Of a stretch of 64,000 nt of DNA, positions 1 through 64,000 are shown in pieces (positions within the stretch are counted from its first letter, which is position 1; every line of letters begins with the position of its first letter). The translations under genes and the position numbers were made by a program. A model generated the notes under the pieces. The model did not search any database. It saw only the letters and a list, made by a program, of their open reading frames with translations, and was not told where the DNA came from. The stretch is from Haematococcus lacustris. Lineage: Eukaryota; Chlorophyta; Chlorophyceae; Chlamydomonadales; Haematococcaceae. The stretch is taken from contig JASKMD010000023.1 in the NCBI GenBank assembly GCA_030144725.1, positions 697,320 to 761,319 of the forward strand, in the 5' to 3' direction.

Positions 1-2640
1 TCTCGTCCGCCAGGTGCTGAAAGGAGCTGGTGGAGTTGTGGCGCTTGAGTGGGTGCTTGGTTGGGGACTGCAAGCATCAACGAGATCAGGGATGTGTGTG
101 GAGGGTATATGGGTGTGGCAAGTGTGGGACCGGGGAGGGGGGGAGGGACATGTGGTTTCACTGCTATGGGGGGTGCACTGGTCGTAGTGGTGTGTGGCTG
201 TAGTGGTGCAGGTCAGGTGCTTGTTTGTATCGATGGAGCAAGGTAGGTAATTGTTTCCTGTGTGTTTGTGTTCTCTGACCTGTCTCTCGTCGCTGGTCCG
301 GCGGTTGCTGGACCCTGCGCCCCTTGGTGGCAGGGATGTGACGGACTGAGCGCGGCCTGGTAGCTGGGTGCTGCTCCTTGGGACTCCCATGGGTGGCCTG
401 GGCATGGCCGCCATGGGGGTTGGGTGCTGCTGCTGCTCAATGGCGGGGTCTGTCAGGCGGGGGCTGCAGATGTCCACCATGACGGTGTAGATGTCTTGCA
501 CCTTGCGGGTAGCAACTGCCCTGGCGCTGTCAGTGCGGGAGGCTGCAACTTCCAGCATGGCTTTCACCAGTGGCAGGCACTGCGTCACCAGCCTGTCCAG
601 GCTGGAGGTAATGACCACCCCCCTGCGGCTGCCCTCATGGCCCTGTTGCCAGTCTTCGTTCATCAGATGGCGGCTGCAGTCCAAGAAGAAGTTGGCTTTG
701 CGTTGGTCTGTGTGGGTCAGGTGGTGAGCTTCGGCCATAACATAGCACGTTGCCCTTAGCATGTTTTCTTTGCGGTGCAGGGGCTGGGCGCTGTCCGTGC
801 CCACTGCGGCTCCGCTGCCTGTGTAGCTGTCGTCATGTCCAGTGACCGTGATGGCCCTCCTGCTGCTGTCCTGGATCGGCGTGCCCTTGCTGCTCATCGC
901 GGCCACTGTGTACACTATAGCCGCCCGCTCTGGGCCACCTCCTGGGTAGATGGTGGTCTGAGCCCTGCTGCTCTGCCCAACTGCAGCGATGATGGACGAG
1001 GAGTTGCTGCTGGCCAGGGACACATGCTTAGTGGTAGCGGAGTAACTGCTGACATTGCTAGCTGTAGCTGCTGTGCCTTTGAGAGGCGGGGTCGCGGTGC
1101 TGCCTGCCTGGTAGGTGGCGTTCAGGATCAGGTCAGCCTCCAGGATGGTCAGCTCGGCCTCAGCAACTGCCTTGAGGACAGAGGCCAGGCCTGCCAGGCC
1201 AATGCCTGCAGCGGTGCTGAGCACGAGCGAGTGCTTGGTGTCAAGGCCGCTGACTCTGCTGGTCTGAGGCTGAGTCAGAGCGAATTTGACTTTGCTGCCG
1301 CTGATCTGCAGGTCACCGCTGCTCTGTATGGCAGCACAGGTCTCAGAGTCTGTGAACTCAACTTTGGTCATGCTCCTGTTTGTCACGTCGTGGGCAGAGT
1401 GGACTGAGCATGCCAGCAGGTAGACAGGGTGGCTGCGGAGGGACACATCCTGGGCCATCTTATGGCGCAGGTAGCCTAGGGCTCTGATCAGAGAGATGGC
1501 TTTAGCACCTGTGCCCCTGTTTGTTAGGACAGCGTTGGCTGCTGGGTCGCTAAGGAAGCCATTGCTGGTCATTTTCAGGGTAAGGGCTATGCTCGGGGAG
1601 GGTGCCTTGGGGAAGTAGATGAGGGGCCTGGCCAGTGTGGTCGTGCTGCTGCTGGCTGTGAGGGGCTGGGTGCACTGGAGGGTGGAAAGCAACCCGCCTG
1701 AGGAGATGGTTGCTCCAATCAGCCCTAGCATTCCAGCTCTGCGGATCTCCTCCTCCTCGTGCGTGGCTTCGATCTGCAGCTCAAAGGTCTCCGTTCCCCC
1801 AAGCTTGTAGGTCTCCGCATGGATGGTGTAGTCTTCACAACCCATGCTGCTCAAGACCTTGTCCACCTTCTCCAGTGTTTCTGCATATGAAGGCATGTGA
1901 TGGGATTGTAATCTTGTGTGTTTCTGTATTAAAAGGGTGTGTGTCCTGTCCTGTCCTGTCCTGTGTACGTAAGTGCATGTCAGGCCATGTATGTTTCTAG
2001 TCTGTTCTGTGCGTGTATCTGGCCAGCAGGGGACATGAAGGCGGTGTTTTGGGCGTCGTGCGAGTCCACATATAGTAAGGTCTCTGCTATGTGGGGCCCT
2101 GTCACCTTCTTTGAATGCTGCGGTGAGGTCCTTGAGGACGACTGCCTTGGTGTCGTAGAGAAACAAGTACGGGGCCAGGACGGCATCTCCAGCGTCTGCG
2201 CGCACTACAGCTGCGATAGCCTCCTCATACTCCAAGGTGCTGTAGCTGTTATGGCGCATATCCCCAGCACGGTTGCTGGAGACGGTCGGGGCGGCTGGGC
2301 TCTTGTAGCTGGCCTTCGCTTTGGCGAGGAGGCTGGCGTGGGTCGCATTGCTGCTAACGAAGATAGCCTTCTTGGGAAGCGCTGCTCTGAGCAAAGTGTG
2401 CATGTCGGCCGAGGTCGATGTCAACTTGTAGATCGCTGCGGTCAGGTAGAAAGGGTCACGATCCGTGTTGCTAATTCCGTAGGGGGTATCAGTGTGGTGG
2501 AGAGTTGGGGTCTTAGTATGGGTGCACGTTGGCCAGGGGCCAAAGTTGTTTGCGTAGCTACCGTGGGGCGAACCCTCAACGGTGCCGTGTTGGCCTGACA
2601 AGTGCGGAGCTGGATGGCCACTTGTGCCACCCAAGCTTAC
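1..2640 (-). CDS. hypothetical Ala/Ser-rich protein, spliced, 3' end cut by window
   Basis: A coherent coding frame runs on the minus strand through three phase-compatible exons: about 2640-2106, 1880-280 and 67-1, where it leaves the window. The 2105-1881 intron has a GT donor and a TGCAG acceptor and joins in phase (FKE then ETLEKVD). The 279-68 intron ends in a pyrimidine-rich stretch plus GCAG and also keeps phase. The 5' exon boundary near 2640 is uncertain; a short ATG-containing exon with a GTAAGC donor lies near 2715-2730. The predicted protein is rich in Ala, Ser and Thr, with few charged blocks, a stretch around LIRALGYLRHKMAQ and a Pro/Ser/Arg-rich C-terminal part. I recognise no domain, signal peptide or membrane segment. 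LINE copy A begins about 240 bp upstream, so its promoter region may be disrupted. It is probably a real host or element gene; its function is unknown. Confidence 0.55.
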
Positions 2641-2880
2641 CGCACCCCAGCACCAACACGCGCACAACAACCAGAGACAGGTTAGGATTACGGTAGGCCT
2701 TCTCCTGGGCTTACCATCAACATCCATAGCCTGTGCAGCGCGCGTTGTACAAGTCGGGGTTGATGAATCGACGCTCATTCGGCAGCTCCTAACGTGCTCT
2801 GTAAGACTCTGCCGTTGGATAGTCTAGAGCTCGCTTCGGTGCGGCGGAATTTTGCGTTGAGTTTTCAAACCAGAATTGTG

Positions 2881-4299
2881 GCTGCCGACCCAGCTGACGA
2901 GGGGCCTGGCACCTGGCCTAAGGAGGAGTGGCTCTTGGGCCCCTGGGCTCACCTGCAGCTGGACCCTCAGGTGTGGGGCATGGGCACCACCACCCTGCTG
3001 GACTTCTCGGTCAAGCATGCCAGGGTGCGCCTCCACCAGCTCCAGCGCGTCAGTGCCGACCCCTTCTACCCACCCAATGGGGGCTTGTGGCCTGCGCTGT
3101 GGGGTGTGCGGCCCCCCCGGGCAGCGGGCGAACCGGAGGTGGCAGCGGTGGCTGATGGGGCCCTGAGGGAGCTGGAGCTCAAGTGGGAGGCCAGCGCGCA
3201 GCAGGTGGCAGGCCAGGTGGCAGCGGGGGAGCGGGAGCAGCAGGGCAGGGATGTGGAGGAGCGGCTCCCCGAGGAGGTGCAGGGCAGCCAACCGCCTCGC
3301 TGGCTGGACACCTCCGCCAGGGCGCACCATCGTCCCTCGCCGCAGGACAGGGCGGCCGAGCAGGCTGAGCGGCAGCTGGAGGCCCAGCAGCGGCGTGGGG
3401 GCAGGCAGCCCGCCCCCCGGGCCGACACCGCGGACCAGCTGGCTGTGGGTGTCCAGGCGGGCCAGCCGTGTGCGAAGGTGTGGAAGGAGCTGCTAGACCC
3501 CACCCTCCGTCGGGAGCACGTCATCGTGGCCTGGCGGCTGCTTCACGCCAGCCTCATGGTCGGGGCCTTGTGGGGTCACATCCTCAAGGGGGCGGCTGCC
3601 CCGGGCTCTTCCGCCTGCCGCTTCTGCCAGCCGGGGCACCTGGAGACCCTCACCCACGCCTTCCTGACCTGCCCCGCCGTGGTCCCAGCCTGGGAGTGGG
3701 TGCTGGACGTGTACGGCCGCCTCACAGGCACCCGCCCCCCCTCAGGCGACGCCATGCTGCTCCTCAGTGGGCGCCCCACCCGCGGCGAGGCCCCCCCCTT
3801 CCAGCCCCCTGACAGCCTGTTGTGGCTGCGGCTGCGCGTGGCCTATCTGGGCGCAGTGTGGCGCCTCCGCAGCTTCGGAGCCGCTACAGCCCTGCAGCCA
3901 CAGCAGGTGGCGAGGCGGGTCGTGGAGGAGGTCATCTCCACCCTCACCACGGCCGTCAAGCGTGACTGGCATCGGGTGGGGAGGGACATCCGCGTGGGCC
4001 TCTGCGGCGCTGTGCCCTCCACCTGGTTCAAGGGAAAGGACCCGGAGCTGGACGCTGCCCACTTCGACCAGCTGTGGCCCGAGGCGTCGGGGGGCTGGTT
4101 CGCCAAGCAGCCTAGGAGGGAGCGGAGGGGGCAGAGCGGGCAGGAGGGGGCAGAGGGGAGGGTTGGGGCAGGAGGAGTGGAGGAGGAGAGGGCAGCAGGG
4201 AGGCCTAGGCTTGGGGAGGGCAGGGCGCAGGGGGGGGGAGAGCTAGTGGTTCGCCTCTCCTTGCAGTGGCCCGTCCCCTTCCCCGTCGAGCCAGCCTGA
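2881..4299 (+). pseudogene. LINE ORF2 C-terminal fragment (zinc-finger region), copy A
   Basis: An open reading fragment of about 470 residues encodes the region downstream of the reverse transcriptase. It contains the conserved block PRWLDTSARAHHRPSP, then a zf-RVT-like zinc motif (C-x2-C-x7-H-x4-C, in CRFCQPGHLETLTHAFLTC) followed by a W-rich segment. This zinc finger is typical of plant-type L1 elements and is thought to act in RNA or DNA binding during target-primed reverse transcription. No APE or RT is present, so the copy is dead on arrival. The stop at 4299 follows a G-run; copies E and G stop earlier because of a one-base difference in that run. Confidence 0.75.
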
Positions 4300-4726
4300 G
4301 CTGCAGGGTTGCTGGTGGGGGCTTAGGGCGTTCGGTGGGTGGGGTGGGCTAGGCTTCGGGGGGATGTCTGGGTGTTAGGGGACCGGGGCCTCTGATGGTC
4401 TTGGTTTGAGCGTTGGGGGTAGGGTTCTCGGTTTCAGGTCGAGGGGCGGAACTTAGGCTCGTGTGGGTAGTTTTGTGGGGAGGGTATGGGGAGGGTCTGG
4501 GGAGGTGAGCTAGGGTGGAGGGCGTTGGTGTGGGGTAGTGTCTTGACGTTGTCCTAGGGAGGGGGTTGCTTGGGTTGTGTGGACCTTTGCTTGGGGTGTG
4601 TGAACCTTTCCTTGGGGTGTGTGGGCCGCTGTGTTATTGGCTGGGGTGCTTGGGGACCGTGTATGCGGGAACCTTGTTTGATGTAGTCTTCTCTTTTCTT
4701 CTTTTCTTTAGTCTCACCCTCTCTCT

Positions 4727-4753
4727 TGTAATGCTCCTCTTTGGGAAAAAAAA
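4727..4753 (+). terminator. LINE poly(A) signal TGTAA and A-tail
   Basis: TGTAA at 4727-4731 lies 14 bases before an A8 tail (4746-4753). TGTAA is the usual green-algal polyadenylation signal. The same arrangement is at 10292-10318 (copy C); a variant tail with GGAAAAATA follows TGTAA in copies B and E (39813-39836). Confidence 0.8.
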
Positions 4754-5420
4754 GGCGGGCCAGCCGTGTGCGAAGGTGTGGAAGGAGCTGCTAAACCCCA
4801 TCCTCCGTCGGGAGCACGTCATCGTGGCCTGGCGGGTGCTTCACACCAGCCTCATGGTCGGGGCCTTGTGGGGTCACATCCTCAAGGGGGCGGCTGCCCC
4901 GGGCTCGTCCGCCTGCCGCTTCTGCCAGCCGGGGCACCTGGAGACTCTTACCCACGCCTTCCTGACCTGCCCCGCCGTGGTCCCAGCCTGGGAGTGGGTG
5001 CTGAACGTGTACGGCCGCCTCACAGGCACCCACCCCCCCTCAGGCGACGCCATGCTGCTCCTCAGTGGGCGCCCCACCCGCGGCGAGTCCCCCCCCTTCC
5101 AGCCCCCTGACAGCCTGCTGCGCCTGCGGCTGCGCGTGGCCTATCTGGGCGCAGTGTGGCGCCTCCGCAGCTCGGGATCCGCTTCAGCCCTGCAGCCACA
5201 GCAGGTGGCGAGGCGGGTCGTGGAGGAGGTCATCTCCACCCTCACCACGGCCGTCAAGCGTGACTGGCATCGGGTGGGGAGGGACATCCGCGTGGGCCTC
5301 TGCCGCGGTGTGCCGGGGTCATGTTTAGGGGAACCTTGTTTGTTGTAGTCTTCTGTTTTCCTTTTTTCTTTAGTCACTCTATCTTTCTCTCTATCCTGTA
5401 ATGCTCTTCCCTGGAAAAAT
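4754..5420 (+). mobile_element. LINE copy B, 5'-truncated and internally deleted
   Basis: It starts directly at the A-tail of copy A with ORF2 sequence (GQPCAKVWKELL). It carries the zf-RVT region, then jumps at about 5311 from ORF2 into the last ~100 bp of the 3' UTR (TGTAA, then GGAAAAATA). The jump removes the ORF2 end and most of the 3' UTR. The identical A-tail/ORF2 junction recurs at 10318/10319. An ORF fused to the copy-A 3' UTR (4566-5348) is incidental. Confidence 0.8.
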
Positions 5421-8400
5421 AAACCACGAGGCTGCGAGTCAGCTGGGGCTGCTTAGGGATGGGCACAGGGCCAGGTGGGCCCGCACTAAGCAGGGCTTGG
5501 CCGTGCGTGCCCAGCACTTCCTGCGGGCCCAGCGCCGCGCGCAGCGTGACCTGCAGCAGCACAGGGAGAGGGCGGCGGCAGTGGCCAGGGCTCACCTCGT
5601 TGCAGCAGCTGGTGCGGGTTGAGCGAGTGGGGGAGGCTGAGGTGCAGGCAGCGCAGCACCTGGGAGAGGCCGCAGCTCTGGCTGGGGTGGGGGCCAGGGA
5701 GCAGGGGGCCTAGCAATCCCTGTTGGCCAGCGCAGTCCTCGACCAATACTGCGGCGATCGCTCCTCCTTCTACTTCTACCATCGCGATCCGCCCGCGCAC
5801 ACCTCCACCCTCATCTCCTCTCTACAGCTCCCCAGCCAGCCAGGTCAGCCAGCAGACCTCACCACGCCGGCCGGGGTGAAGGCTGCGTGCAGGGCTTTCC
5901 AGCAGCACTACTCAGCCGCCGAGCCCACCGGAGTCTACGCAGCCAAGCCGGTGAACACAGCTGCGCGCGCCACGCTGCTGGGCAGCCTCACCTCCCACCT
6001 CACCCCCACCCAGGCTAGGGCTGCCGAGGGCCCCGATGGCATCCCTATGCTGTCAGAGGAGGAGCTGGGCCGGGCTCAGCAGGCTGCGCGCACAGCAAGG
6101 CCCCGGGGCTAAATGGGCTGCCTATATAGTCTATGACCGGCTGTGGGTGGAGCTGGGGCGGCCGCTGTGGGCCATGTTGCAAGAGGCCCTGGCAGACACC
6201 GCTGACCCTGCCCCCCTGGCTGAGTTCCTGACCGGCATCATCACCCTCGTGCCCAAGGCTGGCAAGCCGAGGGACCAGGTGGCCGGCTACCGCCCCATCA
6301 CGCTCCTCAACTGCGATGTGCGCCTGGTGGCCAGAGCAGTGGAGGACCGGCTGCAGCTGACCTTGGACCTGCTGGTGTCCTCCTCTCAGTCGGCCTTCAT
6401 CCTAGGCAGGGACATCAGCGACAGCGTGCAGTTCCACCTGAGTCTGCTGGAGTACCTGCAGCAGCGGGGCAGCCCAGCCTGGTTGTTGTTGCTGGACCTG
6501 GCGGGGGCTTATGACAATGTGTCCTGGGGCTTGCTCAAGGACACAATGGAGGCCATGGGGTTCTGCCGGGAGGGGCATGCGCGCTGGGCTCAGCTGCTGC
6601 ACCGGGGTGCCACGAGCCAGGTGCTGGTCAACGGCCACCTCACCGACAGCTTTCCCCTTGCGTCGGGGCTGCTGCAGGGCAGCGGGGCCTCCCTGCTCCA
6701 CTGGTGCATCGTGCTTCAGCCGCTGGTCAGCTACCTCAGCTCGCTCCAGCTGGCAGGCCGCATCAGCACCCCCACCATCCCCTCCAGCCCTCTGTCCATG
6801 CACAGGGCCGCCCTGACCCCCGCGCTCCCCTCCAAGGAGTATGCGGACGACCTCACCATCGTGGTGCTCGATCCGGTCAGAGACGGGAAGGTGGTAGTGG
6901 AGGCCATGGGCCTGTTCCGCGCCGCTGGGTGCCCTGCGCTGAGCGTGAGCAAGAGCTCAGCCCTGCCGTGTGCCCAGCCAGAGCCCGGGCTGGGTAACCA
7001 GGGGGGACTCGGGCCCCGAGGGGGCGGGGAGGGGAGGAAGGGTTGGTGACGGGGGGGAAGAGGGCGGGCAGGGGCAGGTGGGCGAGCAAGGGCTAGGGGG
7101 TGGGCTGGGGGAAGGTGGCGGGCTAGGACAGCAGCAGGGCGGGCGGGGGCAAGGTGGGGAGCAGGAGCCGGAGGTGGTCATCCCAGCTGTCCGAGCGGGG
7201 GTGCCAGTGCGCCACCTGGGGGTCCCTCTTGGGGCGGCCTCCTACGCTGCCATCAGCGAGGACGCCTTCGGTGGGGCGGCTGCGGCCATGATGGCAGCTT
7301 CCCTCCCTTGGCGGCCCCAAGGCCTCAACCTCCTGGGGCGGGTGCAGGTGGCACAGCAGTGCCTGGCCTCCAAGTCCATCTACCAAATGGCTTTCGTGCA
7401 ACCCTCCGCTCCTCTGGCGCAAGCCATGGCCTTGGCTGTCAACCGCTTTGTGGCAGCCTCAGACCTGCCCCAGGAGCGCAGCCCCAACAGCAGCCGCCTC
7501 TACCCTAGCAAGGCCATCTGCGTGATGCCCCGGGGGGAGGGAGGGGTGGGGCTTCCCGACCTGGGGGTCACCAGCACGGCCATGCTGGCGAAGATGCTGG
7601 CCCAGCTCTGGTCGCCCCGGGTTCGTCCCTGGCAGCCTCTGACCCACAGCCTGCTGGCAGACCCCTCCCACGGCCTCAGCACGTGAGTCATCACCGACCC
7701 CACCGCCCCCCCCTCGCGAGGCATCAGCCCGCGGCTGCAAGCTCACGTGGCGGACCTGGCGGAGCTCAAGCTGTTTCGTGCGGTGCCCCCCGCTAGTCAG
7801 TCGTCCTTCTCGGTGCTGGCAGAGCCGCTGTGGTACAACGCGCAAGTCCGCATGAACCCAGCAGCTAGGGAGGCAGCAGCTGAGCAGGGTTGGACCCACG
7901 TCCGCCACGTGAGGGAGGCCCTGCATAGCCCCCAGCTGGAGGGGGATGCCCGCTGGGCTGCCGACCTGGTCAGGGCTTGCCTCCCCGAGCCCTGGCAGAG
8001 CATGGTGGACCGCCTGCAGCCTCCTCAGCCGGAGTGGGAGTGCCTGAGGGTTGGGCCAGGGGTGGGGTTTGTGATGCGGCGCACCCCCCTGCTCCAGCCC
8101 TCCCACTGGGTGGGCCCCAACGGCCGCCTCTACCCCCTAGACCCCACAGGACAGGGGCCCCTAGGGGCTTTCTGGGCGGAGGGAGGGGCGGCCTGGGAGC
8201 CAGCTGCGGTGGCCCGGCTCAACAAGCCCAGCTACAGGCTGACTCCGGGGGAGCGAGCCACCCACCTCCGCCCTCTACCCGCCCAGCATCACGTGGCACA
8301 GGAGCAGGCTCAAGGGCAAGAGCAAGGAGGAGCCAGGGCGGTTGGCAGGGGGGGGGGGCGGGCAAGGGGGCGGGGCGGGGGCAGGGGGCGAGGGCGTGGA

Positions 8401-9864
8401 GGAGGTGGAGGGCGTAGGGGCGCAGGGGGCGGGGCGGGAGGGCAGGCTGCCGACCCAGCTGACGAGGGGCCTGGCACCTGGCCTAAGGAGGAGTGGCTCT
8501 TGGGCCCCTGGGCTCACCTGTAGCTGGACCCTCAGGTGTGGGGCATGGGCACCACCACCCTCCTGGACTTCTCGGTCAAGCATGCCAGGGTGCGCCTCCA
8601 CCAGCTCCAGCGCGTCAGTGCCGACCCCTTCTACCCACCCAATGGGGGCTTGTGGCCTGCGCTGTGGGGTGTGCGGCCCCCCCGGGCAGCGGGCGAACCG
8701 GAGGTGGCAGCGGTGGCTGATGGGGCCCTGAGGGAGCTGGAGCTCAAGTGGGAGGCCAGCGCGCAGCAGGTGGCAGGCCAGGTGGCAGCGGGGGAGCGGG
8801 AGCAGCAGGGCAGGGATGTGGAGGAGCGGCTCCCCGAGGAGGTGCAGGGCAGCCAACCGCCTCGCTGGCTGGACACCTCCGCCAGGGCGCACCATCGTCC
8901 CTCGCCGCAGGACAGGGCGGCCGAGCAGGCTGAGCGGCAGCTGGAGGCCCAGCAGCGGCGTGGGGGCAGGCAGCCCGCCCCCCGGGCCGACACCGCGGAC
9001 CAGCTGGCTGTGGGTGTCCAGGCGGGCCAGCCGTGTGCGAAGGTGTGGAAGGAGCTGCTAGACCCCACCCTCCGTCGGGAGCACGTCATCGTGGCCTGGC
9101 GGCTGCTTCACGCCAGCCTCATGGTCGGGGCCTTGTGGGGTCACATCCTCAAGGGGGCGGCTGCCCCGGGCTCTTCCGCCTGCCGCTTCTGCCAGCCGGG
9201 GCACCTGGAGACCCTCACCCACGCCTTCCTGACCTGCCCCGCCGTGGTCCCAGCCTGGGAGTGGGTGCTGGACGTGTACGGCCGCCTCACAGGCACCCGC
9301 CCCCCCTCAGGCGACGCCATGCTGCTCCTCAGTGGGCGCCCCACCCGCGGCGAGGCCCCCCCCTTCCAGCCCCCTGACAGCCTGTTGTGGCTGCGGCTGC
9401 GCGTGGCCTACCTGGGCGCAGTGTGGCGCCTCCGCAGCTCAGGAGCCGCTACAGCCCTGCAGCCACAGCAGGTGGCGAGGCGGGTCGTGGAGGAGGTCAT
9501 CTCCACCCTCACCACGGCCGTCAAGCGTGACTGGCATCGGGTGGGGAGGGACATCCGCGTGGGCCTCTGCGGCGCTGTGCCCTCCACCTGGTTCAAGGGA
9601 AAGGACCCGGAGCTGGACGCTGCCCACTTCGACCAGCTGTGGCCCGAGGCGTCGGGGGGCTGGTTCGCCAAGCAGCCTAGGAGGGAGCGGAGGGGGCAGA
9701 GCGGGCAGGAGGGGGCAGAGGGGAGGGTTGGGGCAGGAGGAGTGGAGGAGGAGAGGGCAGCAGGGAGGCCTAGGCTTGGGGAGGGCAGGGCGCAGGGGGG
9801 GGGAGAGCTAGTGGTTCGCCTCTCCTTGCAGTGGCCCGTCCCCTTCCCCGTCGAGCCAGCCTGA
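5421..9864 (+). pseudogene. LINE ORF2 (RT, RGG-rich linker, zinc finger), copy C
   Basis: Domains in order: an Arg/Gln-rich helical segment (5421-5622), the RT fingers and palm (5723-7049) with DLAGAYDNVSW and the catalytic EYADDLTIVV (YADD box), the thumb/connection (6970-7686), an RGG-type Gly/Arg-rich linker (about 8330-8445), and a zf-RVT-like C-terminus (8536-9864). The gene is broken: TAG at 5711-5713, frame changes near 6100 and 7000, W-to-TGA at 7684-7686, and Q-to-TAG at about 8521. RT box B reads LQGSGASLLHW rather than the usual QG-x-PLSP-x-LF form. The TAG and the first two frame changes recur in copies E-G where those parts are present; the TGA and the second TAG are private to C. 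Family assignment is solid; function is lost. Confidence 0.8.
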
Positions 9865-10318
9865 GCTGCAGGGTTGCTGGTGGGGGCTTAGGGCGTTCGG
9901 TGGGTGGGGTGGGCTAGGCTTCGGGGGGATGTCTGGGTGTTAGGGGACCGAGGGCTCTGATGGTCTTGGTTTGAGCGTTGGGGGTAGGGTTCTCGGTTTC
10001 AGGTCGAGGGGCGGAACTTAGGCTCGTGTGGGTAGTTTTGTGGGGAGGGTATGGGGAGGGTCTGGGGAGGTGAGCTAGGGTGGAGGGCGTTGGTGTGGGG
10101 TAGTGTCTTGACGTTGTCCTAGGGAGGGGGTTGCTTGGGTTGTGTGGACCTTTGCTTGGGGTGTGTGAACCTTTCCTTGGGGTGTGTGGGCCGCTGTGTT
10201 ATTGGCTGGGGTGCTTGGGGACCGTGTATGCGGGAACCTTGTTTGATGTAGTCTTCTCTTTTCTTCTTTTCTTTAGTCTCACCCTCTCTCTTGTAATGCT
10301 CCTCTTTGGAAAAAAAAA
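5421..10318 (+). mobile_element. LINE copy C, 5'-truncated, RT to poly(A)
   Basis: It begins immediately after the GGAAAAATA tail of copy B, at the sequence that follows the endonuclease domain, and runs to an A9 tail at 10310-10318. From about 5312 to at least 7570 it matches 39728-41990 at a constant offset of 34,416 bp, including the tail/LINE junction. It is therefore a segmental duplicate of the E/F junction region. Confidence 0.85.
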
Positions 10319-11014
10319 GGCGGGCCAGCCGTGTGCGAAGGTGTGGAAGGAGCTGCTAAACCCCATCCTCCGTCGGGAGCACGTCATCGTGGCCTGGCGG
10401 GTGCTTCACACCAGCCTCATGGTCGGGGCCTTGTGGGGTCACATCCTCAAGGGGGCGGCTGCCCCGGGCTCGTCCGCCTGCCGCTTCTGCCAGCCGGGGC
10501 ACCTGGAGACTCTTACCCACGCCTTCCTGACCTGCCCCGCCGTGGTCCCAGCCTGGGAGTGGGTGCTGAACGTGTACGGCCGCCTCACAGGCACCCACCC
10601 CCCCTCAGGCGACGCCATGCTGCTCCTCAGTGGGCGCCCCACCCGCGGCGAGTCCCCCCCCTTCCAGCCCCCTGACAGCCTGCTGTGCCTGCGGCTGCGC
10701 GTGGCCTATCTGGGCGCAGTGTGGCGCCTCCGCAGCTCGGGAGCCGCTTCAGCCCTGCAGCCACAGCAGGTGGCGAGGCGGGTCGTGGAGGAGGTCATCT
10801 CCACCCTCACCACGGCCGTCAAGCGTGACTGGCATCGGGTGGGGAGGGACATCCGCGTGGGCCTCTGCCGCGGTGTGCCCTCCACCTGGTTCAAGGGCAA
10901 GGACCCGGAGCTGGACGCTACCCACTTCGACCAGCTGTGGCCCGAGGCGTCGGGGGGCTGGTTTGCCAAGCAGCCTAGGAGGGAGCGGAGGGGAGGGCAG
11001 GAGGGGGCAGAGGG
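10319..11014 (+). mobile_element. LINE copy D, ORF2 C-terminal fragment
   Basis: It begins at the copy-C A-tail with the same ORF2 breakpoint as copy B and extends further (through PSTWFKGKDPELD and the G/E-rich tail). It stops abruptly at about 11014, where the 5' UTR of copy E starts. Identity with 4754-5311 is near complete at the 5,565-bp offset. Confidence 0.8.
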
Positions 11015-11908
11015 CCATGGCACTTTTCGCCTCTCGCACTTTTCGCAGCCTGCCGTTTCGCGTGGGTCGCGAGATAGCGCCTCCCGTTAGCACAGCTAGC
11101 GTTTTCGCAGCAGGAGCAGCCGGAGGAGCGTTGTTTCGCAGTTTTTGTTGCTAAGGCAGCAAGTCGCGAGTTTCAGCCTGCGGAGCAGCTAAACAGCAAG
11201 GAGCAGGAGCTGCGTTAAGGTGGTGTGGTCGTCTCTGTCTGTCTGCTCTCAGCCGCAGCCAGCCGCCAGCAGCCGCCAGCAGCCGCCAGCGACCGCCAGC
11301 AGAGCTTTTGCTCTTTTCGGCTTTCCGCTTCATAACGTCTGCCAGGTTGCGCCAGCCGCAGCCGTTTCTCTCAGGCGCCGCCACCTGAGCGCCTCATCCC
11401 AGCCGCCGCTACCTCGCAGCTGCCGCAGGTGTAACCGCTCCAACCGCCTCCAGCAGCCTTTCCAGCCGCAGGTCCTTTCCTGCTATCGCTGTGTGCAGCT
11501 GCTGTCGCTTCTTGTGCGAGCCACAGCCAGCAGTTCGCGGGAGCCTACAGCGCTATCTGTTTCCTGAGGCAACCGCCTCAACAGCTGCAGCTTCCGCCCA
11601 GCTGCCCTTCCCCCACCCTCTTCTCCTTCTCCCCCCCTTCCTCCTCCCCCCCGCGTGCCTCGCCTTCTGCCGGCGCCTGTCGCGTCACTGCCAAGGAGAC
11701 GACAACGGTCGGAGGCCCACCGCCGGGGTTTGCTCCACTGAATTCAGTGCGAGCCGGCGTACCTGAGAACCAAGCCTAGCCCCCGGGTCAATGGGGGAAG
11801 GCTAAGTTAAGTGCTCAACCAGTGCGCTTGACCCTTAGTTTGTGCCCGTCTCAAGCTCGCGTGTTGCCTGCGCCTGTGGCCCTCTAGGTTGCTTCGGCTT
11901 ATCGCGTC
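11015..11908 (+). promoter_or_regulatory. LINE copy E 5' UTR
   Basis: A non-coding leader between the copy D breakpoint and the ORF1 ATG at 11909. It has TTTTCGC-rich sequence at 11020-11140, an imperfect GCCAGCAGCC-type repeat cluster at about 11250-11300, and a C/T-rich stretch at 11600-11660. As in other LINEs it should hold the internal promoter, but I see no recognisable TATA box or promoter element. Confidence 0.5.
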
Positions 11909-13288
11909 ATGGAGGCCAGCTGCAGATCGCAGCAGCTTGTGCCTGTCTTTCGGCACTTTGCGTGGTCCCGGGCCCCTCTCTTGTCCCGGGACCCATGCCC
12001 TCCCCTCTTTGAGCCCCTGGTCGGCGGGCCCATGGCATGGCTCATGCCAATCGGGCGCGTCGCCAGCAAGGAGCTGCTGCGGCTCCAACAGCTTAACCCC
12101 CTGCTGCCTGCCCCTTATGAAGATGCCTGGGCTCTCGCAGAGACTTGCAGCACAGCCCTGCTGGCTCACAAACAGCGGCATGGCAGTGCTGTTGCCTCCC
12201 TCTCCACCCTCCACACTACAGGCCACCCCCTCTACAGCTTGGTGGTCGTGCATGATGCAGCAAGCATGGAGGGAAGGGCCTTGGACTCCCAGTTCATCTC
12301 CCAGCCGTGGTTGGAGATGCCTCTCTTTGGCCGGAACGTGCGTGTGCCCGTGGAGCCCATGGACCATGGCCCCCCCCCAGGTGCAGTCAAGCTGGTCTTC
12401 CACCACCACTACCCCCTGGCGTCTAGGGAGGGTCTGGTAGAGGGGGTGCTCAAGGCAGTGGGGTACAAGGTCAGCCCGGCCCCAACAGCGGGCTTGCCGG
12501 AGGCCCTGGACCTGCACACAGCAGTCGTGCTCACCGAGCGGTTGGGTGCCCACTCCCGCACAAGCAGTTTCTGGGGGTCGCCTGGGGGTAACGGGGCCAT
12601 AGTGGAGGCTGTCGTGGTGCCCCCTCTAGGGGACCCAAAGCTAGCCCTGCTGCCTGAGGTGTATGCCACTCCTACTGGCTGGGGCAAGCTGCAGATCCTG
12701 CAGCTGTGGGGGGACACACAGCCTCTGCTCGACCAAGGACCCCCCCCTGCCCAGGCCCCTGCCCAGCCACCAGGTGACCCCCCTGCTCAACCTCCCCCGC
12801 CTCCCCCTGCCCATCCTCCTCCCAAACCCCCTGCCCAGCCACCAGCCCAGCCTCCTGGTGGACCCCCCGTTCATCCTCCCCCGCCTCCCCCTGCTCAACC
12901 TCCCCCACCTCCCCCTGCTCAACCCCCCCCACCACCCCCTGCCCAGCCACCAGGTGACCCACCTGCTCTATCTCCCCCTCCACCCCCTGCCCAGCCCCAT
13001 ACCCAACCACCAGGTGACACCCTTGCTCAACCTCCCCCCCCTCCCCCTTTCCATCCTCCTCCTCAGCCCCCTGCCCAGCTCCCTTCCCAGCCACCTGATG
13101 ACCCCCTTGCTCTACCTCCTCCACCCCCCCTTGCTCAACCTCCCCCACCACACCCTGCTCAGCCCCCTACCATGTCACCAGGTGACCCCCCAGCTCTACC
13201 TCCCCCTCCCTCACCCTCACCCTCCCTCCCTCCCTCCCTCACCCTCCCTCACCCTCCCTCACCCTCCCTCACCCTCCCTCACCCTCCC

Positions 13289-13830
13289 TCAGCTGCTGCC
13301 GCCCCCCTCCAGCGCACCTCAGATGGGGGTGGCACAGCTGGGGATGAGGGGGCCCGGGTGGCGCAGGGCGCCCAGGTGGCCCAGCAGCGGCAGCAGCACA
13401 GCCCTACCTCCCGGGACCCTGACCCTGCCTCAGCTGCTGCCGCCCCCCTCCAGCGCACCTCAGATGGGGGTGGCACAGCTGGGGATGAGGGGGCCCGGGT
13501 GGCGCAGGGCGCCTAGGGTGCTCAGCAGCAGCAGACGCTGCATAGCCCTACCTCCCGGGGCCCTCACCCTGCCTCAGCTGCTGCTGCCCCCCTCCAGCGC
13601 ACCTCTGTTGGGGGTGGCACGGCTGGGGATGAGGGGGCCCGGGTGGCGCAGGGCGTCCAGGTGGCCCAGCAGCGGCAGCAGCACAGCCCTACCTCCCGAG
13701 ACCCTAACCCTGCCTCAGCTGCTGTCGCCCCCCTCCAGCGCACCTCAGATGGGGGTGGCACAGCTGGGGATGAGGGGCCCCGGGTGGCGCAGGGCGCCCA
13801 GGTGGCCCAGCAGCAGCAGCAGCAGCACAG
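13289..13830 (+). repeat. ~140-bp coding tandem repeat in ORF1
   Basis: Four successive units each encode APLQRTS-x-GGGTAGDEG followed by VAQGAQVAQQ and SPTSR. A diverged fifth unit lies at about 14460-14540. The unit near 13430-13570 carries the internal TAG. It is preceded by a CCCTCCCTCA-type microsatellite at about 13205-13288. Confidence 0.75.
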
Positions 13831-14538
13831 CCCTGGGGTGGGAGCGGGGGCGGGGAAAGAGGCTGTAGCGGGGGCAGGGGATGAATCAGGGGCTAGAGGG
13901 CCAGGGCTTAAGGGTCTCGGGATCCACCCGGTTGCTCCGCCCCGTGGAAGGCCTTCCCGGTTCGATAGCTCTTGGGGCCCAGCTATAACAGAGCTTTCTG
14001 GGGGGACTCCGTGGCTGGGCCCGTCCTGGGCTGCCCGGGTGTGCTCCAGGGGTGAGTCAGCGCAGCCGGGGGAGAAAGAGGCGCAGGGTCTGTCGCCGAG
14101 CAGCCCAGCCGCCCCCTCCACTGGTCAGGGGCCCGCGAGTCGGCCTTTCCAGCTTGGCGGTGCAGCAGCTCCTACACGAGGCAGGAGGTCCCTTCTTCCC
14201 CGCATGGACATGACCAACTCCACCGGAGGTAAGTCGGGGGATGTGGGGGGCAAGGCTCTAGCCGTCGTGTTCTCCGCCGCTAGCAGGGCCCTCCGAGCCG
14301 GTAGGAGCACCCTTGTCCCTCAGCCGGAGCTGCTATCAGCTCTCCTCCCCTCCCCCTCAGCCTCACCCGCTTCTACCCAAGACGAGGCCTCTCGGCCCGA
14401 CTGCGGAGGGGCACAGTCGCTGGACGGCAGGGCTATCACAGCTAGTCAGCCCCAGGCTGCCGCCACACCTCACCAGCGCACCTCAGCAGGGGGTGGCACT
14501 GCTGGCACAGAGGGGGCGAGGTTGGTGCCTGTAGCGCA

Positions 14539-14579
14539 GCAGCAACAGCAACAGCAGCAGCAGCAGCGGCAACAGCACC

Positions 14580-14616
<37 letters not shown>

Positions 14617-14800
14617 CCAGCAGCAGCAGCGGGCTGGGGCTGGGGCTGGGGCTGGGGCTGGGGCTGGGGCTGGGGCTGGGGCTGGGGCTGGGGCTGGGGC
14701 TGGGGCTGGGGCTGGGGCTGGGGCTGGGGCTGGGGCTGGGGCTGGGGCTGGGGCTGGGGCTGGGGCTGGGGCTGGGGCTGGGGCTGGGACTAGGGCTGGG
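14539..14800 (+). repeat. CAG tract and GGGGCT hexanucleotide array in ORF1
   Basis: A CAG/CAA tract (about 14539-14630) encodes poly-Gln and is followed by about 26 copies of GGGGCT (about 14632-14795) encoding alternating Gly-Ala. The reading frame is maintained through both. The G-rich strand is the sense strand and could form quadruplexes. Confidence 0.85.
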
Positions 14801-16110
14801 GCCGTGCCTTCTCCGATGGTTTTGGATCGCCCACGCCTTACCCGGCCCGTGCTCTCTACCCTCTTTCCAACGCCCACCACCTTCCAGCCCAGCGCCCAGG
14901 GGGCTTTTGTGTCCCGAGCGCATGCGCCTTGCTCTGTCCCACCCCGAGGGGTGCATCTCCCCCACATCCCTCTTCCCCCCCAGCAGCTCTTTGCCCCCCT
15001 GAACCCCCCTTGGGCCGCCCCTCCCCCCCTTGTTATTCCTCCCGCTGTCCATCCCGTGCCTCTTGAGGGGTCTGTTGCCTCTGGCTCCCTTGCCGGTATT
15101 CCCCCATCAGCCTCTCCGCGCTCCCCGGGGCACTTGGGGTTGCTGGGCAAGGCCCTCTTGAAGGGCGCGGTGCTGGCCTCCAAGGGCAAGCTCGCTGCCC
15201 GTAAGCTGAGAGATGCCACAGCTAGGGGCCTAGCCGCAGCCGGGCAGTGGGTGGGTGGGGAACCTTCCGCCAGCTCTCCCTCCCTTGGCCCCATGGACGC
15301 CGAGGCAGCGGCCCCCACCGCCTCTTGCCGCACGGAGGTCACGGGGCCTGGCGCAGTTGCCCATCTCCCAGCCCAGGAGCTTGGTCCCTCCACCGGGCTG
15401 GGCACCCGGCTCGGCACGGTGCGGGTTGGGCCCTGTGAGCTGCGGGGTAGTCAGCCTCCCCGCTGGCTTGACACCGCCGCGAGGGCACCTCCGCGCCCCT
15501 CCCCGGATGACAGGAGGGCTAGGCGGGAGGAGCGGCAGCGGGTGGCTCAGTGTAGGTCGAGGCGAGGCTACACGCAGCCTGCTACCCAGCCAGCCAGAGG
15601 GGGGCCTAGCCGGCGCCGGTATGGCATTCCCTCTTCCGGTTCCAGCTCTGAGGAGTGGGAGGCACGGCGTGCAGGGCACCAGCAAGCTGGCAGGCAGCGT
15701 GCTGCGCAGCTTGGCCATGGGTCCCCACACGTGCGCCGCTACGGGTTGCTCAGCCCCTCTGCTAGCCTGGCCAGCTCGCTGGGGGCCTCCTGTGATAGCC
15801 CTGTAGTTGAGTCAGCAGGGCCCCGGGAGGGGAGGTTGAGGGTGCCTAAGCGGCAGCAGCCCGAGCAGGCAGCTCAGCCTGGGGAGGAGGTCGAGCAGCT
15901 CGGTCCTTTGCCCCTGCGGCCCCCGCTGGCCATCTATTCCCGTGAGCCTCGGGTCCGCCTGCGCCGCCCGGGGGCCAAGTTGGCCTGCATTGAGGCCACT
16001 CCAGCCCCTATCCCCGGCCCACCCCCTTTGCCCGGTCCGCCTCCCCTTCCCAGCCCACCCACCCTCCTCTACACACGCGTAGCCCGCGCGGGGGCAAGCC
16101 AGGACTAGCC

Positions 16111-17353
16111 ATGCAGCGCCCAGGTGTGGCCGCCAGATTCTTGGCAGTCACCCTCAACGTGCAGGGCCTTGCCCAGCCGCACAAACTGCAGGCCCTGCTT
16201 GACTGGGCCGCTGACAGCCCGGCGCAAGTGGTCTTCCTTCAAGAGTGCCATAGGGCGGAGAGCGTGTGGCAGTGGGCAGAAGCCCACTCGGGGGCCAAGC
16301 CCGCCTGGCGGGGTCAGTGGTTTTACACCCCTGGCACCGGCAGCTCCCAAGGCTGTCTGGTGTTGGTCAAGCCCTCCACCATCCTCCAGGGGTGCACCCA
16401 GGTGCAGCTGCAGGCAGAGGGGGCCCAGGGGCGGGTGCTGCGGGTAGACGGGGAGCTCGCAGGCAGGCCGGTGTCCCTAGTGTGCGTGTACGCCCCGGCG
16501 CAGCAGGCAGAGCGGCCAGCGTTTTACGCAGAGTGCCTCCCCGCTTGCCTCCCGCCAGCCGTCGACCGCCGCCTCCTCCTCATGGGGGGCGACTTCAACT
16601 GCATCCTGGCCCCAGTGGACAGAGTGGGCATCCCGCAGGGCTCGCAGCATGGGGAGGCCTGGGTGGGCAACCGGGGCCAGGGGGCGGAGCAGCTGCGGCA
16701 GCTGGTGGGTGAGCGCGGTCTGGTGGACCCGTGGCGCCATCTGCACCCCTCCAAGAGAGACCTCACCCACTTCAGCGAGCGTTTTTTTTTTTTTTTTTAA
16801 GGAAGAGCATTACAAGAGAGAGTGAGATTAGAGAAAAGAAGAAAAGAGAAGACTACTTCAAACAAGGTTTCCCCATACACGAACCCCAAGCACCCCAACC
16901 AAACACAGCGGTCCACACACCCCAAGGAAAGGTACACACACCCCAAGCAAAGGTCCACACAACCCAAGCAACCCCCTCCCTAGGACAACGTCAAGACACT
17001 CCCCCACACCAACGCCCTCCACCCTAGCTCACCTCCCCAGACCCTCCGCAGAACCTCCCCACCAAACTACCCACACGAGCCTCAGTTCCGCCCCTCGACC
17101 TGAAACCGAGAACCCTACCCCCAACGCTCAAACCAAGACCATCAGAGCCCCCGGTCCCCTAACACCCAGACATCCCCCCGAAGCCTAGCCCACCCCACCC
17201 ACGTCTCGGAGGAGCTGGTGCAGTGGCAGATGGACAGCGCCATCCAGGGTGTGCTGCCAGTGCCCACCGACCACCAGCCCGTGTCTGTGGCAGTGTGCCC
17301 CCCCGACCTGCCTCTCACCGTTCCCGCTCCCTGGCAGCTGCACCCCGCCCACC
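16111..17353 (+). pseudogene. LINE ORF2 N-terminus: AP-like endonuclease, split by antisense insertion
   Basis: ATG 16111 lies two bases after the ORF1 stop. The protein shows the APE-type endonuclease signature in order: LNVQG (about residue 15), LQECH (catalytic Glu, about 48), VYAP (about 129) and GGDFNC (about 162). After the foreign segment 16782-17202 the domain resumes at 17203 with SEELVQWQMD and TDHQPVSVAV, the family's SDH/TDH catalytic His motif. APE nicks the target DNA to prime reverse transcription. The join is not clean: the two halves are in different frames and a few dozen bases (the usual R-x-D-Y/F-I-W segment) are missing. The region then enters the N gap. Non-functional in this copy. 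Confidence 0.75.
16782..17202 (-). mobile_element. antisense LINE 3'-end fragment inside copy E endonuclease
   Basis: T17 at 16782-16798 followed by the reverse complement of the LINE 3' UTR (TGTAA is read as TTACA at about 16811). The match to copy A's 3' UTR ends at 17202. This is a ~420-bp, strongly 5'-truncated insertion in opposite orientation. I could not identify a target-site duplication, and host ORF2 bases appear to have been lost at the site. Confidence 0.85.
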
Positions 17354-17853
17354 NNNNNNNNNNNNNNNNNNNNNNNNNNNNNNNNNNNNNNNNNNNNNNN
17401 NNNNNNNNNNNNNNNNNNNNNNNNNNNNNNNNNNNNNNNNNNNNNNNNNNNNNNNNNNNNNNNNNNNNNNNNNNNNNNNNNNNNNNNNNNNNNNNNNNNN
17501 NNNNNNNNNNNNNNNNNNNNNNNNNNNNNNNNNNNNNNNNNNNNNNNNNNNNNNNNNNNNNNNNNNNNNNNNNNNNNNNNNNNNNNNNNNNNNNNNNNNN
17601 NNNNNNNNNNNNNNNNNNNNNNNNNNNNNNNNNNNNNNNNNNNNNNNNNNNNNNNNNNNNNNNNNNNNNNNNNNNNNNNNNNNNNNNNNNNNNNNNNNNN
17701 NNNNNNNNNNNNNNNNNNNNNNNNNNNNNNNNNNNNNNNNNNNNNNNNNNNNNNNNNNNNNNNNNNNNNNNNNNNNNNNNNNNNNNNNNNNNNNNNNNNN
17801 NNNNNNNNNNNNNNNNNNNNNNNNNNNNNNNNNNNNNNNNNNNNNNNNNNNNN
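17354..17853. other. assembly gap (500 N)
   Basis: Exactly 500 N, so the true size is unknown. Left flank is the end of the APE domain; right flank resumes in the pre-RT region (QHYSAAEPTGVYAAKP). Confidence 0.98.
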
Positions 17854-20800
17854 AGCAGCACTACTCAGCCGCCGAGCCCACCGGAGTCTACGCAGCCAAG
17901 CCGGTGAACACAGCTGCGCGCGCCACGCTGCTGGGCAGCCTCACCTCCCACCACTCCTACAAATTAATCCCTGCGTCCGTCCCTGCGTTTTGACCAACCT
18001 TGTTCGATCGGGCTGAAATTTTGATAGATGGTAGTTTGCAGAATATAAAACATATTTTTCAGATAAAATATTTTAAAAAAATCAAAGGCGGCTGCGCTGT
18101 GGCCTTGTGGCTAGAGTGCAGGGATGAGTGCAGGGATAGGTTGCGGGCCACAGCGCAACAGCTTTTTGATTTTTCCAAATATTTTTCTTGAAAAATATGT
18201 TTTATTTTCCGAAAACTGCCATCTATCAAATTTTCAGCCCGATCGGACAAGGTCGGTAGAACGCAGGGACAAACGCAGGGACTAAATTGTAGGAGTGACC
18301 TCACCCCCACCCAGGCTAGGGCTGCCGAGGGCCCCGATGGCATCCCTATGCTGTCAGAGGAGGAGCTGGGCCGGGCTCAGCAGGCTGCGCGCACAGCAAG
18401 GCCCCGGGGCTAAAAGGGCTGCCTATATAGTCTATGACCGGCTGTGGGTTGAGCTGGGGCGGCCGCTGTGGGCCATGTTGCAAGAGGCCCTGGCAGACAC
18501 CGCTGACCCTGCCCCCCTGGCTGAGTTCCTGACCGGCATCATCACCCTCGTGCCCAAGGCTGGCAAGCCGAGGGACCAGGTGGCCGGCTACCGCCCCATC
18601 ACGCTCCTCAACTGCGATGTGCGCCTGGTGGCCAGAGCAGTGGAGGACCGGCTGCAGCTGACCTTGGACCTGCTGGTGTCCTCCTCTCAGTCGGCCTTCA
18701 TCCTAGGCAGGGACATCAGCGACAGCGTGCAGTTCCACCTGAGTCTGCTGGAGTACCTGCAGCAGCGGGGCAGCCCAGCCTGGTTGTTGTTGCTGGACCT
18801 GGCGGGGGCTTATGACAATGTGTCCTGGGGCTTGCTCCAGGACACAATGGAGGCCATGGGGTTCTGCCGGGAGGGGCATGCGCGCTGGGCTCAGCTGCTG
18901 CACCGGGGTGCCACGAGCCAGGTGCTGGTCAACGGCCACCTCACCGACAGCTTTCCCCTTGCGTCGGGGCTGCTGCAGGGCAGCGGGGCCTCCCTGCTCC
19001 ACTGGTGCATCGTGCTTCAGCCGCTGGTCAGCTACCTCAGCTCGCTCCAGCTGGCAGGCCGCATCAGCACCCCCATCATCCCCTCCAGCCCTCTGTCCAT
19101 GCACAGGGCCGCCCCGACCCCCGCGCTCCCCTCCAAGGAGTATGCGGACGACCTCCCCATCGTGGTGCTCGATCCGGTCAGAGACGGGAAGGTGGTAGTG
19201 GAGGCCCTGGGCCTGTTCCGCGCCGCTGGGTGCCCTGCGCTGAGCGTGAGCAAGAGCTCAGCCCTGCCGTGTGCCCAGCCAGAGCCCGGGCTGGGTATCC
19301 AGGGGGGACTCGGGCCCCGAGGGGGCGGGGAGGGGAGGAAGGGTTGGTGACGGGGGGGAAGAGGGCGGGCAGGGGCAGGTGGGCGAGCAAGGGCTAGGGG
19401 GTGGGCTGGGGGAAGGTGGCGGGCTAGGACAGCAGCAGGGCGGGCGGGGGCAAGGTGGGGAGCAGGAGCCGGAGGTGGTCATCCCAGCTGTCCGAGCGGG
19501 GGTGCCAGTGCGCCACATGGGGGTCCCTCTTGGGGCGGCCTCCTACGCTGCCATCAGCGAGGCCGCCTTCGGTGGGGCGGCCGCGGCCCTGATGGCAGCC
19601 TCCCTCCCTTGGCGGCCCCAAGGCCTCAACCTCCTGGGGCGGGTGCAGGTGGCACAGCAGTGCCTGGCCTCCAAGTCCATCTACCAAATGGCTTTCGTGC
19701 AACCCTCCGCTCCTCTGGCGCAAGCCATGGCCTTGGCTGTCAACCGCTTTGTGGCAACCTCAGACCTGCCCCAGGAACGCAGCCCCAACAGCAGCCGCCT
19801 CTACCCTAGCAAGGCCATCTGCGTGATGCCCCGGGGGGAGGGAGGGGTGGGGCTTCCCGACCTGGGGGTCACCCAGCACGGCCATGCTGCGAAGATGCTG
19901 GCCCAGCTCTGGTCGCCCCGGGTTCGACCCTGGCAGCCTCTGACCCACAGCCTGCTGGCAGACCCCTCCCACGGCCTCAGCACGTGGGTCATCACCGACC
20001 CCACCGCCCCCCCCTCGCGAGGCATCAGCCCGCGGCTGCAAGCTCACGTGGCGGCCCTGGCTGAGCTCAAGCTGTTCCGTGCGGTGCCCCCGCTAGCCAG
20101 TCCTTCTTCTCGGTGCTAGCGGAGCCGCTGTGGTACAACGCGCAAGTCCGCATGAACCTAGCAGCTAGGGAGGCAGCAGCTGAGCAGGGTTGGACCCACG
20201 TCCGCCACGTGAGGGAGGCCCGGCACAGCCCCCAGCTGGAGGGGGTGGCCCGCTGGGCTGCGGATATGGTCAGGGCTTGCCTCCCCGAGCCCTGGCAGGG
20301 CATGGTGGACCGCCTGCAGCCTCCTCAGCCGGAGTGGGAGTGCCTGAGGGTTGGGCCAGGGGTGGGGTTTGTGATGCGGCGCACCCCCATGCTCCAGCCC
20401 TCCCAGTGGGTGGGCCCCAACGGCCGCCTCTACCCCCTAGACCCCACAGGGCACGGGCCCCTAGGGGCTTTCTGGGCGGAGGGAGGGGCGGCCTGGGAGC
20501 CAACTGCGGTGGCCCGGCTCAACAAGCCCAGCTACAGGCTGACTCCGGAGGAGCGAGCCACCCACCTCCGCCCTCTACCCGCCCAGCATCACGTGGCGCA
20601 GGAGGAGGCTCAAGGGCAGGAGCAAGGAGGAGCCAGGGCGGTTGGCAGGGGCGGGGGGCGGGCAAGGGGGCGGGGCGGGGGCAGGGGGCGAGGGCGTGGA
20701 GGAGGTGGAGGGCGTAGGGGCGCAGGGGCCGGGGCGGGAGGGCAGGCTGCCGACCCAGCTGATGAGGGGCCTGGCACCTGGCCTAAGGAGGAGTGGCTCT

Positions 20801-21988
20801 TGGGCCCCTGGGCTCACCTGCAGCTGGACCCTCAGGTGTGGGGCATGGGCACCACCACCCTGCTGGACTTCTCGGTCAAGCATGCCAGGGTGCGCCTCCA
20901 CCAGCTCCAGCGCGTCAGTGCCGACCCCCTGTACCCACCCAGTGGGGGCCTGTGGCCTGCGCTGTGGGGCGTGCGCCCCCCCCGGGCAGCGGGCGAACCG
21001 GATGTGGCAGCGGTGGCTGATGGGGCCCTGAGGGAGCTGGAGCTCAAGTGGGAGGCCAGCGCGCAGCAGGTGGCAGGCCAGGGGGCAGCGGGGGAGCGGG
21101 AGCAGCAGGGCAGGGATGTGGAGGAGCGGCTCCCCGAGGAGGTGCAGGGCAGCCAACCGCCTCGCTGGCTTGACACCTCCGTCAGGGCGCACCCGCGTCC
21201 CTCGCCGCAGGACAGGGCGGCCGAGGAGGCTGAGCGGCAGCTGGAGGCCCAGCAGCGGCGTGGGGGCAGGCAGCTAGTTGCTCAGCCCGCCCCCCGGGCC
21301 GACACCGTGGACCAGCTGGCTGCGGGTGTTCAGGCGGGCCAGCCGTGTGCGAAGGTGTGGAAGGAGCTGCTAAACCCCATCCTCCGTCGGGAGCACGTCA
21401 TCGTGGCCTGGCGGGTGCTTCACACCAGCCTCATGGTCGGGGCCTTGTGGGGTCACATCCTCAAGGGGGCGGCTGCCCCGGGCTCGTCCGCCTGCCGCTT
21501 CTGCCAGCCGGGGCACATGGAGACTCTTACCCACGCCTTCCTGACCTGCCCCGCCGTGGTCCCAGCCTGGGAGTGGGTGCTGAACGTGTACGGCCGCCTC
21601 ACAGGCACCCACCCCCCCTCAGGCGACGCCATGCTGCTCCTCAGTGGGCGCCCCACCCGCGGCGAGTCCCCCCCCCTTCCAGCCCCCTGACAGCCTGCTG
21701 TGCCTGCGGCTGCGCGTGGCCTATCTGGGCGCAGTGTGGCGCCTCCGCAGCTCGGGAGCCGCTTCAGCCCTGCAGCCACAGCAGGTGGCGAGGCGGGTCG
21801 TGGAGGAGGTCATCTCCACCCTCACCACGGCCGTCAAGCGTGACTGGCATCGGGTGGAGAGGGACATCCGCGTGGGCCTCTGCCGCGGTGTGCCCTCCAC
21901 CTGGTTCAAGGGCAAGGACCCGGAGCTGGACGCTCCCCACTTCGACCAGCTGTGGCCCGAGGCGTCGGGGGGCTGGTTTGCCAAGCAG
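17854..21988 (+). pseudogene. LINE ORF2 RT to zinc-finger region, copy E
   Basis: This is the continuation of copy E ORF2 after the gap: pre-RT segment (17854-17951), then after the MITE the RT (18298-19350; here the box reads EYADDLPIVV, a Thr-to-Pro change after YADD shared with copy F), thumb (19271-20119), RGG-rich linker and zf-RVT region (20113-21690, then 21644-21988). Frame changes occur near 18410, 19300, 20100 and 21670. The coding sequence breaks off at FAKQ where the CACTA element enters and resumes at 39211 (PRRERRGGQEGAE). Copies C and E are collinear through the RT at a constant 12,301-bp offset. Confidence 0.8.
17952..18297. mobile_element. 346-bp hairpin MITE, CACTA-like termini
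   Basis: The termini CACTCCTAC and GTAGGAGTG are the start of inverted repeats that extend, with mismatches, over almost the whole element, which could fold into one long hairpin. Flanks carry a 2-bp duplication, AC (17950-17951 and 18298-18299; 3 bp if the end is read one base later). Uninterrupted copies C and F give the empty site. It is AT-richer than its surroundings and has no coding capacity. The CACTC-N6-ATTAA terminal pattern is the same as in the 17.2-kb CACTA element. TCCCTGCGT half-sites lie in the inverted repeats. Confidence 0.85.
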
Positions 21989-22012
21989 CACTCGCGCCGA
22001 TTAAGGCCGGAA
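21989..22012 (+). repeat. left terminal inverted repeat of CACTA element
   Basis: Starts CACTCGCGCCGATTAAGG and pairs with the right end (39186-39208), with mismatches at a few positions. The same left end, with C-to-T at base 1, starts the derivative at 42535. Confidence 0.85.
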
Positions 22013-22140
22013 GTCGCCTACATCATTTCTCCCGGGAGACATACCGCAGATAGCCCCAGGAAAGGCCGACTCATCGCCGTTGTAATCATTGAAAAACTCA
22101 AAGTTGCTGCGATGTTATAACTATTTGAAATCCGAAAAAA

Positions 22141-22972
22141 CCCTGCGCAGGGTTTTGATGACCCTGCGCAGGGTCCTAGTGCATCGGTCATTTGCAGGGT
22201 CCTGACGACCATTTGCAGGGTCCTGGTGACCCTGCGCAGGGTCCTAGCGACCCTGCGCAGGGTCCTACTGACCTCATTTGCAGGGTCCTGTAACCCGGCG
22301 CAGGGTCCTGTCGACCCTGTGCTGGGTTCTGATGGCAGTTTTTACAGGGTCCTGCTGACCATATGCAGGGTTCTGGTGACCCTGCGCAGGGTCCTGGTGA
22401 CCCGGCGCAGGGTCCTGGCGACCCTGTGCAGGGTTCAGATGGCAGTTTTTACAGGGTCCTGCTGACCATTTGCAGGGTTCTAAAAACCCTGCGCAGGGTC
22501 CTGGTGACCCGGCGCAGGGTCCTGGCAACCCTGTGCAGGGTCCTGATGGCAGTTTTTACAGGGTTCTGCTGACCATTTGCAGGGTTCTGGTAACCCTGCG
22601 CAGGGTCCTGGTGACCCGGCGCAGGGTCCTGGCAACCCTGTGCAGGGTCCTGATGGCAGTTTTTACAGGGTTCTGCTGACCATTTGCAGGGTTCTAAAAA
22701 CCCTGCGCAGGGTCCTGGTGACCCGGCGCAGGGTCCTGGCAACCCTGTGCAGGGTCCTGATGGCAGTTTTTACAGGGTTCTGCTGACCATTTGCAGGGTT
22801 CTGGTAACCCTGCGCAGGGTCCTGGTGACCCGGCGCAGGGTCCTGGCAACCCTGTGCAGGGTCCTGATGGCAGTTTTTACAGGGTTCTGCTGACCATTTG
22901 CAGGGTTCTGGAAACCCTGCGCAAGGTCCTGGTGACCCGGCGCAGGGTTCTGGCAACCCTGTGCAGGGTCAT
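22141..22972. repeat. left subterminal palindrome array
   Basis: Repeats of the perfect palindrome ACCCTGCGCAGGGT and one-base variants (CGGCGC, TGTGCA) spaced 20-30 bp. From about 22363 they are organised in 107-bp units that alternate to give a 214-bp higher-order period. Each unit includes a GATGGCAGTTTTTACAGGG segment. In CACTA elements subterminal repeats are the binding sites for the element's accessory DNA-binding protein. Some frames are open across the array, but only because of the repeat. The stretch 22973-23270 holds nothing recognised. Confidence 0.9.
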
Positions 22973-23270
22973 GTAGACCCTGTGGAACCTGTTCCAAACC
23001 CTGCTATGCTTCCTACCATCTACCATCTACCATGATGCCAATGTTCCATGTCTTCAATGTCATGCCATATTATGCCATCCTGCAACTCTATTCATGGTAT
23101 TCACGACTGTTTGTCATGTCCTCCTAGGAATGTAAGGATGCATGCCTGTAGTGGCTGATGGCGTGACAGCGCAGCAGTCGCAGCATAGCAGCGTAGCAGC
23201 CCTAGCAGCAGCAAGAGCAGCAACAGCAATACACCAACAGCAATGTGTACCAGCTGTGATTGATGCGTGA

Positions 23271-26200
23271 TTAGCTGCGGCTGAGGCTGTGTGCAGGCAC
23301 AAAGAACATACGACCGTAGCCCTCCCCGTCCTCAAAGCTGGTCACAAAGACTGTGAAGATCTTGGTGGCATCAAACATATACCAATGCTCATCTCCATAG
23401 CCCTGGTGCATGCTGCCCATGGCTGACTGCTGCGGGCGGTCCTGAACAGGTGGAAGAGGGTCAGCCTGCCGCTGTGATGCACCGGCTGCAAGCCTCTGGG
23501 ACTTCCTGGTGCCACCTGTGGTGGCTGCCTCCGCTGCTGCCTGCTCCACCCCACGCTTTGCTGACCTGTGCTGCTGTGGCCCACCTATACCGCTTGGCCC
23601 AGCACCCCCATCTGCATCCCCGTCTCCTGGTGGCTCTCCCCCCTGGCATCCTGCCTCAGCCGCTGCTCCTGCTCCTGCTGCCTGCTGTGGCCTGGGAACA
23701 GCCTGACCAGTTGCTGCCAAACATGAGGGGTGGGATGTAGGGCGGGTCAAGTAGATGCGGCTGACTGCTAGGCGTAGGAACACCCCAGGCAGCTTGGGAT
23801 GCTCCAAACGAACCCAGAACTTCACATGGCCAGCCCAAATGGCCCACTTGTCGTCGTCGAGCCTGAACGGGATGCTGACCCAGGTGTTGTTGCGGGTTGA
23901 GGGGCGTTTGTACACACTGCTGAACACAATGGTGCCATTGCAGTCTGCTCGCTGGTAGTACCGCACTGGATACGGGGGTGCAGCGACCCGTGGAGCCTCC
24001 TTGGCCTCCTCCGCTGCCTCCCTTGCATTTAGGGCCTCACCAAACACCTGCTTGACGTGCCATGGGCGCCATGGGGTGGCCACGTCGCTCTTCTGCAGAT
24101 CCTGGACTGCCTTCATGCAGCCCCTCATCATGGCACCCGGGCTGTTCTGCAGTGGGCACTCTGCACTGCCCGCTCCCAGCAGCAGGGCCTGCTGCCCGTC
24201 CTGTGTCAGCTCGTCCTTCAGGCGGGCCTTGTAGTCCTGCTGTGCCTCCAGCTCAGCCCGGTCAAGCAGCCTCTTGCTGGCGTTATGCCCGGCCACCCGC
24301 ATGGCAATGTGGGCATCCAGCTGGGCTCCAGGAATGCCGCTGGTGGTGATGGACTTCAAGTCATGCAGGTCACGCTCGATCCAGAGCTCGCCAAACAGGC
24401 ATGTCCTGCCCACATTGTTCTCTTGCATGTACAGCCTGTGCACACCACATCCATGATACCATGTTGATGCATGGTCTGCCTGCAGCATGCATGCATTGTT
24501 GATGGGTAAGGTTGGCCTGCATGCTACTGTTTAAACTCTCACCTGCAGGCCGTTGTGTGGAGGTTTGGGCAGACTTGGTCAGTAGGCACAGACAGCTTGC
24601 CCTCGTTGTCTCCATGCGCAGCTTGAAGCAGAGGATCACGGCGGCAGCGCTCCAACCTGGCTGCATAGGTCTTCAGATGTGCATAGCCTGCCTCCATCCC
24701 CGCAGGTGTGGCGCTGTTCTCCGAGCCTGTATTGAGCAGACATTTACTCATTGTTAGGTATATGTTAGTCATCATGCAGTGGGACCGTGCCTGTAAATGT
24801 TGGTATGCAAATTACCTGGTGTCAAGTAGTGCAGCATAGCGCCCTCCAAGGCTGTCCACAACCCACGGTAGGGCTCTGGCAAAAGGTTGCCCCGCAACAC
24901 GATGGGTGAGAAGTGCACATACCAGTGCTTGTAGTCCTCCATGCGCCATCCACTGCATGATGACATGGGCATTGCAGCACCAGTGCATTGTTCAGCGTGT
25001 CATGACATGCACCTTGCATTGTCCTCATCCTTGCTTGTCAGTTGTGATATGATTATGACATACTGCACAACATGATGATGGCTTACGTGCGGTTGGCAAG
25101 GTCTCCCAGGTCCCGTCCCAAGTCAGATGGGGATTGAATGGCTGCTCCACGCTTCAGTATCTCACGCCGCACATTAATGTGAAGGCCATCTGCACTCATG
25201 AACCAATCCAGCTGGTGCTTGAGCAAGCCATACATGAAGCTGTGGTACACAGGCACCAGGTGAGCCAACCGGGCGTCCAGGTGTTGCAGCAGCAGGGGCA
25301 GGAGGGGCTGGGCGTGGCAGCCCACCACCCTAGGGTCGCCTTGAGACCACCCATGGATGAAGGGGGCACCTCGGTCCATGATCTGCTCGTGGGTGAACTT
25401 CAGGCGCACGTCATAGATGAGCACATACTCCTGCAGTCCACCACCGCAAGCAAGGATGGTGTGTGCCTAGGTATCCTCTTGTCTGATTTCAATAGCACAT
25501 GCTGTCGAGTGTGTCAAGTGTTCCATACCTGCCGGTTGGAGCCTGGTAGGGTCTGCAGCGTTGGCGAGTCGTAGCCAAGGGGCGCCTTCTCTGTAGGGGG
25601 GTTGGCGGGCTTGGTGATGTTGCAGCTGTAGCACATCTTCAGGGCGCTGTGGCCCATGCCCCTTGTCAAAGTGGCTCTACATGCACACAATCACGCAATT
25701 GCAGCCTTAATGGGTGTCATATGTTTGTGGATGGTACATGGCAGGGTACATGTTGTATAGGGATAGATTGGACTGGGAGGTGGTGGAACCACGTGTAAGT
25801 GCAAGCTGTTGGTCTTTGTCCCACTCACGTTGCTGGGGTATCAGCGATCGATACCACTGGGACTCCATGGACGCGGACAGGATCAACACGGGCAGGAGCC
25901 ACACCATCAACACCTGGGCCTGGGTGTGGCTCCACTATCACACCCAGGTCACCCGGGCCCTCGATGTGCTTGCTGACTTCCTGGCAGATGGCTTTCATGT
26001 AGCCTGTCAGGTGAGACTGGTGCTTCCCTCCGTTGATGACGGCCAACACTGAGCTGCACGCCCGCTTGCCGCACACCTCAGCCGGCACATCCAGCAGCCT
26101 CAACAGAATCACACCCACTGACCAGGTGCCGTTCTTGCCCAGGGTCATCCAGTCAACCCCAATCATGAAGTGGGCTGTGTTGGGGGAGGTGGCCACAACC

Positions 26201-27960
26201 TCTGGTAGCTTGGGCTGCATCTCTCGCCATGCAGGGCCTGCCAAACAACAACATCATGGTATGGTACATGTCACTGTACTAATCACCTGGCTATGCGGTC
26301 AATTCTATGCCAAGGTCAGCCCATGACCACTCACTTGCTCGAAATGAGCCAGGAGGTGGGTCCATGCCCCGAGCTCGCCTGAACCATGTCATCACGTCCT
26401 TGCGCTCCATGATGTTCTTCACCACTGTGTTCCAGCCGAACAGAGACATGCTCCACCTGGGCTTCAATGTGATCTCCTGTGGGCTCTCTGTAACCAAGCA
26501 AGGGACAGCATACAATACATGTATACCTCTACAAGTGTCTATAGAGCTTCACCATGCCCATGTAGATAGGTGTACCTTTTTTGTTGTTCACATGGAAGCG
26601 TGGCGTCTCACAGTAGTAGCACTTGTCTTCCTTGTGAGCGAGCCACTCAGACCTATGCATGCATGCACATGTAGGCAACCTTGACCCCAACAAACACCAT
26701 GTGTAATGCGCCATGCATGCATTGCCTAATCCCCACCCTTTCCCCTGACCTCACCGTCGTATCTTCGGGTAGGTGTAGCCTGGGCAGTACTTGTTGTTGG
26801 CCTTGTTGTCCTTGCCCGCGTTGCACACATGCACCTCGTACTCATTTGCGTGCTGGACGCCCTGCAAACTCATCAGCTGGTAGAAGCTGGTGATGAGGTT
26901 GAGATCAGGCTGGTTTGCAAGTAGCCTACGGATCAGCTTCAACACCCCCTTCATCTGCTCCTTGGTCAGCCTCATGTCCAACAGCCTGCTCAGCTCGTCC
27001 ATCATGTCCTTGCCTGTCAAGGGGCAGTTCCTGTAATGGCATGCACAATGACAAGCAACTACTATATTGAACAGCTCCCTATTTGTGATACTAATATCTG
27101 TTATTTCTAAGTACCTGAACACGGGTTCTTGAAGATTGGCATCCAGCTTGAATACCTTGCTCCGACGGGCCCTGGCGGCACCCCCCCCCCCTTCATCCCC
27201 CTCTGGACCCCCTGGGCCTCCCGGCTCTCCTGGACCCCCTGGGCCTCCCGGACCTCCTGGACCTCCTGGACCCCCGGGACCTCCTGGGTACCCATCCCCT
27301 TCCTCATCACTGTCTTCACCCCCACTGTCATCACTATCACCTCCGTCCTCTCCTCCGTCGACTCCTCCCCTCCCGTTTACACCCCCCTCTTCTCTGTCAT
27401 CACGCTGTCCCCCTCTGTTGGCCATTTCTCCCCTCCCACGCGCTTCGTCCCCTCCTCCCTGTCCCATCCCTGCACCCTCTCGAATCCTGCCCCCCTCTCG
27501 TCCCGCTGGGGCTGTCTGATTCCTGACTCCTTGCCCCTCCACAGCCACCCCTCCTCCATCTCCACATCTCCCTTGTACACATGTCGTCCCCACATGCGGA
27601 CAACATGTGGCCTGCGGTGCAAATTGGCCGCGATGATGTGCACGTATTACCTGGCAGCAAGCGCACAAGTACATCATCGCGGCCAATTTACAGCTAGTGA
27701 CATCTTACCGCCGACATATGCGACCTGTGTTGCTGTGCGCCTGCGCACTCTGCTCGTTCAGCATTAGCCAGCCATTCCTGCCAAGCTGTCTTGCCCTCAG
27801 CTCCCGCGTACTGGGGATGGCTCTTCAAACAGTGAGAGCGCATTCCATATAAGCCTCCTGACACGCCGCATACTCGGCATTGGAATGCTGTCTGGACCGT
27901 GATTGCCTGTGTCTGAGGAAGCCTGGTTAGCAGGTGGTCGCATCGTGTCCGTTGGGCCAT
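23271..27960 (-). CDS. CACTA/EnSpm (TNP2-like) transposase, multi-exon
   Basis: Phase-consistent exons on the minus strand: ...-27115, 27030-26755, 26652-26576, 26487-26335, 26237-25829, 25676-25530, 25430-25087, 24952-24816, 24726-24543, 24435-23271, all GT-AG. The likely start is ATG 27960. The N-terminal exon has a C2H2-like finger (CRVCGVSGG ... HCLKSH); the exon(s) at about 27.12-27.6 kb encode an acidic, then Gly/Pro-rich linker whose 5' border I could not fix. Family features: CYYCETPRF, then the transposase core with MIGVDWMTLGKNGTWSVGV (first catalytic Asp candidate) and KMCYSC, then YHSFMYGLLKHQLDW, then the TNP2/DUF4218-like block HWYVHFSPIVLRG, then a C-terminal domain. Expected role: cutting the CACTC ends and strand transfer. 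No in-frame stop was seen in these exons, so it may be intact. Confidence 0.8.
27621..27689. repeat. 19-bp perfect inverted repeat, 31-bp spacer
   Basis: AAATTGGCCGCGATGATGT at 27621-27639 is repeated inverted at 27671-27689. It lies in or beside an early transposase intron and could form a hairpin in the pre-mRNA. Function unknown. Confidence 0.8.
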
Positions 27961-28109
27961 CGCGGCCCGCTGTGAGTGTACCCACCCGGCGTCGCTTGCT
28001 GCTCGACAATGTGACTTTTGGTTCACAGTGGCTCGGACGATAACTTGTGAGTAAGCACCCCTACTCCGTCTTGTGATCGCATACACTGCACTTAACAACA
28101 TCTGTGAAA
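27961..28109. promoter_or_regulatory. divergent promoter region, transposase and accessory gene
   Basis: About 150 bp separates the probable transposase ATG (27960, minus) from the accessory-gene ATG (28110, plus), so both genes should share one bidirectional promoter. No TATA box was identified with confidence. If the transposase began at the upstream ATG (28101), the two genes would almost abut. Confidence 0.5.
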
Positions 28110-30692
28110 ATGTACCGCAAGACGCTCACCAAGAAGGGGGCCTACACTAAGCCAGTCTTCAAGAGGGTGCGGTGATGCGTGAATCTATTGCATCCTGTCG
28201 TGTCTCATCGAACCATCCACCATAATGTATCCGTGAACATCATGTATGCGTCGGTGCTGCAGATCAAGGCTGCTACCCCACCCCCATCCGAATCAGAACA
28301 TGAGTCTGCTGATGAGCCATTGGCTCAGCGATCAAGGCGGCGGATCATTGAGGACGATGCTGCAGACTCACCCCCCGCCGACCCATCCAGTGATGGGGTG
28401 GATGAGGGTGAGGGTGAGGGTGAGGGTGAGGATGAGGATGAGGATGAGGGCGAGGAGGAGGATGAGGAAGAGCAGCAGGTGCATGCCAAGGAGCAGGAGC
28501 AGGGTTCAGCCAGCAAGCAGCGGCGTCGAAAAGGGAGGATGGTCCCCGATGAATTCAGCAAGAGCGTCTTAACGGTGGTGAGCATGTTGTTGTGACCCTA
28601 TGACGCATGTGTTGCATATGTGTGGTGCATGTGACGCAATGTCCGTTGATCACCATGACCCATCGTGTTTCCATGATTACAGTACAAACATCATGCACCC
28701 GATGCCAAGCATCCCTTCAGCGAGTTGGGCAAATTTGAGGTGAGTGGCATTGCTCACACAACATCCCGCCATAGGAGCCAATGTCAATACTCATATTATC
28801 ACCGTGTTGCCTGTTTTTGCTGATCCCTGCAGCAAGATGCAGCCCAGTTTTGGAAAAAGCACTGTGCTGAACGCATCCGGACTTGGTGCCCGCGTTCCGT
28901 GGGTCAGGTGATTGTGATGTTGATGGTCTTGCCATATCTACAACATGCCATGATCAGTGATGTGTATTTATGTTTCTGCCGTGTACATGTGGTGTGTCTT
29001 GCAGTACACCATCCAGAAGTGTGCCCTCGGGGAATACCCCGCACTCCGCAGCAATGTGCCGGAGGCCAGATGGCTCGCTGCCATTCGGGCCACTATTGGC
29101 TTCATCTGGGAGAAATTCAAGGAAGCCAAGGTACCCTACCTGGCCCTGCTTTCCTACTGGATGTTGCTGTGCGCCTTCAAGCGGTGGGTGGCATCATACC
29201 TTGCATGCATCTCCAACTGCCGCGGGCACCCCCAACAGTAGCATGCATTCCAACTGTGCACCACGGGGACACACGGTTTTACCAGCGCATGTCCTCGTTT
29301 TCCCTCACACATAGGTCTTACGATGCTGTGAGACAGAAGAGCACTCCTAAGGGCATGGCGAACAGGACACCCGGTGAGATAGCAAATGGCGTGAAGTCAG
29401 ACGAGGCGTGGGAGGAGGGGTTTGGTCGCCATTTGTTGGCAGGCAAGGCAGCGGCCGCAGCTGCTGGCAAGCCTTTCGCCAATGACGATGTGGAGTTCCC
29501 GGACATGACGCCCTATCTGGCCTTGGCTGCTGAGCTGAAAGCAGACTCGGGTGAGTGATTGGGCCTGCACGGTAGACAGGACCCTGCGCAGGGTCACATG
29601 GACCCTGCGCAGGGTTGTCAGGACCCTGCGCAGGGTTGTCAGGACCCTGCGCAGGGTTGCCAGGACCCTGCGCAGGGTTGTCAGGACCCTGCGCAGGGTT
29701 GCCAGGACCCTGCGCAGGGTTGCAGGACCCTGTGAGGCACCCATCCGAGGCTGTGTGCCGGGACACTGCCTTGCATCGTTATCGCAGATAACTGGCGTGC
29801 ACCCAAGAAGACGTCAGCAGCCCAGCACCCCGAAGCTGCCCAGGCCTGGCAAGCAATGTCGGAGATGTTCTTCAGCCAGTTCGAGAATGTGGCACGGGAC
29901 CTGTCCGGCTCTATCCCACGCAGCAGCACCACAGACCGGGTGCGTATTTGGTTGTGAGGCAGGTAGGTGTTGGTTATGGTGGATGAGAGTTTATATGATG
30001 TAGGTATCAGATTGTGAGGCAGGTAAAAGTGGTTGTGGATGTAGGTCGCGGCTGTAATGGTTGGCTTACTGCTGTGCAGGTGGCGGCGGAGGCGCAGGCC
30101 AAGAAGCTGCTGTTGGAGGCCTGCACCAAGGACCAAACCACCTGGCAGGCAAGTTGACCATACCCTACCTTCATACCCTACCCTGCACCTTACTCTACCT
30201 ACACTTGCTGGTCGCAGGTGAAGCACATGGCCATCCTGGTGGGGTACAAGGAGCGGCTGGAGCGTCAGTGGGAGGCTGGCAGCAGTGCTGGCCAGCAGGC
30301 TGGTCCAGCTTCACCCCCCCAGCGAAGGGGCAAGGCGGCTGCAAAGGCAGCTCAGCCCCCGTCAGCTGCAGCCAAGAAGCTGAGGCTGAAGAGGAAGGCC
30401 GACCAAGAAGCGGATGCCCATGCAGATGACCGCGCTGTGGCGCTGCTGACAGGCTTGGCTGCAGGGGCAGCAGGGACTGCTGGGGCACGGGCAAAGGTAG
30501 CAGGGGCAGCAAAGGCAGCAGGGGCAGCAGCAAAGGTAGCAGGGGCAGCAGCAAAGGTAGCAGGGGTAGCGGGGGCAGCAGCAAAGGTAGCAGGGGCAGC
30601 AAAGGCAGCAGGGGCAGCAGGGGCTGTGCGAGCAGACTCAGCAGGGGCAGCAGGGGCAGTGGCAGCAGGGGCAGCAGGGGCAGCAGGGGCTG

Positions 30693-30770
<78 letters not shown>

Positions 30771-30934
30771 GAGCGGCAGGGACAGCTGGGGCAGAGGCAG
30801 GGGCTGGGGTGGAGGCTGTGGCTGGGGTAGGGGTAGGGTCTGAGGCTGGGCCAGGGGCGGCTGGGGCAGCAGATGCAGATGATGAGGAGGCGCCCCCCGT
30901 TGTGGCGGTGGCGGACTTGTATGATGCCCGGTGA
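28110..30934 (+). CDS. CACTA accessory protein (candidate TNPA-like), 9 exons
   Basis: Exons 28110-28166, 28263-28577, 28683-28739, 28833-28907, 29005-29183, 29315-29550, 29788-29939, 30080-30148 and 30218-30934 join in phase to give 618 residues. All introns are GT-AG except the last, which is GC-AG (GCAAGT donor). The protein starts MYRKTLTKKGAY (basic). It has an acidic D/E-rich segment with an SRRR cluster before it (exon 2), a central Trp-rich region (FWKKHCAERIRTWCP, IGFIWEKFKEAK), a helical region rich in Ala/Gln, and a C-terminus with Lys/Arg clusters plus a 26-residue-class poly-Ala tract. No known domain is recognised. Position beside the transposase, as with TNPA in plant En/Spm, suggests a subterminal-repeat-binding accessory protein; this is inference. 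Intron 6 contains a palindrome array. Confidence 0.65.
29578..29733. repeat. palindrome array inside intron 6 of the accessory gene
   Basis: Seven perfect copies of ACCCTGCGCAGGGT at a ~21-bp period (about two helical turns), separated by CACATG, TGTCAGG or TGCCAGG linkers, followed by one decayed copy. The intron is 29551-29787. Confidence 0.9.
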
Positions 30935-31362
30935 CAGCTCCTTCTATTTAGCTGTGACGCTTCGTGGACACCGGATGTAAGGCGCTACACAAGAATCATG
31001 TTACAGGGTTTAGATTTGTCTGGTTGACAACAGACCGTGACCGTCTCCACATGTAACAGGAGCACCAACAACATTGTCCACCGTCAGTGTACTTTCAAAT
31101 GGTCTTCATGCCACACATACCCACAATTGACCCCAAGGCATGGGGCATGGCACATAGCAACGTTGCACCCCATCAGTGTGGTTCCATGTGTCACCCTGTC
31201 CGGCACAACTATTGCTAGGCCTCATCACGTCACTCTGCGTGATAGCTCACAGTGCCACCGGGTGCCAGGCTGCGCTTGAAGAGGTTCTCTGACCAGCAGT
31301 AGAGAGGCCTTGTGCACCCGGCGAACGTAACCTCAGCACACCCAGCCCTTCACCCGTCAGCT
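30935..31362 (+). other. 3' UTR and intergenic region
   Basis: TGTAA at 30976-30980 lies 42 bases after the accessory-gene stop and is its likely poly(A) signal. The rest, up to the first F-box-like gene, is unremarkable; no palindromes and no coding signal were seen. Confidence 0.5.
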
Positions 31363-32685
31363 ATGTCTCACCACACCCAGCTCCTCGATTTGCCTAGCGC
31401 TGTCCTGGCGCTCATAGCACGGTCCGTCACTTCAGCCCCTGCCGCGCAAGCATTTCGTCTAGCCTGTAAAACCACTCTACTCGCGAGTCTAGAAACCTGC
31501 CCGAAGTTGGTCCTGCGACTGGACAGCACAAAAGTCAGCCGTTTCCTGACGCCAGCTGCCCGCGCGGTCTTGCGAGCAAGGGAGCAGCCGTTGCAGCTGC
31601 AGCTGCTATGGAACGAGCCTGGGCCAAGACACAACATACCTGACATGCTGCGGTTTGTGATCGGGCTGCTGTGGGGCTGCACGGCCGTGCATGAGGTGGT
31701 GCTGGACGGCCGTGGTTTTGGAAATGGAGAGCTGGGTGCCTGGCTAGGAGCCACCTTGGCTGACAGCTTCCCCAACATGGACTCCCTCACCCTGGCTTTC
31801 GGCATGAGCTATGAAGCGTTAGCCCGCCTCCTATCCGACACAGCTTTGAAGGCACAGCTACGCCATGTAGACATCAGCCAGGCATTTCTCCACAGCCCTG
31901 GCAAGTCAGCGTTCTACAGGGAAGCTGTCAGCCTCCACTCGCTGCAGATGGACCTCCTGGACCCCCCTGATGAGTCTTTGCATGATCTGCCATGCCAGTG
32001 GCGCACGCTGCGTGTGGGCAAGGCAGACATTGACCATTTGAGCAAGCTGCCCCTGCATGCTGTGAGGGAGGCGGTGCACATTGACAGACTGCGTGTGGTT
32101 GCAAGGGCTGACGACCTGGCTGAAATCACAGCCGGTGCCTCATGCTTTGCTGTGGGCGTGCCTGTCAGGCCCAAGGTAGACGTTTTGCGTGTCGACATTG
32201 TTGACACATCTGATGAGGAGCTGGCCGTTCTGGCTGCATTGCAACCCTTGGCAGGGTGCATTCGCGTGGTGGATGTTGTGTGTGGTGATTGGAATGATGA
32301 AGATGACATCCAGGAGTTTGATGCTGATGTCATGGAGGCCTTGCTCCCGGTGTGCCAGGGCTGCAGTGAGTTGCGCATCAGGATGGCTTCACTGCAGCCC
32401 AGCCCTCAGATGTGGCACGCCATTGTGGATCGCGTCCCCTCCATTGCAAAGGTGCACATCCACCAGTGCTACGAGCTTTATGAGGATGTGCTGTTGTTCA
32501 TGGAGGAGTATGTGGAGGAGCATGGAGGTAGGGACATCGACATACAAATCGATTACTTCCTGACGTCCCCAATGGGGGCCCAAGAGGATCTGGGTGACTG
32601 CGATCTGTCTGATTATCAGTTTGGGCCACTGCGTGTGAGCATGCAGGAGATGGACTGGTATGACAGCGTTTTCGACCGACCCTAA
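31363..32685 (+). CDS. F-box/LRR-like protein 1, transposon cargo
   Basis: A single-exon frame of 440 residues. I chose ATG 31363 because the protein then starts MSHHTQLLDLPSAVLAL, aligned with MSRATQLLDLPIELL of the paralogue at 33270; both resemble the Leu-Pro start of an F-box. The rest is a series of irregular Leu-rich repeats (for example LRHVDISQAFL and VDVLRVDIVDTSDEEL). Known F-box/LRR proteins pick substrates for SCF ubiquitin ligases; here that is inference, since the F-box is weak. TGTAA follows the stop by 22 bases (32708-32712). Lying between the accessory gene and the dioxygenase gene, inside the transposon, it looks like captured cargo. An alternative is a CACTA-specific protein of unknown role. 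Confidence 0.6.
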   Translation: MSHHTQLLDLPSAVLALIARSVTSAPAAQAFRLACKTTLLASLETCPKLVLRLDSTKVSRFLTPAARAVLRAREQPLQLQLLWNEPGPRHNIPDMLRFVIGLLWGCTAVHEVVLDGRGFGNGELGAWLGATLADSFPNMDSLTLAFGMSYEALARLLSDTALKAQLRHVDISQAFLHSPGKSAFYREAVSLHSLQMDLLDPPDESLHDLPCQWRTLRVGKADIDHLSKLPLHAVREAVHIDRLRVVARADDLAEITAGASCFAVGVPVRPKVDVLRVDIVDTSDEELAVLAALQPLAGCIRVVDVVCGDWNDEDDIQEFDADVMEALLPVCQGCSELRIRMASLQPSPQMWHAIVDRVPSIAKVHIHQCYELYEDVLLFMEEYVEEHGGRDIDIQIDYFLTSPMGAQEDLGDCDLSDYQFGPLRVSMQEMDWYDSVFDRP

Positions 32686-33269
32686 GATCACTTGGGCTTC
32701 GACTAACTGTAAGCCCTGTCACCGACCCTGGGATCCATCCATCCTGACAACCCTGCACTGGGTCCTGCAACCCTGCGCAGGGTCCTGACAACCCTGCGCA
32801 GGGTCCTGGCAACCCTGCGCAGGGTCCTGGTGACCCTGCGCAGGGTCCTGGCAACCCTGCGCAGGGTCCAGGCAACCCTGCGCAGAGTCCTGGCAACCCC
32901 GATTTTGGCACAGGGAGTTGGCACCTACTGACCAGAGCGGCTTTTAATGCCATGTGACACGGGCGGTTAAGAGGAAGCAGGAGAACTACAAAACACAACC
33001 TCCGTCATTTCCTGCCACACCACACTAGCACACTGCTGAGGAATAATGAGAACCAAGGGGGAAATACACTATATCCACTCGCAGTTCAGACCATGCTGTA
33101 AGATGGGTAGAACACACACTGTGCAGTAACCATGGCGCGCGCGACCAAATTGATGGACGAGTTTAGAACGATGCTCATGAGTACCCAGAACCCCAAATAC
33201 AAATCTCCATGCCAACTACCAGTACAAAATAAACACAGAATTGGGTCGAACACACACAGCGCATCACTA
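32686..33269 (+). other. intergenic region with palindrome array and duplicated gene start
   Basis: The poly(A) signal of F-box-like gene 1 is followed by a palindrome array, then by AT-richer sequence. At 33099-33160 the 5' region of F-box-like gene 2 occurs in a first, diverged copy (GGGTAGAACACACAC ... ATGGCGCGCGCGACC) 138 bp before the proper one (GGGTCGAACACACAC ... ATGTCGCGCGCTACC). Confidence 0.6.
32746..32900. repeat. palindrome array between the F-box-like genes
   Basis: Five perfect copies of ACCCTGCGCAGGGT plus diverged copies at both edges, spaced about 22 bp with CCTGACA, CCTGGCA or CCTGGTG linkers. Confidence 0.9.
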
Positions 33270-34547
33270 ATGTCGCGCGCTACCCAGCTGCTTGACCTCC
33301 CAATTGAATTGCTGTCAGAAGTATCCCGGAATGGCGGGCAGGCCTTCCCCCTCATCAACAAACGGTGTCTTGCTCTTACACCCTACGTCGCTCCCAAATT
33401 CACAATTGACATCAACGCGCCCACCATCAGTTTGGGGACAGAGAAGGCATTGCGAGGGCGACAACAACCATTCACATTGACACTGTACCAGAGGAGTAAA
33501 GCAGACAGCGCGGAGGCTGCGGACATGTTGTACAACACCATGAACCTCGTGGGAGTGTGCGCCTCCGTCACAGCAGTGGAGTTCAGCGACTTCGATTGCG
33601 CGGCCGTGGCGATAGATCCCCACCTGACACAAAAGCTGATAGACAGCTTCCCAGCCTGCCACCGGCTGTCCATTATCGGCTATTTAGTGATGGCGGATGA
33701 CCTCAGCTGCCTGCTCAGCCACAGCAAGGGACACATCAAACAGCTGGACATCCGCGGTGGCGGCCCTAGGAACAATGTGATTGGAGACATGTGGGCGTGT
33801 GTTGGGTCAGCTATGCACCTGGCCCACTTGGATGTTTGGGACGTGGGTGAACCTACCCACTCACTGCGTGGGGTGGCTTGTCAGTGGGAGGTGGTCAGGG
33901 TTGCAGAGATGCAGCTCAGGCATGCGGCCAGCCTCCCACTCCAATCTTCCACACAGCTCACGGTGGATGTGCTGCACGTGGACCTCGATGCACGAGACAT
34001 GCCACATATATCCACCGCAGTGTCCAGCCTCATCACAGACAGCTCAGTGAAGCCAACCATTGGGAAGCTGACTCTAAAATACATGTGGACATCAGCGGAG
34101 GGGCAAGCAGCAATGGCAGCACTTCAGCCCATGGTGGGGTACTACGAGGAGGTGGATGTGCACCTGGGGGAGGAAACCTGGGAGAATGGGTACGTCATCA
34201 TGCTCAGTGTCAGCGTGATGAACGCCTTGGTGCCATTGCTACAGCAGTGTGCCCGTGTCAGGGTCATTGGAGGCAGTGTGGGGCCACGGTTGGAGTGGCT
34301 ACAGGTCTTGTTTAGGAGCATGGCACCTAGGGCTGTGAGGGTAGACATTGTGCATTGTAAGGGTGCATGCGAGCGTGTGGTAGCAGAGGAATTGGTGTCA
34401 TTGTTTGCAGCATCTGAGTCAGTGCAGTTCACAATGACCCTCTCTTCTCCACGGGGTTGGGTGTACGAAGGGCCATCCATATTGAATGCCCTGCTAGAGG
34501 CATCAGGGGCTGATCGGCACCTTACATTCAAGGAGGCATTCGAATAG
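33270..34547 (+). CDS. F-box/LRR-like protein 2, paralogue of 31363-32685
   Basis: A single-exon frame of 425 residues. The frame is open further upstream to ATG 33132, but the alignment with protein 1 (TQLLDLP at the same distance from Met) favours 33270; the 33132 start would add 46 residues whose first part (MARATKLMDEF) is a duplicate of the true start. The N-terminal F-box-like segment is followed by Leu-rich repeat-like stretches (LTQKLIDSFPACHRLSI, IKQLDIRGG, MHLAHLDVW). The two paralogues share layout more than sequence, so the duplication is old. TGTAA at 34568-34572 follows the stop by about 20 bases. A role in ubiquitin-dependent control of host or transposon proteins is possible but unproven. 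Confidence 0.6.
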   Translation: MSRATQLLDLPIELLSEVSRNGGQAFPLINKRCLALTPYVAPKFTIDINAPTISLGTEKALRGRQQPFTLTLYQRSKADSAEAADMLYNTMNLVGVCASVTAVEFSDFDCAAVAIDPHLTQKLIDSFPACHRLSIIGYLVMADDLSCLLSHSKGHIKQLDIRGGGPRNNVIGDMWACVGSAMHLAHLDVWDVGEPTHSLRGVACQWEVVRVAEMQLRHAASLPLQSSTQLTVDVLHVDLDARDMPHISTAVSSLITDSSVKPTIGKLTLKYMWTSAEGQAAMAALQPMVGYYEEVDVHLGEETWENGYVIMLSVSVMNALVPLLQQCARVRVIGGSVGPRLEWLQVLFRSMAPRAVRVDIVHCKGACERVVAEELVSLFAASESVQFTMTLSSPRGWVYEGPSILNALLEASGADRHLTFKEAFE

Positions 34548-34715
34548 CTAGATGCCCCTGGGCCTGGTGTAACAAGACAACTGCCCCAATGTCCCCCACC
34601 TTTCAATGCCTAGACTAGACCGTGAGAATTCAATACTGTGCATGAAGTCATAACACCAAATCGAGCAAACTTCGAATCGCTACATAACGAAATACTTTAC
34701 ACCACCACAAAGCCA

Positions 34716-37700
34716 ATGGAGACAGCTACTGAGGCGATGAAGCGAGTCATGCCTATCTTCTGGCCTCGATTCGCCGTGCCGAACCAAGTGCGTCAGCACT
34801 TACAGCGAATGATGTTGCGGGATGTAGAAGAATCAAACCATTCAATACATGGCAAGCAGGAGGCGACGGCATTGGCCCCCATGTCAGAGCGGGTCAAACT
34901 AATAGCAGCTGGAGTGGCGTTGAGCCAGGACACAGCAAAGAAAGTCACCATGACTAAAGACGACCTATTTCAGTTTGTGTACAGGTAGGAAGCACGCCAA
35001 CCATGATGCTGAGTATGTTACGCCCGCTTTAACCCAGTCACTTCTTTCACAGGTCATGGGAGGATACTTCATATCCAGCGTCCACAAACAACCGAGCACA
35101 GTGGCAGGGGTTGCAAGCATTCTTCGCCACAAAATGGCTAGCAGCGCAGCAACAGTTCGTGAACCTGCAGGCAATGTACTGCAAAGGTATTGAAGGAGTG
35201 CCATGCAAACAAGCAAGCACACCCCCATACAGTTGCCAATAGTACTTGCCTAACGTAAGCGAACTGGACTTATCTTACCTTCATCCAAACGACATACTCA
35301 TGTGCATACCTACTAATCCAGCCTGCAATGTCATGCTGGCTGCACGCCTGCAGCCAAAGTCGACCAGGACTTGCCTGATGAGTACCTGCAGCTGAGGCAG
35401 ACATGCAAGAACCAGTGGCAAAGGATGACTCCAGACACTCCGTCAAGCCAACAGGGCATCTCACAGGTTACTTCGGCCACATCCACTCAGCAGCAATTAC
35501 AGACGCTGCAGCAGGAGCAAGGCCAGGAGCAGGGGCAGAGGCAGGTGCAGCAGGGGCAGCAGGGGCTGTGGCAGCAGCAGCAGCAGCAGCAGACGCAGCA
35601 GCAACAGGAGCGGCAGGGACAGCAGCAACAGCCTCAGGGTCATGGGCAGGAGCAGCAAGAAGGGCAGGGGCAGCAGCAGCAGCAGCAGCAGCAGCGGCAG
35701 CAGCAGCAGACATCAGGGCCAGCTGCACCATGGCCCACATCTGCAGGCACTTCCAGGGTAACAGCTACACCTGAGGGGTCAGCAGCAGCAGCAGGGGCAA
35801 ATGCGGTTAGACAGCATGTTCAGGCTGGCTTGTCTTCAGCTGCAAAGAAGAAGAGAACAGAGCAAACCTCTGAGACGCAGGTGCAAAAAGGCAATGGGCC
35901 TATTTATGGCGTGACGTGAATGTCGTGCTTTGGTACACGTGTTTTGCATGCATTGGTACAGGTCACACATTACAAGCATTTGTTCACGGGCCATGATCAT
36001 GTACATTTGCCATGAATCACAGGCTAAAATACGTACGTGAGAAGAATTGTAATGGCAAATGCATACAATTAATGAGTGAACTTACGTTTCACGTATACCT
36101 ATGATGCGTGTGTATTGCAGGCACAACCACAAGAAGAGACAAAGGAGAAGATCCATGACCTGGAACAAGAGCTCCAAAACCTCAAGGTAAGAATCAAAGC
36201 ATAAATTGAACAATAACAATGGATAAAGAGCTTGCTACTACTACTTGGATCGCAGGCAATGATCAGCATGATGGCGACAGGTACAGCAGGCACATCCAAA
36301 CCACAGGTGAATGTTGGTGGTGTCATATACGCGGTAGTGATTAGGAATATTAGGACACAGCAACAAGGCACCAGGACCCTGCACAGGGTCACCAGGACCC
36401 TGCGCAGGGTCACCAGGACCCTGCGCAGGGTCACCAGGACCCTGCGCAGGGTCACCCAGGACCCTGCACAGGGTCACCAGGACCCTGCGCAGGGTCACCA
36501 GGACCCAGCACAGGGTCACCAGGACCCAGAACAGGGTCACCAGGACCCAGCACAGGGTCACCAGGAACAAGCACAGGGTCACTAGGACCCTACACAGGGT
36601 TACCAGAACCCTGCACAGGGTCTTAAGCACCTGCAATATTCATCGGCATTCACGGTCTACAAGTACTAATAATCCAACAGGCAATCACATAGACCTACGT
36701 TGCATACATGCAGGCTGGCACAGAAGTCTTCCTCCAGCCAGTACAGGCGTGGAACTTCCCCATGAACATGCGGGTGCGTTAATGGCAACAAATCTGCAGC
36801 AGCAGGAGCAGCAGAGCACACAATGAAATCACATCTTATGCACGTGCAGGGCACAGTGTTCCAGCAGCCAACGTACAAGGCATACCCTGGCAAGGTCTTC
36901 AAGCAAGGCCAGGAGGCTCAATGCAGGAACGAAGCGCTGGCCGCAGGGCTGACAGTGTATCAGCTGCCACAGGACGTCCTTCCTGTGTTGGAGGTGGTGA
37001 TGGCCATCATCTACATAACCCGGGTGTACTGCAGCTTGATTTTCAGCTCAGTGCGGCCTCAACAAACCCCGAAGCAACGCACGGAGTACATCACGCAGTA
37101 TGGCACTGGTCAGAGGCTGCAGGTGCTGTTGGCCAAGTCACCCTCAGGCAAGCTGGACCTGACCTTCAAAACCCTCAACAACGCTGACACCAAAGCTATC
37201 AACGACCAACTGACGGATGCGCAGAAAGCCGAGGTGAGACGTGACAAGATTTCTGAAGTTAGCACACAGCAACGATTGCAAAACAGCACACATCTTAAAA
37301 TAAACATTCACACCAAATACCAATCACTTCAGACCATATTCACATGTGTGTTACATGCAGGTACAGAAGCACAAAGAAGTCCTGACAAAGTACTTCACGC
37401 GCTTGCTACCCGTCTTGGTGAAGCTGCTAGACAGGCCTATCAATGCCTTGGCAACCATCATCAACGACCCAGTCAACAAGAGAAAGATGGTTGGAGAGGG
37501 AGATGAGCAAGAAATGCTCATTGAGCCAGCGCAGCATGCAGCCCCTCCCCAGGCCCCCCACACTGACTTCAAACCAATGGCGTCGTGCCTGGACGACGGC
37601 TTTGTCTTCCTGTTGGCATGCCAGGACTTCGACTTGGTTGCCTACATGTACAGCCACTTGCTCATGGAGCATGCAGCGCAATACTACAAAAACGGCAACC

Positions 37701-38050
37701 CGGACTTGCCTAGCCTGACAGCCATAGCCACCCACGCACTGCTGCGTGAGGGCACCCTTGTTCAGGTGAAGGCTGGACAGCTGGTGCTGTTCCGAGGCAA
37801 CACCGTGCATGCAGGGACAGCGGGCAGGCAAGACTCATGCGGCGCCAGGCTGTATGGCTTTGGCAAGACAGGCCAGCCAGCAGACAACACTACAGTCAAT
37901 ATGTCCCAGCTTGGCGCCGTGTTCGAAGGTCTCTTCCAGCCAACACAGGGAGGGACCATCACAGCCCAGACAGGGGAATGGAACAGGAGGGGGCAGGCTG
38001 GCAGGATGGTGCCTGACACGGAGCCATATGAGCCTTCTGATGGGATCTGA
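34716..38050 (+). CDS. 2-oxoglutarate/Fe(II) dioxygenase-like protein, 8 exons
   Basis: Exons 34716-34984, 35053-35186, 35354-35880, 36121-36186, 36256-36306, 36714-36773, 36850-37233 and 37361-38050 join in phase with GT-AG introns to give 726 residues. Exons 1-2 are Trp-rich and helical; exon 3 is a Gln-rich low-complexity region with a KKKR cluster; exon 4 encodes a short coiled coil (EKIHDLEQELQNLK). The last exon has the facial triad of the superfamily: HTD (His 37559-37561, Asp 37565-37567) and, 83 residues on, FRGNTVHAG (distal His 37808-37810), then ARLYGF (Arg 37847-37849) suited to bind 2-oxoglutarate. The substrate is unknown; such enzymes hydroxylate or demethylate nucleic acids, proteins or small molecules. 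TET/JBP-type DNA dioxygenases occur in some transposons, but I cannot show kinship with them. Intron 5 holds a palindrome array. Confidence 0.7.
36373..36630. repeat. palindrome array inside intron 5 of the dioxygenase-like gene
   Basis: A ~21-bp period of ACCAGG plus ACCCTGCGCAGGGTC. The first copies are near perfect, later ones decay (CCCAGCACAGGG, CCCAGAACAGGG). The intron is 36307-36713. Confidence 0.9.
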
Positions 38051-38216
38051 ACAAACAGTCAGCATGGTTGAGGTTGCAAAACGCATGCATGTATGTTGCA
38101 AAGACACTGATGAGGACTTCATGGCTTAGTTATAATGCCTAACATGCCCGGACACACAGTATGTAGATTGCGTCACAGTGTCGCCAGGAATCTACACAGG
38201 GTTCTGGCACACGGGG

Positions 38217-38900
38217 TAAGATGATACACCACACGGTCCCATGGACCCTGCGCAGGGTTTTCAGGACCCTGCACAGGGTCGCTTGAACCCTGCGCAGGGT
38301 CCTAGCGTCACCCTGGTCGTAGGACCCTGCGCAGGGTCCTGGCACACAGGGTCAGCAGGACCCTGCGCAGGGTTTCCAGGACCCTGCGCAGGGTCTGTAG
38401 GACCCTGCGCAGGGTCCTAGCGTCACCATGGTCGTAGGACCCTGCGCAGGGTCCTGGCACACAGGGTCAGCAGGACCCTGCACAGGGTTTCCAGGACCCT
38501 GCGCAGGGTCCTGGTGACCCTGCGCAGGGTCCTAGCGTCACCATGGTCGTAGGACCCTGCGCAGGGTCCTGGCACACAGGGTCAGCAGGACCCTGCACAG
38601 GGTTTCCAGGACCCTGCGCAGGGTCCTGGTGACCCTGCGCAGGGTCCTAGCGTCACCATGGTCGTAGGACCCTGCGCAGGGTCCTGGCACACAGAGTCGG
38701 GAGGATACCAAACAGAAACGACAGGACCTAGCAAAGGGCCTGCGGGAAGCCTGACAAGGTCCTGGCACACAGGGTCAGAACAAAACCTGGAAAACTCTTG
38801 ACTCATAGGGTCAGTAGGACCCTGCGCAGGGTCGCCAGGACCCTGCGCAGGGTCCTACGACCATGGTGACGCTAGGACCCTGCGCAGGGTCCTAGGACAC
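38217..38900. repeat. right subterminal palindrome array
   Basis: Many copies of ACCCTGCGCAGGGT and variants, grouped into longer units that contain TCCTAGCGTCACCATGGTCGTAGG and CTGGCACACAGGGTCAGCAGG, repeated several times with about 120-bp spacing. Near 38850 one unit is inverted relative to the others. It mirrors the left array. Confidence 0.9.
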
Positions 38901-39208
38901 GGGCCATAGCTCATCACTGGCTTGGATTTTTTGCATGCTACCTACTAGGTTGGGCACCTGTAACCACCCTCTACAACCTCTCATACTCACATTTCATGAA
39001 AAGACACTTTGATCACTCGGTGCCAACTCCCTTAGCCAAAATCAGGGTCACAGCCCCACACCTGGTCCAACAACTCGACACCGAGTGAGAATTACACTTT
39101 GGCCCAAGAGAGTCTTGACCTCCCCTAGGTCTCAACAACCTACATGCCAAGTGTCAGACCTGAACTCTCAAGTTTTTCAAGCCAGCCAGCCCTTAATTTG
39201 CACGAGTG
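38901..39208. repeat. right terminal region and inverted repeat of CACTA element
   Basis: About 300 bp of unique terminal sequence ending in the inverted repeat 39186-39208 (GCACGAGTG at the tip). The same ~300 bp is present with few changes at 42560-42863 in the small derivative. No palindromes and no gene. Confidence 0.85.
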
Positions 39209-39210
39209 AG

Positions 39211-39836
39211 CCTAGGAGGGAGCGGAGGGGAGGGCAGGAGGGGGCAGAGGGGAGGGTTGGGGCAGGAGGAGTGGAGGAGGAGAGGGCAGCAGGGAGGCCT
39301 AGGCAGGGGGAGGGCAGGGCGCAGGGGGGGGAGAGCTAGTGGTTCGCCTCTCCTTTGCAGTGGCCCGTCCCCTTCCCCGTCGAGCCAGCCTGAGCTGCAA
39401 GGTTGCTGGTGGGGGCTTAGTGCGTTCCGTGGGTGGGGCGGGCTAGGCTTCGGGGGGTTGTCTGGGTGTTAGGGGACCGGGGGCTTAGATGGTCTTGGTT
39501 GGAGTGAGGGGGGGGGGTGTTCTACGTTTCAGGTCGTCTGGCTGGGCTTAGGCTCGTGTGAGTGTGGGTAGTTCTGTGGAGATGGGTAGGGCTAGGGTGG
39601 AGGGCGTTCGTGTGGAGAGTGTTTTGACGTTGTCTTGGGACGGGGTCAACCTTTGCTTGGGGTGTGTGGTCTGCTGTGTTTGGGTGGGGGGCTTGGGGTT
39701 ACTTGCCGAGACGTTCGATGTTTGGGGTTCGGGGTCATGTGTAGGGGAACCTTGTTTGTTGTAGTCTTCTGTTTTCTTTTTTTCTTTAGTCACTCTATCT
39801 TTCTCTCTATCCTGTAATGCTCTTCCCTGGAAAAAT
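39211..39836 (+). pseudogene. 3' end of LINE copy E (ORF2 tail and 3' UTR)
   Basis: It resumes the copy E coding sequence right after the CACTA element (PRRERRGGQEGAEGRVGAGG, stop 39339-ish) and continues through the GT-rich 3' UTR to TGTAA (39813-39817) and the GGAAAAATA tail. Confidence 0.8.
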
Positions 39837-42800
39837 AAACCACGAGGCTGCGAGTCAGCTGGGGCTGCTTAGGGATGGGCACAGGGCCAGGTGGGCCCGC
39901 ACTAAGCAGGGCTTGGCCGTGCGTGCCCAGCACTTCCTGCGGGCCCAGCGCCGCGCGCAGCGTGACCTGCAGCAGCACAGGGAGAGGGCGGCGGCAGTGG
40001 CCAGGGCTCACCTCGTTGCGGCAGCTGGTGCGGGTTGAGCGAGTGGGGGAGGCTGAGGTGCAGGCAGCGCAGCACCTGGGAGAGGCCGCAGCTCTGGCTG
40101 GGGTGGGGGCCAGGGAGCAGGGGGCCTAGCAATCCCTGTTGGCCAGCGCAGTCCTCGACCAGTACTACGGCGATTGCTCCTCCTTCTACTTCTACCATCG
40201 CGATCCGCCCGCGCACACCTCCACCCTCATCTCCTCTCTACAGCTCCCCAGCCAGCCAGGTCAGCCAGCAGACCTCACCACGCCGGCCGGGGTGAAGGCT
40301 GCGTGCAGGGCTTTCCAGCAGCACTACTCAGCCGCCGAGCCCACCGGAGTCTACGCAGCCAAGCCGGTGAACACAGCTGCGCGCGCCACGCTGCTGGGCA
40401 GCCTCACCTCCCACCTCACCCCCACCCAGGCTAGGGCTGCCGAGGGCCCCGATGGCATCCCTATGCTGTCAGAGGAGGAGCTGGGCCGGGCTCAGCAGGC
40501 TGCGCGCACAGCAAGGCCCCGGGGCTAAATGGGCTGCCTATATAGTCTATGACCGGCTGTGGGTGGAGCTGGGGCGGCCGCTGTGGGCCATGTTGCAAGA
40601 GGCCCTGGCAGACACCGCTGACCCTGCCCCCCTGGCTGAGTTCCTGACCGGCATCATCACCCTCGTGCCCAAGGCTGGCAAGCCGAGGGACCAGGTGGCC
40701 GGCTACCGCCCCATCACGCTCCTCAACTGCGATGTGCGCCTGGTGGCCAGAGCAGTGGAGGACCGGCTGCAGCTGACCTTGGACCTGCTGGTGTCCTCCT
40801 CTCAGTCGGCCTTCATCCTAGGCAGGGACATCAGCGACAGCGTGCAGTTCCACCTGAGTCTGCTGGAGTACCTGCAGCAGCGGGGCAGCCCAGCCTGGTT
40901 GTTGTTGCTGGACTTGGCGGGGGCTTATGACAATGTGTCCTGGGGCTTGCTCCAGGACACAATGGAGGCCATGGGGTTCTGCCGGGAGGGGCATGCGCGC
41001 TGGGCTCAGCTGCTGCACCGGGGTGCCACGAGCCAGGTGCTGGTCAACGGCCACCTCACCGACAGCTTTCCCCTTGCGTCGGGGCTGCTGCAGGGCAGCG
41101 GGGCCTCCCTGCTCCACTGGTGCATCGTGCTTCAGCCGCTGGTCAGCTACCTCAGCTCGCTCCAGCTGGCAGGCCGCATCAGCACCCCCATCATCCCCTC
41201 CAGCCCTCTGTCCATGCACAGGGCCGCCCTGACCCCCGCGCTCCCCTCCAAGGAGTATGCGGACGACCTCCCCATCGTGGTGCTCGATCCGGTCAGAGAC
41301 GGGAAGGTGGTAGTGGAGGCCCTGGGCCTGTTCCGCGCCGCTGGGTGCCCTGCGCTGAGCGTGAGCAAGAGCTCAGCCCTGCCGTGTGCCCAGCCAGAGC
41401 CCGGGCTGGGTAACCAGGGGGGACTCGGGCCCCGAGGGGGCGGGGAGGGGAGGAAGGGTTGGTGACGGGGGGGAAGAGGGCGGGCAGGGGCAGGTGGGCG
41501 AGCAAGGGCTAGGGGGTGGGCTGGGGGAAGGTGACGGGCTAGGACAGCAGCAGGGCGGGCGGGGGCAAGGTGGGGAGCAGGAGCCGGAGGTGGTCATCCC
41601 AGCTGTCCGAGCGGGGGTGCCAGTGCGCCACCTGGGGGTCCCTCTTGGGGCGGCCTCCTACGCTGCCATCAGCGAGGCCGCCTTCGGTGGGGCGGCCGCG
41701 GCCCTGATGGCAGCCTCCCTCCCTTGGCGGCCCCAAGGCCTCAACCTCCTGGGGCGGGTGCAGGTGGCACAGCAGTGCCTGGCCTCCAAGTCCATCTACC
41801 AAATGGCTTTCGTGCAACCCTCCGCTCCTCTGGCGCAAGCCATGGCCTTGGCTGTCAACCGCTTTGTGGCAACCTCAGACCTGCCCCAGGAACGCAGCCC
41901 CAACAGCAGCCGCCTCTACCCTAGCAAGGCCATCTGCGTGATGCCCCGGGGGGAGGGAGGGGTGGGGCTTCCCGACCTGGGGGTCACCCAGCACGGCCAT
42001 GCTGCGAAGATGCTGGCCCAGCTCTGGTCGCCCCGGGTTCGACCCTGGCAGCCTCTGACCCACAGCCTGCTGGCAGACCCCTCCCACGGCCTCAGCACGT
42101 GGGTCATCACCGACCCCACCGCCCCCCCCTCGCGAGGCATCAGCCCGCGGCTGCAAGCTCACGTGGCGGCCCTGGCTGAGCTCAAGCTGTTCCGTGCGGT
42201 GCCCCCGCTAGCCAGTCCTTCTTCTCGGTGCTGGCGGAGCCGCTGTGGTACAACGCGCAAGTCCGCATGAACCTAGCAGCTAGGGAGGCAGCAGCTGAGC
42301 AGGGTTGGACCCACGTCCGCCACGTGAGGGAGGCCCGGCACAGCCCCCAGCTGGAGGGGGTGGCCCGCTGGGCTGCGGATATGGTCAGGGCTTGCCTCCC
42401 CGAGCCCTGGCAGGGCATGGTGGACCGCCTGCAGCCTCCTCAGCCGGAGTGGGAGTGCCTGAGGGTTGGGCCAGGGGTGGGGTTTGTTATGCGGCGCACC
42501 CCCATGCTCCAGCCCTCCCAGTGGGTGGGCCCCATACTCGCGCCGATTAAGGCCGGAAGTCACCAGGACCATTGGCTTGGACTTTTTGCATGCTACCTAC
42601 TAGGTTGGGCAGCTGTAACCACCCTCTACAACCTCTCATACTCACATTTCATGAAAAGACACTTTGATCACTCGGTGCCAACTCCCTTAGCCAAAATCAG
42701 GGTCACAGCCCCACACCTGGTCCAACAACTCGACACCGAGTGAGAATTACACTTTGGCCCAAGAGAGTCTTGACCTCCCCTAGGTCTCAACAACCTACAT

Positions 42801-42868
42801 GCCAAGTTTCAGACCTGAACTCTCAAGTTTTTCAAGCCAGCCAGCCCTTAATTTGCACGAGTGCAACG
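39837..42868 (+). mobile_element. LINE copy F, 5'-truncated, carrying a CACTA derivative
   Basis: It starts directly at the copy E tail at the same internal LINE position as copy C. It covers the pre-RT region (TAG at 40127-40129 as in copy C), RT (40139-40528, 40452-41465), thumb (41386-42270) and the start of the linker region (42228-42532). Frame changes are at the same places as in copy E, including the five-C run near 42208 (six C in copy C). It is interrupted at 42534 by the 329-bp derivative and then runs into the N gap. Confidence 0.85.
42535..42863. mobile_element. 329-bp deletion derivative of the CACTA element
   Basis: The left ~28 bp of the 17.2-kb element is joined, through a short ACCAGGACC remnant, to its right ~300 bp. 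The target duplication is CA (42533-42534 and 42864-42865). The first terminal base is T instead of C. It has no palindrome array and no gene; it could have been moved in trans by the CACTA transposase. Confidence 0.85.
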
Positions 42869-43368
42869 NNNNNNNNNNNNNNNNNNNNNNNNNNNNNNNN
42901 NNNNNNNNNNNNNNNNNNNNNNNNNNNNNNNNNNNNNNNNNNNNNNNNNNNNNNNNNNNNNNNNNNNNNNNNNNNNNNNNNNNNNNNNNNNNNNNNNNNN
43001 NNNNNNNNNNNNNNNNNNNNNNNNNNNNNNNNNNNNNNNNNNNNNNNNNNNNNNNNNNNNNNNNNNNNNNNNNNNNNNNNNNNNNNNNNNNNNNNNNNNN
43101 NNNNNNNNNNNNNNNNNNNNNNNNNNNNNNNNNNNNNNNNNNNNNNNNNNNNNNNNNNNNNNNNNNNNNNNNNNNNNNNNNNNNNNNNNNNNNNNNNNNN
43201 NNNNNNNNNNNNNNNNNNNNNNNNNNNNNNNNNNNNNNNNNNNNNNNNNNNNNNNNNNNNNNNNNNNNNNNNNNNNNNNNNNNNNNNNNNNNNNNNNNNN
43301 NNNNNNNNNNNNNNNNNNNNNNNNNNNNNNNNNNNNNNNNNNNNNNNNNNNNNNNNNNNNNNNNNNNN
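42869..43368. other. assembly gap (500 N)
   Basis: Exactly 500 N, true size unknown. It separates the truncated copy F from copy G; the right flank resumes at almost the same LINE position as the gap at 17354-17853. Confidence 0.98.
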
Positions 43369-46300
43369 CCCACCGGAGTCTACGCAGCCAAGCCGGTGAA
43401 CACAGCTGCGCGCGCCACGCTGCTGGGCAGCCTCACCTCCCACCTCACCCCCACCCAGGCTAGGGCTGCCGAGGGCCCCGATGGCATCCCTATGCTGTCA
43501 GAGGAGGAGCTGGGCCGGGCTCAGCAGGCTGCGCGCACAGCAAGGCCCCGGGGCTTAATGGGCTGCCTATATAGTCTATGACCGGCTGTGGGTGGAGCTG
43601 GGGCGGCCGCTGTGGGCCATGTTGCAAGAGGCCCTGGCAGACACCGCTGACCCTGCCCCCCTGGCTGAGTTCCTGACCGGCATCATCACCCTCGTGCCCA
43701 AGGCTGGCAAGCCGAGGGACCAGGTGGCCGGCTACCGCCCCATCACGCTCCTCAACTGCGATGTGCGCCTGGTGGCCAGAGCAGTGGAGGACCGGCTGCA
43801 GCTGACCTTGGACCTGTTGGTGTCCTCCTCTCAGTCGGCCTTCATCCTAGGCAGGGACATCAGCGACAGCGTGCAGTTCCACCTGAGTCTGCTGGAGTAC
43901 CTGCAGCAGCGGGGCAGCCCAGCCTGGTTGTTGTTGCTGGACCTGGCGGGGGCTTATGACAATGTGTCCTGGGGCTTGCTCCAGGACACAATGGAGGCCA
44001 TGGGGTTCTGCCGGGAGGGGCATGCGCGCTGGGCTCAGTTGCTGCACCGGGGTGCCACGAGCCAGGTGCTGGTCAACGGCCACCTCACCGACAGCTTTCC
44101 CTATGCGTCGGGGCTGCTGCAGGGCAGCGGGGCCTCCCTGCTCCACTGGTGCATCGTGCTTCAGCCGCTGGTCAGCTACCTCAGCTCGCTCCAGCTGGCA
44201 GGCCGCATCAGCACCCCCACCATCCCCTCCAGCCCTCTGTCCATGCACAGGGCCGCCCTGACCCCCGCGCTCCCCTCCAAGGAGTATGCGGACGACCTCA
44301 CCATCGTGGTGCTCGATCCGGTCAGAGACGGGAAGGTGGTAGTGGAGGCCCTGGGCCTGTTCCGCGCCGCTGGGTGCCCTGCGCTGAGCGTGAGCAAGAG
44401 CTCAGCCCTGCCGTGTGCCCAGCCAGAGCCCGGGCTGGGTAACCAGGGGGGACTCGGGCCCCGAGGGGGCGGGGAGGGGAGGAAGGGTTGGTGACGGGGG
44501 GGAAGAGGGCGGGCAGGGGCAGGTGGGCGAGCAAGGGCTAGGGGGTGGGCTGGGGGAAGGTGGCGGGCTAGGACAGCAGCAGGGCGGGCGGGGGCAAGGT
44601 GGGGAGCAGGAGCCGGAGGTGGTCATCCCAGCTGTCCGAGCGGGGGTGCCAGTGCGCCACCTGGGGGTCCCTCTTGGGGCGGCCTCCTACGCTGCCATCA
44701 GCGAGGCCGCCTTCGGTGGGGCGGCCGCGGCCCTGATGGCAGCCTCCCTCCCTTGGCGGCCCCAAGGCCTCAACCTCCTGGGGCGGGTGCAGGTGGCACA
44801 GCAGTGCCTGGCCTCCAAGTCCATCTACCAAATGGCTCTCGTGCAACCCTCCGCTCCTCTGGCGCAAGCCATGGCCTTGGCTGTCAACCGCTTTGTGGCA
44901 ACCTCAGACCTGCCCCAGGAACGCAGCCCCAACAGCAGCCGCCTCTACCCTAGCAAGGCCATCTGCGTGATGCCCCGGGGGGAGGGAGGGGTGGGGCTTC
45001 CCGACCTGGGGGTCACCCAGCACGGCCATGCTGCGAAGATGCTGGCCCAGCTCTGGTCGCCCAGGGTTCGACCCTGGCAGCCTCTGACCCACAGCCTGCT
45101 GGCAGACCCCTCCCACGGCCTCAGCACGTGGGTCATCACCGACCCCACCGCCCCCCCCTCGCGAGGCATCAGCCCGCGGCTGCAAGCTCACGTGGCGGCC
45201 CTGGCTGAGCTCAAGCTGTTCCGTGCGGTGCCCCCGCTAGCCAGTCCTTCTTCTCGGTGCTGGCGGAGCCGCTGTGGTACAACGCGCAAGTCCGCATGAA
45301 CCTAGCAGCTAGGGAGGCAGCAGCTGAGCAGGGTTGGACCCACGTCCGCCACGTGAGGGAGGCCCGGCACAGCCCCCAGCTGGAGGGGGTGGCCCGCTGG
45401 GCTGCGGATATGGTCAGGGCTTGCCTCCCCGAGCCCTGGCAGGGCATGGTGGACCGCCTGCAGCCTCCTCAGCCGGAGTGGGAGTGCCTGAGGGTTGGGC
45501 CAGGGGTGGGGTTTGTGATGCGGCGCACCCCCATGCTCCAGCCCTCCCAGTGGGTGGGCCCCCACGGCCGCCTCTACCCCCTAGACCCCACAGGGCACGG
45601 GCCCCTAGGGGCTTTCTGGGCGGAGGGAGGGGCGGCCTGGGAGCCAACTGCGGTGGCCCGGCTCAACAAGCCCAGCTACAGGCTGACTCCGGAGGAGCGA
45701 GCCACCCACCTCCGCCCTCTACCCGCCCAGCATCACGTGGCGCAGGAGGAGGCTCAAGGGCAGGAGCAAGGAGGAGCCAGGGCGGTTGGCAGGGGCGGGG
45801 GGCGGGCAAGGGGGCGGGGCGGGGGCAGGGGGCGAGGGCGTGGAGGAGGTGGAGGGCGTAGGGGCGCAGGGGCCGGGGCGGGAGGGCAGGCTGCCGACCC
45901 AGCTGACGAGGGGCCTGGCACCTGGCCTAAGGAGGAGTGGCTCTTGGGCCCCTGGGCTCACCTGCAGCTGGACCCTCAGGTGTGGGGCATGGGCACCACC
46001 ACCCTGCTGGACTTCTCGGTCAAGCATGCCAGGGTGCGCCTCCACCAGCTCCAGCGCGTCAGTGGCGACCCCCTGTACCCACCCAGTGGGGGCCTGTGGC
46101 CTGCGCTGTGGGGCGTGCGCCCCCCCCGGGCAGCGGGCGAACCGGATGTGGCAGCGGTGGCTGATGGGGCCCTGAGGGAGCTGGAGCTCAAGTGGGAGGC
46201 CAGCGCGCAGCAGGTGGCAGGCCAGGGGGCAGCGGGGGAGCGGGAGCAGCAGGGCAGGGATGTGGAGGACCGGCTCCCCGAGGAGGTGCAGGGCAGCCAA

Positions 46301-47260
46301 CCGCCTCGCTGGCTTGACACCTCCGTCAGGGCGCACCCGCGTCCCTCGCCGCAGGACAGGGCGGCCGAGGAGGCTGAGCGGCAGCTGGAGGCCCAGCAGC
46401 GGCGTGGCGGCAGGCAGCCAGTTGCTCAGCCCGCCCCCCGGGCCGACACCGTGGACCAGCTGGCTGTGGGTGTTCAGGCGGGCCAGCCGTGTGCGAAGGT
46501 GTGGAAGGAGCTGCTAAACCCCATCCTCCGTCGGGAGCACGTCATCGTGGCCTGGCGGGTGCTTCACACCAGCCTCATGGTCGGGGCCTTGTGGGGTCAC
46601 ATCCTCAAGGGGGCGGCTGCCCCGGGCTCGTCCGCCTGCCGCTTCTGCCAGCCGGGGCACCTGGAGACTCTTACCCACGCCTTCCTGACTTGCCCCGCCG
46701 TGGTCCCAGCCTGGGAGTGGGTGCTGAACGTGTACGGCCGCCTCACAGGCACCCACCCCCCCTCAGGCGACGCCATGCTGCTCCTCAGTGGGCGCCCCCC
46801 CCGCGGCGAGTCCCCCCCCTTCCAGCCCCCTGACAGCCTGCTGTGCCTGCGGCTGCGCGTGGCCTATCTGGGCGCAGTGTGGCGCCTCCGCAGCTCGGGA
46901 GCCGCATCAGCCCTGCAGCCACAGCAGGTGGCGAGGCGGGTCGTGGAGGAGGTCATCTCCACCCTCACCACGGCCGTCAAGCGTGACTGGCATCGGGTGG
47001 GGAGGGACATCCGCGTGGGCCTCTGCCGCGGTGTGCCCTCCACCTGGTTCAAGGGCAAGGACCCGGAGCTGGACGCTACCCACTTCGACCAGCTGTGGCC
47101 CGAGGCGTCGGGGGGCTGGTTTGCCAAGCAGCCTAGGAGGGAGCGGAGGGGAGGGCAGGAGGGGGCAGAGGGGAGGGTTGGGGCAGGAGGAGTGGAGGAG
47201 GAGAGGGCAGCAGGGAGGCCTAGGCAGGGGGAGGGCAGGGCGCAAGGGGGGGAGAGCTAG
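43369..47260 (+). pseudogene. LINE ORF2, copy G
   Basis: RT segment 43592-44494 (DLAGAYDNVSW, EYADDLTIVV), thumb 44415-45299, and an uninterrupted 667-residue C-terminal segment 45257-47260. The latter contains the RGG-type linker (about residues 180-210), the PRWLDTSVRAHPRPSP block, and the zf-RVT-like motif CRFCQPGHLETLTHAFLTC. Frame changes near 43550, 44460 and 45230 match those in copies E and F, so the copy is not active as it stands. The copy has the canonical YADD followed by Leu-Thr. The ORF ends GRAQGGES at 47260; copies A and C read through to PVEPA because of an altered G-run. Confidence 0.8.
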
Positions 47261-47582
47261 TGGTTCGCCTCTCCTTTGCAGTGGCCCGTCCCCTTCCCCG
47301 TCGAGCCAGCCTGAGCTGCAAGGTTGCTGGTGGGGGCTTAGTGCGTTCCGTGGGTGGGGCGGGCTAGGCTTCGGGGGGTTGTCTGGGTGTTAGGGGACCG
47401 GGGGCTTAGATGGTCTTGGTTGGAGTAAGGGGGGGGGTGTTCTACGTTTCAGGTCGTCTGGCTGGGCTTAGGCTCGTGTGATTGTGGGTAGTTCTGTGGA
47501 GATGGGTAGGGCTAGGGTGGAGGGCGTTCGTGTGGGGAGTGTTTTGACGTTGTCTTGGGACGGGGTCAACCTTTGCTTGGGG
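43369..47582 (+). mobile_element. LINE copy G, RT to 3' UTR
   Basis: It runs from the pre-RT region after the gap to the 3' UTR, which is cut at 47582 by the LTR of the older gypsy element (TGGGG at the border; the matching duplication is not available because that element has lost its other end). It carries the best-preserved C-terminal half in the window. Confidence 0.85.
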
Positions 47583-47700
47583 TGTAGCGTTCAGGAAGAA
47601 CGCGCCTTAAATCTTTTCAGTGTGTGAACGCCATGCAACGCTAACCGCAGTTACAGGTGTCAGACTGCTGCAGCGCAACCAGGCTAAGACATAGAACGGC
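47583..47700 (-). repeat. older gypsy 3' LTR, first part
   Basis: 118 bp from TGTAGCGTTC up to the ACGGC duplication (47696-47700). The other part is 53874-53996. Confidence 0.85.
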
Positions 47701-47930
47701 TGTCACGGCGCCAGCCGCTGCCTTTAATCTTACAGAGTGAGCAGCATGTCGTTGTAATAATTAGCGCCACTGCATTACTACCGCACTCGTCACACAGCAA
47801 CTGGGCTTGGGTTTAGAACGGGACCCCCGGGAGTTGAACCCGAATGGTGGGCAGTGTACAGCCCACCAGTGACCTCCCCAGTCACTCTGCTAAAGTGTGG
47901 AATACAGACACGCGGACGCGCGCCGTTACA
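47701..47930 (-). repeat. 3' LTR of the young gypsy element
   Basis: Starts TGTCACGG and ends CGTTACA on the plus strand. It contains a tRNA-like segment (about 47826-47895) with a T-arm-like hairpin and a GGTGGGC/GCCCACC stem. Confidence 0.9.
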
Positions 47931-47944
47931 TTCCTCCCCCTCTT
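47931..47944 (-). promoter_or_regulatory. polypurine tract
   Basis: AAGAGGGGGAGGAA on the minus strand, directly next to the 3' LTR; primes plus-strand DNA synthesis. The same tract is present in the older element at 53997-54009. Confidence 0.85.
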
Positions 47945-48143
47945 AAGAGATCCGTTCCGCCAAGGTACCAAGGGATAACCCAGAGTACCAAGGCTCGCAG
48001 TCTATAGAGACCACTAACAAGACAGACTGACCCATAAGGGTATCAATCACCCACAGACAAGCATGCCACACCAAAAGGTGTCACATGGAGACCATGGTCA
48101 TAGGACCAGGCCAGGTGACATAAGTCACTTAGGACAACAAACA

Positions 48144-51100
48144 TCAAGGCAGATTATGCACAGCCTTATACCTAGACAAGATTTGGGGAGCACCAGCTAG
48201 GTTAGCTTCTGGCTCCCAAGTGTTGTAGGTATCATCATAGCCTGTCCACTTGACCAGGTACTCCATGCGCTTCTTGAACCGTACCTGCCTGTGATTCAAC
48301 AGGCTATGCACTTCATAGTGAGGAGCATCTTCCAGCCACTCCAACACAGGAGGGGGGTGGAACCCCTGGCTGCCAGTGTACTTCTTAAGAAGTGACACAT
48401 GAAACACGGGGTGCAACCTGCTCATGGTGGGAGGTAGCTCCAACCTGTAGGCAGACTCACCTAGCCTACCTGTGACCTTGAAAGGCCCCACATACCTAGG
48501 CAAGAACTTACGTGCTTTGCCTGGTGCATTGCGCAGGTTCTTGGTGCTCAGCAAGACACTGTCACCCACGCTGAACGTGACATCACGCCTACGCTTATTC
48601 TCATACCTTTCTTGACGGTCCTGAGCCACCCTCATGCACTCCTGGGCATGCTTCACCTCATGCTCCCACTTCTTGGCAAAGCTCTCAGCGGAGGGCGAGA
48701 GGCACGGCCTGGGCAGCTTATGCAACATAGGCGTAATGGGTGACTGTCCATAGTTCACCAGGAATGGTGTAGACTGAATGGACTCCTGCCAGGAATTATT
48801 GATGGCAAACTCGGCAAAAGCCAGATGTCTAGGCCAATCAACCTGGGTAGGCAGGATATAATGTCTAAGCATTTCTTCCACAATTTGATTAGTACGCTCA
48901 GTTTGCCCATTAGACTCTGGATGATAAGCAGTGCTGAAAGCAGGGTCTACGCCTATCAGCTTCCTGACCTCAATCCAGAACTGGTTGTTAAAGGTCGCAC
49001 CACGATCAGAGATGGTTACTTTAGACAGGCCATGGTATTTAAATACATGGTCAATGTATAATTCAGCAAACTCTTTAGCATCCATGGCTTCAATGCATGG
49101 GATTAGGTGAACCATCTTTGAAAGACGATCCACAACCACACAGATTGAGTCATAGCCATGCACACCGACTGGAAGCTTAACCACCAAATCCATGGTGACA
49201 GATTCCCAGCGGTACCCCGGTATAGACAAGGGATTTAGCAACCCACCAGGAACCTGGCGAGAGGCTTTATTACGTTGGCATGCATCGCAGTTAGCCACAT
49301 AGTGTCTAACGTCAGTGCGCATAGTTTTCCACCAGAACACCCTGCGCACACGCTCCAAGGTTTTGGTGATGCCAACATGGCCAGCATACTTAGCATCATG
49401 CATTTCGTGCAAAATATGCTCTCGCAGCTGAATATCATTAGGGACTATAATAGTGCCTTTATCAAGATGTCGCCACAGTCCCTCCTGGGTCATTTCCCAC
49501 TCCTCATTAGGTTCAGCAAAGGCGGGATCAGTGCTATAGGCACTAATTAGCCAATCTGTGACCTGAGAAGGGTGACCAGGACACTCAGGGACCTGTGACT
49601 CACAGTCTTTAGAGACCGGGTCAGCCCACCTCAACCGCTTACACTCTGATGGCTTTAGAGCATCATCAGAGTCAGCATCATGGTCAGGGTCTGATCCAGC
49701 GGTAGGCTGCTGTTCGCTGCCCCCGCTGCCGCTGCCCAACGGTGTACCCGCACCGGCTTCCTCCCCCTCCTGTAATCTCCGCTTCTGCTGCCTGGTCGTC
49801 ACCAGGATTTTGTCAGTATCAGTCTTAGCCGTCGCTGAAGTTACTGGAATACGTGACAGTGGGTCTGCAGGATTAGTGTTGCCAGGTAGGTATTTGATGG
49901 TGTAATCAAATCGGGACAGGAATTCCAACCAGCGGCTCTGCCTACGGGACAGTGTAGACTGCGTAGGTAGTGCCTCTAGAGGGCGGTGATCAGTATACAG
50001 TGTGAATTGCACACCCTCAAGGTAGCATCGCCACTGTGTACACGCAGCAATAATAGCCAGTGTTTCCTGCTCCCCAGTGGTATAATTCTTTTCAGCCTTC
50101 GTAAGCTTACGAGAATAATAAGCAAGGGGATAACCATCCTGCATCAAGACTGCCCCGACACCCAGTAATGAAGCGTCACAGTAGACTTGGAAAGGTTTGG
50201 TTGTATCAGGAAGGCGGAGCATAGGCACACGCATGACTGCCTGCTTTACAGCGTTGAAGGCATCTAACTGAGGTTTAGGCCACTCCTCCCAGTTGAAAGA
50301 TTTGCCTTCAGGCCCAGTCAGATTAGTGAGTGGAGCTGCAATGGCACTGAAATTATGTACAAATTTACGTACATAATTGGCCATGCCAAGGAATGACTGC
50401 AAGGCTGTCAGGTTCGTAGGAACAGGCCAGTCTTTTATTGCAGCCACCTTACTGAGGTCTACAGCTACACCATCTTTAGAGATGATGTGCCCCAGGAAAG
50501 GTAACGACTCTTTCATAAAATCACACTTAGAAAGTTTAGCAAAGTATTTGTGTTTCCTCAACAATTCAAATACCTCACGAAGGTGGACGAGGTGTTCCTT
50601 GATAGACTTGGACATGATTAGAATGTCATCAAGGTATACAAGGGCACACTTGTCAATCACTTCGGCAAATGCCTGGTTCATGGCACGTTGAAACGTGGCC
50701 GGTGCATTGGTTAGACCAAAGCACAGAACTTTGTATTGGTAATGGCCTATGGGTGTCCTAAACGCAGTTTTAGGAATATCTTCATCAGGGATCCTGATCT
50801 GATGGTAACCAGCCTGGAGATCCAGGGAAGAGAACACGGTCATACCGGAAAGTTTATCAAATAGATCATCAATCCTGGGTAGAGGGTATTGGTCACGAAT
50901 GGTGAGCTTATTGAGTTGACGATAGTCTACGCACATACGTAGTTCTCCAGTTTTCTTCTTTACAAAAAGAACGGGCGCTGCATAAGGGGATGTGCTAGGC
51001 TCAATCAACCCTTTGGATAACATGTCAGTGACCTGTTTCTTAACCTCATCCTGTTCTGGCTTACTCATCCTATAACTGGGCCTGGCAGGAGGCTTAGCAC

Positions 51101-52088
51101 CTTCCTGCAAGGGAATGGAATGCCCCACGTTACGCGCAGGAGGCAACCCAGTTATAGGCTGAAACACATCAGAGTACTCCATAAGGAGGCTCTTCAGCTG
51201 TGCAGCCTGCTCAGGAGGTACGCCAGGTGGATCCTGCAAGTTCTCATAAGAGACCAATGCCACCACACCTGTACCACCTTGTTTGAGCCACCTTGCAGCC
51301 TCTTTGGCAGACAAGGGTGTAGAGACACCGCTTGGGCCAGGCTCAAGGAAACCAGGGGGTATAGCATTAGCTTCTTTTACAGGGTTTACAGTAGATTGAG
51401 ACTCAACTGTACAGTTCACTGACCCACCTTTGCTAATAGCTGAAGGTAGGAGTACAGGCCTGCCCTTAGGGGTACGCAGGGTAAGGGACTTGTCGACGTA
51501 ATCGACCAGAGCCCCCTGCACAGTAAGCCAGTCAGCACCCAGCAGAATGTCATACTCATGCACTAGTTCTGGCATCACAGTCAAGTTGAAAAAACAGCTG
51601 AATTGCTGGATGGACAGGTGTGCCTTGACATAGTGCGTGCAATACACCGGTTGATTATTGGCAACTTCATAACGAAGAGCCACCGGGTACTCATACATCT
51701 TCAGTTTGTGCTTAGACACAAACATGTGACTGATGAACGAGTCATCAGCACCACCGTCAGCAAGGCAAAAGCACTTGTGATCATGGTTCAGGGTGCCAGA
51801 AAACCTGAATCTCACCTTGCCATCACGTCCAACCATCCCAAGTACATGTGCCTGTTGGTACCGAGCCTCAGAAGGCACAGCAGTCTTACATGGCACATCA
51901 CTTAACACAGAACATGGCAGTCCTGTTGGCAGGGCAGGCTGGGACACATCAGGGCAGGCTAACAAAGGAACCTGAGTTGAGTTGGCCTTAGGCTTACTCA
52001 CACTCCTTGCTCCTACAACTGCAGCATCATGCAACAGTTGCTCAGGTTCAGACACAGCACAGATCTGGCTGTCTGGCTGCGCAACACT
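48144..52088 (-). CDS. pol: gypsy Pol: protease, RT, RNase H, integrase, chromodomain
   Basis: An uninterrupted frame of about 1,310 codons, in the same frame as gag and separated from it only by a TGA (52089-52091). Counting from the GTG at 52055: a retropepsin-like site ADGGADDSF near residue 100 (DGG in place of DSG/DTG); RT 330-510 with YLDDILIMSKS; RNase H from about 590 with YCDASLLGVGAVLM; an HHCC zinc motif (HEMHDAKYAGH ... CDACQRNK); the DDE integrase core (MDLVVKLP ... GQTERTNQ); and a C-terminal chromodomain (YLVKWTGYDDTYNTWEP), which in this clade guides integration by binding modified histones. Length and order are those of chromoviruses. It is likely expressed as Gag-Pol. Confidence 0.93.
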   Translation of the reverse strand, partial: SVAQPDSQICAVSEPEQLLHDAAVVGARSVSKPKANSTQVPLLACPDVSQPALPTGLPCSVLSDVPCKTAVPSEARYQQAHVLGMVGRDGKVRFRFSGTLNHDHKCFCLADGGADDSFISHMFVSKHKLKMYEYPVALRYEVANNQPVYCTHYVKAHLSIQQFSCFFNLTVMPELVHEYDILLGADWLTVQGALVDYVDKSLTLRTPKGRPVLLPSAISKGGSVNCTVESQSTVNPVKEANAIPPGFLEPGPSGVSTPLSAKEAARWLKQGGTGVVALVSYENLQDPPGVPPEQAAQLKSLLMEYSDVFQPITGLPPARNVGHSIPLQEGAKPPARPSYRMSKPEQDEVKKQVTDMLSKGLIEPSTSPYAAPVLFVKKKTGELRMCVDYRQLNKLTIRDQYPLPRIDDLFDKLSGMTVFSSLDLQAGYHQIRIPDEDIPKTAFRTPIGHYQYKVLCFGLTNAPATFQRAMNQAFAEVIDKCALVYLDDILIMSKSIKEHLVHLREVFELLRKHKYFAKLSKCDFMKESLPFLGHIISKDGVAVDLSKVAAIKDWPVPTNLTALQSFLGMANYVRKFVHNFSAIAAPLTNLTGPEGKSFNWEEWPKPQLDAFNAVKQAVMRVPMLRLPDTTKPFQVYCDASLLGVGAVLMQDGYPLAYYSRKLTKAEKNYTTGEQETLAIIAACTQWRCYLEGVQFTLYTDHRPLEALPTQSTLSRRQSRWLEFLSRFDYTIKYLPGNTNPADPLSRIPVTSATAKTDTDKILVTTRQQKRRLQEGEEAGAGTPLGSGSGGSEQQPTAGSDPDHDADSDDALKPSECKRLRWADPVSKDCESQVPECPGHPSQVTDWLISAYSTDPAFAEPNEEWEMTQEGLWRHLDKGTIIVPNDIQLREHILHEMHDAKYAGHVGITKTLERVRRVFWWKTMRTDVRHYVANCDACQRNKASRQVPGGLLNPLSIPGYRWESVTMDLVVKLPVGVHGYDSICVVVDRLSKMVHLIPCIEAMDAKEFAELYIDHVFKYHGLSKVTISDRGATFNNQFWIEVRKLIGVDPAFSTAYHPESNGQTERTNQIVEEMLRHYILPTQVDWPRHLAFAEFAINNSWQESIQSTPFLVNYGQSPITPMLHKLPRPCLSPSAESFAKKWEHEVKHAQECMRVAQDRQERYENKRRRDVTFSVGDSVLLSTKNLRNAPGKARKFLPRYVGPFKVTGRLGESAYRLELPPTMSRLHPVFHVSLLKKYTGSQGFHPPPVLEWLEDAPHYEVHSLLNHRQVRFKKRMEYLVKWTGYDDTYNTWEPEANLAGAPQILSRYKAVHNLP

Positions 52089-53642
52089 TCAGCGGCCCAC
52101 GGCAATGCGAGCGGACTGAGAGCGCCGGCCCTTAGGCTGAGCAGGTGGAGGACGCTGCTCAGGCTCAGACTCAGACTCCTCTGGCTCAGAGGGAGGCTTA
52201 GAGTCAGACTTCTGCCCAGGCTTCTTGGCACCGTTAGGTGGGTTCTGGTAGCCAGATCTGCGGCGGGCTTCAGTAGCAGTGTACTGCTGGAACGGGCAGG
52301 GCCAGTTGGACAGGTGACCAGGATGGTAGCACTTGTAACAGTACTGGCCAGGCTCAGGGCGAGGAGAGGCCCACAGGTTGACTTTCCTGGGGCGCTTGCT
52401 ACCACCAGCAGGACCAGGAGGGGGACCACAGCCCCTCCTGCCTGGGCGAGCACCTCCACCCATAGCCGCCATAGCCTGCACAGCATGGACACCATTAGAC
52501 ACAGCACCCTTAGATGGTGTTGTGGTGGCCAGCATGACAATGTTCCTCTGCGCCTGCCGAGCAGCATCAATGGCCTGAGACAGAGTGGGGTCCTTGAAAG
52601 GAGCCAGATCCTTCAAAACAGCATTCTGCAAAGCAGGGCTGAGACCTCTGGTAAACACCATGCACAGCAAAGGCTGGCACATGCTGTCAGAACCTGCAAT
52701 CAGCAAGTTGTTTCTGAAGGCAATGATATAGCTGCCCAAGAGCATGCCAGTGGTCATCTGAAGAGACCCGTCAATGAGCTTGGTACGAGCCACATTGCAG
52801 TCATCCCTAAGGTCATCGCCTGTGTATTCACAGAAGGCGGAACGAAGGTAAGCCCAGTCAGGTGCGTCAGCATACAAAGCAGCATATGCGTCTTTGACTG
52901 AGGGGTACCAGGTGTTGCGGGCTGTGCCAGTCAAAAAAGCAGGCATAGCAGACGCGACATCAAGCCTGTAGCGAGCACAGTGACGTTCTAAGTCGTCACA
53001 AAACGCAGAGGCTCTGCGATGAGTAGCACTGCAAGCATCAGTCCATTTGTCGGGACCTGGTATAGACCTGGCACTCAGCGACAAAGGCATAGGCAGTTCT
53101 GAAACAGGAGGGCCCATAGGGACAGCTCGTTCCCGCTGCCCGTTGTTCCCCAGAGATCGATCAGGCAACGCAGACGCATCAGGCCTACCCGCTGGATCTG
53201 ACCTAGGGCCTGTAGGAGCTCGAGGCCTTACTTGAGTATTGATGGTGGAGAGCGTCTGCCGCATAGCCTCGTTCTCAGCCACCAGCTGGGCTTGGCGTTG
53301 CTCCAGCTCCTCAATGTATTCCAGGTCTCCTCCAGTGTAGGGTCCTGGCGGCACGTCCATCTCGCCTTCCTCGATGCCTTCACCACGGGCATCGCCAAGG
53401 CCGTCACCAGGACCATTCTCAGGGGCCATAGAGCCGCCTGACGGGGTGTTAAACACCGCCTTGAACTTCTCACGCATGGCTGGATTAGCCTGTGCGGCTT
53501 CGATGAGCTTGTCCATCATATCGAACGCTGTTTCCAGTGGAGTTGTAACAGGCGGGGCTGTGGTAACACCAGACCCGGCGTTGGAGTTGCCAGGAGGCCC
53601 TTTGTCCGTCATGTTGCTGTGTGTACGTCGGTCGGAAACCAT
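52089..53642 (-). CDS. gag: gypsy Gag with zinc knuckle
   Basis: 517 codons from ATG 53642; an alternative ATG at 53612 (MTDKGPPGNSNAGSG) may be preferred because the first one overlaps the primer-binding site. An acidic N-terminal third is followed by a coiled-coil-like stretch (EELEQRQAQLVAENEAM), the capsid-like domain (DLERHCARYRLDVASAMPAFLTG ... AQRNIVMLA), and a single zinc knuckle, CYKCYHPGHLSNWPC, spaced C-x2-C-x4-H-x5-C instead of the usual x4 at the end. The tail is rich in Ser, Pro and Glu. Gag forms the virus-like particle and binds element RNA. It ends in TGA followed by open Pol sequence. Confidence 0.9.
   Translation of the reverse strand: MVSDRRTHSNMTDKGPPGNSNAGSGVTTAPPVTTPLETAFDMMDKLIEAAQANPAMREKFKAVFNTPSGGSMAPENGPGDGLGDARGEGIEEGEMDVPPGPYTGGDLEYIEELEQRQAQLVAENEAMRQTLSTINTQVRPRAPTGPRSDPAGRPDASALPDRSLGNNGQRERAVPMGPPVSELPMPLSLSARSIPGPDKWTDACSATHRRASAFCDDLERHCARYRLDVASAMPAFLTGTARNTWYPSVKDAYAALYADAPDWAYLRSAFCEYTGDDLRDDCNVARTKLIDGSLQMTTGMLLGSYIIAFRNNLLIAGSDSMCQPLLCMVFTRGLSPALQNAVLKDLAPFKDPTLSQAIDAARQAQRNIVMLATTTPSKGAVSNGVHAVQAMAAMGGGARPGRRGCGPPPGPAGGSKRPRKVNLWASPRPEPGQYCYKCYHPGHLSNWPCPFQQYTATEARRRSGYQNPPNGAKKPGQKSDSKPPSEPEESESEPEQRPPPAQPKGRRSQSARIAVGR
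53627..53641 (-). promoter_or_regulatory. candidate primer-binding site
   Basis: TGGTTTCCGACCGAC begins two bases inside the 5' LTR on the minus strand; the initial TGG fits the CCA end of a tRNA. The tRNA identity is not assigned. Confidence 0.6.
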
Positions 53643-53643
53643 C

Positions 53644-53873
53644 TGTCACGGCGCCAGCCGCTGCCTTTAATCTTACAGAGTGAGCAGCATGTCGTTGTAA
53701 TAATTAGCGCCACTGCATTACTACCGCACTCGTCACACAGCAACTGGGCTTGGGTTTAGAACGGGACCCCCGGGAGTTGAACCCGAATGGTGGGCAGTGT
53801 ACAACCCACCAGTGACCTCCCCAGTCACTCTGCTAAAGTGTGGAATACGGACACGCGGACGCGCGCCGTTACA
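53644..53873 (-). repeat. 5' LTR of the young gypsy element
   Basis: Same length as 47701-47930, differing in CAG/CAA within the conserved hairpin and ACA/ACG near the end. Contains the element's promoter. Confidence 0.9.
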
Positions 53874-53996
53874 ACGGCCTCCGGGGATCGAACCCGAATG
53901 GTGGGCAGCAGTACAGCCCACCACTTAACCTGCCTGTATCACACTTCAGCAGTGACACTAGCGCCGATCCGCTCAGTGCAGAATCGGAACGCTACA
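53874..53996 (-). repeat. older gypsy 3' LTR, second part
   Basis: Begins with the duplicated ACGGC and ends GAACGCTACA. Contains, at 53880-53933, a tRNA-like segment closely similar to the one in the young LTR, though the rest of the two LTRs differs. Confidence 0.85.
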
Positions 53997-54279
53997 TTCC
54001 TCCCCCTCCTATGGAATGGCCGTTCCGCCCATAGGCCATCATGGCATGGACTCGCAGTACATGACCGCTAGTTTGGAACTCTTGCCCATCCGGACGCAGG
54101 TCGCTCTTAGGAGTTTATGGTCACCATGGACCCTTCAGCCCAGACTCACAGAGCCAGTGGACGCCGGGTACAAAACAAGCCAGGCTCACACGAGCAACTG
54201 GACCCATAGCACACCAAGGCACATAGCATGCAGCAAAGCAACCAGCATGACCACATGGAGCCCATGTCCCACATTTAAT

Positions 54280-56514
54280 TCACAGCAAGCCATTCTGAGC
54301 CTTATACAAGTTTACGCAGTCAGGGGCATTTGCTAGATTGCTGGCAGGCTCCCAGGTGTTGTCAGAGTCATCATAACCCTTCCACTTGACGAGGTACTCC
54401 TTTGCTTTACCTGCGCGCACATGCCGGTGATTCACAATGCGCTCTACTTCATACTGTGGGGAATCATCTAACCAGCCCAGCTCAGTGGGGGGTAGACGAC
54501 CAAAGTTGCCCTCATAGGGTCTTAGCAATGACACATGGAAGACAGGATGGATCCTGGACATGGCTGGTGGCAGGGTCAGCTTCACAGCGTCTCTACCCAC
54601 ATGAGCCTCAATCCTGAAAGGCCCCACATACCGTGGCAGCAGCTTTCTGGCTTTGCCCACCATGTTACGCAGGTTCATGGTACTAAGCAGCACACGGTCA
54701 CCCACTTGGAACATACTGTCCGAGGATTTCCTGTGTGGATTAGCGCCATTGGACTGCCGACTTTGTGCCAGTTTCATACATCTTCTGGCTTCTTGAACAC
54801 CTTTCTCCCAGCCATCAGAGAAGAACTGGGCCATGGGAGGTGGCAACCGAGGTAACTCTTGGGTCACCGGTGTCACTGGGGATTGTCCATAGTTGATCAG
54901 AAAAGGTGTAGACTTAATGCTTTCTTGCCATGAGTTATTAATTGCAAACTCGGCAAACGAGAGGTGTTTAGGCCAGTCTCGTTGAGTGGGAGAGATATAA
55001 TGCCTAAGCATCTCCTCCAACACTTTGTTGTACCGCTCAACCTGCCCATTTGACTGGGGGTGATAGCTGGAGGTGAGAGAATGTTTCATGCCCATTAGCT
55101 TGCATACAGCTTGCCAGAACTTGCTCACGAATAGGGAGCCCCGATCACTCACAACTTCAGATGGTAGCCCATGATGGACAAATACCGAATCAATGAAGAG
55201 TTGTGCAAACTCAGGAGCATCCATGCTTTACTTGCATGGCACTAGGTGCACCATTTTGGAGAGCCTGTCAACGAATACACAGATGGAATCATATCCATGT
55301 GATCCGGACGGTAGTTTGGTTATGAAGTCCATGTGCATGACTTCCCAGCGGTATCCAGGTATAGACAGAGGATGAAGGAACCCCCATGGCTCAGCTGTAA
55401 CCGACTTGTTTCTCTGGCATGCATCACATGTTGTTACATAGTGACGCACATCAGTGCGTAAGTGTTTCCACCAGAACACACGCATGACACGCTCCAATGT
55501 CTTAGTGATCCCAACGTGGCCAGCATACTTAGCATCGTGCATCTCATGCAGGATATGCTCTCGTAGCTGTTTGTCACGGGGCACAATGACTGTACGTCTC
55601 TTTTGATGTCTCCATAAGCCATGTTCATCCAGGTAGTAGTTCTTTGTCTTCCTACGCTTGGTGAAGTTGGAATCAGCAGCATAAGCTCTGACCAACCACT
55701 CATGCAGGTTTGACAAGGGACCTGGTGGTTTAGGTGCACTGGGTTCTCCATCTGCTGGTATATCAGCAGCCCAAGTGACACGCTTAGTGGGTGGCCTGAC
55801 GGCAGCACCAGCACCATGGCTTGGTGGTGGTTGTGTGGGTGGCGCAGCGGCAGCACCAGCACTGTTTTTCTGCGCCTCAGCACAAGTTTCCTCCCCCTCC
55901 TGAGAACGACGCTGGCTTCTAGTCGTCACTAGAATACTACGCACATTATCTGCACCAGAGCCCTTACACGTCTGCAATGGGGCTGCTGGAATGCGTGACA
56001 ACGGGTCAGCAGGATTGGATATACCAGGTAAATATTCAATGGTATATGAGAAGCGGGCCAGGAATTCCATCCATCTAGTCTGCCTGCGTGAGAGTATAGT
56101 TTGAGTAGGCAGAGAGATGAGCGGCTTGTGATCTGTGTACAGTGTGAATGGTACCCCTTCCAGGTAGCATCGCCACTATTGGCAAGCAGATACCAATGCC
56201 AGCAGTTCCTGTTCGCCCGTGGTGTAATTAATCTCAGCAGGAATTAACTTCCTGGAGTAATACGCCAATGGGTAGCCATCCTGCATCAGGACTGCACCGA
56301 TGCCCTCAAGGGACGCATCGCAGTGCACCTGAAACGGCTTGCTGTGATCAGGAAGCTTGAGCATAGGCACATTAGAAATGGCCTGCTTCAGAGCATTGAA
56401 CGCATCCAGCTCAGCCTGAGGCCATGCCTTCCAAGGGAAGGACTCCTTCTTGGGGCCAGTCAGGTTTGTGAGGGGTGCAGCAATAGTGCTAAAATTATGT
56501 AACTACATAACTGC
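54280..56514 (-). pseudogene. pol: older gypsy Pol remnant (RNase H, integrase, chromodomain)
   Basis: One minus-strand frame is broken by TAG at 56173-56175 (within the RNase H, where the young element has a Gln codon) and TAA at 55225-55227 (integrase core). It retains YCDASLEG-like RNase H sequence (as CDASLEGIGAVLM), the HHCC motif (HEMHDAKYAGHVGITK), integrase pieces ([14 protein letters not shown]) and the chromodomain ([17 protein letters not shown]). It is roughly 60-70% similar by eye to the young element. RT, protease and gag are absent. The stretch 53997-54279 is its 3' non-coding region and shows nothing else. Confidence 0.85.
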
Positions 56515-56658
56515 ACCAACAAATTTTTGCTTTGTTTTCTCTGACCGCAAACGCATCAACGAGGTCGTTTGGGCACAGCGTGTGAAGTTGCACGCTGAGA
56601 CGAGCCGAACGAGTACCGCATCGTGGACCCTGGACCTTGGACCTGGACGCCGAAGACA
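56515..56658 (+). promoter_or_regulatory. leader of the 2A LINE
   Basis: 144 bp between the end of gypsy similarity and ATG 56659. No motif recognised. Confidence 0.35.
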
Positions 56659-57774
56659 ATGGCGCGCCTCCTTACCTGCCTGTGCCTGTGCTATTTTCTA
56701 ATGGGGACCTCTGCTCCCCCACTGGTCCAATGCGGCTATGCTAACGGGATTGCGGGCCTTCGGCTGCAATCGTCTGAGTATACAAACGCGGCGGGTCCAA
56801 CCAGTGGGTCCTGGAGTATGTTCACCTTTGACTCAATTGCCACAAAACGGGAAGGAGATGGGTTCAAAATGCTTTCCAGATGCGATGTCTGCAACAGGAG
56901 CAACGACGTGGAGCAGACGGTGCTAAAACCCTCTCGGACGCTAACGACAGAAGAGATGAACAGGTGGAGTGGTTCCGACATCCAGACAGCCAGTTCGGTC
57001 ACAATCAACAGCCCAAGTAGCAAACGACAGCCGAGACCAGCCCTTGTCACAGATCAATTACCAGGCAACAGAAGGACTAGCCAAGCCAACAATAGTGAGC
57101 AATCTGAGCACACCCCCTGGCAAGTTTTACCAAGATTCCAAACCTGCGACGCCGCTGCTGACATGATAACGCGCTACAGCAGGCACTCTGCAAGACAGTT
57201 TATAGGCCATTGTGGAGAACCACCTGATACCCTCCTGCAGGTCCAGCCAAGATCCCAAACCTGGAAGGCTGCTACACATGCTATGATGTGCTCCATGCAC
57301 AAAATACCAACTGGGCATGACCAGTCGCCGGACACAATGACACAGGCTAAACATGCGGATGCGCAGGCTGACATGAAGCACGCCGCCCAGCATTGCCACC
57401 ACCTACCAGCCACGTCAGATGCACACCGGCATAACCAGACACTAAACACAAACAAGCATACCGCACATGCTGATGCGCAGGCTAACAAGAGACATACTCC
57501 CCAGCGGCACCACCACCTGTCAGCCTTGGCAGTTACAGCCTGGCATGAACAGCCGTATGACACAACCAAGCTAACTACACATGCTGATGCGCAGGCAACC
57601 AATAGACATGCACCTCAGCATTGCCACCACCTGCCAGCCATGAAAGTTGCACACCGGCATAACCAGACATATGACACCACTATGCAAATTGTGGATGCTG
57701 ATGTACGCCGCACAGAGACATGCCACTCAGCTGCACCACCACCTGCTAGCCCTAGCTGCGGCAACCTGGCATGA
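56659..57774 (+). pseudogene. N-terminal ORF of the 2A LINE, frameshifted
   Basis: ATG 56659 gives MARLLTCLCLCYFLMGTSA, a signal-peptide-like hydrophobic start, then about 200 residues without recognised domain (including CDVCNRSNDVEQ, a possible zinc site), then His-rich repeats. At about 57706 the repeat reads GATGTACGCCGC where sisters read GATGTGCAGGCCGC. The two-base loss sends this frame to a TGA at 57772-57774, while the next frame stays open to the end of the window. Without that loss, one continuous protein of more than 2,400 residues would result. It may be a real mutation or a sequencing error. Confidence 0.6.
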
Positions 57775-59420
57775 ACAGCCTTGTGACACAGCCAAGCTAG
57801 ATACACATGCTGATGCGCATGCAGCCAATAGACATGCACCTCAGCATTGCCACTACTTGCCAGCCATGAATGTTGCACACGGGCACAACAAGACATCCGA
57901 CACTACTATGCAAACTGCGGATGCTGATGTGCAGGCCGCACAGAGACATGCCACTCAGCTGCACCACCACCTGCTAGCCTTAGCTGCGGCAACCTGGCAT
58001 GAACAGCCTTGTGACACAGCCAAGCTAGATACACATGCTGATGCGCATGCAGCCAATAGACATGCACCTCAGCATTGCCACTACCTGCCAGCCATGAATG
58101 TTGCACACGGGCACAACAAGACATCCGACACTACTATGCAAACTGCGGATGCTGATGTGCAGGCCGCACAGAGACATGCCACTCAGCTGCACCACCGCCA
58201 GCCAGCCTTTGCTGCGGCAACCTGGCATGAACAGCCTTATGACACAGCCAAACTAGATACACATGCTGATGCGCATGCAGCCAATAGACATACACCTCAG
58301 CATTGCCACTACCTGCCAGCCATGAACGCTGTACACCGCCATAACCAGACATCTGACACCACTATGCAAATTGTGGATGCTGATGTGCAGGCCGCACAGA
58401 GACATGCCACTCAGCTGCACCACCACCTGCTAGCCTTAGCTGCGGCAACCTGGCATGAACAGCCTTGTGACACAGCCAAGCTAGATACACATGCTGATGC
58501 GCATGCAGCCAATAGACATGCACCTCAGCATTGCCACTACCTGCCAGCCATGAATGTTGCACACGGGCACAACAAGACATCCGACACTACTATGCAAACT
58601 GCGGATGCTGATGTGCAGGCCGCACAGAGACATGCCACTCAGCTGCACCACCACCTGCTAGCCTTAGCTGCGTCAACCTGGCATGAACAGCCTTGTGACA
58701 CAGCCAAGCTAGATACACATGCTGATGCGCATGCAGCCAATAGACATGCACCTCAGCATTGCCACTACCTGCCAGCCATGAATGTTGCACACGGGCACAA
58801 AAAGACATCCGACACTACTATGCAAACTGCGGATGCTGATGTGCAGGCCGCACAGAGACATGCCACTCAGCTGCACCACCGCCAGCCAGCCTTTGCTGCG
58901 GCAACCTGGCATGAACAGCCTTATGACACAGCCAAACTAGATACACATGCTGATGCGCATGCAGCCAATAGACATACACCTCAGCATTGCCACTACCTGC
59001 CAGCCATGAATGCTGTACACCGCCATAACCAGACATCTGACACCACTATGCAAATTGTGGATGCTGATGTGCAGGCCGCACAGAGACATGCCACTCAGCT
59101 GCACCACCACCTGCTAGCCTTAGCTGCGTCAACCTGGCATGAACAACCTTGTGACACAGCCAAGCTAGATACACATGCTGATGCGCATGCAGCCAATAGA
59201 CATGCACCTCAGCATTGCCACTACCTGCCAGCCATGAATGCTGCACACGGGCACAACAAGACATCCGACACTACTATGCAAACTGCGAATGGTGATGTGC
59301 AGGCCACACAGAGACATGCTACTCAGCTGCACCACCACCTGCCAGTCTTAGCTGCTGCTACCTGGCATGAACAGCCTTATGACACAGCCATGCTAGCTAC
59401 ACATGCTGATGCGCAAAAGC
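57310..59420 (+). repeat. His-rich coding tandem repeat, 114/228/684-bp periods
   Basis: The basic unit is 38 codons (consensus elements THADA, RHA-x-Q-x-HHHLPA). Pairs form 228-bp dimers, and three dimers form a 684-bp higher-order repeat (58134 onward recurs at 58818). All periods are multiples of three, so the frame is kept. Repeats at the left edge are the most diverged. Confidence 0.9.
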
Positions 59421-62400
59421 CTTACAACCACTTGCAAAGCCTTACCACCAACACCTACAAAGCCTTACCATCGCCACCGGCAAAGCCTTACCACCACCTG
59501 CCAGCTCTGACTGTCATACCCAATACCCTTTGTTCACCAACAACCACAACCCACATCACCAACAACCACAACCCACATCACCACAACCACAACCCACATC
59601 ACCAAGAACCACAACCCTCTGTCCACCAGCAACTACAACTTACACACATTGGGACAACCATTAACCAACATAACAGGCTAATGAACATGCTCATGCTCTT
59701 TGCTACATGCACGCACCTGTTGAACAAACTCTACCAACGCATAAGCCACCCCTTGCAGCCCACAATCAAGGATTCCAAACGATGCTTTAGGAAACACAAG
59801 AAACTGATCGCCCGTATCAGAGCGACGATTAGGACCACTTGTTACAATCTCATGGCAGGGATAGACGGCACCCAAGCTTCCTCTTGTGCCCTCTGTAAGC
59901 TGGCCGACAGGTTTCACCTCTCTACGCATGGAGCCAACAGCAGCCATCCTTACACAGTCAGCCAGTTCAATAGCACGCTGCATGTCTATTGCACCTACCA
60001 GATAGCAGCCAAAAGGAATGGAAGAGACAGTACCCCATGCACCATGGACCCCTTCTCTGCCGCCCGGGCTGTCTACTTGGCCTGGCTATTGCTAGCCGCT
60101 GGGGATGTTGAAGCTAACCCCGGCCCTGCACACTGTGGGGAGCATCACTCAGGAGCCAACCCCGACCCCCTTTATTTTGAAGTACAAATAGATCGCAACT
60201 GTCAAGCCCACTCCCTTAACAATGCAGCTGGCAAGCATTGGGTGAAACCTAATGACCTTCACACTTTTTGGAAAGCCTGGCAATATAGACTTCACGACGC
60301 AGGCGACAAGAAGGCGTGGTTGATTGCACGAGGCGACGGAGGTGCACTTAGCGACGAGGTCATCCACCTCTACCTTCAAACACACTACGGCCTGACTCTT
60401 ACAAGCGTCGCCCAACTACACACCGCAGAGGACTGGAGCGACGACAAGCTTGACGCATTGGCGATGAAGTACGCCACCCTTAACTTCTTATGTAAAACGA
60501 ACGGCCACAGCATGGCAATTAGAAAACTTGGCGGCCAATGGAAGCTCCTAGACTCCAACAGCCCCAGTAAAGCTGCTATACCAATTCACGAGTTGTCGCC
60601 TCTCTACAGAACAACCTTCCACGAGATATTCGTCATTGCACCAGACCCAGCAGCTATACCGACACAAACCATAGCCCTAAGACGAGAAGGTATATGCCAC
60701 ATCATAAGTCATAAGGAAGACAACATACCCAGGCACACATTGCCAAACCCACCCCAGCCCCCATACATGGAGCATCAACATGATAACTGCTGCCTCGTAC
60801 ATGCCTTCAACATGGCCATGGGAGTCAAGCTGATAGACCATCAAGCAGTCATTAGACATTGTAAGAACCTGGCGGACCACATGCAACAACTAGCACAACA
60901 AGCTCGAGATATGGGGCTTGCAGTGAGAGCATTGCACACAAGCCATATCTACGACAAAGAAGGCAAGTTCTCATTAGACACATTGAACCACTACCTCCAC
61001 CGCACACATCATAATACCTATCTACACCCCGCCACCCAACTCCTCCCCCGAGGCAGCATCACACCCGGGAAAATCCTGGGTGCAATAACAGACACAGGTG
61101 CAACATGCACAAGCGCAATCATCCTCCTCTCTTGTAACGATGGCAAAGACATCGGCCATGCGACTGCTATAAGGCACACCTCACAAGGATGGCTCTGGCT
61201 GGACTCGCTACGCCACGCACCACAACCGCTCAACACGCCCCTTGACTGGCATCGCCTACAGGGCAGCCTGCTGACCATCACTGCAGGCAACGTAGAACAC
61301 ACAAAGTTCCGTAGAGAGATATGGCTAGCAGACCCCCAGGCAGGCTACACACCTCAAGACCTAGCCACACACCTTGCCGATCACACAACCCCCATAGACC
61401 TCACTACCATGACAGAAGCACATCAGACCAGAGCAATGCCTGCTCCTAATACCGCCCTGAACCATAGATCCAAGAGAACCAACCCCGCGAACCCTACAAC
61501 TAAACATACCAAACGCAGACAGGTACCCCCACCCCCAGCTCCAGCCCCAGCCCCAGCCCCAGCCCCAGCCCCAGCCCCAGCCCCAGCCCCAACCCCAACC
61601 CCAACCCCAACCCCAACCCCAACCCCAACCCCAGCCCCACCCCTTTGCCCCACCCCATCCCCGCCCCTGGCAGCAGAGCCACCCCCCCCGAGCAGGCCCA
61701 TGCAACAAGTGCCCCCCATGACAAAGAAGCGCCGCCCAACCAGAGTTACCACCCACGACCACAGCACCAAGCGCCAGATTCGCATCACCAACTTCCTCTC
61801 CCCGAAGACTCCCTCCGAGCCAGGTCCCACGCCCAGCAACAACGCCCGTATAGGCCAGCCTGCCATCACAACAGAACCAACAACCACACCTGACCCCAAA
61901 CCCATACCCATCCTCAGCAACCTCACAATCAGCACACTCAACACACAAGGCCTTTACACAAAAAGACAAGACGTCATAGAGCTGATTCTGGACGACAACC
62001 CAGACATCTTAGTACTCACAGAGACCAAGATAGGCAGGAAGAGCAAGATGGCCCCAAGATGGCTGCAAACAATGTTACGTGACTACACCTGGTGGCACAG
62101 CCACCACCACACCGCAGGAACCATCCTAGCTGTCAAGCGCTCTATAGCTGTGGCAACCACAGCCAAAGCAAACACCGCTGACACTGCTGGGAGACTGGTC
62201 ACAGCCACCCTGCAGCCCACAAACTCCACGCCAGTCATCCTGATAGGTACCTACTGGCCATCAGGACACAGCTCAGCAGCGTCCTCAGCCCGCCTCGCCA
62301 TGCAAGACACCATAACAACACTCTTAAATGCACACAGATCACACCTCCCCCTATTGATAGGAGACATGAATGCCACCTGGCGGCCCAATGACAAGAGCAG

Positions 62401-64000
62401 CAACACCACCTACCCGCAGAACATGGAGTACAGGGCCTTCTTGCACTCCCAGAACCTGCAGCCAGTGCAACAAGAAGATAGAAAAGCCACACACAGGCAA
62501 TGGAAGGAGGCAGACGAAACAGGCCTGCCACAAAGTACTGACAGCCGCATTGATGACATCCTCACACGCAACAGCCCCGGAAAACTACGGCTGCTAGCCT
62601 GCGCAAGCAAATGGGGAGGCGGGCTCAGCGACCACCTACCTCTTACTATGGCCCTAGATATCACGTCCACTGGCCTCAACATACCTGCCATACCCACATT
62701 GCCGACCTTAAGACAGACCTGCAAAAAAGCGCTCACAACTCCAGTCAGCAACGAAGACCAGGAGAAGTTCAAGCAAGCCTGCCAAGACACGAACAACAAC
62801 ATTCCACAACTCCTAGCACGCTTGCAATTGACCCTGAGACCTGCTAAAACAGCGGCACAAGCACACTATGCAGCCATCACCAACAGTTGCGCCAAATCTA
62901 TCCAGCAACTAACCCACATCGATGGAACCAGTGCACCAATAGTTGTGAATGAGCTGGCCACCCATATGCACAACCTCCTGGACAAATGCCTCAAGGTGGC
63001 AATAGAAAACTGCCAAACCAAAACCCATAATGCCACAGGTCAACACTACCGGCTGCGAGGCTGCAACAAACTCAGAAGCCACAAGCGGCACACCCACCTA
63101 TGGATCAAGCATGCACAGCACCACCTGAGCGACTACAAGGGAAGCACCATCACCGACGCACTAACACATGTGCCTCCCCTCCCCTCCTGCAAAGTACCTA
63201 CAGCGGCCAAGCAGACAGCACTAGACATCATACGGATGTACCACAAAGACGGTACCCCTTTCCACACTGCCCTTAAACTAGCCTACAAACACACAAAAAC
63301 AGACCTACAATCCTATGACAAAGAGCAGTCAGCTATCCATGCTGACAGACACCGAGCAGCTGCCCAGAAGCTCATTCACATCAAACCACGGCTAGCAAAC
63401 AAGGCCATCTTCCAACCATCGAGCAAACGCCACACCATCACAGCCCTACACGATGACAGAACTGGTGCGCTGGCAACAGACCCCACACAACTTGTCCAGG
63501 TAGCTGACCGCTACTTTACGCGAACGTGGGCCGCCACAGGTAGCAAATCAGGGACATACCTACCAGAACACTGCCCTAGAAAGGCACCTTGGGAGCAGCC
63601 CAATGCCATTGACCGCTTCACACTTAAGACGGGCGCCACCCAGCGAGAAGAGCCAGACCTGGAAGGCAACAGAGCAAAGAGGGCGTGGCTTAACTCCACG
63701 ATCCAGGACACCGCAACCTTCCACACATGCCTAAAACAGCTGAGCAGCGGCAAAGCACCAGGACCAGATGACATACCTAACGAACTACTGAAAATGCTAC
63801 CGGACGATATCACGACCGCCATACACGACATGTTCACAGTCCTATGGGCGACAGGCCTCACCCCCACCGGATGGAAGACTAGCAACACTGTGCTCATCTA
63901 CAAAAACAAGGGGTCCGAGACTGACCTAGCCAACTACAGACCCATCGGCCTTGCCAACACCCTCTACAAACTATGGACACGTATGATCACAGTGGCACTA
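57707..64000 (+). CDS. LINE polyprotein: repeats, 2A, protease-like x2, APE, RT (3' cut)
   Basis: The frame is open from about 57707 through the window end (about 2,100 codons); internal ATGs at 59681 and 60044 could also be starts. Order: His-rich repeats; 59681-60100 basic region with a possible zinc site (CALCKLADRFHLSTHG); 2A motif GDVEANPGP (60101-60127); domain 1 with NCQAHSLNNAAG (Cys 60200-60202) and GHSMAIRKLGGQWKLLDS; domain 2 with NCCLVHAFNMAMG (60785 on) and GHATAIRHTSQGWLWLDS, both like Josephin/papain-fold peptidases; a Pro-Ala/Pro-Thr linker; the APE endonuclease (about 61925-62660: LNTQG, TETK, GDMNA, SRIDDIL, SDHLPL); and RT from about 63720 (APGPDDIPNELL, ANYRPIGLAN). No stop was seen, so it may be functional apart from the upstream frameshift. 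Confidence 0.85.
60101..60127 (+). other. 2A translational-recoding motif (GDVEANPGP)
   Basis: Matches the D-V/I-E-x-N-P-G-P consensus exactly, preceded by a hydrophobic LAWLLLAA stretch. On known 2A peptides the ribosome skips the Gly-Pro bond (between 60124 and 60125), releasing the upstream product and continuing with Pro. Confidence 0.9.
61537..61640 (+). repeat. CCAGCC/CCAACC hexanucleotide tract
   Basis: Encodes alternating Pro-Ala then Pro-Thr, a linker between the protease-like region and the endonuclease. Frame is maintained. Confidence 0.85.

Follow-up and report, generated by a model that had tools for sequence, protein, structure and literature searches.

The 64-kb stretch of Haematococcus lacustris DNA analysed here (the window) contains a LINE interrupted by an insert of about 17 kb, which raises the question of whether this insert is a single transposon and, if so, whether the genes that it carries in addition to those for transposition serve the element, possibly against silencing by the host, or are only carried along with it. 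The answer depends on the borders of the unit, on the identity of its genes, and on the recurrence of the same combination in other gene models of this alga.

Borders, Ends, and Insertion Site

The insert is an intact element of the CACTA type, 17,220 bp long and free of N in the sequence of the window (Table 1). Its terminal inverted repeats, 18 bp each, match at 15 of 18 positions and both begin with CACTCG, whereas an equal match was reached in only six of 200,000 pairs of 18-mers drawn at random from the window. The original prediction of a 17.2-kb CACTA element with CACTC termini is borne out by this match. The predicted AG duplication, restoring the LINE, is likewise confirmed by an uninterrupted LINE copy, which matches the reverse transcriptase profile RVT_1 of Pfam (E 7.2e-20) and reads GCCAAGCAGCCTAGG where the occupied site reads GCCAAGCAG and AGCCTAGG on the two sides of the element. 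Several LINE copies, with mutual identity of 96–99%, are present in the window. Since the interrupted LINE is 99.2% identical to the uninterrupted copy, the LINE appears to be young and the insertion of the element younger still.

Assignment to the CACTA/EnSpm group (CMC clade) is consistent with the termini starting with CAC(T), with subterminal repeat arrays (24 palindromes on the left and 19 on the right), and with a short target duplication, which is 2 bp long at two insertions (AG and CA) and not the canonical 3 bp. In the available part of PMC12730594, a duplication of 3 bp is given as typical of EnSpm and 2 to 5 bp as the range across the wider CMC clade. Judged by its sequence, the element is a recently inserted and probably autonomous CACTA-type transposon of this clade.

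With up to three mismatches allowed, the end sequences delimit only two elements in the window, the 17-kb element and a 329-bp deletion derivative. The derivative retains about 27 bp of the left end (26 identical) and 294 bp of the right end (98.6% identical to the 17-kb element), and it starts with TACTC in place of CACTC, its first base being T and not C. It is inserted in another LINE copy, with flanks CCCCA and CAACG. Of three other LINE copies compared, two read GGGCCCCAACGG, by which the duplication is CA, and the third reads GGGCCCCCACGG. Because the derivative has both ends, the left and right ends belong together, and the notion that they could derive from different insertions fails. 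Copies devoid of the cargo, which had been named beforehand as speaking against it, are represented in the window only by this non-coding derivative. The derivative may have moved in its present form, or its middle may have been lost after landing; as it has no palindrome array, the arrays may be dispensable for movement.

Table 1. Features of the CACTA-type element and of the related insertions and LINE sites in the window.
Feature	Position	Strand	Remarks
Whole CACTA-type element	21989..39208		termini, 2-bp AG duplication, empty LINE site
Left terminal inverted repeat CACTCGCGCCGATTAAGG	21989..22006	+	end comparison
Right terminal inverted repeat, reverse-complemented CACTCGTGCAAATTAAGG	39191..39208	-	end comparison
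Target duplication AG	21987..21988 (left copy), 39209-39210 (right copy)		compared with empty site 47130-47131
Array 1, left subterminal	22140..22990		24 palindromes, 9 exact; tandem units of 21 and 107 bp
Transposase gene, 11 exons, 1213 aa	23271..27960	-	spliced model
Accessory gene, 9 exons, 618 aa, one GC-AG intron	28110..30934	+	spliced model
Array 2, in intron 6 of accessory gene	29571..29740		7 palindromes, 7 exact
LRR-like gene 1 (F-box-like N-terminal motif), single exon, 440 aa	31363..32685	+	
Array 3, between LRR-like genes 1 and 2	32740..32905		7 palindromes, 5 exact
LRR-like gene 2, single exon, 425 aa	33270..34547	+	29% identical to gene 1
PhyH-like dioxygenase gene, 8 exons, 726 aa	34716..38050	+	spliced model
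Array 4, in intron 5 of dioxygenase gene	36369..36625		10 palindromes, 4 exact
Array 5, right subterminal, directly 3' of dioxygenase gene	38200..38910		19 palindromes, 16 exact
Deletion derivative of the same element	42535..42863	+	left ~27 bp and right 294 bp, own CA duplication
LINE copy without insertion (empty-site control)	43369..47566	+	5' side cut by N gap

Gene Models

Manual splicing and reading, with GT-AG introns and a single GC-AG intron, yielded five open genes without internal stops, encoding 1213, 618, 440, 425, and 726 residues. The accessory gene starts 149 bp from the start of the transposase gene and on the opposite strand, forming a divergent pair with it. The predicted layout, with a nine-exon accessory gene divergent from a multi-exon transposase gene and three more genes inside the same borders, is thus reproduced by five open models. 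An alternative upstream ATG at 33132 would extend the product of LRR-like gene 2 to 471 residues.

Much of the exon structure matches independent public gene models (P numbers below). The transposase model agrees with them from about residue 250 onward and, as compared by eye, the start and the first junction of the accessory gene are the same in P0012, P0048, and P0052. In the dioxygenase gene, P0002 agrees with exon 1 almost throughout, with exon 3 for the larger part, and with exons 4, 7, and 8, while exon 6 matches P0003 and P0004, also by eye. Exons 2 and 5 of this gene, both absent from P0002, and residues 1–250 of the transposase come from manual reading alone.

Palindrome Arrays

The 14-bp palindrome ACCCTGCGCAGGGT, counted with up to two mismatches, is found at 68 sites in the element and at none in the remainder of the 64-kb window. 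Sixty-seven of these sites (41 of them exact) are gathered in the five arrays that had been predicted, with 24, 7, 7, 10, and 19 copies, respectively. One stray palindrome lies inside the element and outside the arrays. The observed/expected ratio of CpG is 0.467 in the element, slightly below the values of 0.489–0.515 in the flanks, a difference too weak to be taken as a methylation footprint.

The internal position of three of the five arrays could be explained if the 17-kb unit had arisen by nesting or fusion of at least two elements, whose former subterminal regions would be the internal arrays. Gene models fused with retroelement or hAT domains, which point to nesting as a common event in this genome, are in agreement with such an origin. 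However, no internal terminal repeat was found within three mismatches, two of the internal arrays are located in introns of open genes, and the order of accessory piece, dioxygenase, and array recurs in four other gene models (see below), making a composite of this kind highly improbable.

Transposase and Accessory Protein

The search for homologues of the transposase, in which the 7,996 candidates sharing most words were scored, returned 21 proteins, 20 of them named Haematococcus lacustris. Residues 240–1060 are covered to 96–99% by P0060–P0064, with identity of 82–95%, and to 99% by P0068, with identity of 68%. In an alignment of the transposase with 14 of the 21 homologues (A4), the motif order D / D / CxxC / H / E can be recognized by eye, the corresponding motifs being GVDW, IADTPA, CYSCN, YHSFMYGLLKH, and GELWIER; the same alignment does not clearly show H(3-4)H spacing. 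Pfam searches with single exons, with the spliced transposase, and with the transposase alignment matched neither a transposase model nor DUF4218. The description of this protein as a TNP2-like transposase is based on the motif order, as seen by eye, and not on a Pfam match to TNP2 or DUF4218.

Pieces of the accessory protein, from residues 1–49 and 96–292, recur in P0012, P0047, P0048, P0052, and P0053, with identity of 48–60%; residues 1–407 of this protein matched no transposase, DUF4218, F-box, or 2OG-FeII_Oxy model of Pfam. By analogy, it is likely to be the counterpart of maize TNPA. The plant En/Spm system is characterized by the proteins TNPA and TNPD, by subterminal repeats, and by deletion derivatives, and the element described here resembles it in having a transposase and an accessory gene, subterminal arrays, and a deletion derivative. 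It differs in the divergent transcription of the transposase and accessory genes, in the presence of three extra genes, and in the target duplication, which is 2 bp long and not the usual 3 bp.

The PhyH-Like Dioxygenase

The dioxygenase has 58 homologues at E <= 0.01, all named Haematococcus lacustris, and a 59th came from the transposase search. Together with the naming of the LRR and transposase homologues and with dioxygenase identity of up to 99%, this makes the same alga, or a very close one, the most likely source of the window. Residues 355–726 are 99% identical in P0002 and 95% identical in P0003 and P0004. The N-terminal half of the protein includes a Q-rich stretch, whereas the H-x-D, H, and R blocks are all encoded by exon 8. 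These blocks (HTDF, GNTVHAG, and ARLYG), corresponding to the HxD...H triad and a downstream arginine, are present in this copy and in 54 of the 59 homologues, and by analogy they would comprise the catalytic residues.

The dioxygenase-like gene of the original prediction can now be described as PhyH-like, although the profile is better matched by its relatives than by this copy, which scores 16.6–16.8 bits, below the curated Pfam cut-off of 22. PhyH is matched at E <= 0.1 by every one of the 30 homologues, out of 58, that entered the alignment, with the best value of 1.7e-6, and PF05721 is precomputed on 34 of the 58. The 2OG-FeII_Oxy profile was matched neither by single exons nor by the dioxygenase model searched as two pieces. 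A TET/JBP identity was also considered and rejected, since Tet_JBP is matched by none of the same 30 aligned members at E <= 0.1. PhyH-like enzymes are not known to act on DNA or on a silencing mark.

An AlphaFold2 model of P0002 has a mean pLDDT of 39, too low for use in judging the double-stranded beta-helix fold of PhyH-type oxygenases, and a sequence search for solved structural relatives gave none that is credible. Searches for relatives in viral contigs and in prokaryote genomes yielded 12 pattern matches each, none of them confirmed by tblastn.

The LRR-Like Proteins

Scoring of the 7,995 candidates with the most words in common with the LRR-like proteins yielded 13 homologues, all named Haematococcus lacustris. 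Three of them, P0078–P0080, consist of 440 residues and are 88–93% identical to the product of LRR-like gene 1, the predicted structure of which has a pLDDT of 80.6. The LRR-like proteins conform to a leucine-rich-repeat fold.

These two genes had been described as F-box-like, with a suggested role in protein turnover, a reading that is not supported as worded. None of the 15 members of the LRR family matches the Pfam F-box, none of four N-terminal pieces does so at E <= 10, and no such match came from the single exons or the spliced models; the likeness to an F-box is a resemblance of motifs, noted by eye. It is somewhat unlikely that the two proteins are F-box receptors by which a silencing factor of the host is delivered to ubiquitination.

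A leucine-rich-repeat fold, as modelled, would suit the binding of proteins, and the dioxygenase is PhyH-like in Pfam searches and not TET/JBP-like. Both features are compatible with an enzyme that hydroxylates a protein, such as the transposase, the accessory protein, or a factor of the host involved in chromatin or silencing, rather than nucleic acid, with the LRR-like proteins binding the same partner. The arrays found 3' of the enzyme would be expected whatever its substrate and hence do not discriminate in this respect. We consider a protein substrate to be quite unlikely.

Recurrence of the Cargo in Other Gene Models

The proteins of the window were compared with all 89 retrieved proteins, comprising 59 matches to the dioxygenase, 18 to the transposase only, and 12 to the LRR-like proteins only. 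Linkage was read from automatic gene models without genomic context, with the array DNA of the models deduced from its translation. An accessory piece precedes the dioxygenase on the same strand in five of the 59 models, namely P0012, P0047, P0048, P0052, and P0053, with a length of only 35 residues in P0053 and 49 in P0048. LRR-like gene 1 precedes the dioxygenase in a single model out of 59 (P0003, a cluster of 11 member sequences). A translated array, defined as four or more QDPV, the expected reading of CAGGACCCTGTG, is included in 36 of the 59 dioxygenase models, and is located 3' of the enzyme in 35 of them and on both sides in one; the right-hand array of the element described here likewise lies on the 3' side. 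Elsewhere, such repeats are limited to one of the 18 transposase-only models and none of the 12 LRR-only models. The order of accessory piece, dioxygenase, and array is found in P0012, P0047, P0052, and P0053, whereas 20 of the 59 models contain no linked part, be it accessory piece, LRR gene, or array. Some dioxygenase gene models are fused to retroelement or hAT domains.

While the cargo had been read from one copy only, the pairing of the dioxygenase with accessory pieces (5/59), with LRR-like gene 1 (1/59), and with a 3' array (36/59) extends it beyond this copy, and the cargo is probably more than the chance content of a single insertion. Because the dioxygenase recurs beside accessory pieces and ahead of arrays, we consider it probably a component of the transposon and not a stray host gene. 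Its pairing with the accessory protein looks old within the host, since the dioxygenases of the five accessory-bearing models are only 45–49% identical to the one described here.

Pieces of the transposase are present in three of the 59 dioxygenase models (P0039, P0058, and P0074), where both parts lie on one strand, whereas here they lie on opposite strands. In addition, the transposase piece is 85–94% identical in these models, compared with 42–48% for the dioxygenase. They could represent neighbouring elements, swapped cargo, or another layout and, as their strands and identities do not fit, they were set aside as support for linkage between transposase and dioxygenase. As a consequence, a role of the cargo against silencing becomes slightly less likely, and both a composite origin and the capture of host genes become slightly more likely.

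Gene capture by DNA transposons is common, and the dioxygenase and LRR-like genes might be captured host genes that have no role for the element. The LRR gene is tied to the dioxygenase in just the one model, the models with transposase pieces have an arrangement unlike that of the element, and Haematococcus lacustris assemblies are repeat-rich, with 47.3% repeats and 50.8% transposable elements according to the available text of PMC7617258 and PMC10400597, all of which would be in line with such a capture. The same texts of these genome papers contain no match for CACTA. On the other hand, the dioxygenase co-occurs with accessory pieces in five models at the identities given above, 54 of the 59 retain the catalytic blocks, and the five genes of this copy are free of internal stops. 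Furthermore, no other named organism is found among the 58 dioxygenase matches or the 13 LRR matches, the latter among the 7,995 candidates scored. Taken with these observations, capture without a role appears unlikely.

Proposed Function and Comparison with Known Systems

The reading that we tentatively prefer, with chances only slightly short of even, is that of an autonomous CACTA element in which the accessory protein reads the arrays, the dioxygenase counters host silencing there, and the LRR-like proteins are adaptors. In this mechanism, based on sequence and analogy, the transposase would cut at the terminal repeats and the TNPA-like accessory protein would bind the palindrome arrays, both steps following En/Spm biology. 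The dioxygenase would be brought to the arrays, either directly or via the accessory protein, where it might erase or change a silencing mark and thereby keep the genes of the element active. As for the LRR-like pair, its most likely role would be that of protein adaptors assisting in the same contest with the host. The role against silencing is inferred from the linkage described above, from the conserved catalytic blocks, and from two precedents, the fungal transposons carrying TET/JBP genes and VANC of plants.

In fungi, EnSpm/CACTA, Plavaka, and KDZ transposons, some with CAC..GTG termini, carry a TET/JBP gene beside the transposase, and this gene is kept across transposon families; in the author's view, it counters silencing (PMC12730594, available part). 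The likeness lies in a DNA transposon with a dioxygenase gene next to the transposase. The differences are the TET/JBP enzymes and fungal hosts on one side, and the PhyH-like enzyme, green algal host, LRR-like genes, and palindrome arrays on the other; the available text of PMC12730594 has no match for F-box, PhyH, or chlorophyt. In Arabidopsis, the anti-silencing protein VANC of VANDAL elements binds non-coding tandem repeats of their own copies and removes silent marks (PMC10398659, available part). The analogy proposed here is that of a transposon protein acting at the repeats of its own element. VANDAL elements differ in being of the Mutator type, and VANC is not known to be a dioxygenase.

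The size of the element is not without parallel. A soybean CACTA element of 20.5 kb has reportedly been described. The red alga Chondrus crispus contains large En/Spm families of 16–20 kb with 4–5 ORFs (PMC6431247, available part), and is thus comparable, by size and ORF count, in having oversized algal CACTA elements with several extra genes; the available text of this review has no match for dioxygenase. The statement that CACTA elements usually encode a transposase and one accessory protein is fair in general, although larger ones such as these are known. A CACTA element with a dioxygenase was not found for Haematococcus or green algae in the titles and abstract openings of the top-ranked literature matches.

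We can speculate further, although this is rather unlikely, that a green-algal CACTA element independently recruited an oxygenase of the PhyH type, distinct from TET/JBP, with the accessory protein and arrays serving as the address, the oxygenase editing a host mark, and the LRR pair disabling a host factor. Such an element would represent a third, convergent solution beside the fungal TET/JBP transposons and plant VANC. Should the oxygenase indeed protect the element, an enzyme of the PhyH-like group would act on a silencing mark, and transposons would have recruited oxygenases repeatedly for use against silencing, a reading that would be directly testable in an industrial alga. Many of the Haematococcus gene models designated as PhyH are probably transposon genes, which calls for caution in their annotation.

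Gene joints in public protein models

In the public Haematococcus lacustris protein model P0003 (766 aa), LRR-like gene 1 of the CACTA-type element is linked to exon 6 of the dioxygenase gene. Because LRR gene 1 of the window has a donor, CGT/GTGAGC, that fits this joint, a joint transcript of the two genes is possible in the window's element as well.

Three further H. lacustris models (P0039, P0058, and P0074) carry transposase pieces and a dioxygenase on the same strand. Their transposase pieces are 85–94% identical to the transposase of the window's element, whereas their dioxygenases reach only 42–48%, a mismatch that hints at either swapped cargo or adjacent elements. In P0076 (884 aa, H. 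lacustris), a C-terminal transposase piece (~55% identical) is fused to an LRR-domain (PF23598) protein that has no match to LRR genes 1 and 2 of the element. The model P0082 (754 aa, H. lacustris) comprises two consecutive proteins of the element's LRR family, so such a tandem pair is present outside the window's element too. The dioxygenase model P0005 (484 aa, H. lacustris) continues into a hAT dimerisation domain, a joint that probably represents a nested element or an annotation fusion.

Repeats and gaps around the element

The LINE copies are clustered in the window and are 96–99% identical to one another, which points to recent activity of this family. The 2.4-kb repeat pair (99.6% identity, spacing 5.6 kb) would reflect a recent duplication or else an assembly effect. 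The second assembly gap starts a few bases past the 329-bp deletion derivative of the element.

Repeats, domain match and gaps in the window
Feature	Positions	Details
LINE copies, one family	5314-10131, 18298-21988, 39209-42534, 43369-47566	
RVT_1 match	43559-44491	within one LINE copy
2.4-kb repeat pair	2880-5314, 8445-10879	
Tandem array	57388-59415	228-bp unit of two 114-bp halves, ~9 copies; plus strand rich in A and C
Assembly gaps (n=2)	17354-17853, 42869-43368	N runs, exactly 500 each
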